Positions 1 to 64,000 of a stretch of DNA of 64,000 nt are shown piece after piece. Source of the stretch: Ensifer sp. Root278 (GTDB lineage Bacteria > Pseudomonadota > Alphaproteobacteria > Rhizobiales > Rhizobiaceae); NCBI RefSeq assembly GCF_001429285.1, contig NZ_LMJJ01000002.1, forward strand, positions 62,727-126,726, given 5' to 3'. Both the position numbers and the translations under genes were made by a program. The first letter of the stretch is position 1. Each line of letters begins with the position of its first letter. Below the pieces are notes generated by a model, which saw only the letters and a program-made list of their open reading frames with translations, ran no database searches and was not told the DNA's origin.

Positions 1-1607
1 TCCATCGGCCGCGCCTTGGAGGCGAGATATTGGGCAGCCGCGGCGTCGTCCTTAAGTTCAAGTCCGTAAAGTCCATTGAGGGTTGTGCGGTTGATCGGGA
101 TCGGCAAGAGTTTACCCGCCACCTGTGCAAGCACGCGGTGTTCGTAAGGCCTCCAAGCAGTAAAGCGCGACAGATAGTCGAAGATCATTTCGCTGTTGGT
201 GTGGAAAATGTGCGGGCCATACTTGTGAACAAGAATGCCGTGCTCGTTGTAGAAATCGTACGCGTTGCCACCAATGTGGGATCGTCGATCGCAAATAAGG
301 ACATGATGCTTGCCCTCATTTGCCAGCCTCTCGGCAAGGACAGATCCCGCAAAGCCGGCACCGACGATTACAAAATCATAGGTACGGCGTTTCGACGTCG
401 ATTTTGCCGTCCTTCGCGAGGCGGGGGCAACCGGCGGACGCGCGTTTGTTTCAGCCGCCTCCTGCACCAGTCCGTTCATTCGCCGGTGCGTCTCGTCCCA
501 GGAAAACGTCGACAGCAGTTCGTCCGCGCCCGTCAGCCATTTTCCTGACCTGGGCTTGAGTTTGAGAGCGGCTTCGCATGCCTCTACGAATTTACCCGCA
601 TCAGACGCGAAGAATATGCCGCTGATGTCTGCGTATTGGCGCATGACATCAACGATCGGCGTGGTGACCACGGCAAGCCCGGCGGCCAGGTATTCCGGCG
701 TTTTTGTGGGGCTGATGAATCGGGTTGCTTCGTTGAGGGCAAACGGCATCAGAGCCACGTCCCAACCGGAGAAGTAGGCAGGAAGGTCCGCGTAGTGCTT
801 CTGGCCCAGATAATGGATGTTGGGTGCGCGTGGCAGGTCCTCGACTTTGATCTTGGCCACGGGACCAATGAGGACGATTGACCAGTACGGCCGGTGATCT
901 GCCAAGGCTCTGATCAGTTCGAGATCAAGACGCTCGTCGATGACGCCGCAAAAACCGAGGACCGGGCCAGCGAGGTCCGCCTGATCCGGCGGATTGATCG
1001 GCTGCTTGCGTGCCGACCGGAAATGCCGCACATCCACGCTGGACGGAAAGGGATGAATGTTGTCGTGCATGAGGCGTTTGGCGTCGTAGAGGCTATGGCC
1101 GCCCGTGAACACCACATCAGCCCGTTGCATCAGCTCACGCTCCAGCCCCCCGATATTTGCCGGAGCAAATCTGAAGTTGGCGAGCTCGTCCATGGAGTCA
1201 TAAACTATTGCGGCCGCATCGATATGCCGGGCGAACGGAAACATCATCGGCGTGTAGAACCACAAGATTGGCTTGCGATGACCTGCAAGCTCGAGAAGCT
1301 CGTCAAGCAGTCCCGCCAAACCGGAGTTTCGTTGCGCCTCGGTCCATCCTCTGGGGATTCGGGGTCTAACGGCTTTTACGGTCGTGCCCGCGAAAGAATG
1401 GATCTCCAGGTAGGCAAGATGGTGATCGGTCGGAATGACCTCTTCAAAGAAGTATACGCGCCGCTCCCGAGCAAAGCGCTCCATGAGGTGTTGTGGCCGC
1501 TGCACGACAAAATCCCAGCGCAGGTGTGAAAAACAAATCACCGGTGCGCAAGCATTGCTGGAATTGTCGTTGGTCTTTGGAACTGCAGTTAGAATATCCA
1601 TACTCAT
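1..1607 (-). CDS. Glycosyltransferase–UDP-galactopyranose mutase fusion (3' end outside window)
   Basis: The reading frame is open from an ATG at 1607 to the window edge, so the C-terminus is missing. Residues about 20-375 resemble a GT4-like glycosyltransferase (early motif RPQHLMERFA, later SPTKTPEYLAAGLAVV). After a short basic linker, a UDP-galactopyranose mutase (Glf) begins near residue 410 with the FAD-binding motif VIVGAGFAGSVLAERL, then HIGGNAYD, KYGPHIFHT and PINRTTLNGLYG. Glf converts UDP-galactopyranose to UDP-galactofuranose, so the fusion may make and transfer Galf for a surface polysaccharide in the cytoplasm. It lies 33 bp downstream of another glycosyltransferase on the same strand and is probably co-transcribed with it. 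I checked the frame across the linker and it is continuous. The family assignment of the Glf half is strong; the acceptor of the transferase half is unknown. Confidence 0.88.
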   Translation of the reverse strand, partial: MSMDILTAVPKTNDNSSNACAPVICFSHLRWDFVVQRPQHLMERFARERRVYFFEEVIPTDHHLAYLEIHSFAGTTVKAVRPRIPRGWTEAQRNSGLAGLLDELLELAGHRKPILWFYTPMMFPFARHIDAAAIVYDSMDELANFRFAPANIGGLERELMQRADVVFTGGHSLYDAKRLMHDNIHPFPSSVDVRHFRSARKQPINPPDQADLAGPVLGFCGVIDERLDLELIRALADHRPYWSIVLIGPVAKIKVEDLPRAPNIHYLGQKHYADLPAYFSGWDVALMPFALNEATRFISPTKTPEYLAAGLAVVTTPIVDVMRQYADISGIFFASDAGKFVEACEAALKLKPRSGKWLTGADELLSTFSWDETHRRMNGLVQEAAETNARPPVAPASRRTAKSTSKRRTYDFVIVGAGFAGSVLAERLANEGKHHVLICDRRSHIGGNAYDFYNEHGILVHKYGPHIFHTNSEMIFDYLSRFTAWRPYEHRVLAQVAGKLLPIPINRTTLNGLYGLELKDDAAAAQYLASKARPM

Positions 1608-1640
1608 TCCGCGCTGAGCTGTTCGTAGGCTGGAACAACT

Positions 1641-2804
1641 TCAATTGCCGCGCGCCTCCTTCTTGGCTGACTGTTCGGCTCGAATTAGCTGGCGAAGTTT
1701 CTTGATGGAGTGGGGCCAAGTCCAAGATCGAAGGACTGCGGCGCGTGGGCTGAAGTCCGCAAGCCGCGACAACATCCCGGCAATGCCGATGTGAAACTTG
1801 TCCGACTTTGCGGTGGCCCCGGTTTGCGGAGTGATGTATTGCTGGCCGCATCGCAATTCGGCGTTGACGAGCACCGGCAAGCCCGCGAGCATGTATTCGG
1901 TCAGGACCGCCGGCGCCCCGTCATCGACACCGCACACCACTCCCATCCGAGCGAGGTTCATCAATCTGTTGACCTCCCCGAAGGAGACGCCAGGAGGTCC
2001 GACAAAATCGACGTTAAGCTCCAATTCTGTCGCTTGATGACGCAGTTGCTCGGATTGATCGCCGTAGCCGAATACACAAAGTGCCCGCACAGTTCTGGGC
2101 AACTTGGCGAGCGCGTGAAACAGGATATCGTGGCGCTTGTAGGCTTGCGCGGCAGCCACATAGATTATGTCGTAAGCCTTGGCCCCCTCGATGGGAAAGA
2201 ACATCGACGGTGCAGCAAATTCCGGGCCGATCGGAAGGATCGCGGTGCGTTTGCCCGGGTGACGTGCCTCGACGTCGCGGCTCTGCTCCTCTGATCCTGT
2301 CAGGATTAGATCGAAATGGCGGCTTGTGGTCGAAGGGACGCGCAGCGCCGGCGCGTCGATTGAGTTATAGATTTTGAAGCTGGTTTGGCAGGCCTGGAGG
2401 ATTTCCTCACCAACCCCCAGGCCCCAGACACAAAGAATATCTGGAGCGCCATAAATCTCGATATGGGCAAGCATGTCGTCCGACGAAAATGGGGAAGTAC
2501 TTCCATCGAGGTAAAAGGAGCGTCGCGTAAGGAAGGAATTCTCCTTAACCTCAGGGGGTGGGTTGCTGGCCCGCCAATGGCTCCAGATCTCCGCCCGATC
2601 GACTAGGCCGTCAGCCACGCTGGCCAGTGGCAGTCGCTCCAGATATCCGCCCGACACGTGCACTACATTTTCATGCGTTGGCCAAGCAGCCATCTCATCC
2701 TTGAAACGGGATGCCCAGGCCGCCAAACGTTCCGTCTTGGTGGGAGCCTGTGAAACCGGTGGCCAGCCGTCCTGGAAATCACTGATGACGACGATCTTTC
2801 GCAT
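1641..2804 (-). CDS. GT4-family glycosyltransferase
   Basis: A 387-residue protein with a two-domain GT-B layout. The C-terminal half carries the usual GT4 signals: DIIYVAAAQAYKRHDILFHA (start of the nucleotide-sugar domain), CVFGYGDQSEQLR, VDFVGPPG and the EX7E-like stretch DDGAPAVLTEYMLAGLPVLV near residues 295-315. No signal peptide or membrane segment is seen, so it should act in the cytoplasm or on the inner membrane face. It is the first gene of a two-gene minus-strand unit with the glycosyltransferase–Glf fusion, which suggests capsular, exopolysaccharide or O-antigen assembly. Donor and acceptor sugars cannot be read from sequence. Confidence 0.82.
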   Translation of the reverse strand: MRKIVVISDFQDGWPPVSQAPTKTERLAAWASRFKDEMAAWPTHENVVHVSGGYLERLPLASVADGLVDRAEIWSHWRASNPPPEVKENSFLTRRSFYLDGSTSPFSSDDMLAHIEIYGAPDILCVWGLGVGEEILQACQTSFKIYNSIDAPALRVPSTTSRHFDLILTGSEEQSRDVEARHPGKRTAILPIGPEFAAPSMFFPIEGAKAYDIIYVAAAQAYKRHDILFHALAKLPRTVRALCVFGYGDQSEQLRHQATELELNVDFVGPPGVSFGEVNRLMNLARMGVVCGVDDGAPAVLTEYMLAGLPVLVNAELRCGQQYITPQTGATAKSDKFHIGIAGMLSRLADFSPRAAVLRSWTWPHSIKKLRQLIRAEQSAKKEARGN

Positions 2805-3176
2805 TACTCACTTCGCACATCTACGGTCGCGAACGTCGAGACGACGATCGCGTTTTGGGAAACGGAATCTGTTTTTGTCAGGGTTCTGATAGTCGTGGCT
2901 TGCAACCGACGAGAACACAGTTTGTTCCAGTTGCGTGGCAACTTTAAATTCTTGACCGAGGTATTCAGGACTAGCGCGGCGCTGGGTGCATCCCTGAATC
3001 GAGACCAATTCTCCTTGCGAGCCGCACCTCAAACGGCGCTAAGGCGAAAATTGTCAAAGAGAAAAGGTATCTTGCAGAAAGCAAAATGATGTCTGGAGAC
3101 AGGATGAAAACATTCAATACCGAACAGTCATTCTCCTTTTAATGCTGCGAGTTTTCGATCTCCCCACACCAAATTC
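2805..3176. other. Intergenic, no gene seen
   Basis: Short open frames on both strands lack a good ribosome binding site and resemble no family I know. The stretch separates the minus-strand polysaccharide genes from the plus-strand stress genes and must hold the promoter of the glycosyltransferase unit, which I could not pinpoint. Confidence 0.5.
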
Positions 3177-3201
3177 GGAACATACCCGGCGCCGCAACGT
3201 T
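3177..3201 (+). promoter_or_regulatory. EcfG/RpoE2-type general stress promoter
   Basis: GGAAC at 3177-3181, an 18-base spacer, then TT at 3200-3201 (local context CGTT). This matches the GGAAC-N18-TT pattern known for rhizobial RpoE2 promoters. It lies about 100 bases upstream of the ferritin-like gene at 3308. Confidence 0.72.
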
Positions 3202-3307
3202 TGGGCTTGTCTGACATCGTTCGGATTGATGACTTGGTGACCCCCACCTGACTGTTCGAGATTTGAACTCCCTGAAGTCCAACTCGAAAATGGAGAAAGA
3301 TTACCCA

Positions 3308-3817
3308 ATGACTCCCAAGACGAAAGACTTGAGCGATCTCTTCCACGATACGCTTAAAGACATCTACTTCGCTGAAAAGCAGATCCTCAAGGCACTTCCG
3401 AAGATGGCGCGGGCTGCGCAGTCTGAAGAAGGCAAGGCCGGCTTCCTAAAGCATCGGGATGAGACTGAAGGCCAGATCGAGCGGCTTGGTCAGGTTTTTG
3501 AGATCATCGGAAAACCGGCCCGAGGCAAGACGTGCGAAGCCATTCAAGGGATGATTTCCGAAGGCGAAGAGATCATGGAAGAATACAAGGGCACCGCCGC
3601 CCTTGATGCCGGCCTCATCTCGTCGGCCCAGACCGTCGAGCATTATGAGATCGCCCGTTATGGAACACTCAAATCATGGGCGGCCCAGCTTGGCCTCAAT
3701 GGAGCCGTCGCACTCCTTGATGCCAATCTCCAGGAGGAGATCGCCACCGATCAGAAGCTGACGGCACTTGGCGAAGCCGCGGCAAACCCCAAGGCGTACA
3801 GGCAGGCCGCCGAGTAG
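3308..3817 (+). CDS. YciE/YciF-like ferritin-fold protein (DUF892)
   Basis: A 169-residue all-helical protein of the DUF892 family. The N-terminal signature [25 protein letters not shown] is typical, and Glu/His residues spaced along the helices ([36 protein letters not shown]) fit a four-helix di-metal bundle. Family members are soluble stress proteins with ferritin-like folds; the reaction is not settled. An in-frame ATG lies at 3290 (and an open frame from 3263), but ATG 3308 matches the family N-terminus and has GGAG upstream at 3292. A GGAAC-N18-TT promoter lies upstream and a strong hairpin follows the stop, so it is probably a single-gene stress-induced unit. Confidence 0.88.
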
Positions 3818-3835
3818 TCGCACTTCGATATCGGG

Positions 3836-3860
3836 AAGCCGCCTTGCCAGGCGGCTTTCT
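3836..3860 (+). terminator. Rho-independent terminator
   Basis: Perfect 9-bp stem AAGCCGCCT (3836-3844) with AGGCGGCTT (3849-3857), loop TGCC, followed by a short T-rich tail (TTTCT). It sits 19 bases after the ferritin-like gene and upstream of the catalase. Confidence 0.8.
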
Positions 3861-3927
3861 CCCCGCGCGAGCAAGTGTGTGCCTCGAGCGCAGTCCTCGG
3901 CCAGAAAATTCCACCGGAGTTCGCCCC

Positions 3928-6075
3928 ATGGCTAAGAAATCTCTCGAAAAGTCGACCTTGAAGCCGCGGGAAACCGTGACAATCCATGATCAGAAGCTGC
4001 GGCGGGGAGAAGGTGGCGAACTGCATCAGATCGCGGAAGATGTTACCCCTATCCTGAGCACCGCTCAGGGTGGCCCCGTTGCAGACGACCAGAATTCGCT
4101 CCGCGTTGGGCCACGCGGTCCCCTTGTCATCGACGACTTTCACTTCCGCGAGAAAATTTTCCACTTCGACCACGAGCGGATACCCGAGCGGGTGGTTCAC
4201 GCACGAGGCTATGGAGCCCACGGCTATTTCGAGACCTACGACTCGCTCGCCGCTTATACCCGGGCCGATGTTTTTCAGCGGGCAGGCGAGAGGACGCCGG
4301 CTTTTGTCCGCTTCTCTACAGTTGCCGGCAGCAAGGGATCCTTCGATCTTGCGCGCGACGTTCGCGGTTTCGCGGTGAAGATCTACACCAATGAGGGAAA
4401 CTGGGACTTGGTTGGCAACAACATTCCCGTCTTCTTCATCCAGGACGCAATCAAATTCCCCGATATCATTCATGCGGTGAAGCCCGAGCCGGACCGCGCC
4501 TTCCCCCAGGCACAATCCGCCCACGACACATTCTGGGACTTTATCAGCCTGTCGCCGGAAAGCATGCACATGATCATGTGGGTGATGTCGGACCGTGCCA
4601 TCCCTCGCTCGTTCCGGTTCATGGAAGGGTTTGGAGTTCACACCTTCCGTTTTGTCAATGCCAAGGACGAGTCGACCTTCGTGAAGTTCCACTGGAAGCC
4701 TAAGCTTGGCCTCCAGTCCGTCACCTGGAACGAGGCGGTGAAGATCAATGGCGCCGATCCCGATTTCCATCGGCGGGATCTATGGCAGGCCATTCAGTCC
4801 GGCAATTTCCCGGAGTGGGAATTGCAAGTGCAGCTGTTCGATCAGGAGTTTGCCGACAGCTTCGATTTCGACGTGCTTGACCCGACGAAGATCATCCCCG
4901 AGGAGATCCTGGCGCCCCAACCGGTTGGACGACTTGTTCTTGATCGCATGCCCGACAACTTCTTTTTCGAGACCGAGCAGGTGGCGTTCATGACGCAGAA
5001 TGTTCCGCCTGGCATCGATTTCAGCAACGATCCTCTTCTACAGGGTCGTAACTTCTCCTATCTCGACACGCAGCTGAAACGTCTCGGCAGCCCGAACTTC
5101 ACCCATCTTCCGATCAATGCGCCGAAGTGTCCCTTCGCGCATTTCCAGCAGGATGGCCACATGGCGATGCGCAATCCGGTCGGCAGAGTGAACTACCAGC
5201 CGAACTCCTTCGACGAGGGGGCACGGGAATCGCCGATGAGCGGCTACCGCCATTTCCCCGCCGAAGAGACTGGCACCAAGGCGCGGCTGCGGCCGGAGAG
5301 CTTTGCCGACCATTACAGCCAGGCTCGACAGTTCTACATCAGCCAGACCGCGCCCGAGCAACGCCATATCGCGGCAGCTCTGACATTTGAGCTGAGCAAG
5401 GTGGAGAGGCCGGCTATCCGCGAACGAATGGTGTCCCATCTCCTCAACATCGACGAGACGCTGGCAGACACGGTTGCCCAGAAGCTCGGTTTCCAATCGA
5501 TGCCAAGCCCGGCTGATGCGGCGATGCCTACACGGCAGGATCTTGAACCCTCCCCGGCGCTCAGCATTGTCGAGCGTGGGCCGAAACGTTTCGAGGGCCG
5601 CAAGCTCGGCATCCTGATCACCGACGGCCTCGATGCAGCTTTGTTGAAGGGTTTGACGGCGGCGATTGCCAAGGAAAAAGGCGTTTGTGAGTTAATCGCT
5701 CCGAAGGTCGGTGGAGTTACGGCCCAGGACGGAACCTGGATCGAAGCACATCACATGATCGATGGAGGACCTTCGGTCCTCTTCGACGCTGTCGTCTTGC
5801 TGACCTCGGATGACGCGATCGACGACCTTGTAAAGGAAGCCACCGCCCGCGATTTCGTGGCCGACGCCTTCCAGCACTGTAAGTTCATCGGGTACGACCC
5901 CTCGGCGATGCCGTTAATCGAAAAAGCCGGAATCGCCGATGCACTAGATGAGGGGACCATCGTCCTTCCCGGCGGAGATGGACTATCAGACTTCGTCTCA
6001 AAGCTCGGCAAACTGCGCGTCTGGGCCCGAGAACCGTCCGTGAAGCTCGGCAAGGCGTCATCGCCGATTGATTAA
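3928..6075 (+). CDS. katE: Large-subunit monofunctional catalase (HPII/KatE type)
   Basis: A 715-residue heme catalase that disproportionates hydrogen peroxide. The catalytic His is in [13 protein letters not shown] (H91), the distal Asn in [11 protein letters not shown] (N164/N165), and the heme-ligand Tyr in NFSYLDTQ (Y378). The extra C-terminal part, about residues 560-700, has the DJ-1/PfpI-like fold of clade-2 large catalases ([20 protein letters not shown]), so the length is as expected. ATG 3928 has CGGAG at 3915-3919; upstream in-frame starts would run through the terminator hairpin. In rhizobia the matching gene is called katC and is part of the general stress response, but I see no clear GGAAC-N18-TT box directly upstream here. 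The last 18 bp overlap a convergent gene. Confidence 0.95.
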
Positions 6076-6999
6076 GCTCCGTCGAGCACCCACGGGAGAC
6101 AAAAGCATTTCGGGCGCGTTTGATCGTTTGACCGGCTCGGCGGATGTCCCTAGAAAACCGGCAAGCGCCGCTGCCACGTCATCGGGAGCTTCCTCAGCCA
6201 TATGATGGCCGCTATCAATGCTCCAGCCAATGATGCCCGGCGCCCAGGGGCGCCAGACGGACAATGGATCCCCATACAGTTCTTCGAGGTCATCGCGCTT
6301 TGACCAAAGTAGGAGCGCCGGACACTGGACCGTCCTTCCCGCCTGCCTGTCGGCAAGATCATGTGCCCTGTCTATCGAAAGCCCCGCGCGATAATCCTCG
6401 ATCATCGCATGGACGACATCGGGGTCACGTGTGGCGTTGCGATAGTCCTCGAACGCTTCCTCGCCCATGGAATCCGGCGACCCGCCATACCAGGCATCCG
6501 GGTCGGCGAGGATGGCGCGTTCCGGTTTTTCCGGCGTGCCGAAGAAGAACCAGTGCCACCAGAGGCGCGCAAACTTTTCGTTGGCACGTTCCAGGGCCTC
6601 AAGAATGGGAACTCCATCCATAACGACGAGCCGATCGACGCGATCAGGATGATCCAGGGCGGCGCGATAGGCGACGTAGCTCCCGCGATCATGGCCGGCA
6701 ACCGCGAATCGTCGGTGCCCCAGCATTTCCATGAGTTCGATGCAATCCTGGGCCTTCGCCCTTTTTGACGACCCGATGTGATCAGGCGTATCTGCGGGTA
6801 GGAACGATTGGCCAAATCCGCGCAAGTCCGGACACACGATCGTGAATTGCGATGCGAGCCTATTTGCGATCTGCCACCAGGTCACGTGCGTTCGAGGGTG
6901 GCCATGAAGCAGCAGCAAGGGTGGACCGGAACCACCGTGGCGCACGCGGAGTGTGCCTTGAGAAACAGGGATCATCTCAAGTGAGAAGTCCTTAAACAT
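6058..6999 (-). CDS. Alpha/beta hydrolase of the fluoroacetate/haloacetate dehalogenase family
   Basis: A 313-residue hydrolase. The oxyanion motif [11 protein letters not shown], nucleophile elbow [12 protein letters not shown] (D104) and late catalytic His in [11 protein letters not shown] match fluoroacetate dehalogenases. So does the halide-site-like pair in RLWWHWFFF (H149, W150) and the later IEDYRAG...[11 protein letters not shown] region. An Asp rather than Ser nucleophile points to dehalogenase or epoxide-hydrolase chemistry. Known relatives remove halide from haloacetates; the natural substrate here is not proven. No signal peptide, so cytoplasmic. It converges on the catalase and overlaps its last 18 bp. 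Confidence 0.82.
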
Positions 7000-7009
7000 C
7001 TGGCCGCTC

Positions 7010-7601
7010 CCATAGTTTCCGGACGTTTCCGGCGCAAGCGTAATCTGCTTTCTCGTCCGTTCGTTCCGAAGTCGTTGCGACGATCGTTATGTGTTTGATT
7101 GGCGCAAATGTCTGCCAGCCAAATATTGGCGAGGTGGACGAACTGGCCCCGCGGATACTTTGACAAATACGCGATCGCGCGTATGGATCTCGTATCCCAC
7201 TCGTCATACAGACGCCGCCGGCCTCGCCGAGGCGTTCGAGCCGGGCGGCGATATTGGCGCCATCGCCGAAGATGTCGCCTTCACTAAAAACGTCGCCGAT
7301 ATTGATCCCAACGCGGAATCTTCCGGTCGTCGGTAAGCGGCCGGTTGTGCGCCACATCGCCTGCTGGATGGCGACCGCGCAGTTGAAGGCATGGACGACG
7401 ATGGATGGAAATTCCGTCAACACGCTGTCGCCGGCGGTACGAAAATCTGACCACGGGCGCTTTCGATAAGACCCACCACAATAGGGCGAGACGTCACCGT
7501 CGCAAGCGCCTGCTCGTCGAAGGCATTCATCAAGCGGAATAACCTTCGATATCGTGCACCAGGATCGCTGCAAGCTTTCTTTCAATTAGTGGCGCCTCCA
7601 T
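7010..7601 (-). pseudogene. Broken class III adenylate/guanylate cyclase
   Basis: From an ATG at 7601 the frame reads MEAPLIERKLAAILVHDIEG, the usual start of rhizobial cyclases, then stops within a few codons. The cyclase domain resumes in a second frame (LMNAFDEQALATV, ESARGQ) and again in a third (FRTAGDSVLTEFPSIV, RFRVGINIGDVFSEGDIFGD, GANIAARLERLGEAGGVCM). At least two frameshifts separate these parts, and the C-terminal region is lost or scrambled towards 7010. The family normally has several hundred more residues. It cannot make an active enzyme as read. Confidence 0.8.
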
Positions 7602-7888
7602 GTGAACGATCCAATCCAACGCCTTTCCACTATGCTTTCCTCACCCGGGGATGCAGCTTTTGTTCCTTCCGAGAACTCTGGTGAGGCCTGTCGAGGGCGT
7701 TCGACTCCAGCTATCAGTGTTTGGCGCGCACGGGGCGAAATGAAAGGGCGTATCGATGAAAGCGTGACATCCAGACGCTTAAAGCTTGCATATGGGAAGC
7801 CAGTCCATCCACAGCGCCACCGGACTCATTCCCCCTTCGCCCGAAGACTCCTTCAGGCCTTCCGTACCGTCGCTACCGGTGCCACGAG

Positions 7889-8803
7889 TCACATCTGGCC
7901 GCCAACGAACAACGCCTCCTCGTCGTCACGCTGAGAACCTCCCAAAGCCCCCGCCGCGCTTGCGATGAACGCTCCAATGATGAGGGATAGGGCGCCCACC
8001 AATGAGAAGGTAGCACCGGCCCTTCTTGCCGCATCCGCAGCCTCTTTGGCGGCAGCTCTAGCTTGTTCGACCCGGGCTAACACTGCATCCACTCGCGCCG
8101 AGGCATCTGGTGCTGAAAGCCCTGTGCGCGCTGCAACGAGCTGAGCTAGATATGCCTTGTCGTCCGCCGGTAACTCTCCTGCGACCGCGCTTGCAACCAG
8201 AATGCGGGAGGCCTGCGCTGCCGCAGCCGCGTCTCCCTCGGCGCTCGCCGCAAGCCGACCAGGATCGGTAGGACGAAACAGCGCATCGACGAAATAGGAA
8301 GTCGTCCCGTCCGTGCCCCCATTTTCGGTATTCGCCGTCGCCCCCACTGAGGCGCCCATCGCCGCGCCGGATGCGACCGTTGAAATCGCCTGAACGCCAG
8401 TGCCAACCGTACTTGAGAGCGCCGACCCAAGGACCAGCACCACAACCAAGGTTGCCAGCGCCCAAGCCAAAAAGCCGTGCGCTGTATCTCGGAAAAAGGT
8501 CTCGTCAGTATGAATACCGACCCACTTCGTGCGAAGGCGGCCGGTCAAATAACCCCCTAGCCCAGACGAGAGCCACTGCACGATGACCAGCCAGATAGCA
8601 GTTGAAACCGCAAACGTAGTTGCGCTCGGATTGTCCCCGGACCACGGCGACACCATGGTGAGACCGAGACCGGAACCGACAAGCGTGAGAATGAGTGTCA
8701 AGGTCGATGCGACGAAGGCGCCTGCTATGATCGGTCCCCAGCTTACAGCTGATACCGAGGATTCGGCCGGTGTTGCGACGTCGGTGACGCCTGAAGGTGC
8801 CAT
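7889..8803 (-). CDS. Conserved rhizobial membrane protein, PhnA-like annotation in relatives
   Basis: A 304-residue inner-membrane protein with hydrophobic segments near residues 22-48, 65-85, 112-135 and 268-290. Between the third and last segments lies an Ala-rich helical region (ARVDAVLARVEQARAAAKEA) likely to form a coiled coil outside the membrane. Related proteins in rhizobia are sometimes labelled PhnA-like, but nothing here shows a role in phosphonate use. ATG 8803 has an excellent GGAGGT site 4-5 bases upstream. It follows a 25-residue membrane protein by only 9 bp, and both are probably driven by the GGAAC-N18-TT promoter at 8917-8941, which would put it in the general stress response. 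Confidence 0.75.
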   Translation of the reverse strand: MAPSGVTDVATPAESSVSAVSWGPIIAGAFVASTLTLILTLVGSGLGLTMVSPWSGDNPSATTFAVSTAIWLVIVQWLSSGLGGYLTGRLRTKWVGIHTDETFFRDTAHGFLAWALATLVVVLVLGSALSSTVGTGVQAISTVASGAAMGASVGATANTENGGTDGTTSYFVDALFRPTDPGRLAASAEGDAAAAAQASRILVASAVAGELPADDKAYLAQLVAARTGLSAPDASARVDAVLARVEQARAAAKEAADAARRAGATFSLVGALSLIIGAFIASAAGALGGSQRDDEEALFVGGQM

Positions 8804-8812
8804 GGTGACCTC

Positions 8813-8890
8813 CTATCGGAAAAAGAGCATAAGAAGAATGATGATCGGGATAGGAACGCCGAGAAGCCAAAGCAGAATACCGCGACCCAT
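8813..8890 (-). CDS. 25-residue single-span membrane protein
   Basis: A tiny gene with start MGRGILLWLLGVPIPIIILL and end MLFFR. It has a consensus AAGGAG seven bases before ATG 8890 and sits directly upstream of the 304-residue membrane protein. Nearly the whole peptide is one hydrophobic segment with a conserved-looking PIP kink. A GGAAC-N18-TT promoter lies 27-51 bases upstream of the start. Short peptides of this type recur in alphaproteobacteria next to stress genes; the function is unknown. Confidence 0.72.
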   Translation of the reverse strand: MGRGILLWLLGVPIPIIILLMLFFR

Positions 8891-8916
8891 GATATGTCTC
8901 CTTGAAATTCGTACCA

Positions 8917-8941
8917 AAGCATTGGCAAGCAAAAAGGTTCC
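8917..8941 (-). promoter_or_regulatory. EcfG/RpoE2-type general stress promoter
   Basis: Minus-strand GGAAC at 8941-8937, an 18-base spacer, then TT at 8918-8917. It lies just upstream of the 25-residue membrane protein and the 304-residue membrane protein. Confidence 0.7.
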
Positions 8942-8957
8942 CGAAATCTAGGCTAGA

Positions 8958-9242
8958 CTAGCGGCTGCTCATCGGAACCTCTTCGTCGAACCGGGTCTTT
9001 TCGCGCGGCGGATCGTCGTCGAGGATCTCCTCCTCGCTGTCTTCGGGCAGGGCCTCATCCGGTTCCATGTTGGCCTCGTCGCGGCTGGGAACCGCTGGTA
9101 CGCGGCCCTCGTCCAGCCGCTCGTCACCATTGTCCAAAGGGGATTCGCCGGAGCGGTCTGACAAGGGAATCGGCTCAAGATCCATCTCGGGAGGGCTCCG
9201 CCTCCTAGGTTCGTCGGTCACTTTATCTTTGGGATCGCCCAT
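8958..9242 (-). CDS. Small acidic hypothetical protein
   Basis: A 94-residue, highly charged protein rich in Asp, Glu, Pro and Arg (for example LPEDSEEEILDDDPPREK) with no hydrophobic core, so it is probably disordered and cytoplasmic. ATG 9242 is preceded by AAAGGTG. An upstream extension of the frame to 9377 would cover the promoter box at 9271-9295, so I reject it. The GGAAC-N18-TT promoter 29-53 bases upstream suggests stress induction. I recognise no named domain. Confidence 0.66.
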   Translation of the reverse strand: MGDPKDKVTDEPRRRSPPEMDLEPIPLSDRSGESPLDNGDERLDEGRVPAVPSRDEANMEPDEALPEDSEEEILDDDPPREKTRFDEEVPMSSR

Positions 9243-9270
9243 CGTTTGGCACCTTTCCAGTTGGAAAGCG

Positions 9271-9295
9271 AACCGGCAGCCATCGGTAATGTTCC
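9271..9295 (-). promoter_or_regulatory. EcfG/RpoE2-type general stress promoter
   Basis: Minus-strand GGAAC at 9295-9291, an 18-base spacer, TT at 9272-9271. It is placed to drive the acidic protein at 8958-9242. Confidence 0.7.
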
Positions 9296-9754
9296 GTATG
9301 GGGAGGCTCATTATTGGCTTTGCGTGTCGCGAACTGCTTCCGCCTGGACCACCGAAACGGAAACCGACAAACAGCAAGGACTATCTCGATCTCATCCATA
9401 ACCTGCCGTACTTGCGTTTCCGGCCGGTATGGGGTCCAGTAGCGGAGGTCTAATGGCACAAAAACTAGGAAGGGTTCGCGCTGCACAATGCGGAGCTCAC
9501 CTCTGCTTCCCCGGCGGCGAAGGGGTAGCTGCGCGAGGGCTGATCAATCACGTCTGGTTGAGCAAGGTCGCGCGAAGCGAGGCCGCGTCGCGAACGCCGC
9601 CTTGGTACAAATCGATAAGCCGTGCTGCGAGCAACTCAGCGTCCTCGCCATTCTGAGCATTGCCTCAGAACGTCATCAAACGGCGCCTTTGTTTCGGTGC
9701 TCGGCCCATTGGCATTGGGGCCGCTTTTGTGGGACATCTTTTGGGGAGAAAAAC
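9296..9754. other. Intergenic, no intact gene
   Basis: No frame with a convincing start and family match. On the minus strand around 9555-9665 an open stretch without a start codon reads like a coding remnant (motif AELLAARLIDLYQGGVRD), too short to name. Confidence 0.4.
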
Positions 9755-9940
9755 ATGGCCGACGATCAGAAGAAGCAAACCCGGGACAGGAGGGTTACCC
9801 CCAGGCAAGAGCATGAGGTCGTCTTGACGCAGAAGATCGTGAGCGACGCGATCGCCTGCAACGCGCGGCTGGCCCTCATCTTGCCGGGCACTTTCGAGAC
9901 GGACCTTGCGGCGGACATCAAAGACCCCGATTGCCGATGA
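9755..9940 (+). CDS. Small hypothetical protein, N-terminus like DUF3606 proteins
   Basis: A 61-residue frame with a good GGGGAG site 6-7 bases before ATG 9755. The start MADDQKKQTRDRRVTPRQEH resembles the opening of DUF3606 stress proteins, but the remainder does not follow that family. It may be a decayed or divergent member. It sits among other gene remnants, which lowers confidence that it is functional. Confidence 0.42.
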   Translation: MADDQKKQTRDRRVTPRQEHEVVLTQKIVSDAIACNARLALILPGTFETDLAADIKDPDCR

Positions 9941-10061
9941 ACCTGAGGATTCAGGCACAAGCCGGGCGACGATCTTTCCTGGGGCAGAGGTGGCTCTAAA
10001 GCCCGCCGAACAGACCACGAACCATCCGATTGGATGATTTGCGCTACTTTCCCGCAGATGT

Positions 10062-10322
10062 ACGCGCATCTATGCCTATCGGGAACTCGTCCAGGAAATC
10101 GCCACTCAGCTCGAGACGCGGATCAGGCTGGTGCCGGTGCCTTTCGCGATGTGGAGCATGTTGGCGACTGCTACGGAGTTTCTTCCGGCCGTGTCTCTGA
10201 CGCGCAACCAAGTCGACCTCATGCGTCGTGACAATGTCGCGGCAGTTGATCTGCCGGGCCTGGAAGAACTGGGCATCCAATCGCGCGGCATCGAGGACGT
10301 CATCCGAATGCACGAGACTTGA
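10062..10322 (+). pseudogene. C-terminal remnant of an NDUFA9-like NAD-dependent epimerase
   Basis: The frame reads TRIYAYRELVQEIATQLE, then a hydrophobic stretch and LTRNQVDLMRRDNVAAVDLP with GLEELGIQSRGIEDVI before the stop. This is the characteristic tail of complex-I NDUFA9-type SDR proteins in alphaproteobacteria. The N-terminal Rossmann fold, over 200 residues, is absent: the frame is closed by a stop at 10035-10037 and no family sequence lies upstream. It is a truncated leftover. Confidence 0.7.
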
Positions 10323-10325
10323 GCC

Positions 10326-10350
10326 GGAACCGATCGCCGCTCGCGCGGTT
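10326..10350 (+). promoter_or_regulatory. EcfG/RpoE2-type general stress promoter
   Basis: GGAAC at 10326-10330, an 18-base spacer and TT at 10349-10350. It is followed by a strong ribosome site (CAGGAGG) and the broken small Cys-protein gene at 10379. Confidence 0.6.
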
Positions 10351-10378
10351 CGTCGGACTGAACAGGAGGACTACAGCC

Positions 10379-10518
10379 ATGGCCAGATGCGACCTGTGCG
10401 GAGTTTCGAATGCGCCATCCAGAAACTCGCTCCGACTTTCCCGCATTGCGGCGTTAGGATTATCGGGCATGGTGTCGAGCAGGAGGGAGCCGACGCTCTC
10501 ACCGATCGCGCGCCTTGA
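10379..10518 (+). pseudogene. Decayed small Cys-rich protein (CAHCG type)
   Basis: It begins MARCDLCG with a strong ribosome binding site. The family body then appears in another frame: RSFECAIQKLAPTFPHCGVR followed by IIGHGVEQEG. Intact relatives I recall have a short two-Cys N-terminus, a SFECAIQALAP segment, CAHCGCRVIGHGVE and a closing CCAHCA motif. Here the first Cys of CAHCG is replaced (FPHCG), a frameshift splits the N-terminus from the body, and the final Cys pair is gone. The promoter still looks intact. Confidence 0.62.
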
Positions 10519-10747
10519 GGCCGTCACCGTGCAGCCCTAACGGATCAAGAATTCATCAAAAAAGCCCAGTGTTACCTTTAGGAAGGTCGGTCGGAAACCA
10601 GCTTGGCGCGGGAACCATTCGCCGAGGACAGCATTAGTGCCATCGATCTCGGATTGTGTCCGGCGGGCGACAAAGTCATGGTGCATCAGATGCCCTCGCC
10701 GTAAAACTGTGGCCCGACAGCGGCATGCCTCCGCACGTTTCTCATGC

Positions 10748-12544
10748 TTATCGGAGTGATTTTGACTCACTTCGACTTCGCGGCCGGATCGCGTGCCGTT
10801 CCCTGTTCGAACCGTCCGCTGGCTGTAGCATCTTGCGAAACTCATCCCGTCGCTCATGAATGGATGCTATCACTGGGCCCATCGGAATGCCGATGCCAAC
10901 GAGCACCGCCTGCGACAGTTGGAGGCTGGCTTCGATGGTCTCTGGCACCGCATCCGTCACTTTGAGTTCGTATAACTCAGTTGCGTGCACCGCATCCCGT
11001 GCGCGGGCGACAATAGTGAGATCCGCCCGCTCGGATCTTGCAGAGGAGACGATCGAGGCCACAGCCTCTGCGTTATCCAAGGTTACAACAAGTGCGCGAG
11101 CACTCTGGATTCCGCAGCGTCGAAGCAACTCGATTCGTGTGGCATCGCCATAATAGATCGTAGAACCGCGCCCTCGCTCCTTGCCGACAAGCACTGGATC
11201 GGCGTCGATTGCCAGGAACCTCAACCCATGTCGCGTGAGCATCTCCGCGACCAGTTGCCCGACACGTCCATAGCCGACGACGATCACACGCTCTAAGCCG
11301 TCATCATGCTGGGGCGTTAGTCCTGCAAACGAAGGATCAGCCGTCCCGGCATATGCCCTATCGCGGCCCAGCAGGCGCACCAGCAAGGGAACGCCGATCA
11401 TCGTCAAGGTTGCCGCGACTGTGGCAGTGGCGGCAACGGCACCAGGGACAACATTGCCTGCCACAGCAGCGCCGATAAGGATTAATGCGAACTCGCCGCC
11501 AGGTCCTAGCACAAGTGCGACTTCGCCGCCATGGCGGGTCGTCAGTCCTGACAGGCGCGCGATCGGAAAGAGGGTCAGAGCTTTTATCGCAAACAGCCCG
11601 ATCGCGACGCCGACTGTGACGACCGGGTTGGCAATGATCTCGGAAAGATCCAGACGAGCTCCAACGGATACGAAGAAGAGCCCAAGCAAAAGCCCCTGGA
11701 AGGGCTGGATGGTAACCTCGATCTGACGACGATACTCGGTTTCAGCGAGCAAGAGACCTGCAACGAAAGCGCCGAGCGCCATCGACTGACCACTGAGGGC
11801 TGTGATTAGGCCAGAACCGATTACGACCAAGAGGCATGCAGCGACGAACAATTCGTTACTCTTTGTTGTCGCGACCAGTTTGAACAAAGGTCGCAGGATG
11901 AGGCGACCGATGCCGGCCATCGCGAAAAGCGCCACTGCGGCAGGCGCCAGAGCATACAACAGGCCGGCGCCGAGCCCCGTCCCTTCGCGCGAGCCCAAAA
12001 TCGTCACCATGAACAGGAGAGGCGCCACGGCGAGATCCTGGAAGAGCAGTACGGCGAAACTTGCCCGCCCAACGGTCGTGTTCAGCAGTTTGCGCTCAAC
12101 AAGCGACGGTATAATGATCGCCGTCGACGACATGGCGAGCGCACAGCCAAGCACCACCGCTGAAGCCGGAGTTTGGCCCAGCAAGCCCGCGATGGCCGCG
12201 AGGACGGCTGTCGAGGTGAGAACCTGAAGGCCGCCCAATCCGAAGACGAGCTTGCGCATTAACAGAAGACGGCTCCACGACAGCTCGAGCGCGATCATAA
12301 AAAGCAGGAATGCCACTCCGAATTCCGCAAGAAGCGCGATCTGTCCAACGTCGGTGATTGAGATTGCGGAGAGCCACGGCCAATCTCCTACGAGCGCTCC
12401 AAGACCGAAGGGGCCAAGCAAGATGCCGGCTGCGAGAAAGCCAAAAACCGGGCTCAGTTTCAATCGCCCAAACAGTGGCACGATAACGCCTGCCGTCGTC
12501 AGAAAAAGCAGAAGCTCCTTGTAATTTTCTGGTCCTGGCGTCAT
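10748..12544 (-). CDS. KefB/KefC-type monovalent cation:proton antiporter (CPA2)
   Basis: A 598-residue protein. About 12 membrane spans cover residues 10-390 (GRLKLSPVFGFLAAGILLGP and LLFQDLAVAPLLFM are typical CPA2 motifs). A cytoplasmic TrkA-N domain from about 410 contains the nucleotide-binding motif VIVVGYGRVGQLVAEML. Such proteins exchange K+ or Na+ for H+ across the inner membrane and are gated by the nucleotide-binding domain. The C-terminus is Arg/Ser-rich. The neighbouring minus-strand gene encodes a PtsN-like EIIA, a family known to control potassium transport, so a regulatory link is plausible. No KefF/KefG ancillary gene is present. The exact ion is not shown. Confidence 0.9.
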   Translation of the reverse strand: MTPGPENYKELLLFLTTAGVIVPLFGRLKLSPVFGFLAAGILLGPFGLGALVGDWPWLSAISITDVGQIALLAEFGVAFLLFMIALELSWSRLLLMRKLVFGLGGLQVLTSTAVLAAIAGLLGQTPASAVVLGCALAMSSTAIIIPSLVERKLLNTTVGRASFAVLLFQDLAVAPLLFMVTILGSREGTGLGAGLLYALAPAAVALFAMAGIGRLILRPLFKLVATTKSNELFVAACLLVVIGSGLITALSGQSMALGAFVAGLLLAETEYRRQIEVTIQPFQGLLLGLFFVSVGARLDLSEIIANPVVTVGVAIGLFAIKALTLFPIARLSGLTTRHGGEVALVLGPGGEFALILIGAAVAGNVVPGAVAATATVAATLTMIGVPLLVRLLGRDRAYAGTADPSFAGLTPQHDDGLERVIVVGYGRVGQLVAEMLTRHGLRFLAIDADPVLVGKERGRGSTIYYGDATRIELLRRCGIQSARALVVTLDNAEAVASIVSSARSERADLTIVARARDAVHATELYELKVTDAVPETIEASLQLSQAVLVGIGIPMGPVIASIHERRDEFRKMLQPADGSNRERHAIRPRSRSESKSLR

Positions 12545-12892
12545 CGATAGCTCACAACCCTTGGTTCAGAGTGACGGGCGCATAGTGTACCAAGCCGACT
12601 GGCATCTCTTTTCTCCCCTGAAGGATCCTACTCTCATTTTCAGAGGAATGTCCCGGGAGTGGTACCCTCGCTTTTGTGGCTGGTGGCGACGACAGTTCCG
12701 TATTTTCATGCACGGACGGCTTCGCACTGTTAGCAGGTTCGTACGCCTTCCCGAACCGCGCCGGGAACCAATGCCTAGATGGCTAACGGCGCTGGAAACG
12801 GGAGAACAGGCTTTGTGTCGTATGCCGAGCCAGCCAAGACTCGGCACGAAGCGACGACCGAACGCGCCAATCACGCGATTTAGGGCATCGAA
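12545..12892. other. Intergenic, no gene seen
   Basis: Open frames here lack family signals and ribosome sites. The interval separates two minus-strand genes and probably holds the antiporter promoter. Confidence 0.45.
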
Positions 12893-13402
12893 CTACCGCA
12901 GGAGCGGGCCATATGAGGCTGTGACAGAGCTTTGTGCACTCGGAGCAGTTGTGCAAACGGCCGCCGAAAGCACGATTAAAGCCTCTGTTTCAGATCGTAC
13001 CCCTCGCAGGGCCGCCAACAACTTCTTTGAGCGAAAGACACGACAAAGCTTGGAGAGGTATTGCAAGAAACCTTCATGTTGCCCGTAAGGCCATATCACC
13101 GCGAGAAAGATATCGACTGGCTCGTCGTCGGGTGCGTTGAACTCGATTGGTTCGCGCAGGGTAACAAGCACTTTAGCCGGAGTTATCAAACCCGGAATAA
13201 ACGCGTGCGGTAGGGCAAAGCCTTCCCCGAAACCCGTCGAACCAAGAGCCTCCCGCTCGAGCAGGCCGTCGAGAATGACACTGGCTGGGACGCGAGTGCG
13301 TTGCGCTAGGTGAGACGAAATGGCCTGGAGAACCGCCCGCCCGCCCCCCGCCGGCACGCCGAGCATCAAATCATCTTCGAAGCCGAGTTTTTCATCATTC
13401 AT
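12893..13402 (-). CDS. PtsN-like nitrogen-PTS EIIA domain protein
   Basis: A 169-residue EIIA of the fructose/Ntr class. The phosphorylation site is in GFGEGFALPHAFIPG (H66), followed by VLVTLREPIEFNAPDDEPVD and LAVIWP, the core of the family. No membrane or EIIB part is present, so it is a cytosolic phospho-relay regulator rather than a sugar permease. EIIANtr proteins in other bacteria modulate K+ transporters and sensor kinases, which fits the adjacent K+/H+ antiporter. The length slightly exceeds the usual 150 residues because of the N-terminus. It probably is a second copy besides a chromosomal ptsN, but that cannot be seen here. Confidence 0.85.
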   Translation of the reverse strand: MNDEKLGFEDDLMLGVPAGGGRAVLQAISSHLAQRTRVPASVILDGLLEREALGSTGFGEGFALPHAFIPGLITPAKVLVTLREPIEFNAPDDEPVDIFLAVIWPYGQHEGFLQYLSKLCRVFRSKKLLAALRGVRSETEALIVLSAAVCTTAPSAQSSVTASYGPLLR

Positions 13403-13908
13403 TTTCTCCTCCCCCGCTTCGCTCTGGCCGGCAAAGATCGCGCTGGTTTCACTCCATATTGCCCAATTTTGAACTGGTGCCTTGTGCCGCCGATTTCAAG
13501 CGACGTCGCAGCAAACGCCCAATAGTCTTTCGGAGCGGGGACGACCGTCCTCAAGAAGTATTTATTGGTCGCCAAACGACCGACGCTCAATCGCGGCCAG
13601 ACACGTGGAAGCGGGTGCCAGTCGATACATTGTGCGATCCTGAACGCACAGAACGGGAACAAACGTGGCACAATCGTCATGTGAATCATTCGCAACTGGA
13701 AACCAACATTGGGCTGATCGCTTCCAGTTTTCCGTCGAAAACCTGCACTTCCCGTCTGATTTTGACTAGCAGTGATGATGTCCCGGGGAGTGGGGTAGCA
13801 TGAGCGCCGTGCTTTTCGGACGAAGCCGGGAATAGGTCACGTTGCCGTAACGGGCAGGCTGATGAGCGGATCATCGCTCATCGCGCCGACGCGTTTTGTT
13901 GGTCGTGA
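13403..13908. other. Intergenic, no gene seen
   Basis: About 500 bases without a supported gene. A minus-strand frame at 13399-13695 is open but matches nothing I know and has no clear ribosome site. Confidence 0.45.
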
Positions 13909-14199
13909 CTAGAGAACCTGCGGCCATTGCTGGTGAGCGTGCATGACGGTGAGGATCTCGACGTCTCGACTTATGCGGTAGGGGATGATGTAGGGAATGT
14001 CGGCCAGCACGAGCTCGCGCGTGCTCTTGATACGACCAGGCCGCCCACTGGCAGGATACTCCGCTAACGCATCCACGGCAGTGACAATCCGCGCCACGAC
14101 GCGAGCCGCCGCATCCGGATCGTCTTTCTCGATATACGCGCCGATCTCATCAAGTCGCCGCAACGCCCGCAGCGTCCAACGAATACGCTTCCGACTCAT
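13909..14199 (-). CDS. RelE/ParE-family toxin
   Basis: A 96-residue basic protein with the ParE layout: an N-terminal helical hairpin (IRWTLRALRRLDEIGAYIEK), AARVVARIVTAVDAL, GRPGR, and a C-terminal sheet (ELVLADIPYIIPYRI, VEILTVMHAHQQWP). ParE toxins poison DNA gyrase; RelE members cleave mRNA. The sequence fits the ParE/StbE side better. It overlaps the upstream antitoxin by 4 bp (ATGA), typical of translational coupling. Confidence 0.88.
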   Translation of the reverse strand: MSRKRIRWTLRALRRLDEIGAYIEKDDPDAAARVVARIVTAVDALAEYPASGRPGRIKSTRELVLADIPYIIPYRISRDVEILTVMHAHQQWPQVL

Positions 14200-14444
14200 G
14201 ATTGGCGGGCAGACTTGACGTACTTCCTGACGACTTTCGCCACATCTTCATCGCTGGCGAACTCACCCCGGTCGGCCTCGGTCAACCCGGCTTCAATCTC
14301 GGCAAGCTGCCATTCCTGCTGCTCAACGAAAGCTTCGATGGCCGCTGCAGCCATATAAGAGCGGGACCGATCCAGCTTCTCAGCGAGCTGATCCAGCTTG
14401 CTCGCGGTTTCATCTTTTATACGCACGGTAAACGCAGCGGTCAT
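14196..14444 (-). CDS. Ribbon-helix-helix antitoxin (ParD/CopG type)
   Basis: An 82-residue protein. Its N-terminal RHH DNA-binding domain (AFTVRIKDETASKLDQLAEK, then SRSYMAAAAIEAFV) is followed by an acidic C-terminus that would bind the toxin (EAGLTEADRGEFASDEDVAK). It is the first gene of the pair, as in most ParDE operons, and should repress its own promoter between 14445 and about 14530. The pair lies close to a tRNA-like gene and a truncated gene, a common setting on mobile or plasmid DNA. Confidence 0.88.
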   Translation of the reverse strand: MTAAFTVRIKDETASKLDQLAEKLDRSRSYMAAAAIEAFVEQQEWQLAEIEAGLTEADRGEFASDEDVAKVVRKYVKSARQS

Positions 14445-14577
14445 GGGATCTCACCTTCCTTGGTTCACCTTGATTATCGATGAACCGCACTGGTGCGTCA
14501 AGGTTCAAGACACTTCTTCAAAGCATCCGCTACGCGACTGATCCATCGGTTTTTCTGTGCTTAGAAACGTCCTGGTG

Positions 14578-14653
14578 GGGCCTGTAGCTCAATGGTTAGA
14601 GCCGTCGGCGCATGACCGACTGGTTGCAGGTTCGTGTCCTGTCGGGCCTACCA
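14578..14653 (+). tRNA. tRNA-like gene, anticodon CAU, with non-canonical bases
   Basis: A 76-base cloverleaf folds by eye. The acceptor GGGCCTG (14578-14584) pairs with CGGGCCT (14643-14649), D-stem GCTC with GAGC, anticodon stem GTCGG with CCGAC, T-stem GCAGG with CCTGT; discriminator A is at 14650 and CCA is encoded at 14651-14653. The seven-base anticodon loop is CGCATGA, giving CAT (Met or Ile2 type). Odd points are G instead of the near-universal U at position 33, U instead of A at position 58 (T-loop TTCGTGT), and G-U at 1-72. It may be a diverged plasmid-borne tRNA or a pseudogene. Confidence 0.66.
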
Positions 14654-14660
14654 CACCATA

Positions 14661-14926
14661 CTTAGCTCTCTACGTATGCGCCTTTCCATTCAAAATAGCC
14701 GACGGCAATGCGGCCCTGCCTTTGACGGCGTTGGTGAATTCCGGGTCGGAGCGTTCCAGATAGCCGAGGCGCTGCACGCGCGCTTCCCTATGTCCATGGA
14801 GCCCGACGTGTCGACCGCTAGCACGAGTTCCAAGTCGACGTCCGCAGGTGAGGCGGTGGCCCGCAATGCTGCCTCGCGGGATGGGTGCGCTTGATCCCAT
14901 GCTCTCCAACTGCAAAAACCGGCCAT
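14661..14926 (-). pseudogene. Truncated, frameshifted DUF1194 (VWA-like) gene
   Basis: Three frames read in turn give a DUF1194 N-terminal domain. From about 14850 comes ADVDLELVLAVDTSGSMD (MIDAS-like DxSGS), then REARVQRLGYLERSDPEFTN in a second frame, then GRIAVGYFEWKGAYVES in a third, ending at a stop at 14661-14663. Intact members are about 200 or more residues; here only the first quarter or so remains, with two frameshifts. It ends 8 bases beyond the tRNA-like gene on the other strand, suggesting that a recombination breakpoint at the tRNA removed the rest. Confidence 0.72.
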
Positions 14927-15274
14927 CGGCCGTCACATGCAAGGCCCAAGGCCGAATGGCCCCGGCTCCGTCGCCTGTCGGGGAGTTGGCGCGGCTTGAA
15001 AGAACTCTCTGCCCACGCGCGCGCGGAGGCACATTCCAAATCTGGAAGAAATGAGCCACCCGGTGTCCAAATGATGGTCGTGCCGGCTCTGTCGCTACCG
15101 AACGAATGCCATGTCTTGCGAACGCTGCAAAACCGGCGGCTCCATACCGCAGGCCCGCGAACTTCAATTGAAGTTAAGCCAACTCTTCACCCCGTGAGTG
15201 CACGCGCCACTCAACCGTGCCCGATCGCGACGAGGCCGGACGCCATCCATGTACTAAGATCGACTTCGCCCAAA
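14927..15274. other. Intergenic, no gene recognised
   Basis: No supported gene. Open frames on both strands lack recognisable motifs. The region may be rearranged DNA, as it lies between a truncated gene and the peptide-use island. Confidence 0.4.
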
Positions 15275-16678
15275 CTATCTGTTGTCCGGGTCTGCCAGGA
15301 CACTGAAGGATACAACACCTTCGGCTTCTAAAGTCGAAACACTGAGCAAACGCCTGTCGTTTACGTTACCGATCTTATACACTGAAAGAAGACTTTTCTT
15401 TTGGACGGTACGTTCAACGAGAACTGGAAAGTTCTCGTCCCATTGTCGTGGCAGCGCACATTGCAGATCACGAATTTGTTCAGCAGAGAATGTGCCGGCT
15501 TTAGTCTTCTTGCCCGTAACGTCTCCTTTCATCAGGCTGCGGAACTGCGCCCAGTAGGATGCCGTCAGCTCTTCTCGATCGTCGACTACGGCCGGATATT
15601 CAGGAATTTCAAGACAAGGAGATATTATACCGGCGACGGCTCGGACGATTGAAACCGGGCTGCAATGATTAGCATCGAGGTTGCACAAGGCGACAATTGT
15701 TAGCTTATCGTCCACATAGCGTGAGAATGACGTCGAGAAACCCTGCCATGCCCCATTGTGCCCAATCACGCGTCGTCCGTTTATATATTGTATCCTCCAA
15801 CCAAATCCGTAGCCTTCCTTCTCTGACTTCCCGCCATAGGGATAAGGAGTCCACATCTTTTCTAGCGAGGCCGCTTTTAAGAGGGTGTCACCACAAAGTG
15901 CCCGCTCCCACTGCTCGAGATCGCGAACAGTAAAATAGAGCGTACCGTCAGCCGTCGAGTTGAAGGTGGGCGATACCCATTGTTGATTTCTAAGCACTCC
16001 TCCGACCATCTCGTAACCCGATGCCCTATTCGGAACGACATCGAGATCCGATATGACTCTCGATGACATCATCCCCAACGGACCGAAGATGTTCTGCGCG
16101 AGGAATTCGGCGTAGGATTGGCCTGTAACTCTTTCAATGAGAATGCCGAGCAGGACGAAGTTGGTGTTCTGGTATGCCCAGTCATCGCCCGGATCAAAAT
16201 CGCGCGGCAGCCTTGCGATTGCTGCCAGCAACTCGTCTTCGGAGAAATCCCGCCTGATATCGAACGGACCATCGGTGACTTGAAGCTCCGGATTGTCATA
16301 CGCTGCCAATCCGGACGTGTGGGAAAGGAGATTGGCTATCTTGATTGCTTGCCAGCTATCCGGTCCTTCTGGAAAATAGTCCTTGATGCTGTCGTCCAAT
16401 TGGATCCTGCCCCGCTCAACCAGCATCATCACCGCGGTCGCTGTGAATGATTTGCCGACGGACCCAGATTGCAGCACGCTATCCGCCGTCATTGGAACGT
16501 TGAGTTCGATGTTGGCCTTGCCATACCCTTTCGCCAGGACGATCGAGCCACTCCTGTAGATTCCAAGTGCGACCCCTGGAATCCGTTGACGACTCATTTC
16601 AGCGAAAACGTACGTGTCGATCGCGTCTGATACGCTCGATTTCAGACGGCTTCCGTCAATCCAATTCAACGGGGACAT
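15275..16678 (-). CDS. Penicillin-binding-type serine hydrolase (beta-lactamase class C/D-aminopeptidase fold)
   Basis: A 467-residue protein. The catalytic SxxK is in SGSVGKSF (S73-K76), the YxN motif in WAYQNTNF (Y169-N171), and the third motif in GHNGAWQGF. These define the class C beta-lactamase/D,D-peptidase/esterase superfamily. The C-terminal 100 residues look like the lipocalin-like or beta extension seen in D-aminopeptidases and esterases. No clear signal peptide is present, so a cytoplasmic peptidase or esterase is more likely than a beta-lactamase. ATG 16678 has GAGG about 7 bases upstream. It follows the D-amino acid dehydrogenase by 59 bp, which favours action on D-residue peptides. 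Confidence 0.8.
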   Translation of the reverse strand: MSPLNWIDGSRLKSSVSDAIDTYVFAEMSRQRIPGVALGIYRSGSIVLAKGYGKANIELNVPMTADSVLQSGSVGKSFTATAVMMLVERGRIQLDDSIKDYFPEGPDSWQAIKIANLLSHTSGLAAYDNPELQVTDGPFDIRRDFSEDELLAAIARLPRDFDPGDDWAYQNTNFVLLGILIERVTGQSYAEFLAQNIFGPLGMMSSRVISDLDVVPNRASGYEMVGGVLRNQQWVSPTFNSTADGTLYFTVRDLEQWERALCGDTLLKAASLEKMWTPYPYGGKSEKEGYGFGWRIQYINGRRVIGHNGAWQGFSTSFSRYVDDKLTIVALCNLDANHCSPVSIVRAVAGIISPCLEIPEYPAVVDDREELTASYWAQFRSLMKGDVTGKKTKAGTFSAEQIRDLQCALPRQWDENFPVLVERTVQKKSLLSVYKIGNVNDRRLLSVSTLEAEGVVSFSVLADPDNR

Positions 16679-16737
16679 TCTATACCTCTTTACATGTTTG
16701 GAATTCGCGATCGATGTTGGAAGGCATGGTTCGGGAG

Positions 16738-18021
16738 CTAAGAGAACCGATCCATCGCGTAGGGACGCGGGTCTGTGAAAGAGACCCGCCCCGTCATCAT
16801 TTCAGCCAACAGCCGTCCAGTAACCGGCCCCAACGTCAGACCGTGATGGTTATGACCAAATGCAAACCATAAGCCCTTATGTCGTGGCGCTTTTCCAATG
16901 ATCGGACGCATGTCAGGAAGACAAGGTCTGGACCCCATCCATGGCTCCGATTCAATCCTGCCTTGGAGCGGAAAAGTTCGTCGAGCGAGCGGTTCGACAA
17001 AATCTAGTTGGGAGAAATTCGGGCGACTGTCTCGGGGCGCGAACTCAATTCCGGTGGCCAATCTAACGCCTTGGCGCATGGGCGACAGGACATAGCCTCC
17101 ATCCGCGTCGAATACCGGGTGGTTTAGCATCGCGCCGTCTTTTGCCGAGTAGTGGACGTGGTAACCTCGCTTAACGACAAAAGGCAGCCGATAACCGAAC
17201 CGTCGCGCCACATCGTCCGACCAAGGACCCAGCGCAACAACCACCTCCTGCGCGAACAGACCCTGGCTCTCCAGATTCAGGCGCCATCGAATCCCGTCAT
17301 TCACGAGATTTGATGCGTCTGCCTTGTGGAACTTACCGCCCCGCTGGAAGAACGTCTTCGCATAGCTTTTTACCAGCCCTCCGGGATCACGCACCGATGC
17401 GGGATCGAGCCAATGGACACCTCCGACGAACTCGTTCGAAAGATGTGGCTCGCGTTCCCTCAGCGAATCCGCGTCGAGCACTTCATACCGGACGCCAAAG
17501 GGAGCGAGCTCGCCGACCGCTGCCTTGGCTTTTGCAAGTGACCCCGGCTTCCGGAAGGTTTCAATCCAACCTGAACGATGTAACTCGGAAGTCACGCCCG
17601 CTTCGGACGCCAACGCTTCATGTTCCGCCACGGAACGGCTGATCAGCGGCCACATGTCCGACGCCGCCTTCATCAACCGATTTGGAGCGGACTCGCGCCA
17701 GAACCTCCAGAGCCATGGTGCGATTTGGGGCAAATACGACCAGTCGAAACGCACGTCTGCCGAACGGTTCAAGCCATACCGGAGCAAGGTCCCAAGCTCT
17801 CGCGGCGCCCCGTAAGGCATCACACTCGAGCATTCGATCAACCCCGCGTTCCCGTAACTCGTCTCCTCCCCCGGCTCCTTCCGGTCGACCAGAACTACTG
17901 ACTTGCCACGCTTTTGTAGATGCAGGGCGATGCACACCCCGACGATCCCGGCGCCGAGTACGATAATGTCTGATTGCTGTGCGGCAGATTTAACAATCAC
18001 GCCATGCTCCGTAGTAAACAT
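16738..18021 (-). CDS. FAD-dependent D-amino acid dehydrogenase (DadA family)
   Basis: A 427-residue flavoprotein. The N-terminal dinucleotide motif DIIVLGAGIVGVCIALHLQK is followed by the ADP-ribose Glu/Asp position VVLVDR and the family motif SYGNAGLIE. The C-terminus has SRPCLPDMRPIIGKAP and AFGHNHHGLTLGPVTG, as in DadA. These enzymes oxidise D-amino acids to 2-oxo acids and pass electrons to the respiratory chain at the inner membrane. I chose ATG 18021 because it matches the family N-terminus; upstream in-frame codons to 18096 add a non-family tail. It lies 188 bp after the MlrC gene and before the serine hydrolase. Confidence 0.88.
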   Translation of the reverse strand: MFTTEHGVIVKSAAQQSDIIVLGAGIVGVCIALHLQKRGKSVVLVDRKEPGEETSYGNAGLIECSSVMPYGAPRELGTLLRYGLNRSADVRFDWSYLPQIAPWLWRFWRESAPNRLMKAASDMWPLISRSVAEHEALASEAGVTSELHRSGWIETFRKPGSLAKAKAAVGELAPFGVRYEVLDADSLREREPHLSNEFVGGVHWLDPASVRDPGGLVKSYAKTFFQRGGKFHKADASNLVNDGIRWRLNLESQGLFAQEVVVALGPWSDDVARRFGYRLPFVVKRGYHVHYSAKDGAMLNHPVFDADGGYVLSPMRQGVRLATGIEFAPRDSRPNFSQLDFVEPLARRTFPLQGRIESEPWMGSRPCLPDMRPIIGKAPRHKGLWFAFGHNHHGLTLGPVTGRLLAEMMTGRVSFTDPRPYAMDRFS

Positions 18022-18209
18022 TGTTTTCACTTTGGCGTTCCGAGGAACGCTGAGTTCGGTTTTCAAGCCAGTCGAACAACACAGGGCGCTCCGCATAAGG
18101 GAGAGTTCGCGCCAAGACCAAGGCTGCTAACAACTTCCGGAGGCTCTTCGGAGAACTCGGTACAGGACAGCGCCTCAGCCGCAGCTTAGCCCTGGTCATG
18201 GGAACGTCC

Positions 18210-19691
18210 TCAGAACGCGTCGAGCGGGTAGATTGGGCGAGGCACATTCCGATAAGGTATCTTTGAGTAGTCCATGGTGCAGAGTGCCCCGCTGTCGCAG
18301 ACGATAATCCGGCCAGCAATCTGTTCGAAATCGGCGCGAAAGTGCTGCATGGATTTGACGACGATCACCCGATAAGCTGTCGGCTCGATGCCAAAAGCTC
18401 GGAATTGCTGTTGGTCGCGCAATTGTGAGCGTTCAGTCACCACAAGTACGACGATTCCATCGATCTGGATGACGGCGGTTGGTCCGAACGAAAACTCGAG
18501 TCCACCGAGTTGTGCGCCGGTCCCTATCAGTTTTCCGTCGCTGAGGTGCAAGACTTTTGCATTCACCTCGAGCGGCGCGCCACCAAACCGGGCATCCGAT
18601 TTTCCGCCAAGAAAAATTGACGCGCTATCGCCAACGTTCATCTGCGATAGGATCCGCGCCGCTTCGGGATCCACCATCGGCCCGAAGCATGCATCAGCGA
18701 CCTTCGCGCTCAGCAAAGCGTCTAGGAGAGCCGTCGCATCACCGTACGCTCCAGCTCCTGGGTTGTCCGCATACTCAGCGATGATGAGCGGCTGCTCGCC
18801 CTCGTAGTCCGAGGCTAACTGCGCGGCTTCTGCCGGCGTATGAAACGTGTTGAGGATGTTGGCCCGGTTGCTCCACATTTCTTCGGCAATGCGCTCAGCA
18901 AAGGCCTGGTGCGGCGCGAGGTCACCTTCGTATGTCACCAGGATGGTGGGCCCCACTTCAGCTATGTCAGCGTTCGGAAAAGCGCCATTGATGCTGGCCG
19001 CCAGCGCTCCGGGCGTTTTTTCGTGTCGTCTTGCTTCGGCGATCCACTCGATCATTGGCCCCATGTCGGTACGCCCGGCATTGGCTTCTTCCAGCATTGG
19101 GCACCGCACGAGGAGGGTCTTCGGCGTGACTACGCCTGCCATTGCTTGCTGCAATAAATCCGCCGCGTGACGAGCTGTCTCGCGCATGTCGACGTGAGGA
19201 TAAGTTTTGAACGACATGAGGATATCGGCGTGCTCGCACATTTTGGCGGTCACATTCGCATGTGGATCCAGAGTGACGGCGATCGGAATTCGGCGCGCGA
19301 GTATTTGCCTCAAACGCTCCAGCAGCTCGCCCTCGCCGTCTTCCGAGAACTCGGTGACCATCGCGCCATGAAGGCCGAGCAGGATGCCATCCAGACCACT
19401 CCCGAGCTCTTTTGCCTTATCAACGATCTTGCCGGCAATATGATCGAAGGCAACTCGGGTGACAGGACCCGCAGGCTCGGCATCCGTACTGATCGTGTGC
19501 ACGACGTCCCAACCATACTCGCGGCTTCGATCCAGGAAGCCGGCGAGTTCAGTGTTGGCGTCGCCACGCGCCTCGATCGCCGCGGCACCTTCATAGAGGC
19601 CATGGGCGACGAATGCGTCGAGATCGGTCTTCCTAATGTTGAACGTGTTTGTTTCATGGGCGAACTCGGCCGTCAGGACACAATAGCTCAT
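18210..19691 (-). CDS. MlrC/M81-family metallopeptidase
   Basis: A 493-residue protein of the microcystinase C family. The N-terminal motif AEFAHETNTF holds a probable zinc ligand, DPHAN and the GLHGAMVTE region follow, and the C-terminal domain starts near residue 300 (ADNPGAGAYGDATALL). MlrC hydrolyses linear peptides from microcystin; most relatives are encoded beside peptide importers and act on unknown small peptides. ATG 19691 has AAGGAG 8 bases upstream. It begins 54 bp after the ABC ATPase that ends the first Dpp cluster, so it is probably part of that operon and works on the imported peptide. Confidence 0.88.
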   Translation of the reverse strand: MSYCVLTAEFAHETNTFNIRKTDLDAFVAHGLYEGAAAIEARGDANTELAGFLDRSREYGWDVVHTISTDAEPAGPVTRVAFDHIAGKIVDKAKELGSGLDGILLGLHGAMVTEFSEDGEGELLERLRQILARRIPIAVTLDPHANVTAKMCEHADILMSFKTYPHVDMRETARHAADLLQQAMAGVVTPKTLLVRCPMLEEANAGRTDMGPMIEWIAEARRHEKTPGALAASINGAFPNADIAEVGPTILVTYEGDLAPHQAFAERIAEEMWSNRANILNTFHTPAEAAQLASDYEGEQPLIIAEYADNPGAGAYGDATALLDALLSAKVADACFGPMVDPEAARILSQMNVGDSASIFLGGKSDARFGGAPLEVNAKVLHLSDGKLIGTGAQLGGLEFSFGPTAVIQIDGIVVLVVTERSQLRDQQQFRAFGIEPTAYRVIVVKSMQHFRADFEQIAGRIIVCDSGALCTMDYSKIPYRNVPRPIYPLDAF

Positions 19692-19745
19692 TGTGTTCTT
19701 CTCCTTCAGAACAGGTGTGATGTCTGCTGCTACAATTCCGCTCCG

Positions 19746-20720
19746 CTAAGCTCCCACGAACTCCTTGTTGGCTTCACGGAAGTAGTGACAAGCAACTTGA
19801 TGGTCTTCATCGAATAGCTGCAACACAGGATCGTCGCGGCCACACATTTCCGTCGCCTGCGCACAACGTGCTGCGAATGAACAGCCACGCGGTAGGTTGT
19901 AACCGCTCGGCGCTTCGCCGGTTAAACTTGAAATCTCACGCCGATTGCTTGGATCAGGCTCAAACATGCTACTCATGAGCATGCGGGTATATGGATGGGC
20001 GGGTGGGACACCCTTTGGCAAAACTTCCACGATCTGGCCTGCGTACATGACGATCGTTCGGTCGCAGAAGTAACGCACCAAATTCAGGTCATGCGATATG
20101 AAAACATAGGTCAGATTGAGATCGTTGCGCAGCCCATCGAGCAGATTAATAACCTGCGCCTGCACGGAAACGTCGAGAGAGGCAGTGGGCTCGTCGAGCA
20201 CTATCAACGAAGGGTTCAGCGCGAGTGCACGGGCAATACCCACCCGCTGCTTTTGGCCGCCGGAGAGCTGATGCGGATACCGGCGGGCCAAGGACGCGTC
20301 CAACCCGACCATGTTCAGGAGCTCCGCAACACGCTTGTCCGCAGCACCTGGAGACAGCCCCTGAACCCTGTACGGCTCAAGCAAGGCGTTCTGAACGGTG
20401 AAACGCGGATCGATGGAGGAATACGGATCCTGGAAGACCATTTGCATCTTCTGACGCAGGCGCCTCATCTCACGCTTTGAGAATGAGGCCAGATCCCTTC
20501 CCTCGAAAGCAATCTCGCCGGCGCTTGGCTCCAGCAGCCTCAGGATTAGCCGGGCCAGCGTTGATTTACCGCAGCCAGACTCTCCGACGACGCCGACAAT
20601 CTCACCCCGAACAACGCTGAAGCTTACATCGCGTACGGCAGAGAAAACTTCCTGCTTTCGGAAGAAGCGCTTGGTTGCGAAACGCCTGCTTAGATTTTTA
20701 ACGGAGACTATTTCACTCAT
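19746..20720 (-). CDS. Peptide ABC importer ATPase, DppF type (system 1)
   Basis: A 324-residue ATPase. Walker A is GESGCGKST, the signature LSGGQKQRVGIARALA, Walker B LIVLDEPTASLDV, followed by the H-loop (ISHD). The C-terminal oligopeptide-type extension holds the Cys-rich motif GCSFAARC...CGRDDP...ACH. ATG 20720 overlaps the end of the preceding ATPase by 8 bp; the open frame upstream to 20984 is only overlap with that gene. It pairs with the DppD-type ATPase to drive uptake through the two permeases encoded upstream. Confidence 0.92.
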   Translation of the reverse strand: MSEIVSVKNLSRRFATKRFFRKQEVFSAVRDVSFSVVRGEIVGVVGESGCGKSTLARLILRLLEPSAGEIAFEGRDLASFSKREMRRLRQKMQMVFQDPYSSIDPRFTVQNALLEPYRVQGLSPGAADKRVAELLNMVGLDASLARRYPHQLSGGQKQRVGIARALALNPSLIVLDEPTASLDVSVQAQVINLLDGLRNDLNLTYVFISHDLNLVRYFCDRTIVMYAGQIVEVLPKGVPPAHPYTRMLMSSMFEPDPSNRREISSLTGEAPSGYNLPRGCSFAARCAQATEMCGRDDPVLQLFDEDHQVACHYFREANKEFVGA

Positions 20721-21669
20721 ATTGCCCCGCCAGATGACAAGCCACGCCAACATGGCGACCGAATTGGCGAAACTCCGGTACACATTCGTGGCAGATCGTG
20801 TGAGCTTTGCTGCAACGCGGATGAAAACTACACCCCGACGGCAATGCCGCGGTGCTTGGTACCATTCCCGGAATTCCGACCAGCGTGCCCGGGCGCATGC
20901 CGTTTCTCGGAATGCAGCCGATGAGCGCTTGCGTGTAGGGATGCGCGGCCTCCGCAAACATCGAGCCCACGGATGCACGCTCAACGATCCGCCCGCTGTA
21001 CATTACGGCAACATGATCGCAGGTCTGGGCAACGACGCCCATGTCATGAGTGATCAAGATCATCGCAAGCCCGCGAATCTTCACCAACTCGACGAGATTC
21101 CGGATGATCTGTGCCTGAACTGTTGCGTCCAGGGCGGTCGTGGGTTCGTCCGCGATCAACAAATCTGGCTCGCCCGCCAGAGCCATTGCGATAACTATCC
21201 GCTGTTTCATGCCACCGGACAACTGATGTGGATACAAGGTGTGAACACGTTGCGAATCCGGGATCCGCACATCCCTCATAAGATCGACGGCTTTTCTGTA
21301 CGCGGCCTTCCCATCCAGCCCCATATGAATCCTTGCAGCTTGCTCGATCTGTTTGCCCACACGGATCATAGGATCCAACGAAGTCATCGGATTTTGCGTA
21401 ATGAGACCAATACGCCTCCCACGCAGGCGGCGCATGTGTTCTTCCGGTAAGCCGGTAAGATCCTCGCCGTCAAACAGGATGCGCCCTCCGGCGACATGGC
21501 CATTCACGTATCCCAGCAGTCCCATTAAAGCGGTAGCGGTAAGCGATTTCCCGGACCCTGACTCGCCGACGAGGCCCAGGATTTCTCCGCGGTCGACACT
21601 GATAGTGACGTCCTTCACCGGGGCAAAGGAGCCAAACGCTATTCGCAACTTCTCCACGGAAAGCAACAT
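20713..21669 (-). CDS. Peptide ABC importer ATPase, DppD type (system 1)
   Basis: A 318-residue ATPase. Walker A is GESGSGKSL, the signature LSGGMKQRIVIAMALA, Walker B LLIADEPTTALDA, and the C-terminal oligopeptide motif PSGCSFHPRC...CHECVPE is present. ATG 21669 follows GGGAGG and starts 1 base after the DppC permease ends. This is the usual D-type partner of the next gene. Confidence 0.92.
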   Translation of the reverse strand: MLLSVEKLRIAFGSFAPVKDVTISVDRGEILGLVGESGSGKSLTATALMGLLGYVNGHVAGGRILFDGEDLTGLPEEHMRRLRGRRIGLITQNPMTSLDPMIRVGKQIEQAARIHMGLDGKAAYRKAVDLMRDVRIPDSQRVHTLYPHQLSGGMKQRIVIAMALAGEPDLLIADEPTTALDATVQAQIIRNLVELVKIRGLAMILITHDMGVVAQTCDHVAVMYSGRIVERASVGSMFAEAAHPYTQALIGCIPRNGMRPGTLVGIPGMVPSTAALPSGCSFHPRCSKAHTICHECVPEFRQFGRHVGVACHLAGQYE

Positions 21670-22524
21670 CTATCCCTCCCTGGCCTTGTTGCGAAAATCC
21701 AATGAATCAATCAATGCATCGCCCACAATGTTCAGCGCGATGACCGTCAGCGCCACGGCACAACCCGGAATTATGATGACCCAGGGAGCGACGAACAGCT
21801 GCGCCGTGCCCGAGCTCATCATCGCCCCCCAGCTTGGCGTCGGCGGCTGCGCTCCAAGTCCGAAAAAGCCCAAGGTGGCTTCGAGGATGATGGCGTCACC
21901 GGTTGCCAGCATCGCTGCGACGAGAACAGGAGCTAGAGCATTGGGAAGGAGGTGCCGGAACAGAATATGGAAGTCGCTTGCCCCAAGATTCACCGCCGCA
22001 TCAATGTAGGCTTCCTTCTTGAGTTGGATGACCTGGGTCCGGGTCAGCCGCGTGAATTGCGCAAGGTAGGCGATTGCGACCGCAATAATCACACCGTGCA
22101 ATCCAGCGCCGACCACGGCTACGAGCATGAGTGCGATAAGGATCTCAGGAAACGACCACGTCAGATCGATCACCGTCATCAATATGCGGTCGACAAGTCC
22201 ACCAAAATATCCGCAAACTGAGCCCAGCACCAATCCGGTCAACACCGAAAAGCCGACTGCCGTCACGCTCACGGACAATGAGGTCTGAGCGCCGACAATT
22301 ATTCGGGACAACACATCGCGGCCGAATTCGTCAGTGCCGAAGAAATGAGCGAACGACGGGGCCTCGTTCATGACCTCAATATTCTGCGCGTCGTAGGCAT
22401 AGGGTGCGATCGTCGGCGCGAGCACCGCAGATACCACGAGCAGAACGATAAACAGTCCTGCTACTACCGCCGGCACGGAGACTGGCAACCGCAAACGCCG
22501 GCTCTCAGAAACAATAGTCGTCAT
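21670..22524 (-). CDS. Peptide ABC importer permease, DppC type (system 1)
   Basis: A 284-residue inner-membrane protein with about six spans. The N-terminal OppC-type segment is FFGTDEFGRDVLSRIIVGAQ and the EAA loop is AAVNLGASDFHILFRHLLPN. The typical closing signature GLGAQPPTPSWGAMM is present. Its start overlaps the DppB stop by 4 bp. Confidence 0.92.
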   Translation of the reverse strand: MTTIVSESRRLRLPVSVPAVVAGLFIVLLVVSAVLAPTIAPYAYDAQNIEVMNEAPSFAHFFGTDEFGRDVLSRIIVGAQTSLSVSVTAVGFSVLTGLVLGSVCGYFGGLVDRILMTVIDLTWSFPEILIALMLVAVVGAGLHGVIIAVAIAYLAQFTRLTRTQVIQLKKEAYIDAAVNLGASDFHILFRHLLPNALAPVLVAAMLATGDAIILEATLGFFGLGAQPPTPSWGAMMSSGTAQLFVAPWVIIIPGCAVALTVIALNIVGDALIDSLDFRNKAREG

Positions 22525-23447
22525 TTCGAAGCCTCACGCTGTCGCGGATCCATTGCAGCTTGCGCGATGTCTCCGATTATCGTTCCAAGAATGACCGCCA
22601 TGGACAGCATCAGGAGGCACCCCTGGACAAGTGGGTAGTCCCGCTGGTTGAGCGCGCGAATTAGCAACGAACCCAACCCAGGACGAGCGAACACGACTTC
22701 GACCGTGATGGCGCCGCCCAGAATCCAACCTATCCGTAACCCGAGAATGGAAATGACGGGAACGAGCGCATGACGGAGGATGTGCTGCAGCCTGATGCGG
22801 CTCTCGGAAACGCCCTTCGCGCGTAGCAGCGTAACGAAATCCTGCCGGCCGATCTCGATCATCGAGACTTTCGTGACCCGGGCAACAAGGGCTACGCCGC
22901 CCAGGCCGGTCGCAATGACAGGAAGCACCAGTGAAGACCAACCCCGTGCGCCCGACACGGGCACCCAACCCAACCAAACCGCGAATACGAGGATTAGCAG
23001 CAAAGCAAGCCAGAAACTGGGTATGGTCGACCCGAGCAGAATACCGGACGTGATACTGCTATCGATGCGAGTTCCGTAGTATTTCGCCGCCAGCACGCCC
23101 GCCGCAATCCCGGCAAGGGAGGAAAACAGAAATGCCGTACCGCCCAGAGTGAGGCTTGAGGGGAGGTTCTGGGCAATCAACGCGGCGACGGGTCGCCCCT
23201 GAATGATCGACGTCCCGAAATCCAGTGTCAGGACCTTACCCATCCAGATGATGTATTGCTCGAAAAGGCTTCTATCCAATCCGTACTTCGCGGCCATCTG
23301 CTCGCGCAAAGCCGGCGAAGACCCGGCACGCATAAGACTGTCGATCGGATCTCCAGGCACGAGGTGGATCAGGAGAAAGACCGTGAGGGAAACAACGAAG
23401 AAGGTCGGGATGACGGCAAGAAGGCGTCGTAAGATGAAGGATGACAT
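22521..23447 (-). CDS. Peptide ABC importer permease, DppB type (system 1)
   Basis: A 308-residue inner-membrane protein with six spans. It starts MSSFILRRLLAVIPTFFVVS and has the family motif VPGDPIDSLMR and the EAA loop RAKGVSESRIRLQHILRHAL. I chose ATG 23447 since it matches the family; a GTG at 23465 would overlap the binding-protein stop. It begins 8 bp after the binding protein. Confidence 0.9.
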   Translation of the reverse strand: MSSFILRRLLAVIPTFFVVSLTVFLLIHLVPGDPIDSLMRAGSSPALREQMAAKYGLDRSLFEQYIIWMGKVLTLDFGTSIIQGRPVAALIAQNLPSSLTLGGTAFLFSSLAGIAAGVLAAKYYGTRIDSSITSGILLGSTIPSFWLALLLILVFAVWLGWVPVSGARGWSSLVLPVIATGLGGVALVARVTKVSMIEIGRQDFVTLLRAKGVSESRIRLQHILRHALVPVISILGLRIGWILGGAITVEVVFARPGLGSLLIRALNQRDYPLVQGCLLMLSMAVILGTIIGDIAQAAMDPRQREASK

Positions 23448-23455
23448 CGCCAATC

Positions 23456-25042
23456 TTACTGCCACCTTGTGTCCAGCAGCGTAGCGCTGCCAACGGTCGT
23501 CTCGCGGATCCGTTCCGGTATGGCTAACCTGCTGCGATTAACAGCGACCGTCTTTTCGAATTCGTGCAGGGGGACGAATACGAAATTTTCAAGCAAGTTC
23601 TCATGATATTCCTTGTACTTAGCCACGCGCTCGCGCCAATTACGAGCGCCGCTCATGGCGTCCTCACGCAGTTTTTCGGAACGCGGATTATCCCAACGCG
23701 AACTGTTCGGATGCGGGATATTCTTTGCGCTGAAGCACCAATCAAGAATATCGGCGTTGTCCCAATCGTAGTGGCTGATCACCAACTGATGGTCACCCTT
23801 TCGCAAAGCGTCCCGAAGACTGGCGCTGTCAAAAAGGGCAACTTCGGCTATCACCCCGACGGGCTTCAGCTGCGCCTGAACAATTTCCGCCATACGTTTG
23901 TAGGCGGTTTCGGAAGCCGACCAGAGGCGCACTTTCAGCGGCTGGCCGTTTTTCGTTCGGATGCCATCAGACCCAAGCAACCAACCGGCCTGGTCGAGAA
24001 GCTGCTTGGCTTTCTCGGTATCCTTGCGGATCAAAAACTCAGGTTGAACCTTCGACTCTTCGAGCGATGAAACAAGAAATTGATGGGCCGTGGCGCCTGA
24101 TCCGCTGAACACGGCCTTGAGAATGGGCTCCTGATCTACGGCGTGCGCAATAGCCTGCCGCACTAGCCGGTCAGAGAACGGCGCGCTGCTTGTGTTGAAC
24201 TGGAGGTAGGAGACACCGGTCGCGGGCATGTTCCGGAGCTCGACGTCGGCGTTCAAAGCAAGACGCGGCACGAACTCGGTGGGCACGCCCATCAATATGT
24301 CCGCGCCGCCGGTGTCCATTTCCAAAAAGGTTGCCGATGAATCTTGAATTTCACGGAGAACCAGCCGCTTGATCTCCGGCACCCCCTTGTTTTCGGACAG
24401 CTCACTGCCCCATGCATACTCCTCGTTGGCGACAAGGACCGTCTCCTGCCCGACAGCAAAGCTCTCCAGCTTGTACGGACCTGTCCCGACGGCTTCGATC
24501 ACCCCGAAATTCCCTGCAGCGGCCTCATAGGCCTTGGGTGACGGGATCCCCATAAAGTATGAGGCGAGATTATAGAGGAGATTGGGATCCGGTCGCTTCA
24601 TTTCGAAACGAACATTGTGCTCATCCACCACGACGACACGATCAATCGCGCTGCTCACATGCTGGTTCGCGCTACCTTCGAATTTCGAGATCCACCAGAC
24701 GACAGTGTCGGCATTAAAGAGCTCTCCGTCATGGAAACGGACGTTCTTCTTCAGCACGAATGTCCAATTCAGCCCGTCTTCGCTCTCGTCCCATGACTCC
24801 GCCAGATGCGGGTGAAATGTATGATCGTTGGACATCGCGATAAGCCGATCATAGATCAATCCGGCAGTGACGCTCAGCAAGGTTGCTCGGATCGGATCCA
24901 AATGTGGTGCGCCATTCTCGTCGCTAGATAGTACGATTGTAGCTTCCGACGGAGATGCAGCTGCTATGGCAACATTAGAAAACAAAGATGTTGAGGCGAT
25001 AGCAAGAATTGACGAAGATATTAACAGTTCTCGGCGATTCAT
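23456..25042 (-). CDS. Periplasmic peptide-binding protein, SBP family 5 (system 1)
   Basis: A 528-residue secreted protein. Residues 1-28 form a signal peptide (MNRRELLISSSILAIASTSL, with an Arg pair that could also serve Tat). The mature part carries SBP_bac_5 signatures: LTAGLIYDRL-like docking, HLAESWDESEDGLNWTFVLK and VRFHDGELFNADTVVWWISK. ATG 25042 has GGAGGA 4-5 bases upstream; the frame extends further but without family sequence. It is the first gene of system 1 and binds the peptide or other ligand; the ligand is unknown. Confidence 0.9.
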   Translation of the reverse strand: MNRRELLISSSILAIASTSLFSNVAIAAASPSEATIVLSSDENGAPHLDPIRATLLSVTAGLIYDRLIAMSNDHTFHPHLAESWDESEDGLNWTFVLKKNVRFHDGELFNADTVVWWISKFEGSANQHVSSAIDRVVVVDEHNVRFEMKRPDPNLLYNLASYFMGIPSPKAYEAAAGNFGVIEAVGTGPYKLESFAVGQETVLVANEEYAWGSELSENKGVPEIKRLVLREIQDSSATFLEMDTGGADILMGVPTEFVPRLALNADVELRNMPATGVSYLQFNTSSAPFSDRLVRQAIAHAVDQEPILKAVFSGSGATAHQFLVSSLEESKVQPEFLIRKDTEKAKQLLDQAGWLLGSDGIRTKNGQPLKVRLWSASETAYKRMAEIVQAQLKPVGVIAEVALFDSASLRDALRKGDHQLVISHYDWDNADILDWCFSAKNIPHPNSSRWDNPRSEKLREDAMSGARNWRERVAKYKEYHENLLENFVFVPLHEFEKTVAVNRSRLAIPERIRETTVGSATLLDTRWQ

Positions 25043-25303
25043 GAGTCCTCCACAAAGCTCTAAAATACTAATATTCCGCACTAGACTCGCGTTTATTGCG
25101 ATTTTTGTTCTGCAATCGATAAGATGATATTTTTCTGTCGTCAACATAAATATGACAGAAAGATATCAAATCAATGAAACGGACTCCCATTCGAGCCCGC
25201 TCAACGCGCGCAGAGGCAGTCGGCAATGATGACCTTTTTCGCAGCCGGGTTCCTTAGGGATCGTCGCGGATCCTCTTTCGGTAAAGGAGGACGAATTGGT
25301 CCG

Positions 25304-26128
25304 CTATTTACCCGGCCTTCCTTCAGTGGATTGTAAGCCGCGCCCCGGGGTCCACACTGGATCAGGTTTGGTCCACAGCGTTGGAAGCTGGATGAGCTTC
25401 ACCAGTTCTGATGCCTGCAGATCCAGGAAGCGCTCGCCCTTCTCCGCCGTCGCGCTGCGAGGATCTCCCCATGTTCCTGAGACCGGAGCATACTCGGCAA
25501 AGGAGTAGAATCGCGTGCCGCCGAGTTGTGGGTTCAATGGATGGGTTTGCTCCGCGAACGCTTGCTCGAAACGATCTGAACGAACCGTTTCAGGAGTAAT
25601 CGCCAGCATGACGGACGCTTCACCCTCGCAAGCGTGCTGAGAGCGCTTATCGACTTCAAAAATCTTCAAAGCTTCCTCTCGCGCCAATCCCCAGGGCAGA
25701 CAAGAAACAATCGGGATCTCAAATTCGACCGCCAGCTCTCGCACCGAGACGGCGAGCGGCTCAACGTTACCTCCATGCCCATTTACGATCATCAGCCGAG
25801 CGAAGCCCAGTGCCTTCAGCGAGCGCACGATACACCGCAGGACCTTGTTCATTGTCTCATAGTCGACCGAGATCGTGCCACCGAAGGGAATGTGGTGCTC
25901 GCTCATTCCAAGCCACAGCCCCGGCAATACTGCGACAGCAGTCTCAGCGGCCACCCGCCGCGCGGCCCGAATGGCCGCTTCCGACGCGCTCGCTGTATCA
26001 GTAACAACGGGGAGATGCGGTCCGTGTTGCTCAAGGGAACCTATGGGAAGGATTGCGAGCGCGTTTTTCTGCATCGCGATTGCCCGCAGATCCGGGGCAG
26101 TCATGCACGTCCATTCGACTTCAATCAT
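25304..26128 (-). CDS. Creatininase-family amidohydrolase
   Basis: A 274-residue metal-dependent amidohydrolase. Metal-ligand motifs are ILPIGSLEQHGPHLPVVTD near residue 30, LMIVNGHGGNVEPL near 115 and the ACEGEASV segment near 165. The family includes creatinine amidohydrolase and enzymes opening cyclic amides such as formamidopyrimidine or mycofactocin precursors. ATG 26128 has GGAGG 7 bases upstream. It lies between the two peptide importers with gaps of 182 and 261 bp, so it may be transcribed with system 2 upstream. In this setting it could act on a cyclic or lactam-containing peptide; that is inference. Confidence 0.85.
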   Translation of the reverse strand: MIEVEWTCMTAPDLRAIAMQKNALAILPIGSLEQHGPHLPVVTDTASASEAAIRAARRVAAETAVAVLPGLWLGMSEHHIPFGGTISVDYETMNKVLRCIVRSLKALGFARLMIVNGHGGNVEPLAVSVRELAVEFEIPIVSCLPWGLAREEALKIFEVDKRSQHACEGEASVMLAITPETVRSDRFEQAFAEQTHPLNPQLGGTRFYSFAEYAPVSGTWGDPRSATAEKGERFLDLQASELVKLIQLPTLWTKPDPVWTPGRGLQSTEGRPGK

Positions 26129-26310
26129 TCAATACCCCTCCAAAGATAAACAAGTTTGCCGGCTGCGATGCGTGCACCCTGCGTCGGGCCAGATCGAGCG
26201 CGCGCGGGATACAGGGAGAACGGACGCGTGCTGCGCCGAACACCATTCCTATAGGCAGTCGCGGTCGGGGACCCGGACGTCTCGGGAGGTCACCACCCCA
26301 TGTAAGTCAG

Positions 26311-27312
26311 TTACGAGTGTGCCCCAGTCACCCAGCATGCAACCTTTCGGGGCCCCATCGCCACAAGGGGCGGACTGCTCTGTGTGCACTTCTCGATTTT
26401 AGAACTGCACCTAGCCGCAAAGGCGCATCCAACTTGCTTGCTCGCCAAGTTTGGCGGCCGCCCTTCGATCGGGACCAATCCGTCCGCAAGACGTTCATCA
26501 AGCGGAGGAACCGATTTTATGAGCGCCGAAGTGTAGGGATGATACGGTCTCGAAAAGATGTCCGATGTTGAACCTTCTTCGACTATACGCCCGGCGTACA
26601 TGACTACCACCCGGGAGCAAAACTCCGACACCAGGGCGATATTGTGAGAAATGAAGACAATCGACGAACCGGTATCGGTGTTCATCTTTTCGAGGAGCTC
26701 GATGACCTGCGCTTGAACAGTGACATCGAGAGCCGTGGTCGGCTCGTCGGCTATGATCAATTTGGGCGTGTTCGCAGTTCCCATCGCGATGACAATACGC
26801 TGACGCATGCCCCCGGAAAACTGGTGCGGATACTGGCCGGCGCGGACGGCTGGCTCAGGAATCTTGACGGAGCGCATCATGTCGACCGCCGCGCTGGCCG
26901 AGATCTTTCTCGAGACGCCCTTATGGGCCTCGATTGTCTCGCCGACTTGGCGCCCTGCGGTCATCATCGGGTTCAGGCTCGCCGCAGGGTCCTGAAAAAC
27001 CATTCCAATCTCGTTGCCGCGCAGTCGGCGCATCTCCGTTTCCGACAGCGCGAGCAGATCGGTTCCAAGAAACTGAATGCTACCACCGACAGGAGCCGCC
27101 CCCGGAGCGAGCAGTCTCATGATGGCGAGAGCCAGAGTTGACTTCCCGCATCCCGACTCTCCTACAACACCAATCCGGTCACCTGCATTGACGTGGAAGG
27201 AAACACCGCGCACGACATGAAGCACACCGCGCTTGCTTTCAATGTCTATCGACAGATTCTCAACTGACAATATCGCATCATGATCGGCAGAATGTCTGAT
27301 TTGATTAAGCAT
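26311..27312 (-). CDS. Peptide ABC importer ATPase, DppD type (system 2)
   Basis: A 333-residue ATPase. Walker A is GESGCGKST, the signature FSGGMRQRIVIAMG, Walker B LIIADEPTTALDV, and a Cys-containing C-terminal extension follows (GCAFAARC...CTQSSPP). ATG 27312 has GGAG about 7 bases upstream and overlaps the preceding gene by 8 bp; another ATG at 27339 is possible. It pairs with the preceding F-type ATPase. Confidence 0.9.
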   Translation of the reverse strand: MLNQIRHSADHDAILSVENLSIDIESKRGVLHVVRGVSFHVNAGDRIGVVGESGCGKSTLALAIMRLLAPGAAPVGGSIQFLGTDLLALSETEMRRLRGNEIGMVFQDPAASLNPMMTAGRQVGETIEAHKGVSRKISASAAVDMMRSVKIPEPAVRAGQYPHQFSGGMRQRIVIAMGTANTPKLIIADEPTTALDVTVQAQVIELLEKMNTDTGSSIVFISHNIALVSEFCSRVVVMYAGRIVEEGSTSDIFSRPYHPYTSALIKSVPPLDERLADGLVPIEGRPPNLASKQVGCAFAARCSSKIEKCTQSSPPLVAMGPRKVACWVTGAHS

Positions 27313-28342
27313 TCTGGGCTCCGCGCTGTGCGTCGACATGTTCTTGAAAGTGACAGGCCGCCTGGTGGTCACCCGTGCCCGACAACATCGGGTCGACGGC
27401 GGAGCATACGTCCGGTGAACCGAGCTTTTGCCTGAGCCAGCATCGCGCTTGGAACCGACAGCCGGGTGGCAAATGCATCGGAGAAGGAGGATCGCCCGGC
27501 AGTGAGATCGGTTTGCGCTTGGCTGAAGATGTCGGCATTCTCGGCACCGCAGACAGCAAGGCTGCTGTGTAGGGATGACGCGGAGCTGCAAATATCTTAT
27601 CCGCATCCGCTAGCTCGACAATTCGACCAAGGTACATGACCGCAACCCGGTCCGCCATCTGCCGAACGACCGCCAAGTCGTGGGATATGAACACGTAGGT
27701 CAGGTTTAGCTTGCGCTGCAACGATACAAGCAAATTGACGATCTGAGCCTGAACGGACACATCGAGCGCACTGACGGGCTCGTCGCAGATTATAATTTCG
27801 GGGTTTGCGGCGAGTGACCGGGCAATCCCAATTCGCTGCCGCTGCCCGCCGCTGAACTCACGAGGAAACTTCGCATACCCGGACGCTCCGATCGAAACGA
27901 GATCAAGCAGTTCATTCACCCGCGACTGCCGCTGCTTTTTGTCGACGCCGGCCAGAAGGAGTGGCTCCCCAATGATCTCGCCCGCCCGCTGCCTTGGATC
28001 AAGGCTGCTGTACGGGTCCTGGAACACCATTTGCAGGCTCTTCCTGGCCTCACGCAAGCTGCTCCCCTTCATATCGCTGATGGGCAGGCCATTAAGCGCA
28101 ACGCTTCCGCCAGTCGGGGCCTCGAGCATGCACAATGTGCGCCCAAGGGTGGATTTGCCACAACCGCTCTCCCCCACGACCCCGAGCGTTTCGCCGCGAT
28201 AGATCTTGAGATTGATTCCATCCACCGCCCGCACACCGGTGCCAAAAATGACATGCAGGTCTCGAGCTTCGAGGATCGTATCGCCCAGGCGAGCACCGGC
28301 ATTATTTGTCGTCTCGCCGATTTGTTTCAGGAGTTCACTCAT
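27305..28342 (-). CDS. Peptide ABC importer ATPase, DppF type (system 2)
   Basis: A 345-residue ATPase. Walker A is GESGCGKST, the signature FSGGQRQRIGIARSLA, Walker B IIICDEPVSALDV, and the oligopeptide-type C-terminus is PPGCRFQARCWLRQ. Its ATG overlaps the DppC stop by 4 bp. In this operon F precedes D, the reverse of system 1, so the two importers are not a recent tandem copy. Confidence 0.92.
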   Translation of the reverse strand: MSELLKQIGETTNNAGARLGDTILEARDLHVIFGTGVRAVDGINLKIYRGETLGVVGESGCGKSTLGRTLCMLEAPTGGSVALNGLPISDMKGSSLREARKSLQMVFQDPYSSLDPRQRAGEIIGEPLLLAGVDKKQRQSRVNELLDLVSIGASGYAKFPREFSGGQRQRIGIARSLAANPEIIICDEPVSALDVSVQAQIVNLLVSLQRKLNLTYVFISHDLAVVRQMADRVAVMYLGRIVELADADKIFAAPRHPYTAALLSAVPRMPTSSAKRKPISLPGDPPSPMHLPPGCRFQARCWLRQKLGSPDVCSAVDPMLSGTGDHQAACHFQEHVDAQRGAQNA

Positions 28343-29277
28343 GAGGCCTCTCCGCCGCGTCTGAACGAAGGATCGAAGTGTTCGCGCAATGCGTCGCCGA
28401 CGACGTTTATGGACAGCAAGGTGAGCCCCACCGCTATCGCTGGCGTTATGAGCAGATGCGGATAGGACTGCATCGACCTCACGCCCGACGCGATCATCGC
28501 TCCCCAGCTCGGTGTGGGTGGATCGACGCCAACGCCCAGGAAGCTCAGGCCAGCTTCAAGCAGAATCGCACTTGGCACGACAAACGTCGCGGCGACGATA
28601 ATCACCGGCAGGCAGTTCGGCAGAATGTGGCGCCGCATTACGAATAAGTCTGAGGCACCCGCCAATCGAGCGGCCGCAACGTATTCCGCCGATCGAAGTA
28701 TGATCACCTCTGCGCGTACAATGCGGGCGCAAACCAGCCAAGAGGTAAAACTCAAAGTGAGGAAGACGCCGAACAGCCCTCCCGACATTTTATAAAGCGC
28801 CGTTATCGGTGAAAAGAAGTCAGTGGAAGACTGGCTCAACTGCCCCTTCACAACTCCGGCGATCAGAATTGCAAACAACGTGTCGGGGAATGCGTACATG
28901 CTGTCAACGAAGCGCATGCAAACACTGTCAATCCAGCCTCGCTTGTATCCTGCGATCGCGCCGACAGCGATGCCGATGAGAACTGCTGCCACGGTGGATG
29001 TCACGGCAACTACCAGTGAGACACGGGCTCCGATCGCAAGACGAGCCAGCATGTCACGTCCCAACTCGTCGGTCCCGAGTATGTGGTTCCAACTGGGGGG
29101 CGAATTTCTGTGAAGCAGATCCTGGCGATACGCGTCGTAAGGCAGGAATGAAGCGGATGCAGCAACAACGACGATCAGCACCAGGAATGCTATGGCAACG
29201 GCTAGACCGGGCTTGCTGCGGATAGATGTGGGTAGCAGTGAAACACCACGCCGCTGGATAGATGGAACTATCGTCAT
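28339..29277 (-). CDS. Peptide ABC importer permease, DppC type (system 2)
   Basis: A 312-residue membrane protein with about six spans. It has HILGTDELGRDMLARLAIGA, an EAA loop AARLAGASDLFVMRRHILPN and SFLGVGVDPPTPSWGAMI. I chose ATG 29277, which overlaps the DppB stop by 4 bp (ATGA); the frame stays open upstream to 29709 only as antisense-free overlap with DppB. Confidence 0.92.
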   Translation of the reverse strand: MTIVPSIQRRGVSLLPTSIRSKPGLAVAIAFLVLIVVVAASASFLPYDAYRQDLLHRNSPPSWNHILGTDELGRDMLARLAIGARVSLVVAVTSTVAAVLIGIAVGAIAGYKRGWIDSVCMRFVDSMYAFPDTLFAILIAGVVKGQLSQSSTDFFSPITALYKMSGGLFGVFLTLSFTSWLVCARIVRAEVIILRSAEYVAAARLAGASDLFVMRRHILPNCLPVIIVAATFVVPSAILLEAGLSFLGVGVDPPTPSWGAMIASGVRSMQSYPHLLITPAIAVGLTLLSINVVGDALREHFDPSFRRGGEAS

Positions 29278-30212
29278 CGTACGTCCTCGCGGGTTCGGGG
29301 GTCGATTATGAAATGAGCGATGTCGACGAGCAGATTGCAGAGGACCACAATCACCGCGTACACGAGGGTCGTCGCAATGATGACAGGATAGTCTCTTGCC
29401 GACACCGCCAGCACGAAGTACCGCCCGAACCCAGGCACGCCGGCGATGGATTCCACGAAGAATGAACCAACGAGTACCGAGGAGGCGTATGAACCGGCAA
29501 CTGTCACGACAGGAATAATGGCATTTCTCAGTATATGAACCGCGATGATGCGCCCTCGTTTCACTCCTTTCGCCCGAGCTGAACGGACAAAATCCTTGTG
29601 CATGACCTCCAGAACACAGTTTCGACAGTAACGGGCAATCGCCGCCATTGGAGCGAGAGCGAGGGAAACCACGGGAACGATGGCCGAGGTGGAAAAGAGC
29701 CCCTTCCACCCAAACGTTGGAACAAGTCCAAGTCCGACGCCCAACGTTACGATCAACACTGCAGTGATGATGTAGGTTGGTAGAGACACGCAGAAGGTAC
29801 AGAAGAACAGTATAGCAGTCTCCAGAGCTCTCGAACGTGTCAGGGCCGCCAGGACGCCAAGCAGTAGCCCCATGACGATGGCGAGGGCTATCGCCATTGA
29901 GCCGAGGGCAAGCGACGTCGGAAGAAACTTCTTCACGATATCGGTGACGGATTGCGTGGGGTCACGAAACGACGGCCCAAGATCGCCTTGAACGGCACCC
30001 CAGAGATAACCGACGTACTGAATGTGCAACGGCGCATCCAGATTGTATTTCGCATCCAGGGCAGCCTTCGCGGCTGGCTCCATCGGCCGATTTGCGCTCG
30101 CGCTGTCCCATGGCGAGCCAGGCGTGAGATGGGCTATCGCGAATGTTACCGTGTAAACAACCAAGAGAGTTGGGATACTGGCAAGCACTCGCTTCAATAT
30201 AAAGGAGAACAT
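29274..30212 (-). CDS. Peptide ABC importer permease, DppB type (system 2)
   Basis: A 312-residue membrane protein. It starts MFSFILKRVLASIPTLLVVY, with the family motif LTPGSPWDS and the EAA loop RAKGVKRGRIIAVHILRNAI. It starts 12 bp after the binding protein stop. Confidence 0.92.
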   Translation of the reverse strand: MFSFILKRVLASIPTLLVVYTVTFAIAHLTPGSPWDSASANRPMEPAAKAALDAKYNLDAPLHIQYVGYLWGAVQGDLGPSFRDPTQSVTDIVKKFLPTSLALGSMAIALAIVMGLLLGVLAALTRSRALETAILFFCTFCVSLPTYIITAVLIVTLGVGLGLVPTFGWKGLFSTSAIVPVVSLALAPMAAIARYCRNCVLEVMHKDFVRSARAKGVKRGRIIAVHILRNAIIPVVTVAGSYASSVLVGSFFVESIAGVPGFGRYFVLAVSARDYPVIIATTLVYAVIVVLCNLLVDIAHFIIDPRTREDVR

Positions 30213-30224
30213 GTCTGTCCCAGC

Positions 30225-31820
30225 CTACCGTACGATTTCCGTATCGCGGATGGGATAGAGTCTAAGAGTAGTGTCGGGCCGAAGGTTTTTGACATAAGGC
30301 TTCACAAGCCAGAGCGACGTTTCCCGATAAAGGGCGCTCATCGGTTGTTGCTCTTCGAAGATCTTGTTTGCTTGCCGGTAGGTCTCAATCCTCTGAGTTT
30401 CGTCCGTAGCTACCTTCGCTTGTTTGATGAGCGACGCGAAGTCCTCGTTGCGGAAATGGCTGTTGCGATAGTCGTCGGTGATCAGATCGCCATACCAATT
30501 TTCAGGATCCGCATAGTCGGATACCCAAAGAGCAGTTATCATGTCGTAGGGCGCATTCTTGCGGGCGTTCACCCAAGCGGCGAAAGCCTTCAGCTCCATG
30601 ACGTTGATCGTGGCGTTGATGCCGAGATTCTCCGACCACATCTGCTGCAGCAGTTGTGCTACGATCGGCTGCGAAGCGCTATCACGTACTGTGAGGGTGA
30701 ATGGAGGGAAACCGGCGCCGTTCGGGTAGCCAGCCTTGGCTAGAAGCTCGCGGGCAGTCTCCACATTTCCCTTGATGGCGTCGTCCTCGTTTGCACCAGG
30801 AATACCTGGCGGAACGATCGTATTTGCCACTGCCGCGGTTCCATCGCTAATGACTGACGACAGCGCGTTCCTATCAATGGCCAGGCTCAATGCGTGCCGC
30901 ACGTCCTTGTTGTCCCACGGAGCATGCGAATTATCGTACTGGACCCACCAGGTTCCGGAATCAAGATTCGTAATCAATTCTTTTGCGAGAGTGGCGTCCT
31001 GCCGAACCCGCTGAATGTCCTGTATCGGAATGCAGGTGGCGAAGTCGATCTCCTCAGCTTCATAAGCTCGAAGTTGCGCTTCGCAGATATCGCCCGACGC
31101 GACCGTCATTCTGATTGTGTCAATTGTCGGCTTCTTCCCGGCATAGAAGGAATTGACGTTCATTTCGATCGATTGATCGTTTACCCGGGCCACAAGTTTG
31201 TATGGTCCATTGGAAACGATATGTTCGGGAAGCGTCCATCGCTCGCCCCATTGAGCCACCACGGCCTGCGGAACGGGAGTAATGTAAGGGAGCGCAAGCT
31301 TCGCCAGGAATGAGGGCGCCACTCGTTCTGTTTCGATAACCAGCGTGAAATCATCCACGGCTTTGATATGGACCGCCGAGGCGTCTTTGGTCTCGCCGGA
31401 GTTGTACGCCTTGGCGCCCTTGATCTCCGTCAAAAATTGCGCGTTTCCGCTCGCGATGCTCGGATCCAGGATGCGCTTGAGAGAGTACTCCCAATCCATG
31501 GCGGTTACGGGCTCGCCATTCGACCACTTATTCTCCGGCTTCAGCTTTACGGTCCAGGTCAAACCATCGCTGGATCGCTCGATCGAATTGGCTTGCAAAT
31601 AAACGAGCGTGCCGTCGTTCTGAATCTTTGCGAGCGGCTCGAAGAGCTGGGTCTGGATGGCAACCCCACCGTCGTCCACCAGATTGGGGTCCATGAAACG
31701 TGGCTCCTGGACGATCATCCGGAACGTCTGGCCCTCGTCGGCAGCGGCCGGCGTTGAAAACGTCGGAGCCGCCGACGACAAGGCAGCAAGCATCGAGGCC
31801 AGAAAGACCTTTTTCCTCAT
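30225..31820 (-). CDS. Periplasmic oligopeptide-binding protein, OppA/DppA type (system 2)
   Basis: A 531-residue secreted binding protein. The signal peptide is residues 1-27 (MRKKVFLASMLAALSSAAPT, cleavage near AAA-DEG). The mature part has the OppA signatures NSIERSSDGLTWTVKLKPEN, KWSNGEPVTAMDWEYSLKRI and ELLAKAGYPNG. It leads the five-gene operon B-C-F-D and is divergent from the RpiR regulator. The closest style is OppA, so oligopeptides are the likely ligands. Confidence 0.92.
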   Translation of the reverse strand: MRKKVFLASMLAALSSAAPTFSTPAAADEGQTFRMIVQEPRFMDPNLVDDGGVAIQTQLFEPLAKIQNDGTLVYLQANSIERSSDGLTWTVKLKPENKWSNGEPVTAMDWEYSLKRILDPSIASGNAQFLTEIKGAKAYNSGETKDASAVHIKAVDDFTLVIETERVAPSFLAKLALPYITPVPQAVVAQWGERWTLPEHIVSNGPYKLVARVNDQSIEMNVNSFYAGKKPTIDTIRMTVASGDICEAQLRAYEAEEIDFATCIPIQDIQRVRQDATLAKELITNLDSGTWWVQYDNSHAPWDNKDVRHALSLAIDRNALSSVISDGTAAVANTIVPPGIPGANEDDAIKGNVETARELLAKAGYPNGAGFPPFTLTVRDSASQPIVAQLLQQMWSENLGINATINVMELKAFAAWVNARKNAPYDMITALWVSDYADPENWYGDLITDDYRNSHFRNEDFASLIKQAKVATDETQRIETYRQANKIFEEQQPMSALYRETSLWLVKPYVKNLRPDTTLRLYPIRDTEIVR

Positions 31821-31919
31821 TTTAGTTCCCCTATTTTTAGCCCGTAGATCGAACTTTCTGCGACAGGCTATTTGTAAGTTCTATAAAGTCAATATGTATT
31901 TTGTAATTTAAATTTCAGT

Positions 31920-31949
31920 TTGACACCCTTCCAATTCGGGGCATATGAA
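31920..31949 (+). promoter_or_regulatory. Sigma70-like promoter for the rpiR unit
   Basis: TTGACA at 31920-31925, an 18-base spacer and TATGAA at 31944-31949, inside an AT-rich divergent intergenic region (31821-32022). A start near 31956 would leave a leader before ATG 32023. Confidence 0.5.
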
Positions 31950-32022
31950 ATGTTAGAACGGCTTTCGGATGAAAGTTTCCTTTCACCGGAACGGCACGAT
32001 TACGGAACTATCAAGGCTTCAA

Positions 32023-32910
32023 ATGTCCGCGAAGACGGTAGAGCAACGCTTAAATGATTATCTTGTCACGGGGTCGAAGGCGGAGCGCCGAATAGCGACT
32101 TTCATGCTGGCAAGCATCGCTGAACTGCCGTTTGACACCGCCGCCTCAATCTCGAAGCGGATAGGTGTGAGCGAACCGACTGTGGGACGCTTTTGCCGTA
32201 CTTTGGGCTATCAGAACTTCAAAGCTTTGAAGGAAGACCTCCAGCATGACATCGGTGGAGGTCCCTGGCTGCTCGGTGACCGCCTGAAGGAGTTTCATGA
32301 TCGAAACAAAACCGGTGAAGACGAACCGGGACGCGGGCTCGAGTTAGAAATCGCCAGCCTCGTTCGGATCTATGAACTCGCGCGAACAGAGCAGTGGGCC
32401 CGCGCGGTGAAAAAAATTGCTCGCGACCGGCAGGTCTTTATCGCAGGCTTCCAGACGGAGCGGGGTCTTGCACACTACTTTGCCCATCAGCTCCAATATC
32501 TGCGGCCTAACGTGCATCTTGTCGATATCGCCGGCGGCAACTTCTCCGAGGCATTGTTAAATGGAGAAAAATCGACTGCGCTCGTGATCTTTGAGGCGCG
32601 AAGATACTCGCGGCTATCGGAATCATTGGCCAAGAGCGCGAAGTCGCGCGGCATCCCGCTAACGCTAATAACTGATGCCTATTGCGATTGGGGTCATGAT
32701 CTTGCCGATGAAATGTTCGTCGTGCGAACGGAGTTCGATATGTTTTGGGATTCGACGGCTCATATGGCGAACCTGAGCAACCTCCTGATTAACTCGGTAT
32801 TCAAGGAGCTTGGCCCACAAGTGGAGGAACGCCTCAACGCTGTAACCCGCCTACATGGCGATTTCATCGGATATGTCGGTGAAGCTGCCCGGCAGGATAC
32901 CAAATCATGA
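32023..32910 (+). CDS. RpiR/MurR-family transcriptional regulator
   Basis: A 295-residue regulator. The N-terminal HTH_6 domain covers about residues 10-80 (AERRIATFMLASIAELPFDT, then SISKRIGVSEPTVGRFCRTL). A C-terminal SIS-type sugar/ligand domain follows (VFIAGFQTERGLAHYFAHQL, ALVIFEARRYSRLS). RpiR/MurR members sense phosphosugars or cell-wall sugars. The gene is divergent from peptide importer 2 and upstream of D-aminopeptidase and D-aminotransferase genes, so it probably controls both directions. An earlier in-frame ATG at 31969 lacks a ribosome site; ATG 32023 has AAGG 6 bases upstream. Confidence 0.85.
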   Translation: MSAKTVEQRLNDYLVTGSKAERRIATFMLASIAELPFDTAASISKRIGVSEPTVGRFCRTLGYQNFKALKEDLQHDIGGGPWLLGDRLKEFHDRNKTGEDEPGRGLELEIASLVRIYELARTEQWARAVKKIARDRQVFIAGFQTERGLAHYFAHQLQYLRPNVHLVDIAGGNFSEALLNGEKSTALVIFEARRYSRLSESLAKSAKSRGIPLTLITDAYCDWGHDLADEMFVVRTEFDMFWDSTAHMANLSNLLINSVFKELGPQVEERLNAVTRLHGDFIGYVGEAARQDTKS

Positions 32911-33086
32911 CCGGCGAACTTCTGAATTTGAGAATCTGTCGCAATCCAACTTGGCACTGACAGCCAAGACCGGAAGACACGAACTTACACCGAACTAGCC
33001 TGCCGCCACGCGAGGCAAAGGCCGCCCTGAGGTACTCCGGGTGTCCCTTTGGCTCGTCCGCATTTTCGTACGCAAGGGAACCCAAC

Positions 33087-33884
33087 ATGAAGATTTTCAT
33101 CAGCTCGGATATCGAAGGCACTGCAGGGATTACGGCTTGGGACGAAGCCAAGAAGGGCCAGCCGGAGTACGTAGAATTCCGCGAATACATGACGAATGAA
33201 CTCGTAGCCGCCTGCGAAGGAGCGCAAGCGGCCGGCGCAACGGAAATCGTCGTGAAAGACGCACATTCGTCGGCTCGCAACCTAATCCTATCAAAACTGC
33301 CGCCGTACGTGAGCATCGTCAGGGGCTGGAGCGGGCATCCGGATGAGATGATGTTCGGCATCGATACGAGTTTTTCAGCCGCTCTCTATATCGGCTACCA
33401 CAACAAGGCGGGCACCGATACGAATCCTCTCGCTCATACGCTGAGCGGAGCGGTTTCCAGACTGCTGATCAACGGCGAAGTGGCTTCGGAATTCACACTC
33501 AATGCCCTCTGTGCTTCGCGCTACGGTGTCCCCTCGGCATTTCTTTCCGGTGATGCAGGAATGTGTGCCGAAGCTGAGGTCGCGGTACCGGGCATCGCGA
33601 CACTAGCCACCAGTGAAGGCTTTGGTCCGGCGACGAAATCGTTGGTCCCGGCGGCTGCGGTAATCGCGATCCGTGAAGGCGTGGAGAAGGCCCTGTCGGG
33701 AAACTACAACAACTCGCTGCCGAATCTTGCCGAAGAGTTCGAGCTCGTCGTTGAATACACCAATCCGTCGGACGCCTATAGGAATAGCTGGTACCCCGGC
33801 ATGGAGCATATCGCGCCACGGACGTTGCGCTTCAACGCGCAAGACTACTTCGAGATCCAACGTGCGATACGCTTCGTCGTCTAG
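33087..33884 (+). CDS. D-aminopeptidase, DppA type (M55)
   Basis: A 265-residue zinc peptidase of family M55. The metal and catalytic residues of Bacillus subtilis DppA are preserved at nearly the same positions: SDIEG (D8, E10), VVKDAHSSARN (H60), IGYHNKAG (H105), LAHTLSG (H117, nucleophile position) and the EFTLNA segment. DppA releases N-terminal D-amino acids such as D-Ala from short peptides in the cytoplasm, the step after peptide import. The start has AGGGAA upstream. It is followed by a D-amino acid aminotransferase. Confidence 0.92.
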   Translation: MKIFISSDIEGTAGITAWDEAKKGQPEYVEFREYMTNELVAACEGAQAAGATEIVVKDAHSSARNLILSKLPPYVSIVRGWSGHPDEMMFGIDTSFSAALYIGYHNKAGTDTNPLAHTLSGAVSRLLINGEVASEFTLNALCASRYGVPSAFLSGDAGMCAEAEVAVPGIATLATSEGFGPATKSLVPAAAVIAIREGVEKALSGNYNNSLPNLAEEFELVVEYTNPSDAYRNSWYPGMEHIAPRTLRFNAQDYFEIQRAIRFVV

Positions 33885-33935
33885 ATGCGCCGTCGCGGGA
33901 TGTTCTTGTCTTCCGAATGATAACCGAGGACCCGA

Positions 33936-34811
33936 GTGAGGGCTAAACAGTTGAGCCGAATTGTATATCTGAATGGGGAATTTCTGGAGGAGACCGAAGC
34001 GAAAATCTCGATCTTCGACCGTGGGTTTGTCTTTGCCGATGCCGTCTACGAAGTGACCTCGGTTGTCGATGGCAAGCTGCTTGATTTCGGCGGCCATGCC
34101 GCGCGTCTTGAACGCTCGCTCGGCGAACTGGGCATTCGCCATCCGCTGTCCCAGCAAGTGCTGCTGGCCATCCACCGCGAGTTGGTCGAGCGGAACAAGA
34201 TTATCGAGGGACTGGTCTACCTACAAATTTCGCGCGGCAATCCTGGCCGCCGCGATTTCGCCTTCCCTGCACCCGACGTCGAGCCGACGGTCGTGCTTTT
34301 CACCCAGACGGTTGCCAATCTCGTGGATGCCCCGCAAGCGAGGACCGGCATCAAGGTTATCTCGGTCCCAGACATCCGCTGGGGTCGTCGCGACATTAAG
34401 ACGGTGCAACTCCTCTATCCTTCGATGGCGAAGATGATGGCAAAAGAGGCGGGAGCAGATGACGGTTGGTTCATACAGGACGGCTTCGTCACCGAGGGAA
34501 CCGCAAACAACGCCTACATCATCAAGTCTGGCAGGATCATCACTCGAGCCTTATCGAACGACATTCTGCACGGCATCACGCGCGCCACGCTGTTGCGCTA
34601 CGCCAGGGAAGCACGGATGGAAGTCGCCGAACGGGCCTTCACAATCGAGGAGGCTAAGGCTGCTGACGAGGCATTCATCACTGGGGCATCCTCCTTCGTC
34701 ATGCCCGTGGTCGAAATCGACGGCGCAAGGATCGGGACAGGCCTGCCGGGACCGATCGCCACCGGCTTGCGTGAACTCTATATCGATGAGGCGCGTCGAG
34801 CGGCGATTTAA
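33936..34811 (+). CDS. dat: D-amino acid aminotransferase (class IV PLP)
   Basis: A 291-residue fold-type IV PLP enzyme starting at a GTG with CGAGGA upstream. The PLP lysine is in RRDIKTVQLLYPSMAK (K155), which matches the DIKSLNLL motif of D-alanine aminotransferase rather than branched-chain enzymes. The phosphate-binding EGTANNAYIIK and the N-terminal FDRGFVFADAVYEV also fit. It would convert D-amino acids and 2-oxoglutarate to oxo acids and D-Glu in the cytoplasm. It lies 51 bp after the D-aminopeptidase and probably shares its transcript. Confidence 0.88.
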   Translation: MRAKQLSRIVYLNGEFLEETEAKISIFDRGFVFADAVYEVTSVVDGKLLDFGGHAARLERSLGELGIRHPLSQQVLLAIHRELVERNKIIEGLVYLQISRGNPGRRDFAFPAPDVEPTVVLFTQTVANLVDAPQARTGIKVISVPDIRWGRRDIKTVQLLYPSMAKMMAKEAGADDGWFIQDGFVTEGTANNAYIIKSGRIITRALSNDILHGITRATLLRYAREARMEVAERAFTIEEAKAADEAFITGASSFVMPVVEIDGARIGTGLPGPIATGLRELYIDEARRAAI

Positions 34812-34817
34812 TCCATA

Positions 34818-34846
34818 GGGCGTCTGGCGCCATTTAGCCAACGCCC
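34818..34846 (+). terminator. Possible weak terminator hairpin
   Basis: GGGCGT (34818-34823) can pair with ACGCCC (34841-34846), with an inner GGC/GCC pairing. There is no T-run, so it is only a candidate. Confidence 0.3.
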
Positions 34847-35005
34847 CATATGCCCCCAATTGGTTCGTTCTAACGACGTTTTGTACGGCGGCGGATTAGC
34901 GCGACCTTGATGCGGGGAGCCGAGTTGCAAGTCGGCGAGCCAACTCGCTGTTGACCCACACACAGTATCACAACCCTCTAAGCTGCCACGGAGCAGGAGT
35001 CGAAT

Positions 35006-35959
35006 ATGGGTGAACCACTGCTATTAGACGCCAGACAGACCGCCGCAAAGCTTCCCTTCCCGGAATTGGTTGCGGCTCTTCAACGGGGCTTTGCGAAGGG
35101 ATGCCAGACACCCGCGCGCCACCATCACACATTACGCAGCGAAGGCGAACCTGACGGTACGTTGCTCTTGATGCCGGCCTGGTCCAACGCCGATGACGAG
35201 GATCATTTTCTCGGCGTGAAACTGGTGACCATTATGCCGGGCAACATGAACCGTAGGCTGCCTGCTGTCGTATCGACATACATGCTCTACGACGCCATCA
35301 CCGGAGAGCAGTTGGCCCTCATGGATGGAAACACGCTGACGAGCCGGCGCACTGTGGCAACCTCAGCACTTGGGGCCAAATATCTTTCTCGAGAGGACGC
35401 CTCATCGCTTGTCATTATAGGCGCGGGCCGTGTGGGAAGCCTGATCGCGGACGCCTACTCAGCTGTACGACGGCTTCGGCGCATCGTCATCTGGGACATC
35501 AATCCCGAACAAGCCGACCGCCTCGCCTCTTCCCTCCGTGACCAGGGTCTTCCCGCGAAATCCACGACAGACATTAAAACCGCAATAGAATCCGCCGACA
35601 TAGTCAGCGCCGCAACGCTTGCAACCGCACCCATCATTCGAGGCGAGTGGCTGAAACCGGGCACTCACGTCGATCTCATTGGGGCGTTCACCCCGGAGAT
35701 GCGAGAGGCGGATGATGAAGTGATGCGCCGCTCGTCGATCTACGTCGACACTGCGGTAGCGCTTGAGGAGGCGGGAGAGCTTATCAAGCCACTCGCCGAG
35801 GGGGTAATTGGCAAGAACGCCATTCTTGGCACTCTCACCGACCTGTGCCGAAAGGACGAATTCGCACGTGCGAACGCAGACCAGATCACTTGTTTCAAAA
35901 GTGTAGGCTCTGGGCTCGCCGACCTTACCGCGGCCCAGCTCGTCTATAGACGCATTTAA
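35006..35959 (+). CDS. Ornithine cyclodeaminase/mu-crystallin family protein
   Basis: A 317-residue NAD(P)-binding protein. The family motif DGNTLTSRRTVATSALGAKY is followed by the Rossmann motif VIIGAGRVGSLIADAYS and THVDLIGAFTPEMREAD. The family includes ornithine cyclodeaminase, alanine dehydrogenase and imine (ketimine) reductases. Beside D-amino acid catabolism, a ketimine or imino acid reductase role is attractive. ATG 35006 has AGGAG 8 bases upstream. The specificity cannot be decided from sequence. Confidence 0.85.
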   Translation: MGEPLLLDARQTAAKLPFPELVAALQRGFAKGCQTPARHHHTLRSEGEPDGTLLLMPAWSNADDEDHFLGVKLVTIMPGNMNRRLPAVVSTYMLYDAITGEQLALMDGNTLTSRRTVATSALGAKYLSREDASSLVIIGAGRVGSLIADAYSAVRRLRRIVIWDINPEQADRLASSLRDQGLPAKSTTDIKTAIESADIVSAATLATAPIIRGEWLKPGTHVDLIGAFTPEMREADDEVMRRSSIYVDTAVALEEAGELIKPLAEGVIGKNAILGTLTDLCRKDEFARANADQITCFKSVGSGLADLTAAQLVYRRI

Positions 35960-35974
35960 ACTATCATATGCAGA

Positions 35975-35998
35975 TTCGGAGCTCCGGCGAGCTCCGAA
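35975..35998. terminator. Hairpin between convergent genes
   Basis: Perfect 10-bp stem TTCGGAGCTC (35975-35984) and GAGCTCCGAA (35989-35998) with loop CGGC. A second small hairpin (GCTTT-CGC-AAAGC) follows at 36001. It lies between the cyclodeaminase homologue and the convergent dioxygenase and could end transcription from either side, although the T-tract is poor. Confidence 0.5.
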
Positions 35999-36068
35999 AT
36001 GCTTTCGCAAAGCTCCAGACACGCTCTGCCACGGCGTAGCCCCCAGTAGGGCTGGATGCAAAGCGCGG

Positions 36069-36650
36069 TTACGCCACTATGAAATCGTAACGGCCGAATT
36101 TTCCGTCACTCGTCGTTCTGATATCGAGCAACAAGGCTGCGTTGAATATGCGGTCACGTTCATTGTCCGGCTCACCGGCAAAATACAGCTGCGTCGTCAG
36201 CACGTTCCCGCCGGGCCTTTGGACTTTCACGTGGTAATGCCGGGTGCGACCAGGATAGAGTCCAGGCACGATCGTCTCGAACCACCATTTGCCTTCTGCA
36301 TCCGTGAATTGATGTCCGCGGAGTTTGTATCCGCTATTGTCGTAGGTGCCGGTCTCATCGGCGTGCCATAGCTCGATCAACGCTTTTGCTACCGGTTGGC
36401 AGTCCTTGGTTAGCACGTAGCCAACAAGTGTCATTCTTTCACCGCCCGGTGCATCGCTCGCGAAGTCCTGTTTTTCAGGGCTCTGCGGCGTAAAATACGG
36501 GCCTTCGGTCTGTGCCGGCGTCAGATGGTGGTCATCACCGCAACTAGCCGTAAGCGGCAGCTCCACGGGAGCGCCGGCTGCATGGCCGAATCTCGGCAGC
36601 ACAATCGGCGTGGCGACGAAGCTGATAAGGAAATGTCGCCGGGTCGGCAT
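36069..36650 (-). CDS. Intradiol ring-cleavage dioxygenase-like protein
   Basis: A 193-residue protein with an N-terminal leader (TRRHFLISFVATPIVLPRFG) containing an Arg pair, consistent with Tat or Sec export. The dioxygenase core follows: LTPAQTEGPYF, ALIELWHADETGTYDNSGY, and the Fe(III)-ligand region YPGRTRHYHVKVQ (Tyr, His, His), which keep the protocatechuate-dioxygenase ligand set. Secreted single-domain members of this family occur in many proteobacteria with unknown aromatic substrates. The frame continues upstream to 36839, but ATG 36650 gives the leader and family start. Confidence 0.85.
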   Translation of the reverse strand: MPTRRHFLISFVATPIVLPRFGHAAGAPVELPLTASCGDDHHLTPAQTEGPYFTPQSPEKQDFASDAPGGERMTLVGYVLTKDCQPVAKALIELWHADETGTYDNSGYKLRGHQFTDAEGKWWFETIVPGLYPGRTRHYHVKVQRPGGNVLTTQLYFAGEPDNERDRIFNAALLLDIRTTSDGKFGRYDFIVA

Positions 36651-37011
36651 GGCGTTGTATCTCCAAACATGGAAGCCAAGATCGTTGCGGGTCCATTGGG
36701 CAGAAGTGGGGCGGACATTACCAGAATTCGCGACCGGCAACTTCATCAGGCGAGGGCTGCTGCTGAAGCGTCGCCGGTCTACACGGTTTGCACGCCGGCA
36801 TCTGGTGTCTGACTTGGAGCAGTAACAATGCCGTTCCATTGACGTCGTCTGCTTTAGGTCGAAAGCTACCCAAATCTCACGCCTTGATGGGAATTGACAT
36901 CCTCGACCAATCTAATCGTTTGGCCGAGCCTGCTTTCATAAAAGGCAGCGCGCTCGCATCCTCACAACGACACCGTGCCAGGACATATCTCGCCGGTGCA
37001 GAGAAATTATC
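36651..37011. other. Intergenic, no gene seen
   Basis: No supported gene. The interval separates the peptide island from the LacI-controlled cluster. Base composition is noticeably less GC-rich than the genes to the right. Confidence 0.45.
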
Positions 37012-37040
37012 TTGACAGAACACGAAAGTCGAAATCTTAT
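37012..37040 (+). promoter_or_regulatory. Sigma70-like promoter of the lacI unit
   Basis: Consensus TTGACA (37012-37017), a 17-base spacer and TCTTAT (37035-37040; four of six consensus bases). Confidence 0.6.
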
Positions 37041-37042
37041 TG

Positions 37043-37068
37043 TAAAGCGTTTTAGTAAATCGGTTTAC
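37043..37068 (+). promoter_or_regulatory. Double LacI-family operator
   Basis: Two adjoining palindromes with a central CG: TAAAGCGTTTTA (37043-37054) and GTAAATCGGTTTAC (37055-37068). Both follow the TAAAnCGnTTTA form of LacI/GalR operators. They lie right at the expected transcription start, so binding would block the promoter and autoregulate lacI and the downstream transport operon. Confidence 0.68.
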
Positions 37069-37090
37069 AACGGCAAGGGATGGAGCCAAG

Positions 37091-38113
37091 GTGACCACAC
37101 GACGCGTCACAAGCCTCAAGGATGTAGCCCGCGCTGCCGGCGTTTCCGTGACGACGGTCTCGCGGCTGCTGAACGGATCGCTCGACCTTCCTCACGAGAC
37201 GAAGAAGCGGATCTCCGACGCGATCCACGACCTCAATTACCAGCCCAACCCGCATGCCCGCCGGCTCAGCCGCGGTCGTTCCGATACGATCGGTCTTGTC
37301 GTTCCGGATATCGCCAATCCGTTCTTCGCCACGCTCGTAGCCGCGGTCGAAGAAGAAGCGGATACTCGCGGGCTTGCCGTCTCTCTTTACGCGACACTCA
37401 ACCGCGCCGGTCGCGAGGTCGCCTATCTCCAGCTCATCGAGCGCAATCACGTCGATGGCCTGATCTTCGTCACCAACCACCCGGATGACGGTCAACTCGC
37501 CACCCTGATAAACCGAACCGGCAAAGTCGTGATCGCCGACGAAGACGTTCCGGGTGCTCAGGCGCCAAAGCTGTTCTGCGACAATGAGCTGGGCGGATCG
37601 CTTGCCGGCAGGCATCTGGCCGAATTCGGGCACAAAGATGTACTGTTCGTCGGCGGCCCGGAAGCGATGATCAGTTCACGTCGGCGCTTCAACGGTCTTG
37701 AAGGGGCGCTGCGCGACGCTTTTGGCGAGGATTTCCGTCTTTCTAAATACGCCGGCGACTACACGGTGACTTTCGGACGGCAGGCAGCAAAGCGCTTCAT
37801 CGAGGAAGGCCGCCCGGCAACGGCGATTTTCGCCAGTTCGGACGAAATCGCCATTGGCATGATCGAGGTCTTCCGTGACCAGGGGGTGTCGATCCCGGAC
37901 GACGTCTCGGTCATCGGCTTCGACGATGTCGGCCCGCTCCACCTTTTCGGTCCGCCCATGACCGCCGTTCGCCAGCCGGTGCGCGCGATCGGCGAGCGTG
38001 CCCTCTCCCTTCTTCTCGAAACAAACTGGCAGGACAAGCAGGCTCCCATCGAGGAGCTCCTGCCAGTCGAAATCGTCGTGCGGAAATCCGTTGCTCCGCC
38101 TGCGAAACGATAA
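37091..38113 (+). CDS. LacI-family transcriptional repressor
   Basis: A 340-residue repressor starting at a GTG with GGAG 6 bases upstream. The DNA-binding helix-turn-helix and hinge are at residues 6-60 (SLKDVARAAGVSVTTVSRLL, RRLSRGRSDTIGLVVPDIAN). The rest is a periplasmic-binding-like ligand domain ending in DDVSVIGFDDVGPLHLFGPP. It leads the plus-strand cluster and probably senses the compound imported by the adjacent ABC system or its product. The double operator just upstream supports autoregulation. Confidence 0.9.
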   Translation: MTTRRVTSLKDVARAAGVSVTTVSRLLNGSLDLPHETKKRISDAIHDLNYQPNPHARRLSRGRSDTIGLVVPDIANPFFATLVAAVEEEADTRGLAVSLYATLNRAGREVAYLQLIERNHVDGLIFVTNHPDDGQLATLINRTGKVVIADEDVPGAQAPKLFCDNELGGSLAGRHLAEFGHKDVLFVGGPEAMISSRRRFNGLEGALRDAFGEDFRLSKYAGDYTVTFGRQAAKRFIEEGRPATAIFASSDEIAIGMIEVFRDQGVSIPDDVSVIGFDDVGPLHLFGPPMTAVRQPVRAIGERALSLLLETNWQDKQAPIEELLPVEIVVRKSVAPPAKR

Positions 38114-38147
38114 ATCACGCAATGGAGAACCAACAGAGGATGAGAAC

Positions 38148-39104
38148 ATGAATTGGACTTTGAAACGCAGGACCTTAGTCGCCACGCTTGGCTTCACGGC
38201 ATTGACGACCCTCGGCGCGGCTCTCTCACCGGCTCTTGCCGCCGAAAAGACCTTTGCACTCGTGCAGATCAACCAGCAGGCGCTGTTCTTCAATCAGATG
38301 AACGAAGGCGCGCAGAAGGCGGCCGACGCCGCCGGCGCGAAGCTAGTCATTTTCAATGCCAACAACGATCCGGCCGCGCAGAATAGCGCGATCGAGACCT
38401 ATATCCAGCAGAAGGTCGATGGCATCGCCGTCGTCGCAATCGACGTCAACGGCATCATGCCGGCCGTCAACCAGGCGGCCGAAGCCGGGATCCCCGTCGT
38501 TGCCATCGACGCGATCCTGCCGGAGGGCCCGCAAAAGGCGCAGATCGGCGTTGACAACGCCACGGCGGGTGCCGATATGGGCAAGTTCTTCCTCGACTAC
38601 GTCAAGGCCAATGCCGACGGCAAGGCCAAGATCGGTGTCGTCGGCGCGCTCAACTCCTTCATCCAGAACGTTCGCCAGGAGGGATTTGAAAAGACCATCA
38701 AGGGTGTCGACGGCATCAGCTCGGCCGGCGTCGTCGACGGACAGAATGTGCAGGACAACGCGCTCTCGGCCGCCGAGAACCTGATTACCGGCAACCCTGA
38801 CCTGACGGCGATCTACGCCACCGGCGAGCCGGCCCTGATGGGTGCCATCGCCGCGGTCGAGAGCCAGAGCAAGCAGGATAGCGTGAAGGTCTTCGGTTGG
38901 GATCTGACGGCCCAGGCGATCGCGGGCATCGATGCCGGCTACGTCACCGCCGTAATCCAGCAGGACCCGGCCGCCATGGGTGCCGCTGCCGTTGACGCCT
39001 TGAAGAAGATATCCGACGGCGGCAGCGTCGAGAAGACCATCGCCGTGCCGGTAACGATCGTCACCAAGGACAACGTCGAGCCATATCGGGCGATCTTCAA
39101 ATGA
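38148..39104 (+). CDS. Ribose-type ABC substrate-binding protein
   Basis: A 318-residue secreted protein. Signal peptide residues 1-31 (cleavage near ALA-AEK) precede a Peripla_BP_4 domain: NQQALFFNQMNEGAQKAADA, QQKVDGIAVVAIDVN, GIPVVAIDAILPEG. This is the family of ribose, xylose and autoinducer-2 binding proteins, so a sugar- or nucleoside-like ligand is expected. ATG 38148 has GAGGA about 7 bases upstream; the frame is open further upstream inside lacI only by chance. It is the first gene of the importer. Confidence 0.9.
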   Translation: MNWTLKRRTLVATLGFTALTTLGAALSPALAAEKTFALVQINQQALFFNQMNEGAQKAADAAGAKLVIFNANNDPAAQNSAIETYIQQKVDGIAVVAIDVNGIMPAVNQAAEAGIPVVAIDAILPEGPQKAQIGVDNATAGADMGKFFLDYVKANADGKAKIGVVGALNSFIQNVRQEGFEKTIKGVDGISSAGVVDGQNVQDNALSAAENLITGNPDLTAIYATGEPALMGAIAAVESQSKQDSVKVFGWDLTAQAIAGIDAGYVTAVIQQDPAAMGAAAVDALKKISDGGSVEKTIAVPVTIVTKDNVEPYRAIFK

Positions 39105-39907
39105 TGACGACTGAAAGACAGCATCCTCCCGCTGTCGCTGGTGTCGGGGGGGCTCTGCCCTCCCGCACCGGTGCCAGTCCCCGCGTGTCCCTCAAGGGGA
39201 TTATCAAGACGTTCGGATCGCACCAGGCGCTGCGTGGTGTTGACCTCGACATCTATCCCGGCGAGTGCCTTGGCCTCGTCGGCGACAATGCCGCCGGCAA
39301 ATCGACGCTGACCAAGGTCATCTCGGGAACCTACATACCCGATGGTGGGACCATTACTCTGGAAGGCGAAGAGGTTCGGTTTTCGGGGCCCGCTGATGCC
39401 CGCAACCGCAATATCGAAATGGTTTTCCAGGATCTGAGCCTTTGCGACCACATCGATGTGGTCGGCAATCTCTTTCTGGGTCGAGAAATCAGCAAAGGGC
39501 CATTTCTCGATACGAAGACCATGCTCGCCGAAGCCCGCAAGATGCTCGACGCCCTGGAGATCCGCATTCCCCGGCTGACGGGAAAGGTAGCCCAGCTCTC
39601 GGGCGGACAGCGCCAGGCCATCGCCATTGCCCGCGCCGCGTCGTTCAACCCGAAGGTCCTGATCATGGACGAGCCCACTTCGGCACTTGCCGTGGCGGAG
39701 GTCGAAGCCGTGCTCGCGCTCATCAACCGCGTTAAAGCGAAAGGCGTGTCCGTCATCCTGATCACCCATCGCCTCCAGGACCTGTTCCGTGTCTGCGACC
39801 GCATTGCCGTCATGTACGAAGGCACCAAGGTGGCCGAGCGCGAAATCGGCAAGACCAACCTGGAAGACCTCGTCAAGCTGATCGTCGGGGAAGGAGCCAA
39901 ACAATGA
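39101..39907 (+). CDS. Ribose-type ABC ATPase, single nucleotide-binding domain
   Basis: A 268-residue ATPase. Walker A is GDNAAGKST, the signature LSGGQRQAIAIARAA, Walker B VLIMDEPTSALAV, with the H-loop LITHR. RbsA-type proteins usually carry two fused ATPase domains; this one has only one, as in the FrcA/XylG-like half transporters, so it must act as a homodimer. It overlaps the binding protein gene by 4 bp and the permease by 4 bp. Confidence 0.92.
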   Translation: MMTTERQHPPAVAGVGGALPSRTGASPRVSLKGIIKTFGSHQALRGVDLDIYPGECLGLVGDNAAGKSTLTKVISGTYIPDGGTITLEGEEVRFSGPADARNRNIEMVFQDLSLCDHIDVVGNLFLGREISKGPFLDTKTMLAEARKMLDALEIRIPRLTGKVAQLSGGQRQAIAIARAASFNPKVLIMDEPTSALAVAEVEAVLALINRVKAKGVSVILITHRLQDLFRVCDRIAVMYEGTKVAEREIGKTNLEDLVKLIVGEGAKQ

Positions 39908-40905
39908 CGGCCTATACCGAACGCGCAAAAGGCTCGCCGGCGGCGGATTTCCTGTCTGAAAACGCCCAGGTCCTGTCGATCGCCTTCTTTTTCCTGGCCT
40001 GCGTGGTCTTCTTCGCTGCCACGACCGACACGTTCATGACGCTCGGCAACATTCTGAACGTCATCCGCCAGGCGGCGCCGATCCTCATCGTCGCGGTCGC
40101 CATGACGCTTGTCATCATCACCGGTGGCATTGACCTCTCGGTAGGCTCGCAGGTCGCGCTGGTCAATGCGGTTGCCGCCATCGTGATGGCGATGGGCTAT
40201 CCATGGCCGCTGGTCGTCGTCGCCATGCTTTTCTTCGGCGCATTTCTCGGCTTCGTCCAGGGGTGGTTTACCGCCTATCAGGGCATTCCGGCGTTCATCG
40301 TCACGCTTGCGGGCCTGTCGATCCTGCGCGGGCTCGCGCTCTATCTGACGCAGGGCTACTCGATCCCGATCAAGGACGCACCGGGCTTCTTCATGCTTGG
40401 CCGCGGCGAACTGTTGGGCATCCCCGTTCCGGCGCTGATCGCAGTCGCGGTCGCAGTCGCAGGCTATGTCGTCATATCCTCGACCAAATACGGCCGCCAG
40501 GTCGTTGCAGTCGGCTCCAACATGGAGGCCGCCCGTCGCGTCGGCATGCCGGCGAAATGGGTGATCGCTTCGGTCTATATGATCGCCGGGGTTGCCTGCG
40601 CCCTTGCCGGCCTGCTGATCGCCGCCCGCCTCGGCTCCGGCTCGTCGAATGCGGCCGTCGGCTTCGAGCTGCAGGTCATCGCCGCGGTGGTGCTGGGCGG
40701 AACGTCGCTGATGGGCGGTCGCGGCACGATCCTCGGCACCGTGCTTGGCACCATGACGATTGCGGTCATCGGCAACGGCCTGATTCTGATGCATATCTCG
40801 CCGTTCTTCACGCAGATCGTCACAGGCGCGATTATTCTCGTCGCGATCTGGCTCAACACCCGGATCTTCACCGCCAACTTTCGCCTCGGCGGCAAGAAGA
40901 GATAG
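39904..40905 (+). CDS. Ribose-type ABC permease
   Basis: A 333-residue membrane protein of the RbsC family with about 8-10 spans. Family motifs are TGGIDLSVGSQVALVNAVAA, YGRQVVAVGSNMEAARRVGM and AVVLGGTSLMGGRGTILGT. It completes a three-gene importer with tight overlaps. Confidence 0.93.
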   Translation: MTAYTERAKGSPAADFLSENAQVLSIAFFFLACVVFFAATTDTFMTLGNILNVIRQAAPILIVAVAMTLVIITGGIDLSVGSQVALVNAVAAIVMAMGYPWPLVVVAMLFFGAFLGFVQGWFTAYQGIPAFIVTLAGLSILRGLALYLTQGYSIPIKDAPGFFMLGRGELLGIPVPALIAVAVAVAGYVVISSTKYGRQVVAVGSNMEAARRVGMPAKWVIASVYMIAGVACALAGLLIAARLGSGSSNAAVGFELQVIAAVVLGGTSLMGGRGTILGTVLGTMTIAVIGNGLILMHISPFFTQIVTGAIILVAIWLNTRIFTANFRLGGKKR

Positions 40906-40910
40906 CCGTC

Positions 40911-41978
40911 ATGACACAAGAACTGTCTGAAGCACATGTGCGATCCGGCAAGGTGATGACCGTGACGGGGGCGATCGATGCGGAAGAGCTTGGCATCACG
41001 CTGATGCACGAGCATATCCTCAACGATTGCCGCTGCTGGTGGAACGCGCCGCAGACGAAGGAGCGTCAGTATCTCGCCGAAGGTTTCGTCTGCATGGAGA
41101 TCCTCGGCGAACTGCGCCAGGATCCCTTCGTCAACAAGCACAACATCACGCTTGACGACGAACCCCTGGCAATCGCCGAACTGAAAGCCTTCGCCGCCGA
41201 AAGGGGCCGCACGGTCGTCGAGCCCACCTGCAAGGGCATCGGCAGAAACCCGCTGGCGCTCAGGCGGATTTCCAGGGCGACCGGCCTCAACATCGTGATG
41301 GGTGCGGGATATTACCTCGCCTCCTCCCATCCGGCCGAGGTAGCCGGCATGAGCGTCGACCAGATCGCCGACGGCATCGTTCGCGAGGCGATCGAAGGCG
41401 TCGATGGCACGGATGTGAAAATCGGGCTGATCGGTGAGATCGGCGTCTCCGCGGATTTCACCCCGGCGGAGGAAAAGTCGTTGCGCGGCGCGGCCCGGGC
41501 GCAGATTCGAACCGGTCTGCCGCTGATGGTGCATCTGCCGGGCTGGTTCCGGCTCGGCCATCGCGTGCTCGATGTCATCACTGAAGAAGGTGCTGATCTC
41601 CGCCACACCGTGCTTTGCCACATGAACCCGTCGCACGATGATTTCGCATACCAGAGCGAACTTGCCGCCCGCGGCGCGTTCATCGAATACGACATGATCG
41701 GCATGGACTTTTTCTATGCCGATCAGCAGGTGCAATGCCCCAGCGACGAGGAGGCCGCACGGGCGATCGCAAGGCTGGTGGAGGCCGGCCATATCGACCG
41801 CATCCTGCTTTCGCACGACGTGTTCCTGAAGATGATGCTCAGCCACTACGGAGGCAACGGCTATGCCTACGTCCTGCGCCACTTCCTGCCGCGCCTCAAA
41901 CGACACGGACTGAACGACGATGCGCTCGACCGGATGATGCGGGGCAACCCCCGCTCGGTATTCCAAACCGGGGCCTGA
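40911..41978 (+). CDS. Phosphotriesterase-family metal hydrolase
   Basis: A 355-residue TIM-barrel amidohydrolase of the PTE-homology family. Visible metal and active-site motifs are LMHEHIL (HxH near residue 33), LIGEIGVSADFT at the bridging-ligand position (Glu rather than carboxylated Lys), MVHLPGW, HTVLCHMNPSHDD and the late Asp in LLSHDVF. Relatives are lactonases, phosphotriesterases and uncharacterised hydrolases. ATG 40911 follows the permease stop by 5 bp, so it is in the same operon and likely hydrolyses the imported compound or a derivative. Confidence 0.88.
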   Translation: MTQELSEAHVRSGKVMTVTGAIDAEELGITLMHEHILNDCRCWWNAPQTKERQYLAEGFVCMEILGELRQDPFVNKHNITLDDEPLAIAELKAFAAERGRTVVEPTCKGIGRNPLALRRISRATGLNIVMGAGYYLASSHPAEVAGMSVDQIADGIVREAIEGVDGTDVKIGLIGEIGVSADFTPAEEKSLRGAARAQIRTGLPLMVHLPGWFRLGHRVLDVITEEGADLRHTVLCHMNPSHDDFAYQSELAARGAFIEYDMIGMDFFYADQQVQCPSDEEAARAIARLVEAGHIDRILLSHDVFLKMMLSHYGGNGYAYVLRHFLPRLKRHGLNDDALDRMMRGNPRSVFQTGA

Positions 41979-42018
41979 CAGTCGGCTCCAAACGCAATTC
42001 AAGACCTACGGATAGAAC

Positions 42019-42786
42019 ATGACCAAGAAAGTACTTCTCGTCGGCGAGAGCTGGGTTAGCTCCGCCACCCACTATAAGGGTTTCGACCAGTTCGGCAGCG
42101 TCACCTTTCATCTCGGGGCGGAACCGCTCGTCAAGGTGCTGAAGGGCAGCGAATTCGAGCTGACCTACATGACCGCGCACGACGCGGTCGAACAGTTCCC
42201 TTATGAGATGGCCGGCCTCGACGCCTACGACGCCATCATCCTGTCGGACATCGGCGCCAACTCGCTGTTGCTGCCGCCGGCAGTCTGGCTGCACTCCCGC
42301 ACCGTTCCGAACCGGCTGAAGCTGATCAAGGCCTGGGTGGAAAAAGGCGGCGCATTGCTGATGGTCGGCGGCTACTTCTCCTTCCAGGGCATCGACGGCA
42401 AGGCGCGCTGGCGCCGTACGGCGGTCGAAGACACGCTTCCCGTCACCTGCCTTCCCTATGACGACCGCGTCGAAATCCCCGAAGGTGCTGTTGCCGACGT
42501 CGTCAAGCCGGATCATCCGACCATGGCGGGGCTTTCGGGCGACTGGCCGCTGCTTCTCGGCGTCAACGAAGTGGAGGTGCGCCCGGGCGCGGAGGTCATC
42601 GCCCGTCTTCCGGCAGACCAGGGCGGCCACCCGCTGCTCGTCCTTGGCAGCTTCGGCAAGGGCCGCACCGCCGCCTGGACGTCCGATATCGGCCCGCACT
42701 GGCTGTCGCCGGCATTCTGCGAGTGGGAGGGCTACGGCCGCCTCTGGAAGAACATCCTCGGATGGATGACGGAGACGGCGCGCTAG
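42019..42786 (+). CDS. Class I glutamine amidotransferase-like protein
   Basis: A 255-residue protein with a flavodoxin-like GATase1 fold: VLLVGESWVSSATHYKGFDQ at the N-terminus, DAYDAIILSDIGANSL in the middle and KGRTAAWTSDIGPHW near the end. No obvious Cys sits in a nucleophile elbow (the expected position reads MVGGYFS), so amidotransferase activity is doubtful. It looks like the cytoplasmic amidotransferase-like proteins found next to sugar operons. It follows the PTE gene by 40 bp; function unknown. Confidence 0.7.
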   Translation: MTKKVLLVGESWVSSATHYKGFDQFGSVTFHLGAEPLVKVLKGSEFELTYMTAHDAVEQFPYEMAGLDAYDAIILSDIGANSLLLPPAVWLHSRTVPNRLKLIKAWVEKGGALLMVGGYFSFQGIDGKARWRRTAVEDTLPVTCLPYDDRVEIPEGAVADVVKPDHPTMAGLSGDWPLLLGVNEVEVRPGAEVIARLPADQGGHPLLVLGSFGKGRTAAWTSDIGPHWLSPAFCEWEGYGRLWKNILGWMTETAR

Positions 42787-42796
42787 GCACGGCAAA

Positions 42797-42823
42797 GCGC
42801 GCTGGGTTGAAAACTCAGCGCGC
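42797..42823. terminator. Bidirectional hairpin between convergent genes
   Basis: A 12-bp stem: GCGCGCTGGGTT (42797-42808) with AACTCAGCGCGC (42812-42823), one G-T wobble, loop GAA. It overlaps the last codons of the convergent PfkB kinase gene. The T-tract is poor on either strand. Confidence 0.5.
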
Positions 42824-43714
42824 GGCGAGGATCGCCGTCAGTTGCTCGAGCGAGGGGAACGCCGAGCGGGTGCCCGGGCGGCTGACGGTGATGGCGGCAG
42901 CCCGCGTCGCATGTTCGATGGCCGTCTTGTCGAGGCCGCTGCCACGCAGTGCCGCGGATGCCAGCGCCACCGCCATGAACGTGTCGCCGGCACCTGTCGT
43001 GTCGACGACGTCGCATTCGACGGCAGCAACACGGACGCTGCCCTCGGCTGTGACAAGCATGGCGCCGTTGCCGCCGAAGGTCAGGACGACTTCGCGAACG
43101 CCAGCCGCAAGCAACTTGCGGGCAGCCTCTTCGCCACGTGTGCCGGTCATTGCCTGCGCCTCGCCCTCATTGAGAAAGGCGATGTCGGTCAAAGGCCACA
43201 GGTTGCTGAAATAGGGACGCAAGGGAGACGGATTGAAGGCAGTAGTCATTCGGCGGGTGCGAGCGGCCTCAAGCACGCCTCGGGTCGTCTCGTCGGACAG
43301 ATTGCCCTGGAGCACCGCGAGGTCTCCGGGAGCGGCATTGGCAAAGGGCGCGATGGCATCGGCAAGCGTTAGGTTTTGCGCGCAGTCGGTCGTGGTGATG
43401 TTGACGTTTTCGCCATCCGGTGTGGTCAGCACGATCGAGAAGTCGGTGGACTTCCCGGGGATGGGCACAAGGCGACTGACGACCGGTTCGCTCGCCAGGT
43501 GCTGGCGGATCATGTCGGCGCGAAAGCCGTCGCCGAAAGCGGCAACAAGGCTCGTCGACAGGCCCGTCCGGGCCATCACGACCGCCTGGTTCGCGCCCTT
43601 GCCACCAAGATCCCGGGATCGCTGGCTGCCATGGATCGATGCGCCCGCGGCCGGCATTTCCGACACGGCGATGGTCTCGTCCACCGTCACATTACCGATT
43701 ACGTAAGCGTGCAT
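42815..43714 (-). CDS. PfkB/ribokinase-family sugar kinase
   Basis: A 299-residue kinase. The N-terminal PfkB signature RDLGGKGANQAVVMARTG and the C-terminal catalytic motif DVVDTTGAGDTFMAVALAS (Asp base) are intact. Family members phosphorylate ribose, nucleosides, pseudouridine or hydroxymethylpyrimidine. I chose ATG 43714 (AAGG 8 bases upstream) over 43720. It is the only gene in the cluster on the minus strand, converging on the amidotransferase-like gene and divergent, by 25 bp, from btpA. Confidence 0.88.
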   Translation of the reverse strand: MHAYVIGNVTVDETIAVSEMPAAGASIHGSQRSRDLGGKGANQAVVMARTGLSTSLVAAFGDGFRADMIRQHLASEPVVSRLVPIPGKSTDFSIVLTTPDGENVNITTTDCAQNLTLADAIAPFANAAPGDLAVLQGNLSDETTRGVLEAARTRRMTTAFNPSPLRPYFSNLWPLTDIAFLNEGEAQAMTGTRGEEAARKLLAAGVREVVLTFGGNGAMLVTAEGSVRVAAVECDVVDTTGAGDTFMAVALASAALRGSGLDKTAIEHATRAAAITVSRPGTRSAFPSLEQLTAILAAR

Positions 43715-43739
43715 GAACATACCTTCGAAAGGGAGAGAA

Positions 43740-44582
43740 ATGCAGGAAATATCTGACAAGTCCTCAAGCGCCATAAGGGAAATATTCGGGACTGACAAGG
43801 TTCTGATCGGCATGATCCATTGCCCGGCCTTCCCCGGTGCGCCGCGCTATCGGGGCGCCGATATGTCGACCATCTACGATGCCTGCATGCGTGATGCCGA
43901 GGCGCTGGTCGAGGGTGGCCTGCATGGCCTGATGATCGAAAATCATGGCGACGTGCCCTTCTCCAAACCGGAAGATATCGGCCACGAAACGGCAGCCTTC
44001 ATGTCCGTCGTCACCGACCGGATCGCGCGGGCCACCGGTGTGCCGCTCGGCATCAACGTCCTTGCCAATGCGCCGATCCCGGCCTTTGCGATCGCCATGG
44101 CCGGCGGCGCCAGGTTCATCCGCGTCAACCAGTGGGCCAATGCCTATGTCGCCAATGAAGGCTTCATGGAGGGCCGTGCGGCAGAAGCAATGCGATATCG
44201 TTCGCTGCTGCGCGCCGAGCACATCAAGGTCTTTGCCGACAGCCACGTGAAGCATGGCGCTCACGCGATCGTCGCCGACCGGTCGATCCAGGAACTGACG
44301 CGTGACCTCGCCTTCTTCGATGCCGACGGCGTGATCGCCACCGGTCAGCGCACCGGCAACACGGCAACCATAGAGGAAATCGAAGAGATCGGCTCGGCCA
44401 CGCATCTGCCGCTTCTGGTCGGCTCGGGCGTGACCAAGGACAACATCGTCGAAATACTCAAGCGCACCAACGGCGTGATCGTTGCCTCGTCGCTGAAGCA
44501 GGGCGGGGTCTGGTGGAACCCGGTCGACATCGAGCGGGTCAAAGCTTTCCGCGCCGCCGCAGAACCGGCGCTGGAGGCATGA
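43740..44582 (+). CDS. BtpA/SgcQ-family TIM-barrel protein
   Basis: A 280-residue protein of the BtpA family: LIGMIHCPAFPGAPRY, GLMIENHGDVPF, NVLANAPIPAFAIAMAGGAR, RVNQWANAYV and ADSHVKHGAHAI. E. coli SgcQ in this family is a putative nucleosidase or aldolase; cyanobacterial BtpA affects photosystem I stability. The activity is unproven. ATG 43740 has GGGAGAG upstream. It is followed by tenA with a 4-bp overlap, so the two are translationally coupled. Confidence 0.85.
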   Translation: MQEISDKSSSAIREIFGTDKVLIGMIHCPAFPGAPRYRGADMSTIYDACMRDAEALVEGGLHGLMIENHGDVPFSKPEDIGHETAAFMSVVTDRIARATGVPLGINVLANAPIPAFAIAMAGGARFIRVNQWANAYVANEGFMEGRAAEAMRYRSLLRAEHIKVFADSHVKHGAHAIVADRSIQELTRDLAFFDADGVIATGQRTGNTATIEEIEEIGSATHLPLLVGSGVTKDNIVEILKRTNGVIVASSLKQGGVWWNPVDIERVKAFRAAAEPALEA

Positions 44583-45232
44583 CAATGGTGGCTGAAACGC
44601 TTTCGGAACAGATCCTGCGGGAAAACGCTGCCGTCTTCGAAGCCATGGTGAACCATCGCTTCGTCGACGACATCGTGCTGGAGCGCCTGTCCGCGCAAGT
44701 TTTCGAACGCTATCTCGTCTATGAGGGTGCCTTCGTCGAAACCGCGATCTCGATCTTCGCCTTTGCGACGGCGAAGGCCGAGACGATCGTACAGAAGCGC
44801 TGGCTGATCGCCGTTCTGGATGCGCTCTCCAACCAGCAGATTGCCTATTTCGAACGGATTTTTGCCGAGCGCAGCATCGATCCCGGCGCCTACGATCTCA
44901 ATGTTGCCGAGGTCGAGGCTTTCCGAACGGGCATGCTGGATATCGCCCGCAACGGAGGCTTCTTCGATACCGTCGCCGCCATGTTCGCCGCGGAATGGAT
45001 GTACTGGACCTGGTCGAAAAGGGCTGCGCAAGCAAACATTGCCGATCCGCATCTGAAAGAATGGGTCGAAATGCATGCGGATGATGATTTCGCGGCGCAG
45101 GCGAAGTGGCTGAGGCAAGAGCTCGACGCCGCCGGCGACACGCTCGAGGTTTCCGAGCGCAAACGTCTGAGCGCTATCTTCGGGCGCGCACAGCAACTGG
45201 AAATCGCCTTTCATGATGCAGCCTACGGCTGA
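44579..45232 (+). CDS. TenA-family protein lacking the active-site Cys (TenA_E type)
   Basis: A 217-residue all-helical protein of the TenA/thiaminase II family (SEQILRENAAVFEAMVNHRF, FERYLVYEGAFVETAISIFA, AAMFAAEWMYWTWSKRAAQ). The whole protein contains no cysteine, so the catalytic Cys of classical TenA_C enzymes is absent and it falls in the TenA_E group. TenA proteins hydrolyse aminomethyl-pyrimidine from degraded thiamine, and TenA_E members have been linked to related pyrimidine salvage. ATG 44579 overlaps btpA; ATG 44585 is an alternative. Its coupling with a carbamoylase/deformylase-like gene is suggestive. Confidence 0.82.
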   Translation: MTMVAETLSEQILRENAAVFEAMVNHRFVDDIVLERLSAQVFERYLVYEGAFVETAISIFAFATAKAETIVQKRWLIAVLDALSNQQIAYFERIFAERSIDPGAYDLNVAEVEAFRTGMLDIARNGGFFDTVAAMFAAEWMYWTWSKRAAQANIADPHLKEWVEMHADDDFAAQAKWLRQELDAAGDTLEVSERKRLSAIFGRAQQLEIAFHDAAYG

Positions 45233-45258
45233 TCGGGACGACCTGTCAGGAGCCGACC

Positions 45259-46509
45259 ATGACCTCTCGCATCGAAATTGACGGCAAGCGACTGCTGCAG
45301 CGCCTCGATGACTTCGCAAGGATCGGGGCGACGCCTGCCGGCGGCGTCAACCGACAGGCCCTGTCGACCGAAGATCGCACCTCAAGGCGCCTTCTGGCCG
45401 AGCGCGCGCTCGCGCGCGGTTTTCGCGTGTTTCAGGATCCGATGGCGAACCTGTTCATCCGGCGCGAAGGCCGCTTTCCCGAAAAGCCCCCCTTCGTCAT
45501 CGGCAGCCACCTCGACAGCCAGCCGACCGGCGGACGCTTCGATGGCGCTCTGGGAACCCTTTCGGCCTTCGAGGTGATGGAAAGCCTTGAGGATGCCGGG
45601 ATCGAAACGGATCTGCCGATCGAGGTTGTTGCCTGGACCAACGAAGAAGGAAGCCGGTTCCAACCGGGGACCATGGGTTCCATGGCCTTCGCCGCGGCCA
45701 CGATCCCTGACGCCTGGTCCGATCTTCGCGGTCGCGACGGCGCCCGGTTCGTCGAGGAGTTGAAGGCAACGCTGCACGCCTTGCCGGAGGCCGAAATGCG
45801 TCCACTCGGTTTCCCGATCTCCGGCTATATCGAACTTCATATCGAGCAGGGTCCGTCGCTCGAACAGGAAAACACCCCGATCGGCATCGTCTACGGCATC
45901 CAGGGTACGCGGTGGCTGGAGGTGACGATCAGGGGCCAGGCAGCGCATGCCGGCACGACGGCACTCGAGTTCCGTCGCGATCCCATGGCGGCCGCCATAG
46001 CCGCGCTCGAACCGCTCTACAAGGGCACGATGCCGGGCGATCCGCGCGTCCGTTTCACCGTCGGCCGGTTTGCGATCGAGCCGGGTTCGGTGAATGCCAT
46101 TCCGGGCTTGGTGACGTTCACCATCGACCTCAGGCATCCGGAAACTACGGTCATCGACGCGTTGGAAAACCAGATCCGGCGCGCCTGCGACAACGCTGCC
46201 GCGGCCGCCGGCTGCCGGAGCGAATTGAGGCAGATCTTCGACATGCCGCCGGCTGCCTTTTCGGAAGACCTGCTGGCCGGCCTCGATCGCGCCGCCGCGT
46301 CGCTCGGATTGAAGACCAAGCGCATGCTCTCCGGCGCCTTCCACGATGCCTTGTTCGTCAGTCGTGTTGCGCCGGCGGCCATGATCTTCGTGCCTTGCCG
46401 CGATGGGCTTAGCCACAACGAGGCCGAATATGTCGAGCCAGAGCACTCCGTAACAGGTGCGCGCATGCTGCTTGCAGCCGCCATGGAAGCGATTGTCCTA
46501 AGCGCATGA
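45259..46509 (+). CDS. M20-family Zn amidohydrolase (N-carbamoyl/formyl amino hydrolase type)
   Basis: A 416-residue metallo-amidase of the hydantoinase/carbamoylase (HyuC/AllC/YlmB) subfamily. Zinc ligands are in IGSHLDSQPTGGRFDGALG (His, Asp), WTNEEGSRFQ (Glu), YIELHIEQGP (His) and GLSHNEAEYV (His). The lid domain carries GQAAHAGTT. Relatives cleave N-carbamoyl-amino acids, allantoate, N-carbamoyl-beta-alanine, or the N-formyl pyrimidine in thiamine salvage (YlmB). It follows tenA by 26 bp with AGGAG before the start, so a TenA-YlmB-like pair is plausible; substrate not proven. Confidence 0.88.
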   Translation: MTSRIEIDGKRLLQRLDDFARIGATPAGGVNRQALSTEDRTSRRLLAERALARGFRVFQDPMANLFIRREGRFPEKPPFVIGSHLDSQPTGGRFDGALGTLSAFEVMESLEDAGIETDLPIEVVAWTNEEGSRFQPGTMGSMAFAAATIPDAWSDLRGRDGARFVEELKATLHALPEAEMRPLGFPISGYIELHIEQGPSLEQENTPIGIVYGIQGTRWLEVTIRGQAAHAGTTALEFRRDPMAAAIAALEPLYKGTMPGDPRVRFTVGRFAIEPGSVNAIPGLVTFTIDLRHPETTVIDALENQIRRACDNAAAAAGCRSELRQIFDMPPAAFSEDLLAGLDRAAASLGLKTKRMLSGAFHDALFVSRVAPAAMIFVPCRDGLSHNEAEYVEPEHSVTGARMLLAAAMEAIVLSA

Positions 46510-46712
46510 CGGTCGGGGCAAGATCAGTGACCCGAGTGATGGTGAGGCAGCCGAGCCGCGCCTCCATTCACCGCGCAGCCCTTTCTGACTGACCAAAAGC
46601 GCGCGAACAGCGGCCTCGCACCGCCAGAACGCTCGGGTCCCAACATTTCAGCCGGGACGAACGAGGCAGCCTAGTCTTGGGGTAAACAGTAACTCCCGAC
46701 GTGTTGCAACCA

Positions 46713-48014
46713 TCATCGCGCCGCCTGTTGAGCATCCGACGTCCGCCAGAATGGGCGCTTGATTTCCACGAGCTGGCGTCGGGGGTCACCGGCCTTGGCT
46801 CTGTCGCGGATCAGCGCAACCAGGTCTGTCTTGATCGTAGCGTCGGACAAGAAATAGCTGTGGCCGATAAAGCCGCTGCCGCCGGAATACTCGACGAAAT
46901 CGACCAGCCCTCCCATGTGCAATCCTGCCCATTTGGACGCCGCCTCGCCCCTGTCACTGGGAAGGTTGCCGACGGCGAGCTGACCAAGCCGCAACGCGCT
47001 GCCGGAGATCAGCGTCGAGGCTTTCAACGCCTCATCCCTTGGAGACGAATAGACCGTAAGGTGCATGGAGCCTTGCGAGGGCAATGCGCTTGGGGTCGAT
47101 TTGCTTCCGAAGGCAAGGTCCGGGTCAGAGACCCAGGCAAACAACTTGGAAGACGCGACATCGAGATCGATATCGGGAGCGAAAAACACAGCATTCGCGA
47201 TCTTGTACCGCTGCCAAAGCGAGGATCGGCTGACATACGCTTCGATGGCAAGCTGCTGGACGACACTCGCCAGCACGTCGGTTCCACGGCTATGGGCCAG
47301 GAGGTGAAGCCTCTCGACACCCTTCGTTCCGGCGATGACGCGAACGGCCTTCTTGAAGTCCGCAACCGCAAACTCGCTCGACTCGCGGTCAATGTTGTAG
47401 CCAAAGAACGAACCGCCGGCGCCTCCGGCGGGCCATGTCAGGACAATGCAGACAAACTGGTTTTGCAGCGATCGGCAAATCTCGTCGGTGGCGAGTGCCG
47501 CATCTTCGAAGCTGTTGTTGTATCCGTGAACGAAGACGACGACTTCCTTGCGTTCGGCCGCTGCGAGACGCCGGCCAATTTGAGCCTGCAGCGACGCGAC
47601 GGCCTGTTCATGCGCCGCGACCGCCTGCGGAGTGCGGCGTAGTCCGTTCGCCGTCGCGACGACGCCGTAGGGCGTTGCCGGAAACCGGCCGGCCTCGGAA
47701 ACGGCGTCGACCCGGAATTCTTTCCTCCCGGCAGAAGCGTAGCGTCTTGGGGCGATCGATACCGATCCGAAGCTCAAGTAGATCGCCCGCTTTGCACCGT
47801 AGGACAGCCGGTTGCCGGAATCGGCGGTCGGCTCTCTGTCGGTGATGTACAGGAGGTCTTGTGCCCCGGACCCTTGTTGCGTTCGAACAGGCTGGCCGCC
47901 TTGCAACGTCGGTGATGTGGCAACGGGCTGCGCTGTGACCTCGGGCCGCTGCGCGGCACAGCCGACAAAGCAGGCAAGCATAAAGAGGCCCGCCATTGCC
48001 CGACAGATATCCAT
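46713..48014 (-). CDS. DUF900 alpha/beta-hydrolase lipoprotein
   Basis: A 433-residue secreted protein with a type II signal: lipobox LACFVGC, C19 as the lipid anchor. The hydrolase core has VVVFVHGYNNSFEDAA and the nucleophile elbow LHLLAHSRGTDVLASV (Ser in AHSRG), followed by FFAPDIDLD. The family is alpha/beta hydrolases of unknown substrate attached to the envelope. Its ATG at 48014 directly abuts the stop of the AhpD-like gene, so the two are probably co-translated. Confidence 0.8.
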   Translation of the reverse strand: MDICRAMAGLFMLACFVGCAAQRPEVTAQPVATSPTLQGGQPVRTQQGSGAQDLLYITDREPTADSGNRLSYGAKRAIYLSFGSVSIAPRRYASAGRKEFRVDAVSEAGRFPATPYGVVATANGLRRTPQAVAAHEQAVASLQAQIGRRLAAAERKEVVVFVHGYNNSFEDAALATDEICRSLQNQFVCIVLTWPAGGAGGSFFGYNIDRESSEFAVADFKKAVRVIAGTKGVERLHLLAHSRGTDVLASVVQQLAIEAYVSRSSLWQRYKIANAVFFAPDIDLDVASSKLFAWVSDPDLAFGSKSTPSALPSQGSMHLTVYSSPRDEALKASTLISGSALRLGQLAVGNLPSDRGEAASKWAGLHMGGLVDFVEYSGGSGFIGHSYFLSDATIKTDLVALIRDRAKAGDPRRQLVEIKRPFWRTSDAQQAAR

Positions 48015-48491
48015 CTAGAGACCGGCCTTGTCCAACCCGTAAGCCTTGTCGGCGGAACCAGGAACGGCGCGGGCCGCGACACTGATGCGGTTCCAGGCAT
48101 TGATCGCCATGATCCGGAACGTAAGATCGGAAATCTCCTGCTCGGACAGTTCACCCCTTACTCTGTCGTAAACTTCATCGGGAACGCCACCGTCGGCGAG
48201 CTTCGTCAGCGCCTCCGTCCAGGCAAGCGCGGCCCGCTCTCGCTGCGAGAACAAGGTGGACTCACGCCAGGCCGAGATATGGAACAGGCGCAGCGGCCGC
48301 TCGCCATGGATGATCGCTTCTTTGGCATGCATATCGATGCAGAACGCACATCCGTTCATCTGGGACGCCCGCATGTCGACGAGGATGAGTATCGTCTCTT
48401 CGATCGAGCCATTCCTGATCTCGTTGCCGAGCGCCATCATGGCTTTGACCATGCCGGGCGAAAGCTTGGAATAATTGAACCGCTGGGTCAT
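48015..48491 (-). CDS. AhpD-like carboxymuconolactone decarboxylase-family protein
   Basis: A 158-residue helical protein. The redox motif CAFCIDMHAKEAIIHGE has two Cys two residues apart followed by His, as in AhpD-like peroxidase/disulphide proteins. It also has RERAALAWTEALTKLADG, typical of the CMD family. ATG 48491 matches the family start (MTQRFNYSKLSPGMVKAM). It probably protects against peroxide in the cytoplasm. Confidence 0.85.
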   Translation of the reverse strand: MTQRFNYSKLSPGMVKAMMALGNEIRNGSIEETILILVDMRASQMNGCAFCIDMHAKEAIIHGERPLRLFHISAWRESTLFSQRERAALAWTEALTKLADGGVPDEVYDRVRGELSEQEISDLTFRIMAINAWNRISVAARAVPGSADKAYGLDKAGL

Positions 48492-48743
48492 GTTGCTTCG
48501 TCCTCCGCCTGACATAACCGACCGTTATGGTCGCTTGCTATCGTGCCGGAAGCGCGCCGCGTGCGGCAGCTATACATCCGTTTATGCGCCGCACGATCGC
48601 GGGCCGCCCGCCTCCAGCAGGTCAGATTGAAAACGAGGGCCTTCGGGATATAATGCGGCCATCCATTCACCAAGGCTGCCGGTCCGCCGCCGAGCTTCGG
48701 CGTGAAGTCCTTTTCTTGACCGTCGTCTTCTGCGGAGCGACAG

Positions 48744-50264
48744 ATGTCCAACGACGACGGACTAAGGAAAGACGCCGCCTTTCGCGAACATACTCGCAAC
48801 AGCGCCGAGTTCGCGCTTGACCTTCTCGACAACGTCCCCGGCCACATGTGGTCGATGGATCCGGCCGGCCGGTTCATCTATCGCAACCGAAGCATGGACG
48901 CATATTTCGGCAATGGCCTGCAAGACCTCGGTGCGTGGCTTGAACGCATCCACAAGGACGATCAGCGATTTGTGGCGACGACCTGGCGGCGGAGCATGGA
49001 CGCCGGCGAGCCGTTTGACAGCGCGCACCGTCTGCGTGGCGCGGACGGCGCGTTTCGCTGGTTTCGCGCGTCGGGCAGACCGTCAAGGGACGCACACGGT
49101 CGCGTTACGGTCTGGCATGGGCAGACCATCGACATCGAGCACCAGAAGAAGGCCGAGGAGAGCCTGCGTGCTCGCTCGGTCGAGCTATCCTTGCTGGTCG
49201 ACATGGTTCCGAGCAATCTTTGGCGCCTGACACCCGACGGCACCACTACGCTCGTCAACCGGCGCATGGCGGACTATCTGGGTCTTGATCTCTCAAACGT
49301 GAGTGACGTTGCATCCGTCATGGATACGATTTTCCATCCGGACGACGCGGACGCTGTTTATGCCGAGCTCACCCGCTGCCTTGCGACCGGGGAGCGATTT
49401 TCGATGCGGTACCGGTTGCTTCGGGCAGACGGCGTCTATCGCTGGATGTCCGGCCGTGCGGAGCCCATGCGGGATCAGGACGGCAACATCGTCCAGTGGT
49501 TCGGCCTTTGCCACGATATCGAGGATCAGGTGCAAACAACGGCTGCCTTGCGCCGTTCGGCCGAGAAGCTTGCGCGGGCGACCCAGGCGGCCAATCTGTC
49601 GCAGCTTTCCGCTTCAATCGCACACGAGGTCAACCAGCCGCTGGCGGCGATCGCCGCCGACGCTGACGCATGCCTGCGCTGGCTTTCGGCCGAGCCTGCG
49701 AACATCGAGCGCGGCAAGCGCGCAGCAGAGCGCATCACCCTGGACGTTGCGGCGACCGTCGAGGTGGTCAGCCGCATCCGAGCGCTTTTCAAACACCAGC
49801 CGCAGTCACGGGCGGTCGAAGACGTGAACCGCCTCGTTTACGAGGTGCTTGATCTGATGTCAGATGAGATCGCTGCAACGACGACCCGCATCGACCTGGT
49901 TTTGGACCAGCATCTTCCCAAAGTGGCGCTCGATCGGGTTCAGGTTCAGCAGGTCCTGGTAAACCTCATCCGCAACGGCATCCAGGCCATGGACACGACG
50001 AACCCCCTGCGTTCACTGAAGATCGTGTCCAGCCACGATCACCTCGACACCATCAGGATCTCGGTCGAGGACACCGGAAGCGGATTCAAGGATCCGGAGC
50101 GCGTGTTCGAACCGTTCTTTACGACGAAGGGCAACGGCATGGGCATGGGACTGCCGATTTGCCGATCGATCGTGGAAGCCCATGGCGGGAAGCTATGGGT
50201 GGCCAACAACGAGACATTGGGCGCCACGGTCACCTTCGCTCTGCCCGTCGCCTCGGCGACCTAG
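48744..50264 (+). CDS. Double-PAS sensor histidine kinase (orphan)
   Basis: A 506-residue soluble kinase. PAS domains lie at about 26-135 (ending [14 protein letters not shown]) and 150-262 (ending [11 protein letters not shown]). HisKA follows with phospho-acceptor H294 in [15 protein letters not shown], then HATPase motifs [38 protein letters not shown]. No membrane segment, so it senses a cytoplasmic signal, but no heme or flavin residue is evident. No response regulator gene is adjacent. GGAG precedes the ATG; it converges on the MFS gene with only 9 bp between. Confidence 0.88.
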
Positions 50265-50273
50265 GATATCAAC

Positions 50274-51467
50274 CTAAGCCGGCGAATTGGGGAGGCGGCC
50301 GACCAGGCGACGTCCGTTGAAGGCGCGGGCGACGACGGACACGGCAAGGGCCCAGGCAGCAATCGTCATGCTGACGCAGACCGCCGCGAGGCTTGCATAC
50401 CCCGACGCTGCAATCACGGCCCCTGTAAAGACTGGCCCGGCGGCAAATCCGAGCAGATACGCCGATCCGGCTGCGGCCGCCCAGCGCCCGCTTTGGTCCA
50501 GCGCTGCGGCCAGGCCGAAAAGATACGGCAGTGAAAAGTAGTAAAGGACGGCGGAGACGATGACCGCAACACTGTAAGCAACCGCGTTCTCCCAGAGACA
50601 AAGGACGAGCGTCACCACCACGTAGCCAAGGCAGAATGCGGAGATCGGGATCGTTCGTCCCCAGCGAACGTTCAGTGCCGTCGCCGCGCCCGCCCCGGCA
50701 AGGCCAACTATGGTCGACAGGGTGAGGATGTATCCGACCGCGGCCGTGTCCAGACCGATGCGCTCGCCCATCGGTCCGCTGAAGGCAAAGAGACCGGCGG
50801 AGACCGCGACGTAAAGAACAATCGCAGCAAACAGCAGGCTTCCGAAAAGCGGCACAGACGGTGGCGTCCGGGTGACCGGATGCTTCAGGGTCTTGAGATC
50901 CGGCATGAGAAGAAGAAGCGGAGAAAAGGCCAGCGTCAAACCCGCCAACAGCGCAAAAATCCCTCGGTGGCCATAGGCTGCTGTCACCTCGCCACCGATG
51001 CCAAACAGTGCCACGCTGCCGATTGCCCAGACGAGTTGGAACAGACCGAAGATCCTTTCGGGATTGCGGCAATGCGACGCGACAAGGCTGAGTGACATGG
51101 CATAGAGCGCTCCCTCACCGATGCCCGCAATGCCGCGCAACAAGACCAGCGAAGTCCATCCGTCCGGTACGACAGAGGCGGCCTGGGCCGCCATGGTCAC
51201 GACAAGCGCAGACATCCCGGCGCGCCGGCAGGATAGTCGCGGCAGCACTGGCGCGACGAGGATAGCGGTGACGGCCAGCGCCAGGAGTTCGACCGACGCG
51301 ATAATACCGGCGTCGCGCTCGGACAGCGCAAGACCGTCAATCAGTCCCGCGACCACAAAAGGCGACATTTGCGGAACGAGGCCACCGATCACCTGGCAGG
51401 CTGTTGCACCGACCACAAGTGAAAGCGGGTCGCGAGACGCAGCGGGTTCGATAGAAAGATTGGCCAT
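50274..51467 (-). CDS. MFS transporter (12 TM)
   Basis: A 397-residue membrane protein with 12 hydrophobic segments. The motif LPRLSCRRAGMSALVVTMAA corresponds to the conserved cytoplasmic loop 2-3, and GIAGIGEGALYAMSLSL to span 4. The substrate is unknown; the layout is that of an efflux-type antiporter. It stands alone on the minus strand between the kinase and an NmrA-like gene. Confidence 0.85.
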   Translation of the reverse strand: MANLSIEPAASRDPLSLVVGATACQVIGGLVPQMSPFVVAGLIDGLALSERDAGIIASVELLALAVTAILVAPVLPRLSCRRAGMSALVVTMAAQAASVVPDGWTSLVLLRGIAGIGEGALYAMSLSLVASHCRNPERIFGLFQLVWAIGSVALFGIGGEVTAAYGHRGIFALLAGLTLAFSPLLLLMPDLKTLKHPVTRTPPSVPLFGSLLFAAIVLYVAVSAGLFAFSGPMGERIGLDTAAVGYILTLSTIVGLAGAGAATALNVRWGRTIPISAFCLGYVVVTLVLCLWENAVAYSVAVIVSAVLYYFSLPYLFGLAAALDQSGRWAAAAGSAYLLGFAAGPVFTGAVIAASGYASLAAVCVSMTIAAWALAVSVVARAFNGRRLVGRLPNSPA

Positions 51468-51757
51468 GGCCCGGTCCCCCGACCGTTTCCTGTTCGTCGA
51501 AATAACCTTGGCATTTCATATCATGTGCGCCGGCGATTTGCCGGCACGGGCCGGGTTTCTGTCGAACATCAAGTCTGCGCGAACCAGCCTCTGCGAGCTT
51601 CGAGACGGTCGCCGGCTGCCATTTCCATCATGACCGATGAAGACGTGGATCGTAAACCTTGGATTCTCTCTTTGCTTCGAGCGCGTGGCCGCACCGGAGA
51701 CAAAGGCGTCGGGGCCGGTGCGCGTCTCGTCGCCGCATCGACCCCGACGGAAAGATC

Positions 51758-52516
51758 TTAGGCTGCCGCCTGAGGTTGTTGGGCATTCCATGTCCTGAAG
51801 TCGAGTTGACCCAGCTTGGCGGATCCGAGAGGAACCAGTGACTGATCGTCGACGCGCGTGCCGAAGTACTTGGCGTCCGGGTCGGCAACAACCTTTCGGC
51901 CATCGCCGACAGCTGCCAGATACTCGGAAATGAATTCGCTCATGGGCTTCTTTTCGGGCCCGGCGATTTCGATCGTCTGGTTTTCAGGCTTGCCGATCGT
52001 CGCTTCTGCGACGAAGGTCGCGACGTCGTCTGCGGCGATCGGCTGGAACGCGCCGGACGAGACCCTGGCGGTCCTGTCGACCGTTGCCTCATCGGCAATG
52101 CCGCCGAGGAACTCCAGGAACTGCGTCGACCTTACGATGGTGTACGGAACGCCACCTTTCTTGATCAGGGTCTCCTGTGCGACTTTGGCGCGGAAATAGC
52201 CATTGTCGGGCGACCGTTCGATACCGACGATGGAGAGTGCGACGTGGTGTCCGACACCGGCCGCCCGCTCCGCCGCAAGCAGGTTCGAGGTCGACCGTTC
52301 GAAGAACGAAAGCACGGCGCTCGGTTCGAAGGATGGCGAGTTGCTGACGTCGAGCACCACCTGAGCGCCGGCAAGCACCTCGGCCAACCCTTCACCAGTC
52401 AGTGTATCGACGCCCGTGGACGGCGCCGATTGCACGACGTCGTGGCCCTTGCTTCTGAGGCGCTCTGCGACTTTTGACCCGATGCGGCCGGTCCCGCCGA
52501 TAATGACGATTTTCAT
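51758..52516 (-). CDS. NmrA-like NAD(P)-binding protein (copy 1)
   Basis: A 252-residue atypical SDR. The Rossmann motif MKIVIIGGTGRIGSKVAERL, the NSPSFEPSAVLSFFE region and PYTIVRSTQFLEFLGGIA mark the NmrA/SDR_a5 group. The catalytic YxxxK is atypical. A paralogue sits at 58615-59367 with the same length and the shared segment NGYFRAKVAQE. It probably reduces a small quinone or carbonyl, or binds NADP as a sensor. AGGAG precedes the start. Confidence 0.85.
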   Translation of the reverse strand: MKIVIIGGTGRIGSKVAERLRSKGHDVVQSAPSTGVDTLTGEGLAEVLAGAQVVLDVSNSPSFEPSAVLSFFERSTSNLLAAERAAGVGHHVALSIVGIERSPDNGYFRAKVAQETLIKKGGVPYTIVRSTQFLEFLGGIADEATVDRTARVSSGAFQPIAADDVATFVAEATIGKPENQTIEIAGPEKKPMSEFISEYLAAVGDGRKVVADPDAKYFGTRVDDQSLVPLGSAKLGQLDFRTWNAQQPQAAA

Positions 52517-52574
52517 GGTTCTGCTCCTTGCAAGCTCGTCTATGGATCACCGTGTTTGAATGGGAAGAAGGGCT

Positions 52575-53003
52575 TTACTTTGCGGGCAGCACCATCTTCG
52601 TTTCGGTCGTATCGAGAACGAAAACAGCCAGGATCTTCGCCGGCTCGCTATCGCTGGCGTTCGCGCTTACGCGGTGATGATCGCCTGGGACTTCGATCCA
52701 GTTCTCGCCGGTCTTGTAGACTTTCACCGCACCGTCGTTGATCTGGCTCTTGATGCTGCCCTCGATCACCGTCGCATAGATAAAAGCGCTCTTGGGGTGG
52801 GTATGTGACGGGTTGTGGCCCCCCGGGCCGTACTCGACCAGGACGCCGCGCATGCTCTTGCCCGGCACATTCGGAAGGGCGTGGTCGAACACCACTGTGA
52901 CCTTGGCATTATAGGGCTCGTCGGAGGCCGCTACCGGTCCGGTGATCAGCGTCGCAAACAGCAAGCCAATCGCTAGTTTCGCATGGATTTCTCCTCCATT
53001 CAC
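52575..53003 (-). CDS. Secreted cupin-domain protein, start region possibly frameshifted
   Basis: A 142-residue frame. The mature part is a single cupin barrel: GVLVEYGPGGHNPSHTHPKS and IYATVIEGSIKSQINDG (first and second cupin motifs, His ligands in HTHP) and VPGDHHRVSAN. The frame starts at a GTG (53003) with no ribosome site. An ideal GGAGGAG followed by ATG at 52984 lies inside it, but in another frame that stops after three codons; one added base there would join ATG-Arg to the hydrophobic leader LAIGLLFATLITGPVAAS. A one-base deletion or sequencing error is likely. It probably belongs to the same unit as the flanking NmrA-like gene. Confidence 0.72.
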   Translation of the reverse strand: MNGGEIHAKLAIGLLFATLITGPVAASDEPYNAKVTVVFDHALPNVPGKSMRGVLVEYGPGGHNPSHTHPKSAFIYATVIEGSIKSQINDGAVKVYKTGENWIEVPGDHHRVSANASDSEPAKILAVFVLDTTETKMVLPAK

Positions 53004-53129
53004 GTTGTTGGCAATGCGTGGGATCGTATGGCCGGCCTCCGGAGAGAAACAGATATACGTAGGTTTGCCGCAGCGGCGATTTTGTCTCGGCAGAAGTTGT
53101 GCCCGCGTGCGAACTGCCGCGTCTCCGCT

Positions 53130-54623
53130 TCAACCGTTCGCGCTTTCACGCTGGCTTCGAAAGATGGATCGGATCGCATGAAGCAGGTCCAGCTTGCGTC
53201 GCTCGCGCTGGTTCGCTGGCAATTCCGAACTTGCTCCGATCGCTTCCCGTTGCGCCAGGTGGATTGCCAGATCCTCCGCGATTTCCGGGCGCTTCGACAA
53301 AAGCGGCGCGAATGCTGCCTGATCTACTTGATAGACCGTAAGGCGGGTGACGGCATGGAGGTCGTGTTTCTCCTTCACTCCTGCCAACAGGCCGTCCTCG
53401 CCGAAGAAATCACCGGGGGCCAGGCGCGCGATTTCCACATCGCCGCTCTTCATCGCCACCACGCCGTTCTTGATCATCATCAGGCTTTCGAGCGACCGGC
53501 CTTCTCTGACAATTTCGGCCCCGGCGGCAAAGCTGCGCGGCGTCGCCGCGGCCGCAAGCGTATCGCGTTCTTCCTGGCTGAGATTGGAGAAGATCGGGAT
53601 CGCGTCGATCAGGTCCTGTGCCGGCGCGACGGCGTGCTGCGGGTCGGACATGCGAAGGTCCTGCATCAGCGGGCTCTCGGCAGGCAGGGCCAGTTGCACA
53701 CCATGCGCCCTGCAATGCCGATAGACCAGGTCGATGATTTCGTTGCGCGCTGGGCCGCGCTGCGCCGGGCTGGTGACCCGAAACTGGAGCTCCACCGTGA
53801 TCGCGCTGGCATCGATCCCCACAAGCCCGACGGTTGGAGCCGGCTGCTTCACGATCGCGTTGCAACTGTCGAGGACAGCATTCATCACGTCGACGATCAT
53901 ATGCGGCATGCGGGTTGGAGCCACGCGAACCGACACGACGATCTGGTGGTTCTCGTCGGGCTGGCTGATGTTGGTCAGCCCCACCTTTGCCAGGACACTG
54001 TTGGGCAGGACCACGAGATTGTGGGCCGCGGTCAGCAGATGCGTCGACCGCCAGTTGCTTGAGACCACCCGGCCTTCCGTTCCGTCACTGAGACAGATCC
54101 AATCACCAAGGACATAAGGGCGACCGAGGGTCAGCGCTATGCCCGAGAAGACGTCACCCAAAGTGCTCTGCAACGCGAGGCCGAGAATGATCGCAATGAC
54201 GCCCGACGTCGCCAGCAGGCCCCCTATTGGCACACCGAAGACGAATGCCAGGGTAGAGAGCAGCACGCCGAGATAGACGACGGCGACCACCAGATCCTGG
54301 ATCAGTCGCGCTTCCCGCGGCCGTCCGTCGAGGACAAGGTAAAGCCGGACGAACCCGATCACCGCCCAGGAGAGATGAACCCACCAGAGCGTCTTTGCCG
54401 TCACGAGCAGTGTCTGCGCGCCATCGAGATCGGTCCGGTCGTAGCGAAACGGATTGAGGCCGCTGCAGGCGAGCGCTGCCGTCATCGATGCGAAGAAGGC
54501 GATCTGCACGACCAGCCGCGCCGTTGGGCGCGCCCTGCCCTGCAGATGCCAGACGACAATTCCGGCGATGCCCAGAATACAGACGAGGACGGGAAACAAT
54601 TGCGTTTGCTGGTCCATTTCCAC
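53130..54623 (-). CDS. MscS-type mechanosensitive channel with C-terminal cyclic-nucleotide-binding domain
   Basis: A 497-residue membrane protein. Four to five spans fill residues 8-150, including the pore-like segment GVIAIILGLALQSTLGDVFS. The MscS beta domain follows (GDWICLSDGTEGRVVSSNWR, VLPNSVLAKVGLTN). From about 345 there is a cNMP-binding domain (AGAEIVREGRSLESLMMIKN, LAPGDFFGEDGLLAG). Such fusions couple membrane tension or ion flux to cAMP or cGMP. It lies between the terminator of the mbl1 operon and the cupin. Confidence 0.88.
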   Translation of the reverse strand: MEMDQQTQLFPVLVCILGIAGIVVWHLQGRARPTARLVVQIAFFASMTAALACSGLNPFRYDRTDLDGAQTLLVTAKTLWWVHLSWAVIGFVRLYLVLDGRPREARLIQDLVVAVVYLGVLLSTLAFVFGVPIGGLLATSGVIAIILGLALQSTLGDVFSGIALTLGRPYVLGDWICLSDGTEGRVVSSNWRSTHLLTAAHNLVVLPNSVLAKVGLTNISQPDENHQIVVSVRVAPTRMPHMIVDVMNAVLDSCNAIVKQPAPTVGLVGIDASAITVELQFRVTSPAQRGPARNEIIDLVYRHCRAHGVQLALPAESPLMQDLRMSDPQHAVAPAQDLIDAIPIFSNLSQEERDTLAAAATPRSFAAGAEIVREGRSLESLMMIKNGVVAMKSGDVEIARLAPGDFFGEDGLLAGVKEKHDLHAVTRLTVYQVDQAAFAPLLSKRPEIAEDLAIHLAQREAIGASSELPANQRERRKLDLLHAIRSIFRSQRESANG

Positions 54624-54680
54624 TCCCGTGGCGAGGCAGCGTTTCTCCCTCCGCTACGGCCGGCTAGCGGCACCTTGCTC

Positions 54681-54711
54681 TGAAAAGGACAAGGGCGAAC
54701 CCGCCCTTGTC
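54681..54711 (-). terminator. Rho-independent terminator of the nmrA-emrAB-mbl operon
   Basis: Perfect 10-bp stem GACAAGGGCG (54688-54697) and CGCCCTTGTC (54702-54711). On the minus strand the stem is followed by CCTTTTC, a T-rich tail. It lies 53 bases past the mbl1 stop. Confidence 0.82.
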
Positions 54712-54763
54712 GCCATGCACGCGAACCGATGGTTCTTGCGCGCCATTCGCTCAGTTGGAGACG

Positions 54764-55711
54764 TCAGTAGTCCCAGAATACCGGAACCCACCGGAAGCGA
54801 TCGCCATCGATCGCCACATGTCCGACGGACGGGAAAGGCAGGTGCGTGGCCACCAGCGACGATCCTGTCTCGGCCAGTTCCTTCATGAGACGCACCCGAA
54901 CGCGCGCAGCCTCCTCGGGGTCGTGCTCAAAGCCGTTGTACCAGTCGGGATGGTCGAAGGCGACGGCGAACAGGGCATCGCCGGCAAACATCAGCCGGTC
55001 GCCTCCCGAGGCCACGCGGACCACGCAGTGCCCGGGCGTATGGCCGCCCGTGCGCTGCGCAACCACGCCCGGCGCGACCTCGCACTCGTCCTCGAACGGT
55101 CGAAGATGGTTGCGATACTCGTTCGCGAAGCGCTTGGCAGTTGCCCGGAGCGCGTCCGGGAAACCCTGCGGCATGACCGCGTGCGAGAAATCCGGCGATT
55201 CCCAGAATTTGATCTCGGCGGCCGCCACGTGGATCCGCAAATCCGGGCGCAGTTGCTCCTTCACGCCATCGACGAGCAGTCCGCCAATATGGTCCATGTG
55301 CATGTGGGTAAGAACCACGTCGGTCACTGCTGCGAGATCGATACCCGCAGCCTCCAGGCGCCTGATCAACTGACCCGCCCGAGGCAGGTTCAAGTCCGGA
55401 TCCATGCCGAGCCCGGCGTCGATGAGAATGGTTTGGGCACCGCTTCGCACCACGACCACGTTCAGCGACCAGTCGAAAGCATCCTGCGGCAAGAACATGT
55501 CTCCAAGCCAGGCTGCCCGATCGGCCGGGTCGGCATTGTGTCCCAACATCGTGGTTGGCAAGGGCAGCACCCCATCGCTGACCACCAGCACCTCTATGTC
55601 ACCGACCCGCACCGCGTAGCGCGATGGAACCAGCTCTTCTGGAGCCGACCGACCGGGCGGCGCGGGCTCCAAAGTCGTGTTCGTATGGGATCTTGCTTCT
55701 AGCGGCGACAT
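54764..55711 (-). CDS. Metallo-beta-lactamase-fold hydrolase (copy 1)
   Basis: A 315-residue MBL-fold protein. Metal motif THMHMDHIGG (H136, H138, D140, H141), then GGHTPGHCVVRV (His) and a late FAGDALFAVAFDHPDW (Asp) give the full dinuclear site. AHL lactonases and many quenching or detoxifying hydrolases have this layout. ATG 55711 has AGGAGGG 6-7 bases upstream. A close paralogue lies at 61811-62740 (same ELVPSRYAVRVGDI start). It is the last gene of the nmrA-emrA-emrB operon and is followed by a terminator. Confidence 0.88.
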   Translation of the reverse strand: MSPLEARSHTNTTLEPAPPGRSAPEELVPSRYAVRVGDIEVLVVSDGVLPLPTTMLGHNADPADRAAWLGDMFLPQDAFDWSLNVVVVRSGAQTILIDAGLGMDPDLNLPRAGQLIRRLEAAGIDLAAVTDVVLTHMHMDHIGGLLVDGVKEQLRPDLRIHVAAAEIKFWESPDFSHAVMPQGFPDALRATAKRFANEYRNHLRPFEDECEVAPGVVAQRTGGHTPGHCVVRVASGGDRLMFAGDALFAVAFDHPDWYNGFEHDPEEAARVRVRLMKELAETGSSLVATHLPFPSVGHVAIDGDRFRWVPVFWDY

Positions 55712-55825
55712 GACGCCCTCCTGTTTGCCTGATCGAAGAGTACTGTTCACAGTTCACGGCTTGGACTCTAGGTTCGAGCGATGTTGACGGTCGAGCTATA
55801 CCTGGGTTTAGGGCGGCCCGTTCGG

Positions 55826-57421
55826 TCAACGGTCGGGGTGCGTGTGGCGTGCTTTGGCTCGCCTGGCGAATCCGACCTTGATGGCCACGAGCACGGGCGC
55901 TGCGACGACGAACAGCAGCGCCACGGCAGTGAACGCCGTGTCGAAGGCGATCACGATTGACTGTCCGGTGACTGCGCGGCCGAGAAGCGCCATCGCGGCT
56001 CGGCTGGCGGGAACAGCATCCATGCCACGCGCCGCGAGCATGGCTGTCGTGCCGGCCAGACGTTCGATGACAGCCTGACCTCCCGCATTGACGCTCGATC
56101 CAAGAACCGCGACGTTTGCGGCGACGTTATGGTCGATAAGGGTCTGAAGCCCGGCAACGCCGACAAGACCGCCGAACTGGCGCCCGGTGTTGAACAGTCC
56201 AATGCCGGAGGCGAGGTTTCGCCTGTCGAGATTGGTAAAGGCAATCAGCGTGATCGACAGGAACAGGAAACCAAGGCCGAGGCCGCGCAAAAGGATCGCA
56301 GCCATCATGTCGGCGGCACCGCTTTCACTGGTCGAGCCGGACAGCATCCACATGGCCACCGTGATCATCAAGATACCGAAGGGCACGGTCGCGAACGGAG
56401 GAAGCCGACGGACCTGCATGAGAAAGGCGGCAAAAAGCAAGGCCCCGACGAAGAGGGTACCGCTCGGCAGGAGCAGCAGGCCCGCATCGGTCGGCGTGAA
56501 AGCAAGAACGGAGACGGCAAAAGACGGGATCAGGAACGCGCTGCCAAACAGCGCCGCTCCGGCGACAAAACTGACGATGAAGGCGAAGGCGAAATCGTCC
56601 GATCTGAACACGGTAAAATCGAGGAGGCCGGTGCCCTTGCGCAGCACCTGCTGCCCGAGAAACAAGAATAGCGAGGCCACGCCGACCACCGAGAGCCAAA
56701 GGATGCGCGGCTGTTCAAACCAGTCCCAGCGGCTTCCCTGGCTGAAGACATAGGTGAAGCAGAAAAGTGCCAGCGAGACGAGCGTAATCCCGACCCAATC
56801 AAATGGACGTTGCCTCGTCATGAAGGGTGTCGGATCGTCAACCATCAAGAGGAGCCCGGTAGCGCCGAGAGACAGGACGACGTTGCAGTAGAAGATCCAG
56901 ATCCAGGACTGGCTGTCGAGCAGCCACCCCTGAAGTGTCGGAGCGAGCGTTGCGGGCGCGACCACCGCGCCCATTGCAAACAGCGCCTGAAGGATTGGTT
57001 GATGGGCGCTCCGAAAAGCAAAGAAGATGGTGGCCTGCCCTGCAACGAGCAGGACCCCGCCGGCAAGCCCCTGAACGATCCGGAGGGCAATCAAAAGATC
57101 CAGCGACGTCGTCGCGGACGCCATCCCGGACGCAAGCCCCATGATGAGCGTCGATCCGATCACGAGACTGAGCGGACGGATGCGGGTCAGCATCGAAGCG
57201 GCGACCATGAAGCCGATGAGCTTGAAGGCGGTATAACCGACGTCGAGCCAGGCGAACTCGTCCGGAGTGGCGTAGGTATCACCGATGATATCGCCGCGTC
57301 CGAGCGAAAGAACGGTGCTCGCAATCGCCTCTGTCAGTGCCGCCAGCACGATACCTATGACGAGCAACACTCCGGACGCAGACGTGTCGCGGTTCCTGGT
57401 GATGGCTACGTGCCTGGTCAT
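55826..57421 (-). CDS. emrB: DHA2-type MFS multidrug exporter (EmrB-like)
   Basis: A 531-residue membrane protein with about 14 spans, the DHA2 layout. It has the conserved GLAGGVLLVAGQATIFFAF (motif C-like region) and NVVLSLGATGLLLMV. Its start overlaps the periplasmic adaptor gene by 4 bp (ATGA), the typical EmrAB order. It should export hydrophobic compounds with an adaptor and outer-membrane channel. Confidence 0.85.
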   Translation of the reverse strand: MTRHVAITRNRDTSASGVLLVIGIVLAALTEAIASTVLSLGRGDIIGDTYATPDEFAWLDVGYTAFKLIGFMVAASMLTRIRPLSLVIGSTLIMGLASGMASATTSLDLLIALRIVQGLAGGVLLVAGQATIFFAFRSAHQPILQALFAMGAVVAPATLAPTLQGWLLDSQSWIWIFYCNVVLSLGATGLLLMVDDPTPFMTRQRPFDWVGITLVSLALFCFTYVFSQGSRWDWFEQPRILWLSVVGVASLFLFLGQQVLRKGTGLLDFTVFRSDDFAFAFIVSFVAGAALFGSAFLIPSFAVSVLAFTPTDAGLLLLPSGTLFVGALLFAAFLMQVRRLPPFATVPFGILMITVAMWMLSGSTSESGAADMMAAILLRGLGLGFLFLSITLIAFTNLDRRNLASGIGLFNTGRQFGGLVGVAGLQTLIDHNVAANVAVLGSSVNAGGQAVIERLAGTTAMLAARGMDAVPASRAAMALLGRAVTGQSIVIAFDTAFTAVALLFVVAAPVLVAIKVGFARRAKARHTHPDR

Positions 57422-58512
57422 GACCCGCTCCTGAGATCAACGTCCACCCTTGCGGACAGACCTGGCACCAGCCGCCCAGTCAAAGGGTTGTTGGCAAACC
57501 GGATCTTGACCGGGACCCGCTGGACGACGCGCACGAAGTTGCCGGTTGCATTGTCTGACGGCAGCAGGCTGAAGGCTGAGCCGCTGCCCGGCGCGAAGCT
57601 GTCGACTGTGCCGTCAAGCGTCTGACCCGGATAGCTGTCTATAGTGATGCGAACGCTCTGCCCCGGCTGGATGTGTTCAAGCTGCGTTTCCTTGAAATTG
57701 GCAACAACCCACACATCGTCGACCGGAACGATATCGAGCAGGGTGGTGCCAGGCGCGACGAACCGGCCGACGCGAACCTGGCGGTTGCCGATAACCCCAC
57801 CGACCGGGGCGCGGACGGTCGTGCTCTCCAGATCGATCTGAGAAAGGTCGCGCGCCGCTTCTGCCTGTGCCACGGCCGCGACGGCGGCTTCACGCTGCGC
57901 CGCGAGCACGGTGATGCGTTGCTTCTGCGCCTCGATCGTCGCAGAGGCCGCAGATACGCCTGCCTCCGTTTTCGATCGCGCCGCTTCGCTTTCGTCGACA
58001 TGCGCCTGACTGATGGTGTTGCTGCGGATCAGTTCGCGCCGGCGTTCATATGCCTTGGCGGCAAGATTCATCTCTGCGATGGCCGATAGCTTCTGGGCTT
58101 CGGCCTGACGAATAAGGGCGTGCTGGAGCTCAGTCTCCGCATCGACGTTGACAAGCCGAGCCTTGGCAGCTTCGACATTGGCCGCCGCTTGCGCAAGGCG
58201 AGCGCGATAGTCCCTGTCATCGATCCGGAAAAGCACTTCGCCCGCCCGAACGCTCTGGTTGTCCTGGACCTCGACGGCCACGACGTAGCCGGCAACCTTT
58301 GGTGCAAGCGAGGTGACATCGCCACGAACATAGGCGTTATCCGTCGACGCCTCACTGCCCGGACGGGCCCAGGCCCAGCCGCCTGCGACGGCCACCACGG
58401 CGCCGAGGCAAAGCAACACGCCGAGTTTCTTCTTCTTGCTGGATCGCTTCGGAGCGACGCCGACTGAGGCGGTGCCGGTGGCGGCGGCAATCTTGTCTTC
58501 GAGCGTATCCAT
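57418..58512 (-). CDS. emrA: HlyD/EmrA-type membrane fusion protein
   Basis: A 364-residue adaptor. It has one N-terminal membrane segment at about residues 30-48 (KKKKLGVLLCLGAVVAVAGG), a lipoyl-like domain (TDNAYVRGDVTSLAPKVAGY, IDDRDYRARLAQA), a long coiled coil and the barrel (VGRFVAPGTTLLDIVPVDD). It couples the MFS exporter to an outer-membrane channel. An upstream GTG at 58548 is possible. It follows the NmrA-like gene. Confidence 0.88.
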   Translation of the reverse strand: MDTLEDKIAAATGTASVGVAPKRSSKKKKLGVLLCLGAVVAVAGGWAWARPGSEASTDNAYVRGDVTSLAPKVAGYVVAVEVQDNQSVRAGEVLFRIDDRDYRARLAQAAANVEAAKARLVNVDAETELQHALIRQAEAQKLSAIAEMNLAAKAYERRRELIRSNTISQAHVDESEAARSKTEAGVSAASATIEAQKQRITVLAAQREAAVAAVAQAEAARDLSQIDLESTTVRAPVGGVIGNRQVRVGRFVAPGTTLLDIVPVDDVWVVANFKETQLEHIQPGQSVRITIDSYPGQTLDGTVDSFAPGSGSAFSLLPSDNATGNFVRVVQRVPVKIRFANNPLTGRLVPGLSARVDVDLRSGS

Positions 58513-58614
58513 TGTCCCAGTCCCTGTTGGATTTCGTGGCGTCGTCACGGCAAAGGGGATGTCGGACCCCCATGTCGAAGCACGAGCATGGCCCCATTCC
58601 CGATACTTGCGATT

Positions 58615-59367
58615 TCAGTGTCCGACCTGTTGGCCGACCCAATCGTCGAACCGAGTTGCACCGAGCCGCGGGTTCTTGCCGGGGGTCAGCGACTGGTCAT
58701 CCAGGAGTGCGCCGAAATAGCGTGCGTGAACGTCCGGGACGACCTTCCGATCATCCTTGATCGCCCGCAGGAAATGCCGGACCACCTCGTCGAGCGGTAT
58801 GGCCTCCGGTCCGGCGACTTCGATCGTTCCGTTGACGGGCGGCGCGAGTGCAATATCGGCAAGCGCCGCCACGACATCGTCGGAGGCGATGGGCTGGAAC
58901 AACGCGGGTGAAAGGCGAACCTCTCCGTCGACTGTTGCCGATTGCGCGATGCCGCCGACGAACTCAAAAAACTGCGTGGCCCGCAGGATGGTGTAGGGGA
59001 TACCGGCTGCCTTGATGAGGTTTTCCTGCGCGACCTTTGCCCGGAAGTAGCCGTTATCAGGCAACCGCTCGCTGCCGACGATCGACAGCGCGATGTGATG
59101 ACGCACGCCGGCGGCAGCTTCGGCGGCCAACAGGTTGCGCCCCGACGTCTCGAAGAATTCGAGGACGGCCTTGTCGTCCCAAACCGGCGCGTTGGCGACG
59201 TCGACGACCACATCGGTCCGATCCATCGCTGCGGCCAAGCCTTCACGCGTGATCGTGTTGACGCCGGTATTTGGCGCGGCTGCAAGCACATCGTGTCCGT
59301 GCTCGCGCAGGCTCTTCACAAGTTTCGATCCGATAAGGCCGGTGCCTCCGATGACGACGATCTTCAT
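58615..59367 (-). CDS. NmrA-like NAD(P)-binding protein (copy 2)
   Basis: A 250-residue atypical SDR, a clear paralogue of the gene at 51758-52516: both begin MKIV-IGGTG-IGSK and share NGYFRAKVAQE and DDQSL near the end. It has the Rossmann motif and the PYTILRATQFFEFVGGIA region. First gene of the minus-strand nmrA-emrA-emrB-mbl operon, divergent from the regulator at 59597. Start ATG 59367 matches the family; the frame runs further upstream without sense. Confidence 0.85.
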   Translation of the reverse strand: MKIVVIGGTGLIGSKLVKSLREHGHDVLAAAPNTGVNTITREGLAAAMDRTDVVVDVANAPVWDDKAVLEFFETSGRNLLAAEAAAGVRHHIALSIVGSERLPDNGYFRAKVAQENLIKAAGIPYTILRATQFFEFVGGIAQSATVDGEVRLSPALFQPIASDDVVAALADIALAPPVNGTIEVAGPEAIPLDEVVRHFLRAIKDDRKVVPDVHARYFGALLDDQSLTPGKNPRLGATRFDDWVGQQVGH

Positions 59368-59596
59368 GGGTTCACTCTGCTTCTTCTCGACTGCACCATT
59401 GCCGCCGATCTGCGCTGAGACTGCTCCTATGCACCAGGGAAGTCCTTGGGCCTGTCTTGAATTTCCCTTGTGGATAGCTTGATTGTCCGTCCAAGCGGTT
59501 GTGTGATCGTGGGGGGATGCTCTAACGACGCGATGGCGTGGCAGTTGTCCGCGGATGGCAATCGCCAGCCAGGGAAAGTCGACCAGGAGGGCTGAG

Positions 59597-61192
59597 GTGC
59601 AATTCAAGTTCGCAGGCTATCTGCTCGATCCGGAACGCCGGGAACTGACGCTCAGCGGGCAGGTTGTCGCCGTCGGTCCGCAGGTCTTCGACCTGTTGGT
59701 GCATCTCATCGAGAATCGCGACAGAGTCGTTGGAAAGGATGATCTGCTGCTCGCCATCTGGGGCGGCAGGATCGTCTCGGAATCGACGATCACCAGCCAC
59801 ATAAACGCCGTTCGCAAGGCCATCGGTGACAGCGGCGAAGAACAGCAACTGGTGCGCACCATCCCCCGCAAGGGCTTCCGCTTCGTCGGCGAGGTCCGTC
59901 TTGTCGATGTCGGAAACGATATCCTTTCGCAAGGTTCGGGCCGCGTCGATGGCAGCTCTGGAGATGCACCCGTGGTGGCGCCGGAACTCCCTCTGCCCGA
60001 CAAACCCTCCATAACCGTCTTGCCCTTCCAGAACCTGAGCGGCGATCCGGAGCAGGAGTATTTTACGGACGGGGTAGTGGAGGACATCATCACCGCACTG
60101 TCACGGTTCCGCTGGCTCTTTGTCATCGCGCGCAATTCGAGCTTCACCTACAAGGACCGCGCCGTGGAAGCGACCGAAGCGGGGCGTGAGCTCGGCGTGC
60201 GCTATGTTCTGGAAGGGAGCGTGCGCAAATCGGGAAAGAAGGTCCGCATCACCGGCCAGCTCGTCGATGCCACGACCGGTGCGCATCTCTGGGCCGAGCG
60301 CTTCGAAGGCACGTTCGACAACATTTTCGAGCTGCAGGATGAGATAGCCGAAAGCGTCGTCGGCGCGATTTCGCCGCAACTCGAACGGATCGAGATGGAG
60401 CGCGCCAAACGCAAGCCGACCGAAAGTCTCGACGCCTACGACTACTATCTTCGTGGCATGGCAAAACTGCACAGCGGCACCCGCGAGGCGCTCGAGGCTG
60501 CGCTGCCGCTGTTCTACAAGGCGATCGAGCTCGACAATGAATTTGCCTCCGCCTATGCCGGCGCCGCCTGGTGCTTCTTCTGGCGAAAGCTCAACGGCTG
60601 GATGCTCGATCGCACGGCAGAGATCGCCGAAGGCGCGAGACTGGCGCGGCTTGCGGTTGAGCTTGGCCGGGACGATGCCGTGGCGCTGACGAGAGGCGGC
60701 CACGCGCTCGGTCATCTCGCCGACGACCTCGATGCCGGCATTGCGTTGGTCGACAGGGCGCGACTGCTCAATCCGAACTTCGCACTCGCTTGGTTTCTGG
60801 GTGGCGTACTGCGCGTCTTTCGGGGTGAAACGGAGAGCGCCATCAAGGATCTCGCCCATGCCGTTCGCCTGAGCCCGCTCGACCCGGAGATGTTCCGCAT
60901 GCAGACAGGAACGGCAATCGCGCATTTCTTTTCCGGTAACTATGACGATGCGCTGGTCTGGGCCGAGAAGGCACTCGCCAACCTGCCGAGCTTGCTCGTG
61001 GCAGTCGCGCTTGCCTCGGCAAGCCATGCGCTTGCCAACCGTCCCGACGAGGCAAGTCGGTATATGCGGCGCCTGAGGCAGCTTGATCCGGCGTTGCGCG
61101 TTTCCAATCTGCACGATTGGTTGCCGATCCATCGACCGGACGATTTCAAGCGGTTTGCCGACGGATTGCGGCTCGCAGGATTGCCGGAGTGA
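59597..61192 (+). CDS. Winged-helix regulator with TolB-like and TPR domains (CadC-like, soluble)
   Basis: A 531-residue protein starting at GTG 59597 with GGAGG about 7 bases upstream. Residues 1-100 form an OmpR/PhoB-type winged helix (RVVGKDDLLLAIWGGRIVSE, STITSHINAVRKAIGD, RTIPRKGFRFVGEV). Residues about 140-280 resemble the TolB/cyclase-associated domain (ITVLPFQNLSGDPEQEYFTD, GVRYVLEGSVRKSGKKVRIT). TPR-like repeats follow to the C-terminus. Unlike CadC it has no membrane span. It is divergent from the nmrA-emrAB operon, which it probably controls. Confidence 0.85.
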   Translation: MQFKFAGYLLDPERRELTLSGQVVAVGPQVFDLLVHLIENRDRVVGKDDLLLAIWGGRIVSESTITSHINAVRKAIGDSGEEQQLVRTIPRKGFRFVGEVRLVDVGNDILSQGSGRVDGSSGDAPVVAPELPLPDKPSITVLPFQNLSGDPEQEYFTDGVVEDIITALSRFRWLFVIARNSSFTYKDRAVEATEAGRELGVRYVLEGSVRKSGKKVRITGQLVDATTGAHLWAERFEGTFDNIFELQDEIAESVVGAISPQLERIEMERAKRKPTESLDAYDYYLRGMAKLHSGTREALEAALPLFYKAIELDNEFASAYAGAAWCFFWRKLNGWMLDRTAEIAEGARLARLAVELGRDDAVALTRGGHALGHLADDLDAGIALVDRARLLNPNFALAWFLGGVLRVFRGETESAIKDLAHAVRLSPLDPEMFRMQTGTAIAHFFSGNYDDALVWAEKALANLPSLLVAVALASASHALANRPDEASRYMRRLRQLDPALRVSNLHDWLPIHRPDDFKRFADGLRLAGLPE

Positions 61193-61304
61193 CCATGGCC
61201 GCTTGCGGCGCGTAATGAACAGAGCGCGCGCTGTGCAATTGTCCGGCACCTCGACCACGACAGGTTTGCGAGCGTGCGTTCGATAAGGCGACCTTGACTG
61301 TTCG

Positions 61305-61526
61305 CTAACGTGCACGCATTCGGCGCTGTACGATGTTCATCTGGAGTTCGTGGCAGGACGCCTGTCGCCCAAGAAGCAACAGCAGTCTCCGTTCCTCGGC
61401 TTCGCAGATGCCCGCGCGCCGGCAGTACTCCGATACGTCCAGCAGCGGCTGCGCACCGGACAGGGCGATCAATTTAACCTCTGTGGGTGTCATGGAGTTC
61501 AGTCCGCCTGCGGTTGTGCCAATCAT
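61305..61526 (-). CDS. Small hypothetical protein
   Basis: A 73-residue frame. The central part, TPTEVKLIALSGAQPLLDVS and EYCRRAGICEAEERRLLLLL, has real-protein composition with two helices and two cysteines. I recognise no family. Starts at ATG 61526; a start at the internal Met (MTPTEV) is also possible. It converges on the regulator gene at 61192. Confidence 0.48.
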   Translation of the reverse strand: MIGTTAGGLNSMTPTEVKLIALSGAQPLLDVSEYCRRAGICEAEERRLLLLLGRQASCHELQMNIVQRRMRAR

Positions 61527-61810
61527 CACGTTCGTGATGTCACGGACCGAGCAACGCACCCAGGCTAGGCGATTGAATTGACCGCCGAAACTATACGCAT
61601 GTTTGGTGACATTCGCTCGATCCACCGTTGACAAGCATGGAAGCAAAGCGTGCGCGTGGCGCGCCGATCGAAGCGCACGAACTCGCTTCACGGGGGCCGA
61701 GCACGAGCAGCCCCATACTCAGGTGTAGCTCGACCGCCAAAAGACCCGAACCTAGACTCCGCGATGTAACCCTGACCGGCACATCTCAACCGCGAAAACA
61801 GGAGCGCATC

Positions 61811-62740
61811 ATGTCGAATGCACAAACAATTCCCCGAAAAGTCGTCACGCAAGAAAGACCCGCGCCGGATGAACTGGTTCCTTCACGCTACGCGGTACGG
61901 GTCGGTGACATCGACGTACTGGTCATCAGCGATGGCATCTTGACCCCACCGGCCGAGTCGATGGCCACCAACGTCGAACCCGAGGTGCGGGACGCGTGGC
62001 TCGATGACAGGTTTCTGTCAAAGGTTGCCTTCGATTGGGCGCTGAACGCCGTTGTCGTGCGCAGCGGCGACCAGACGATCCTCATCGACAGCGGTCTCGG
62101 CGAAGAGTATCCCGATTTCCCGCGGGCCGGACAGTTCGTCCATCGAATGGAAGCCGCCGGCGTCGATCTTGCCGCCGTGACCGACGTGGTGCTGACGCAC
62201 ATGCACTTCGACCATGTCGGTGGGCTCCTCGTAGAAGGCGTGAAGGAGCGCATGCGCCCGGATCTTCGCGTCCACGTGTGCGCCGCCGAGACCAAGTTCT
62301 GGCAGGCGCCCGATTTCTCGCTTACCGCCATGCCACCGGCGCTCGCAGATCTGGCGCGCAAGGCGTCCCTCGATTTTCTGAAAGCGTATCGCAGCAATCT
62401 GCGGACTTTTGACGAAGAGGCCCAAGTGGCACCGGGCGTGGTGGTCACTCGTACCGGCGGTCACACCCCCGGGCACAGCGTGGTCCGCATTTCGTCCGGT
62501 GGCGAGCGGCTGATGTTCGGCGGCGATGCCCTGTTCCCCGTCTCCTTCGACCACCCCGAGTGGCACAACGGCTTCGAACACGACCCTGAAGAGGCGACCC
62601 TAGTCCGGCTTCGGCTTATGCGTGAGCTTGCGGAGACTGGCTCCTGGCTGGTTTCAACACACATGCCGTTCCCATCGGTCGGCCGTGTCGCAACCGCCGG
62701 CGACCTTTACCGCTGGGTTCCGGCCTGGTGGGACTATTGA
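61811..62740 (+). CDS. Metallo-beta-lactamase-fold hydrolase (copy 2)
   Basis: A 309-residue MBL protein, paralogue of the gene at 54764-55711: both share ELVPSRYAVRVGDI near the N-terminus and end with a W-DY tail. Metal motif THMHFDHVGG (H130, H132, D134, H135), GGHTPGHSVVRI and FGGDALFPVSFDHPEW are intact. ATG 61811 has CAGGAG 6-7 bases upstream; the frame is open further upstream to 61628. It is monocistronic, on the other side of the regulator from copy 1. Confidence 0.88.
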   Translation: MSNAQTIPRKVVTQERPAPDELVPSRYAVRVGDIDVLVISDGILTPPAESMATNVEPEVRDAWLDDRFLSKVAFDWALNAVVVRSGDQTILIDSGLGEEYPDFPRAGQFVHRMEAAGVDLAAVTDVVLTHMHFDHVGGLLVEGVKERMRPDLRVHVCAAETKFWQAPDFSLTAMPPALADLARKASLDFLKAYRSNLRTFDEEAQVAPGVVVTRTGGHTPGHSVVRISSGGERLMFGGDALFPVSFDHPEWHNGFEHDPEEATLVRLRLMRELAETGSWLVSTHMPFPSVGRVATAGDLYRWVPAWWDY

Positions 62741-62875
62741 CCGAGAGCTTCTGTCAGGAATGAACCAGGCGACTGCCTTGGCCTGAGTAGCGGTCGATTG
62801 TTGCCCCGTACGGCGCTTTTTCGCCGCGAGGCATCGATCGGCCGTTGACCCTGGTTAGCAGCGAGGAGGCTAAAC

Positions 62876-62965
62876 TTGCCGCACCGTGTTCTAGACAACC
62901 CTGAGAGCCGCCGCTTCGAACTCCCTATCGAAGCGGACGCGATCGCAGCCGCATATTATCGGTGA
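62876..62965 (+). pseudogene. N-terminal remnant of a YjdJ-like GNAT acetyltransferase
   Basis: A strong AGGAGG (62864-62869) precedes a TTG. The frame reads LPHRVLDNPESRRFELPIEA, then DAIAAAYYR and a stop. The opening motif DNPxxxRFELP and the YYR position are those of COG2388-type N-acetyltransferases, which continue for about 60 more residues. Here the gene breaks off and joins, with a 4-base overlap, a cyclase remnant. Confidence 0.6.
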
Positions 62966-63440
62966 ACAGCTTCTTCAACGCCGTCGGAGAACCGATTGAA
63001 AAGCATGGCGGAGAAATCCTGAAATTTATCGGAGACGGTCTGCTTGCCATTTTTCCGATGGATCGTAAGGAAGCCTGCATGGACCTGATAGCGGCGGTCC
63101 GGGAGGGGTATCAGGCTGCGTCTCGCCTTTGGCTGCAAGACGACCACGTGCGCTTCGGCTTGGGCATCCACCTCGGCGCGTCAATTACGGCAACATCGGT
63201 TCAAGACACCGTCTCGACTTAACTGTGATCGGTTCTGCCATCAACAGGGGCTTCAAGCTCGAGGCACTCACCAAACGCCTGCGCCGTCCCGCACTTCTCT
63301 CGCAAGAGTTCGTGGACACCGCAGGGTGCCATGCGCAAACCGAACGCCTCGGGTCTCATATGGTGGACGGCATCGCAACCTCGATCGAGGTGTATGCCTT
63401 GCGCCTTGAAAGTCCGGGCAGCGGCGTGACGTTTGGTTAG
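62962..63440 (+). pseudogene. Frameshifted class III nucleotidyl cyclase remnant
   Basis: First frame: VNSFFNAVGEPIEKHGGEIL, KFIGDGLLAIFPM (catalytic-domain core) and HVRFGLGIHLG. After a shift near 63170-63180 the second frame continues VNYGNIGSRHRLDLTVIGSA, then KLEALTKRLRRPALLSQEFV and ends after IEVYALRLE. Together they form most of the cyclase catalytic domain, without N-terminal sensor part. The gene starts abruptly in the acetyltransferase remnant. Confidence 0.68.
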
Positions 63441-63718
63441 GCTGCCGCACGCCACTTTTCGTGACCACGCCATCAGGGTCCAGGCGGCCTGCGAGAGATC
63501 GTCGAAACCAAGGTATACCTTTCCCGCGATGCGCCAGGTGCTAGCGTCTTCACGCCGCCTGCCAGCCGCTATTCCCGCCGAAATACGGTTCCTGCCAGGG
63601 GGTCAAAACGGTCTTGTGTTAGCGAAGGGGCCTACGTCAGGGCCGTGTTTCGCGAGCTGAGCATCGCGGCTTGAACGCATCATTTGATGCGGCAAAACCA
63701 GCACAGAAAGGATTGGCC

Positions 63719-64000
63719 ATGACAGCCGAGCAACCCGGTCACGGATACGTAACGACAGAAGATTGGACCAGGATTTTCTTCAAGGATTGGGGGCCACGCG
63801 ACGCGCAGCCGATCGTGTTCCATCACGGGTGGCCGTTGAGCGGAGATGATTGGGACAACCAGATGCTTTTCTTCCTCGCAAAAGGCTATCGCGTCATTGC
63901 CCATGACCGCCGTGGCCACGGGCGATCCGAGCAGGTGAGCGGTGGCCATGACATGGACCATTACGCTTCCGACGTAGCCTCCCTCGTGCGGCAATTGGAT
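63719..64000 (+). CDS. Alpha/beta hydrolase, non-heme chloroperoxidase type (3' end outside window)
   Basis: ATG 63719 has AAAGGA upstream. The 94 visible residues include the oxyanion motif [20 protein letters not shown] and [14 protein letters not shown], followed by [12 protein letters not shown]. This is the start of cofactor-free chloroperoxidase/arylesterase-type hydrolases; the Ser elbow and His lie outside the window. Confidence 0.82.

Follow-up and report, generated by a model that had tools for sequence, protein, structure and literature searches.

A conserved rhizobial gene set with a predicted tandem LacI operator that looks like a pathway not yet described

Ten genes at positions 37091-46509 of the 64,000-nucleotide stretch of Ensifer sp. 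Root278 DNA that we analysed (the window) form a gene set that looks like a pathway not yet described. We infer, with a probability of about 0.4, that the set, repressed by LacI, serves to break down a compound in which a pentosyl group, most likely ribosyl, is joined to a part with amide, formamide or ureide bonds. The openly (CC-) licensed literature that we searched on BtpA, SgcQ, TenA and related structures yielded no description of it. Pfam profiles and coordinates confirm all ten genes of an earlier note on this DNA, and the features are the following:

37012 to 37040, forward strand: likely promoter (TTGACA, 17 nt, TCTTAT), predicted from the sequence just upstream of the operators
37042 to 37068, no strand assigned: tandem LacI operator predicted from conservation in relatives, two overlapping sites 13 nt apart (GTAAAGCGTTTTAG, GTAAATCGGTTTAC)
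37091 to 38113, forward strand: LacI-family regulator, GTG start (Pfam LacI 61.7 bits, Peripla_BP_1 102.1 bits)
38148 to 39104, forward strand: RbsB-like periplasmic binding protein (Peripla_BP_4 181.6 bits; 5HSG, E=1.3e-119)
39101 to 39907, forward strand: ABC importer ATPase, single domain, 268 aa (ABC_tran 111.7 bits)
39904 to 40905, forward strand: ABC importer permease, ribose type (BPD_transp_2 133.1 bits)
40911 to 41978, forward strand: PTE-family metallohydrolase, PTER type (PTE 237.6 bits)
42019 to 42786, forward strand: GATase1_like protein, PF07090 (433.4 bits; solved relatives 2GK3, 3SOZ)
42815 to 43714, reverse strand: PfkB kinase, ribokinase type (PfkB 156.7 bits)
43740 to 44582, forward strand: BtpA/SgcQ family barrel (Pfam BtpA 238.3 bits, TIGR00259 224.1 bits)
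43771 to 43799, reverse strand: putative pfkB promoter within btpA (CTTGTC, 17 nt, TTATGG), from synonymous-site conservation
44579 to 45232, forward strand: TenA-like protein, cysteine-less (TENA_THI-4 54.9 bits)
45259 to 46509, forward strand: M20 amidase of the hydantoinase/carbamoylase family, accessory (Peptidase_M20 87.6 bits, TIGR01879 377 bits)

The scores for PTE, GATase1_like, PfkB, BtpA, TENA_THI-4 and Peptidase_M20 all exceed the Pfam curated cut-offs. Arranged by size, the nine gene junctions measure -4, -4, -4, 5, 25, 26, 28, 34 and 40 nt, in agreement with the 4-bp overlaps and very short gaps reported before. The membership of the gene series described in the earlier note holds, but pfkB does not stand in line with the other genes because it lies on the minus strand, convergent with the GATase1_like gene and divergent from btpA.

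The set of nine or ten genes is tightly conserved in rhizobia and some other proteobacteria, an observation made directly by comparing genomes. In Rhizobium leguminosarum 3841 it corresponds to RL_RS26965 to RL_RS26925. We collected 113 stretches of up to about 25 kb each, contig ends included, by similarity to TenA, BtpA, PTE or PfkB, and counted a gene as present when any part of the stretch matched it at 40% identity or more (57% for BtpA). The nine core genes (LacI, binding protein, ATPase, permease, PTE, GATase1-like, PfkB, BtpA and TenA) were all present in 87 of them. Since the same genes occur together in dozens of other species, their clustering is far above chance, and the suspicion that they might not be conserved together, which the earlier note had named as its own refutation, is not borne out. 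PTE, GATase1_like, BtpA and TenA are retained at 59-99% identity in most of 80 TenA-seeded loci. M20 is an accessory member, found directly downstream of TenA in 45 of the 80 loci that could be judged and missing in 35 (one further contig was too short). GATase1_like adjoins PTE in 99/102 loci; one of the three exceptions (L096) was scored as lacking a gene that another comparison found there, leaving L047 and L053 as true misses. Two loci (L157, L161) carry the importer, PTE and GATase1_like with neither PfkB nor BtpA within the 20 kb read. At the DNA level, the PTE region of Pantoea had no match in E. coli genomes.

Control of the cluster by its LacI protein is supported by the conserved tandem operator. 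Where LacI reaches 60% identity or more (81 loci), 77 loci have at least one site and 70 have two sites 13 nt apart. In the 7.1 Mb of the genome the site occurs at three positions, of which the tandem of the cluster accounts for two; the remaining one lies across a stop codon elsewhere, some 230 nt before the following gene, and as the single other exact site it is probably due to chance rather than a sign of a wider regulon.

The kinase gene appears to have a promoter of its own, situated inside btpA. Across the 113 stretches pfkB lies on the strand opposite to btpA in 77, on the same strand downstream in 16 and on the same strand upstream in 8, the remainder having no PfkB match (1) or no BtpA at the threshold (11). 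In 75 of the 77 opposite-strand pairs the two genes are separated by 21-42 nt, and in the other two (L046, L049) by 3-4 kb. We compared synonymous sites in 67 divergent and 16 other loci, all with BtpA at least 75% identical. In the divergent loci codons 9-20 of btpA are the most conserved stretch of the gene, 11-codon windows 9 and 10 ranking 1 and 2 of 250; in the 16 loci with pfkB downstream the same windows rank 69 and 172 of 269. A search for a BtpA promoter inside pfkB gave no clear signal.

The order of steps that we infer is as follows. The ribose-type ABC importer would take up a pentosyl-nitrogen conjugate, plausibly a nucleoside, and PfkB would phosphorylate a hydroxyl of its sugar. 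BtpA, predicted to be a phosphate-binding TIM barrel, would then break or rearrange the phosphosugar-nitrogen bond, letting pentose phosphate feed central metabolism. The PTER-like PTE and the TenA-like protein, joined by M20 in those loci that have it, would cleave amide bonds by hydrolysis, either in the substrate itself or in the part set free from it. From the pathway drawn in the earlier note this keeps LacI-controlled import and catabolism and the PfkB kinase, reads BtpA as a phosphosugar-type barrel and several of the other proteins as amide hydrolases, and gives up the thiamine or pyrimidine product.

The closest solved relative of the kinase, 3I3Y/3IKH (E=4.9e-73), agrees with a ribokinase type: 3I3Y is named a carbohydrate kinase, and we take it to be Klebsiella ribokinase with D-ribose. 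The GGKGAN and DTTGAGD motifs are present; the scores stay below the cut-offs for ribokinase (TIGR02152, 178.6 against 299.65 bits) and pseudouridine kinase (NF007355, 29.8 against 540 bits). BtpA exceeds the cut-off of TIGR00259 (224.1 against 153.4 bits). A role in photosystem I was discarded, the score against NF045918 being 188 bits with a cut-off of 400. A sequence search gave no convincing solved relative of BtpA (best E=0.032). Its structure model (pLDDT 89.1) is a barrel whose nearest fold neighbours, ThiE, HisF, HisA and TrpF among them, work on phosphorylated substrates; the fold similarity, at TM 0.50-0.61, does not fix its chemistry, and biotin synthase, KDO8P synthase and dihydropteroate synthase are also among the top 50 matches. 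Going by this model, BtpA likely acts on a phosphorylated sugar.

It is possible, if somewhat unlikely, that BtpA is instead an isomerase like HisA or TrpF, converting an N-(5-phosphoribosyl) amine or amide into a 1-amino-1-deoxyketose phosphate to be split by a later enzyme. The presence of HisA, TrpF and HisF among the closest folds is in keeping with this, as are the E. coli gene sgcQ, situated close to sgcE, which encodes a ribulose-phosphate epimerase, and one locus (L061) in which a SIS protein resembling the isomerase half of GlmS is encoded between PfkB and BtpA. Fructosamine-phosphate deglycase systems have a comparable SIS-domain protein. Nevertheless, the catalytic residues of HisA and TrpF were not matched to BtpA, none of the proteins identified in the main cluster is a SIS protein, and GATase1_like, the sole enzyme left without an assigned step, is missing in L047 and L053.

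For bond opening by BtpA next to amide hydrolysis, as we prefer, the BtpA copies outside the main cluster offer a comparison. In 12 of 17 such copies the neighbourhood, part of which was scanned, holds a sugar kinase together with an amide- or ureide-acting enzyme: PfkB and M20 at the second copy of L047, PfkB, M20 and Amidase in L055, PfkB and Amidohydro_2 in L057 and L059, PfkB, SIS and Amidase in L061, FGGY and M42 in L171, L172, L173, L174, L175 and L177 and, in the genome of the window itself (L170, BtpA 73.9 bits), a Ureidogly_lyase family protein between BtpA and PfkB. Three copies (L056, L058, L176) have a kinase and no identified amide enzyme, at L060 neither kind of gene is adjacent, and no kinase belongs to the second copy of L046. 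Nor are the 17 all independent, several of them sharing a genome or a genus (L055, L060 and L061; L171 and L172).

Three loci of the main cluster adjoin allantoin-type genes, which in one of them score below cut-off. In L053, TenA is followed, with a 4 bp overlap at the first junction, by genes for D-hydantoinase (499 bits against a cut-off of 393), RidA, ureidoglycine aminohydrolase (300 against 200) and allantoate amidohydrolase (516 against 479); homologues of D-hydantoinase, RidA and the aminohydrolase occupy the same position in L047. The neighbours of pfkB in L046 include two proteins resembling PuuE allantoinase and one of the hydantoin-racemase family. TenA_E and YlmB, for their part, act on N-formyl-aminopyrimidine in thiamine salvage. 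Together with the Ureidogly_lyase protein of L170, these neighbours would fit one particular kind of substrate, a purine riboside in ring-opened or oxidised form, its base draining into allantoin or ureide catabolism. We consider so narrow a reading unlikely: the loci are few, the L170 protein reaches 42.6 bits with a cut-off of 260 for ureidoglycolate lyase, and the L046 proteins (255 and 279 bits) miss the PuuE cut-off of 424.6.

The binding protein has a solved relative in 5HSG (E=1.3e-119). Aligned to 2IOY it keeps Phe-Phe, two Asp and a Gln and lacks two Arg and two Asn, all at positions that are presumably ribose contacts in ribose-binding proteins, a pattern that we count in favour of the reading we prefer. 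Importer and kinase are of ribose type, as would be expected if the cluster merely took up ribose or another pentose, with unrelated hydrolases alongside, and 3I3Y, if indeed a ribokinase with D-ribose, would fit as well. This is very unlikely, as PTE, GATase1_like, BtpA and TenA stay with the importer in most of the 80 loci at the identities given above, and both binding protein and kinase fall below the ribose cut-offs in NCBIfam.

Among the hydrolases, PTE has H33, H35, E176, H208, H237 and D303 kept in at least 98% of 100 homologues, which we take to be the six metal ligands of the family. Its closest solved structures are 3K2G (E=5.9e-174) and, second best, the PTER-type 9EFA (E=1.9e-64). 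In the available part of one report, mouse PTER, which hydrolyses N-acetyltaurine, has 3K2G as its best match in structure (PMC11374699). PTER acts on N-acetyltaurine and N-acetyl-beta-alanine (PMC11374699 and PMC13311154, as far as their available parts go) and shares the HxH and Glu metal ligands with the cluster PTE which, unlike it, is bacterial and encoded in a sugar-import cluster. Judged by its residues and relatives, PTE is likely an N-acyl amide hydrolase of the PTER type. M20 scores 377 bits against TIGR01879 (hydantoinase/carbamoylase; cut-off 204).

Class I amidotransferases carry a Cys nucleophile in an elbow of the GxCxGxQ type. The GATase1_like protein has GGYFSFQ at residues 117-123, an elbow read from the sequence and not from a structure alignment, and its sole Cys are at 144 and 234. 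Because this motif lacks Cys and Y119, S121 and Q123 are kept in at least 98% of 99 homologues, the amidotransferase activity implied by its former label is doubtful, and with no Cys near the elbow we set aside a class I glutamine amidotransferase.

TenA was described as cysteine-less and has no Cys at all; it therefore lacks the active-site Cys, as a TenA_E must. E49, E139, E208, H166 and W162 are conserved among homologues, E139 in 94/94 at the position read as equivalent to Cys135, and the protein is likely an amide hydrolase. In 93/94 homologues a Glu stands where the solved relative 1z72 has Asp, presumably the pyrimidine-contact Asp44 of B. subtilis. Thiamine or pyrimidine salvage, as the earlier note had proposed from the TenA family match, the carbamoylase-group M20 and the likeness to TenA_E and YlmB, is highly improbable and was rejected, since TenA misses the thiaminase II cut-off (TIGR04306, 49.7 against 130 bits) and carries that Glu, M20 is absent from 35 of the 80 loci, the importer is of ribose type, no TPP riboswitch was found in the 149,509 bases of five sources (the window and four relatives), and no thiamine genes were found among annotated or Pfam-scanned neighbours, part of which were scanned. 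A TenA outside the cluster loci (L062) has the same Glu.

Kinase-first catabolism has a precedent in PsuK/PsuG, where a PfkB-family kinase phosphorylates pseudouridine before the glycosidic bond is cut; the cluster has no PsuG among its ten genes, but BtpA instead and additional amide hydrolases. The E. coli sgc operon (SgcQ, SgcX, SgcE and a PTS) likewise joins a BtpA family protein, an M42 metallohydrolase and a sugar-phosphorylating step, whereas the cluster has an ABC importer, PfkB, PTE, TenA and M20 in place of PTS and M42. We know of no bacterial catabolic pathway for N-ribosyl ureides or formamides, and of no settled function for BtpA/SgcQ, GATase1_like (PF07090) or this branch of TenA, which sit together in well-studied rhizobia. 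In a further reading, which we hold to be unlikely, BtpA/SgcQ would fill the place of a 'phosphoriboside-opening' enzyme in a widespread salvage route; a kinase and BtpA, with amide hydrolases that can replace one another, would break down N-ribosyl ureides or formamides such as ring-opened purine ribosides, and in most rhizobial copies the kinase would be run from the promoter inside btpA. A function for the cluster would cover several protein families, reveal a compound consumed in the rhizosphere and give a role to the solved structures of close relatives (5HSG, 3K2G, 3I3Y).

Finally, an opposite-strand gene inside a one-way operon recalls the noncontiguous operon, or excludon, as presented in the available part of its description (PMC7154746); the cluster differs in having pfkB on the same strand as btpA in 24/113 stretches.

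All ten genes named in the earlier note are present in the window, with nine junctions that range from a 4-bp overlap to a 40-nt gap, in line with the tight spacing it described. The main correction concerns strand, since one gene lies opposite to the others:

42815-43714, minus strand, pfkB, between the GATase1_like gene (PF07090) and btpA

The gene set, taken as a unit in that note, proved to be conserved as one. A TenA-seeded genome scan kept 80 loci out of 129 confirmed stretches, mostly from Rhizobium, Ensifer/Sinorhizobium, Mesorhizobium, Phyllobacterium, Nitratireductor, Martelella and further Rhizobiales, and separate searches with BtpA, TenA and PTE supplied extra loci. The nine core genes (lacI, binding protein, ATPase, permease, PTE, GATase1_like, pfkB, btpA and tenA) occur together in 87 of 113 stretches, the window counted, a measure of co-location and not of prevalence because the stretches were picked by similarity to cluster proteins; M20 is also present in 45 of the 87. 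Matches to BtpA were found in 20 of the 199 genomes of the order (E up to 1e-30), to TenA in 12 of them (E 1e-15) and to PTE in 10 of 398 genomes of the phylum (E 1e-90). Seven of the 199 genomes, own included, carry a TenA at least 46% identical, and all seven have a nearby BtpA at least 59% identical; the distance is at most 66 nt in six of them, and in the seventh it is 3.9 kb. In the remaining five TenA-bearing genomes (27-34% identity) no BtpA reached 1e-30. GATase1_like is the direct neighbour of PTE in at least 99 of the 102 PTE loci.

Upstream of lacI lies a promoter-like TTGACA-17-TCTTAT, followed by a tandem operator. Of 81 loci, 77 have the pattern [GC]TAAANCGNTTTA[CG] in the 200 nt upstream of lacI and 70 have it twice, 13 nt apart; it was not found in the other four (L044, L129, L134, L143). 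Across 2,278,675 bases of fetched sequence there are 167 sites, 13 of them away from any LacI start; 12 of these closely precede a different gene of the cluster, in most cases that of the ATPase in the gammaproteobacterial arrangement. The whole own genome holds the pattern at three places, two in this cluster and one elsewhere that overlaps a stop codon, and the reversed pattern gave zero matches over the same genome.

In 75 loci pfkB and btpA are divergent, with start codons 21-42 nt apart, and btpA may contain a putative pfkB promoter. Codons 9-20 are the most conserved synonymous sites of btpA in 67 divergent loci, 65 of which have the rare ATA as codon 12. The same windows rank only 69 and 172 of 269 in 16 loci with pfkB downstream of tenA; when 16 divergent loci were drawn at random 200 times, the median rank of window 10 was 2. 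This signal is support rather than proof, because the 16 loci are close relatives (R. leguminosarum group, Phyllobacterium, one other), four of them still have ATA at codon 15, and translation initiation can likewise conserve codons at the 5' end. Read against the rhizobial promoter consensus, the minus strand carries CTTGTC in 61/67 divergent versus 11/16 non-divergent loci, and CTTGTC plus a loose -10-like match in 36/67 versus 0/16. The pfkB 5' end showed no comparable conservation signal (mean 0.115 vs 0.095), and therefore transcription of btpA-tenA-M20 may start at the lacI promoter and cross pfkB in antisense.

BtpA (SgcQ family) matched no solved structure convincingly by sequence. Its predicted model (pLDDT 89.1) is nearest to ThiE, HisF, HisA, TrpF and TrpA (TM 0.51-0.61, query-normalised), a group that binds phosphate at the C-terminal strands, where alignment shows GSG and VASSLK motifs retained in BtpA; the top 50 matches also include biotin synthase, KDO8P synthase and dihydropteroate synthase. 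TenA lacks cysteine and keeps E139 and E208 in 94/94 homologues and E49 in 93/94; TenA_C and TenA_E classes are described in PMC10277260. The solved structures nearest to PTE are 3K2G and then 9EFA. Mouse PTER is reported to hydrolyse N-acetyltaurine and to have H26, H28 and E169 as residues at the metal, and its top structural match is 3K2G, from Rhodobacter sphaeroides (PMC11374699); N-acetyl-beta-alanine is reported as a further PTER substrate (PMC13311154). Because of these nearest structures and reported activities, it is a fair guess, by analogy, that the cluster PTE hydrolyses amides. The binding protein is nearest to 5HSG, labelled K. pneumoniae in PMC12459267. For PfkB the nearest structures are 3I3Y/3IKH.

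The facts fit a catabolic pathway for a sugar-nitrogen conjugate, which would be imported, phosphorylated, opened by BtpA and stripped of acyl or ureido groups. The kinase-BtpA step would parallel PsuK/PsuG. Beyond the main cluster we read 17 BtpA copies, and a sugar kinase with an amide- or ureide-acting enzyme is found near 12 (second copy of L047, L055, L057, L059, L061, L170, L171-L175, L177). Three have a kinase only (L056, L058, L176) and L060 has neither adjacent; L056, L058 and L060 have in common an unassigned protein of 240-244 aa. The second copy of L046 lacks its own kinase and neighbours PuuE-like, hydantoin-racemase-family and amidohydrolase genes. Three loci, L053, L047 and L046, have allantoin-type genes after or next to the main cluster.

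The window's own genome has a second, distant BtpA (L170, C8:212001-230000), whose row of genes also includes a PfkB kinase, a protein of the Ureidogly_lyase family, a GntR regulator and a binding protein of family 3 (amino-acid type). In L171-L175 and L177, from several genomes of the same order, the neighbours of BtpA include a peptidase of family M42 and a kinase of the FGGY family, a setting that recalls the E. coli sgc operon. In L061:3239-14472, PfkB and BtpA stand on either side of a SIS-domain protein that resembles the isomerase half of GlmS; an Amidase gene lies upstream of this row, and downstream of it are ABC importer genes.

Outside rhizobia, plasmids of Pantoea sp. At-9b and P. 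dispersa carry the gene set rearranged, with an ArgE/DapE-type M20; that of P. dispersa has an additional four-gene importer and another M20 adjoining TenA. The Klebsiella pneumoniae record CP125156.1 (L168) has TenA, BtpA, binding protein, LacI, importer, PTE and M20 annotated, with an IS1-like transposase at the expected place of pfkB; GATase1_like is not annotated in its PLSDB gene table, itself incomplete. PLSDB lists this record as a plasmid, yet its 5.37 Mb suggest a chromosome. The conjugative IncL/M Klebsiella plasmid NZ_MW245020.1 (L169) has, of the cluster, only permease, PTE, GATase1_like and M20, which lie between IS26 copies. Two Paracoccus plasmids differ: TenA is missing from one, which has M20, and M20 from the other, which has TenA. 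A second arrangement, with importer, PTE, GATase1_like, PfkB and BtpA all in one direction, is found in eight loci (L048, L050-L052, L054, L154-L156), with M20 in all except L156 and no TenA match in any of the eight stretches. In L049 the operator is placed 31 nt before BtpA, and the gene after BtpA is of the PhyH family; neither PTE nor GATase1_like matched in that stretch. In L069 (12076-17000), L085 and L107 the main cluster is followed downstream by a second set, which comprises a fusion of LacI and PfkB, importer genes, an M20 deacylase and one more GATase1_like.

Elsewhere in the window, 18210-35959 encodes an M81 (MlrC) protein, an M55 D-aminopeptidase, a class IV aminotransferase and an ornithine cyclodeaminase family protein, which, by reading only, lie among ABC importer genes; the group resembles a system for the catabolism of D-amino acids or peptides. 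Two further pairs share 11 kb of the window:

51758-52516, NAD(P)H-binding (NmrA-like) gene
58615-59367, NAD(P)H-binding (NmrA-like) gene
54764-55612, metallo-beta-lactamase-fold gene
61811-62740, metallo-beta-lactamase-fold gene
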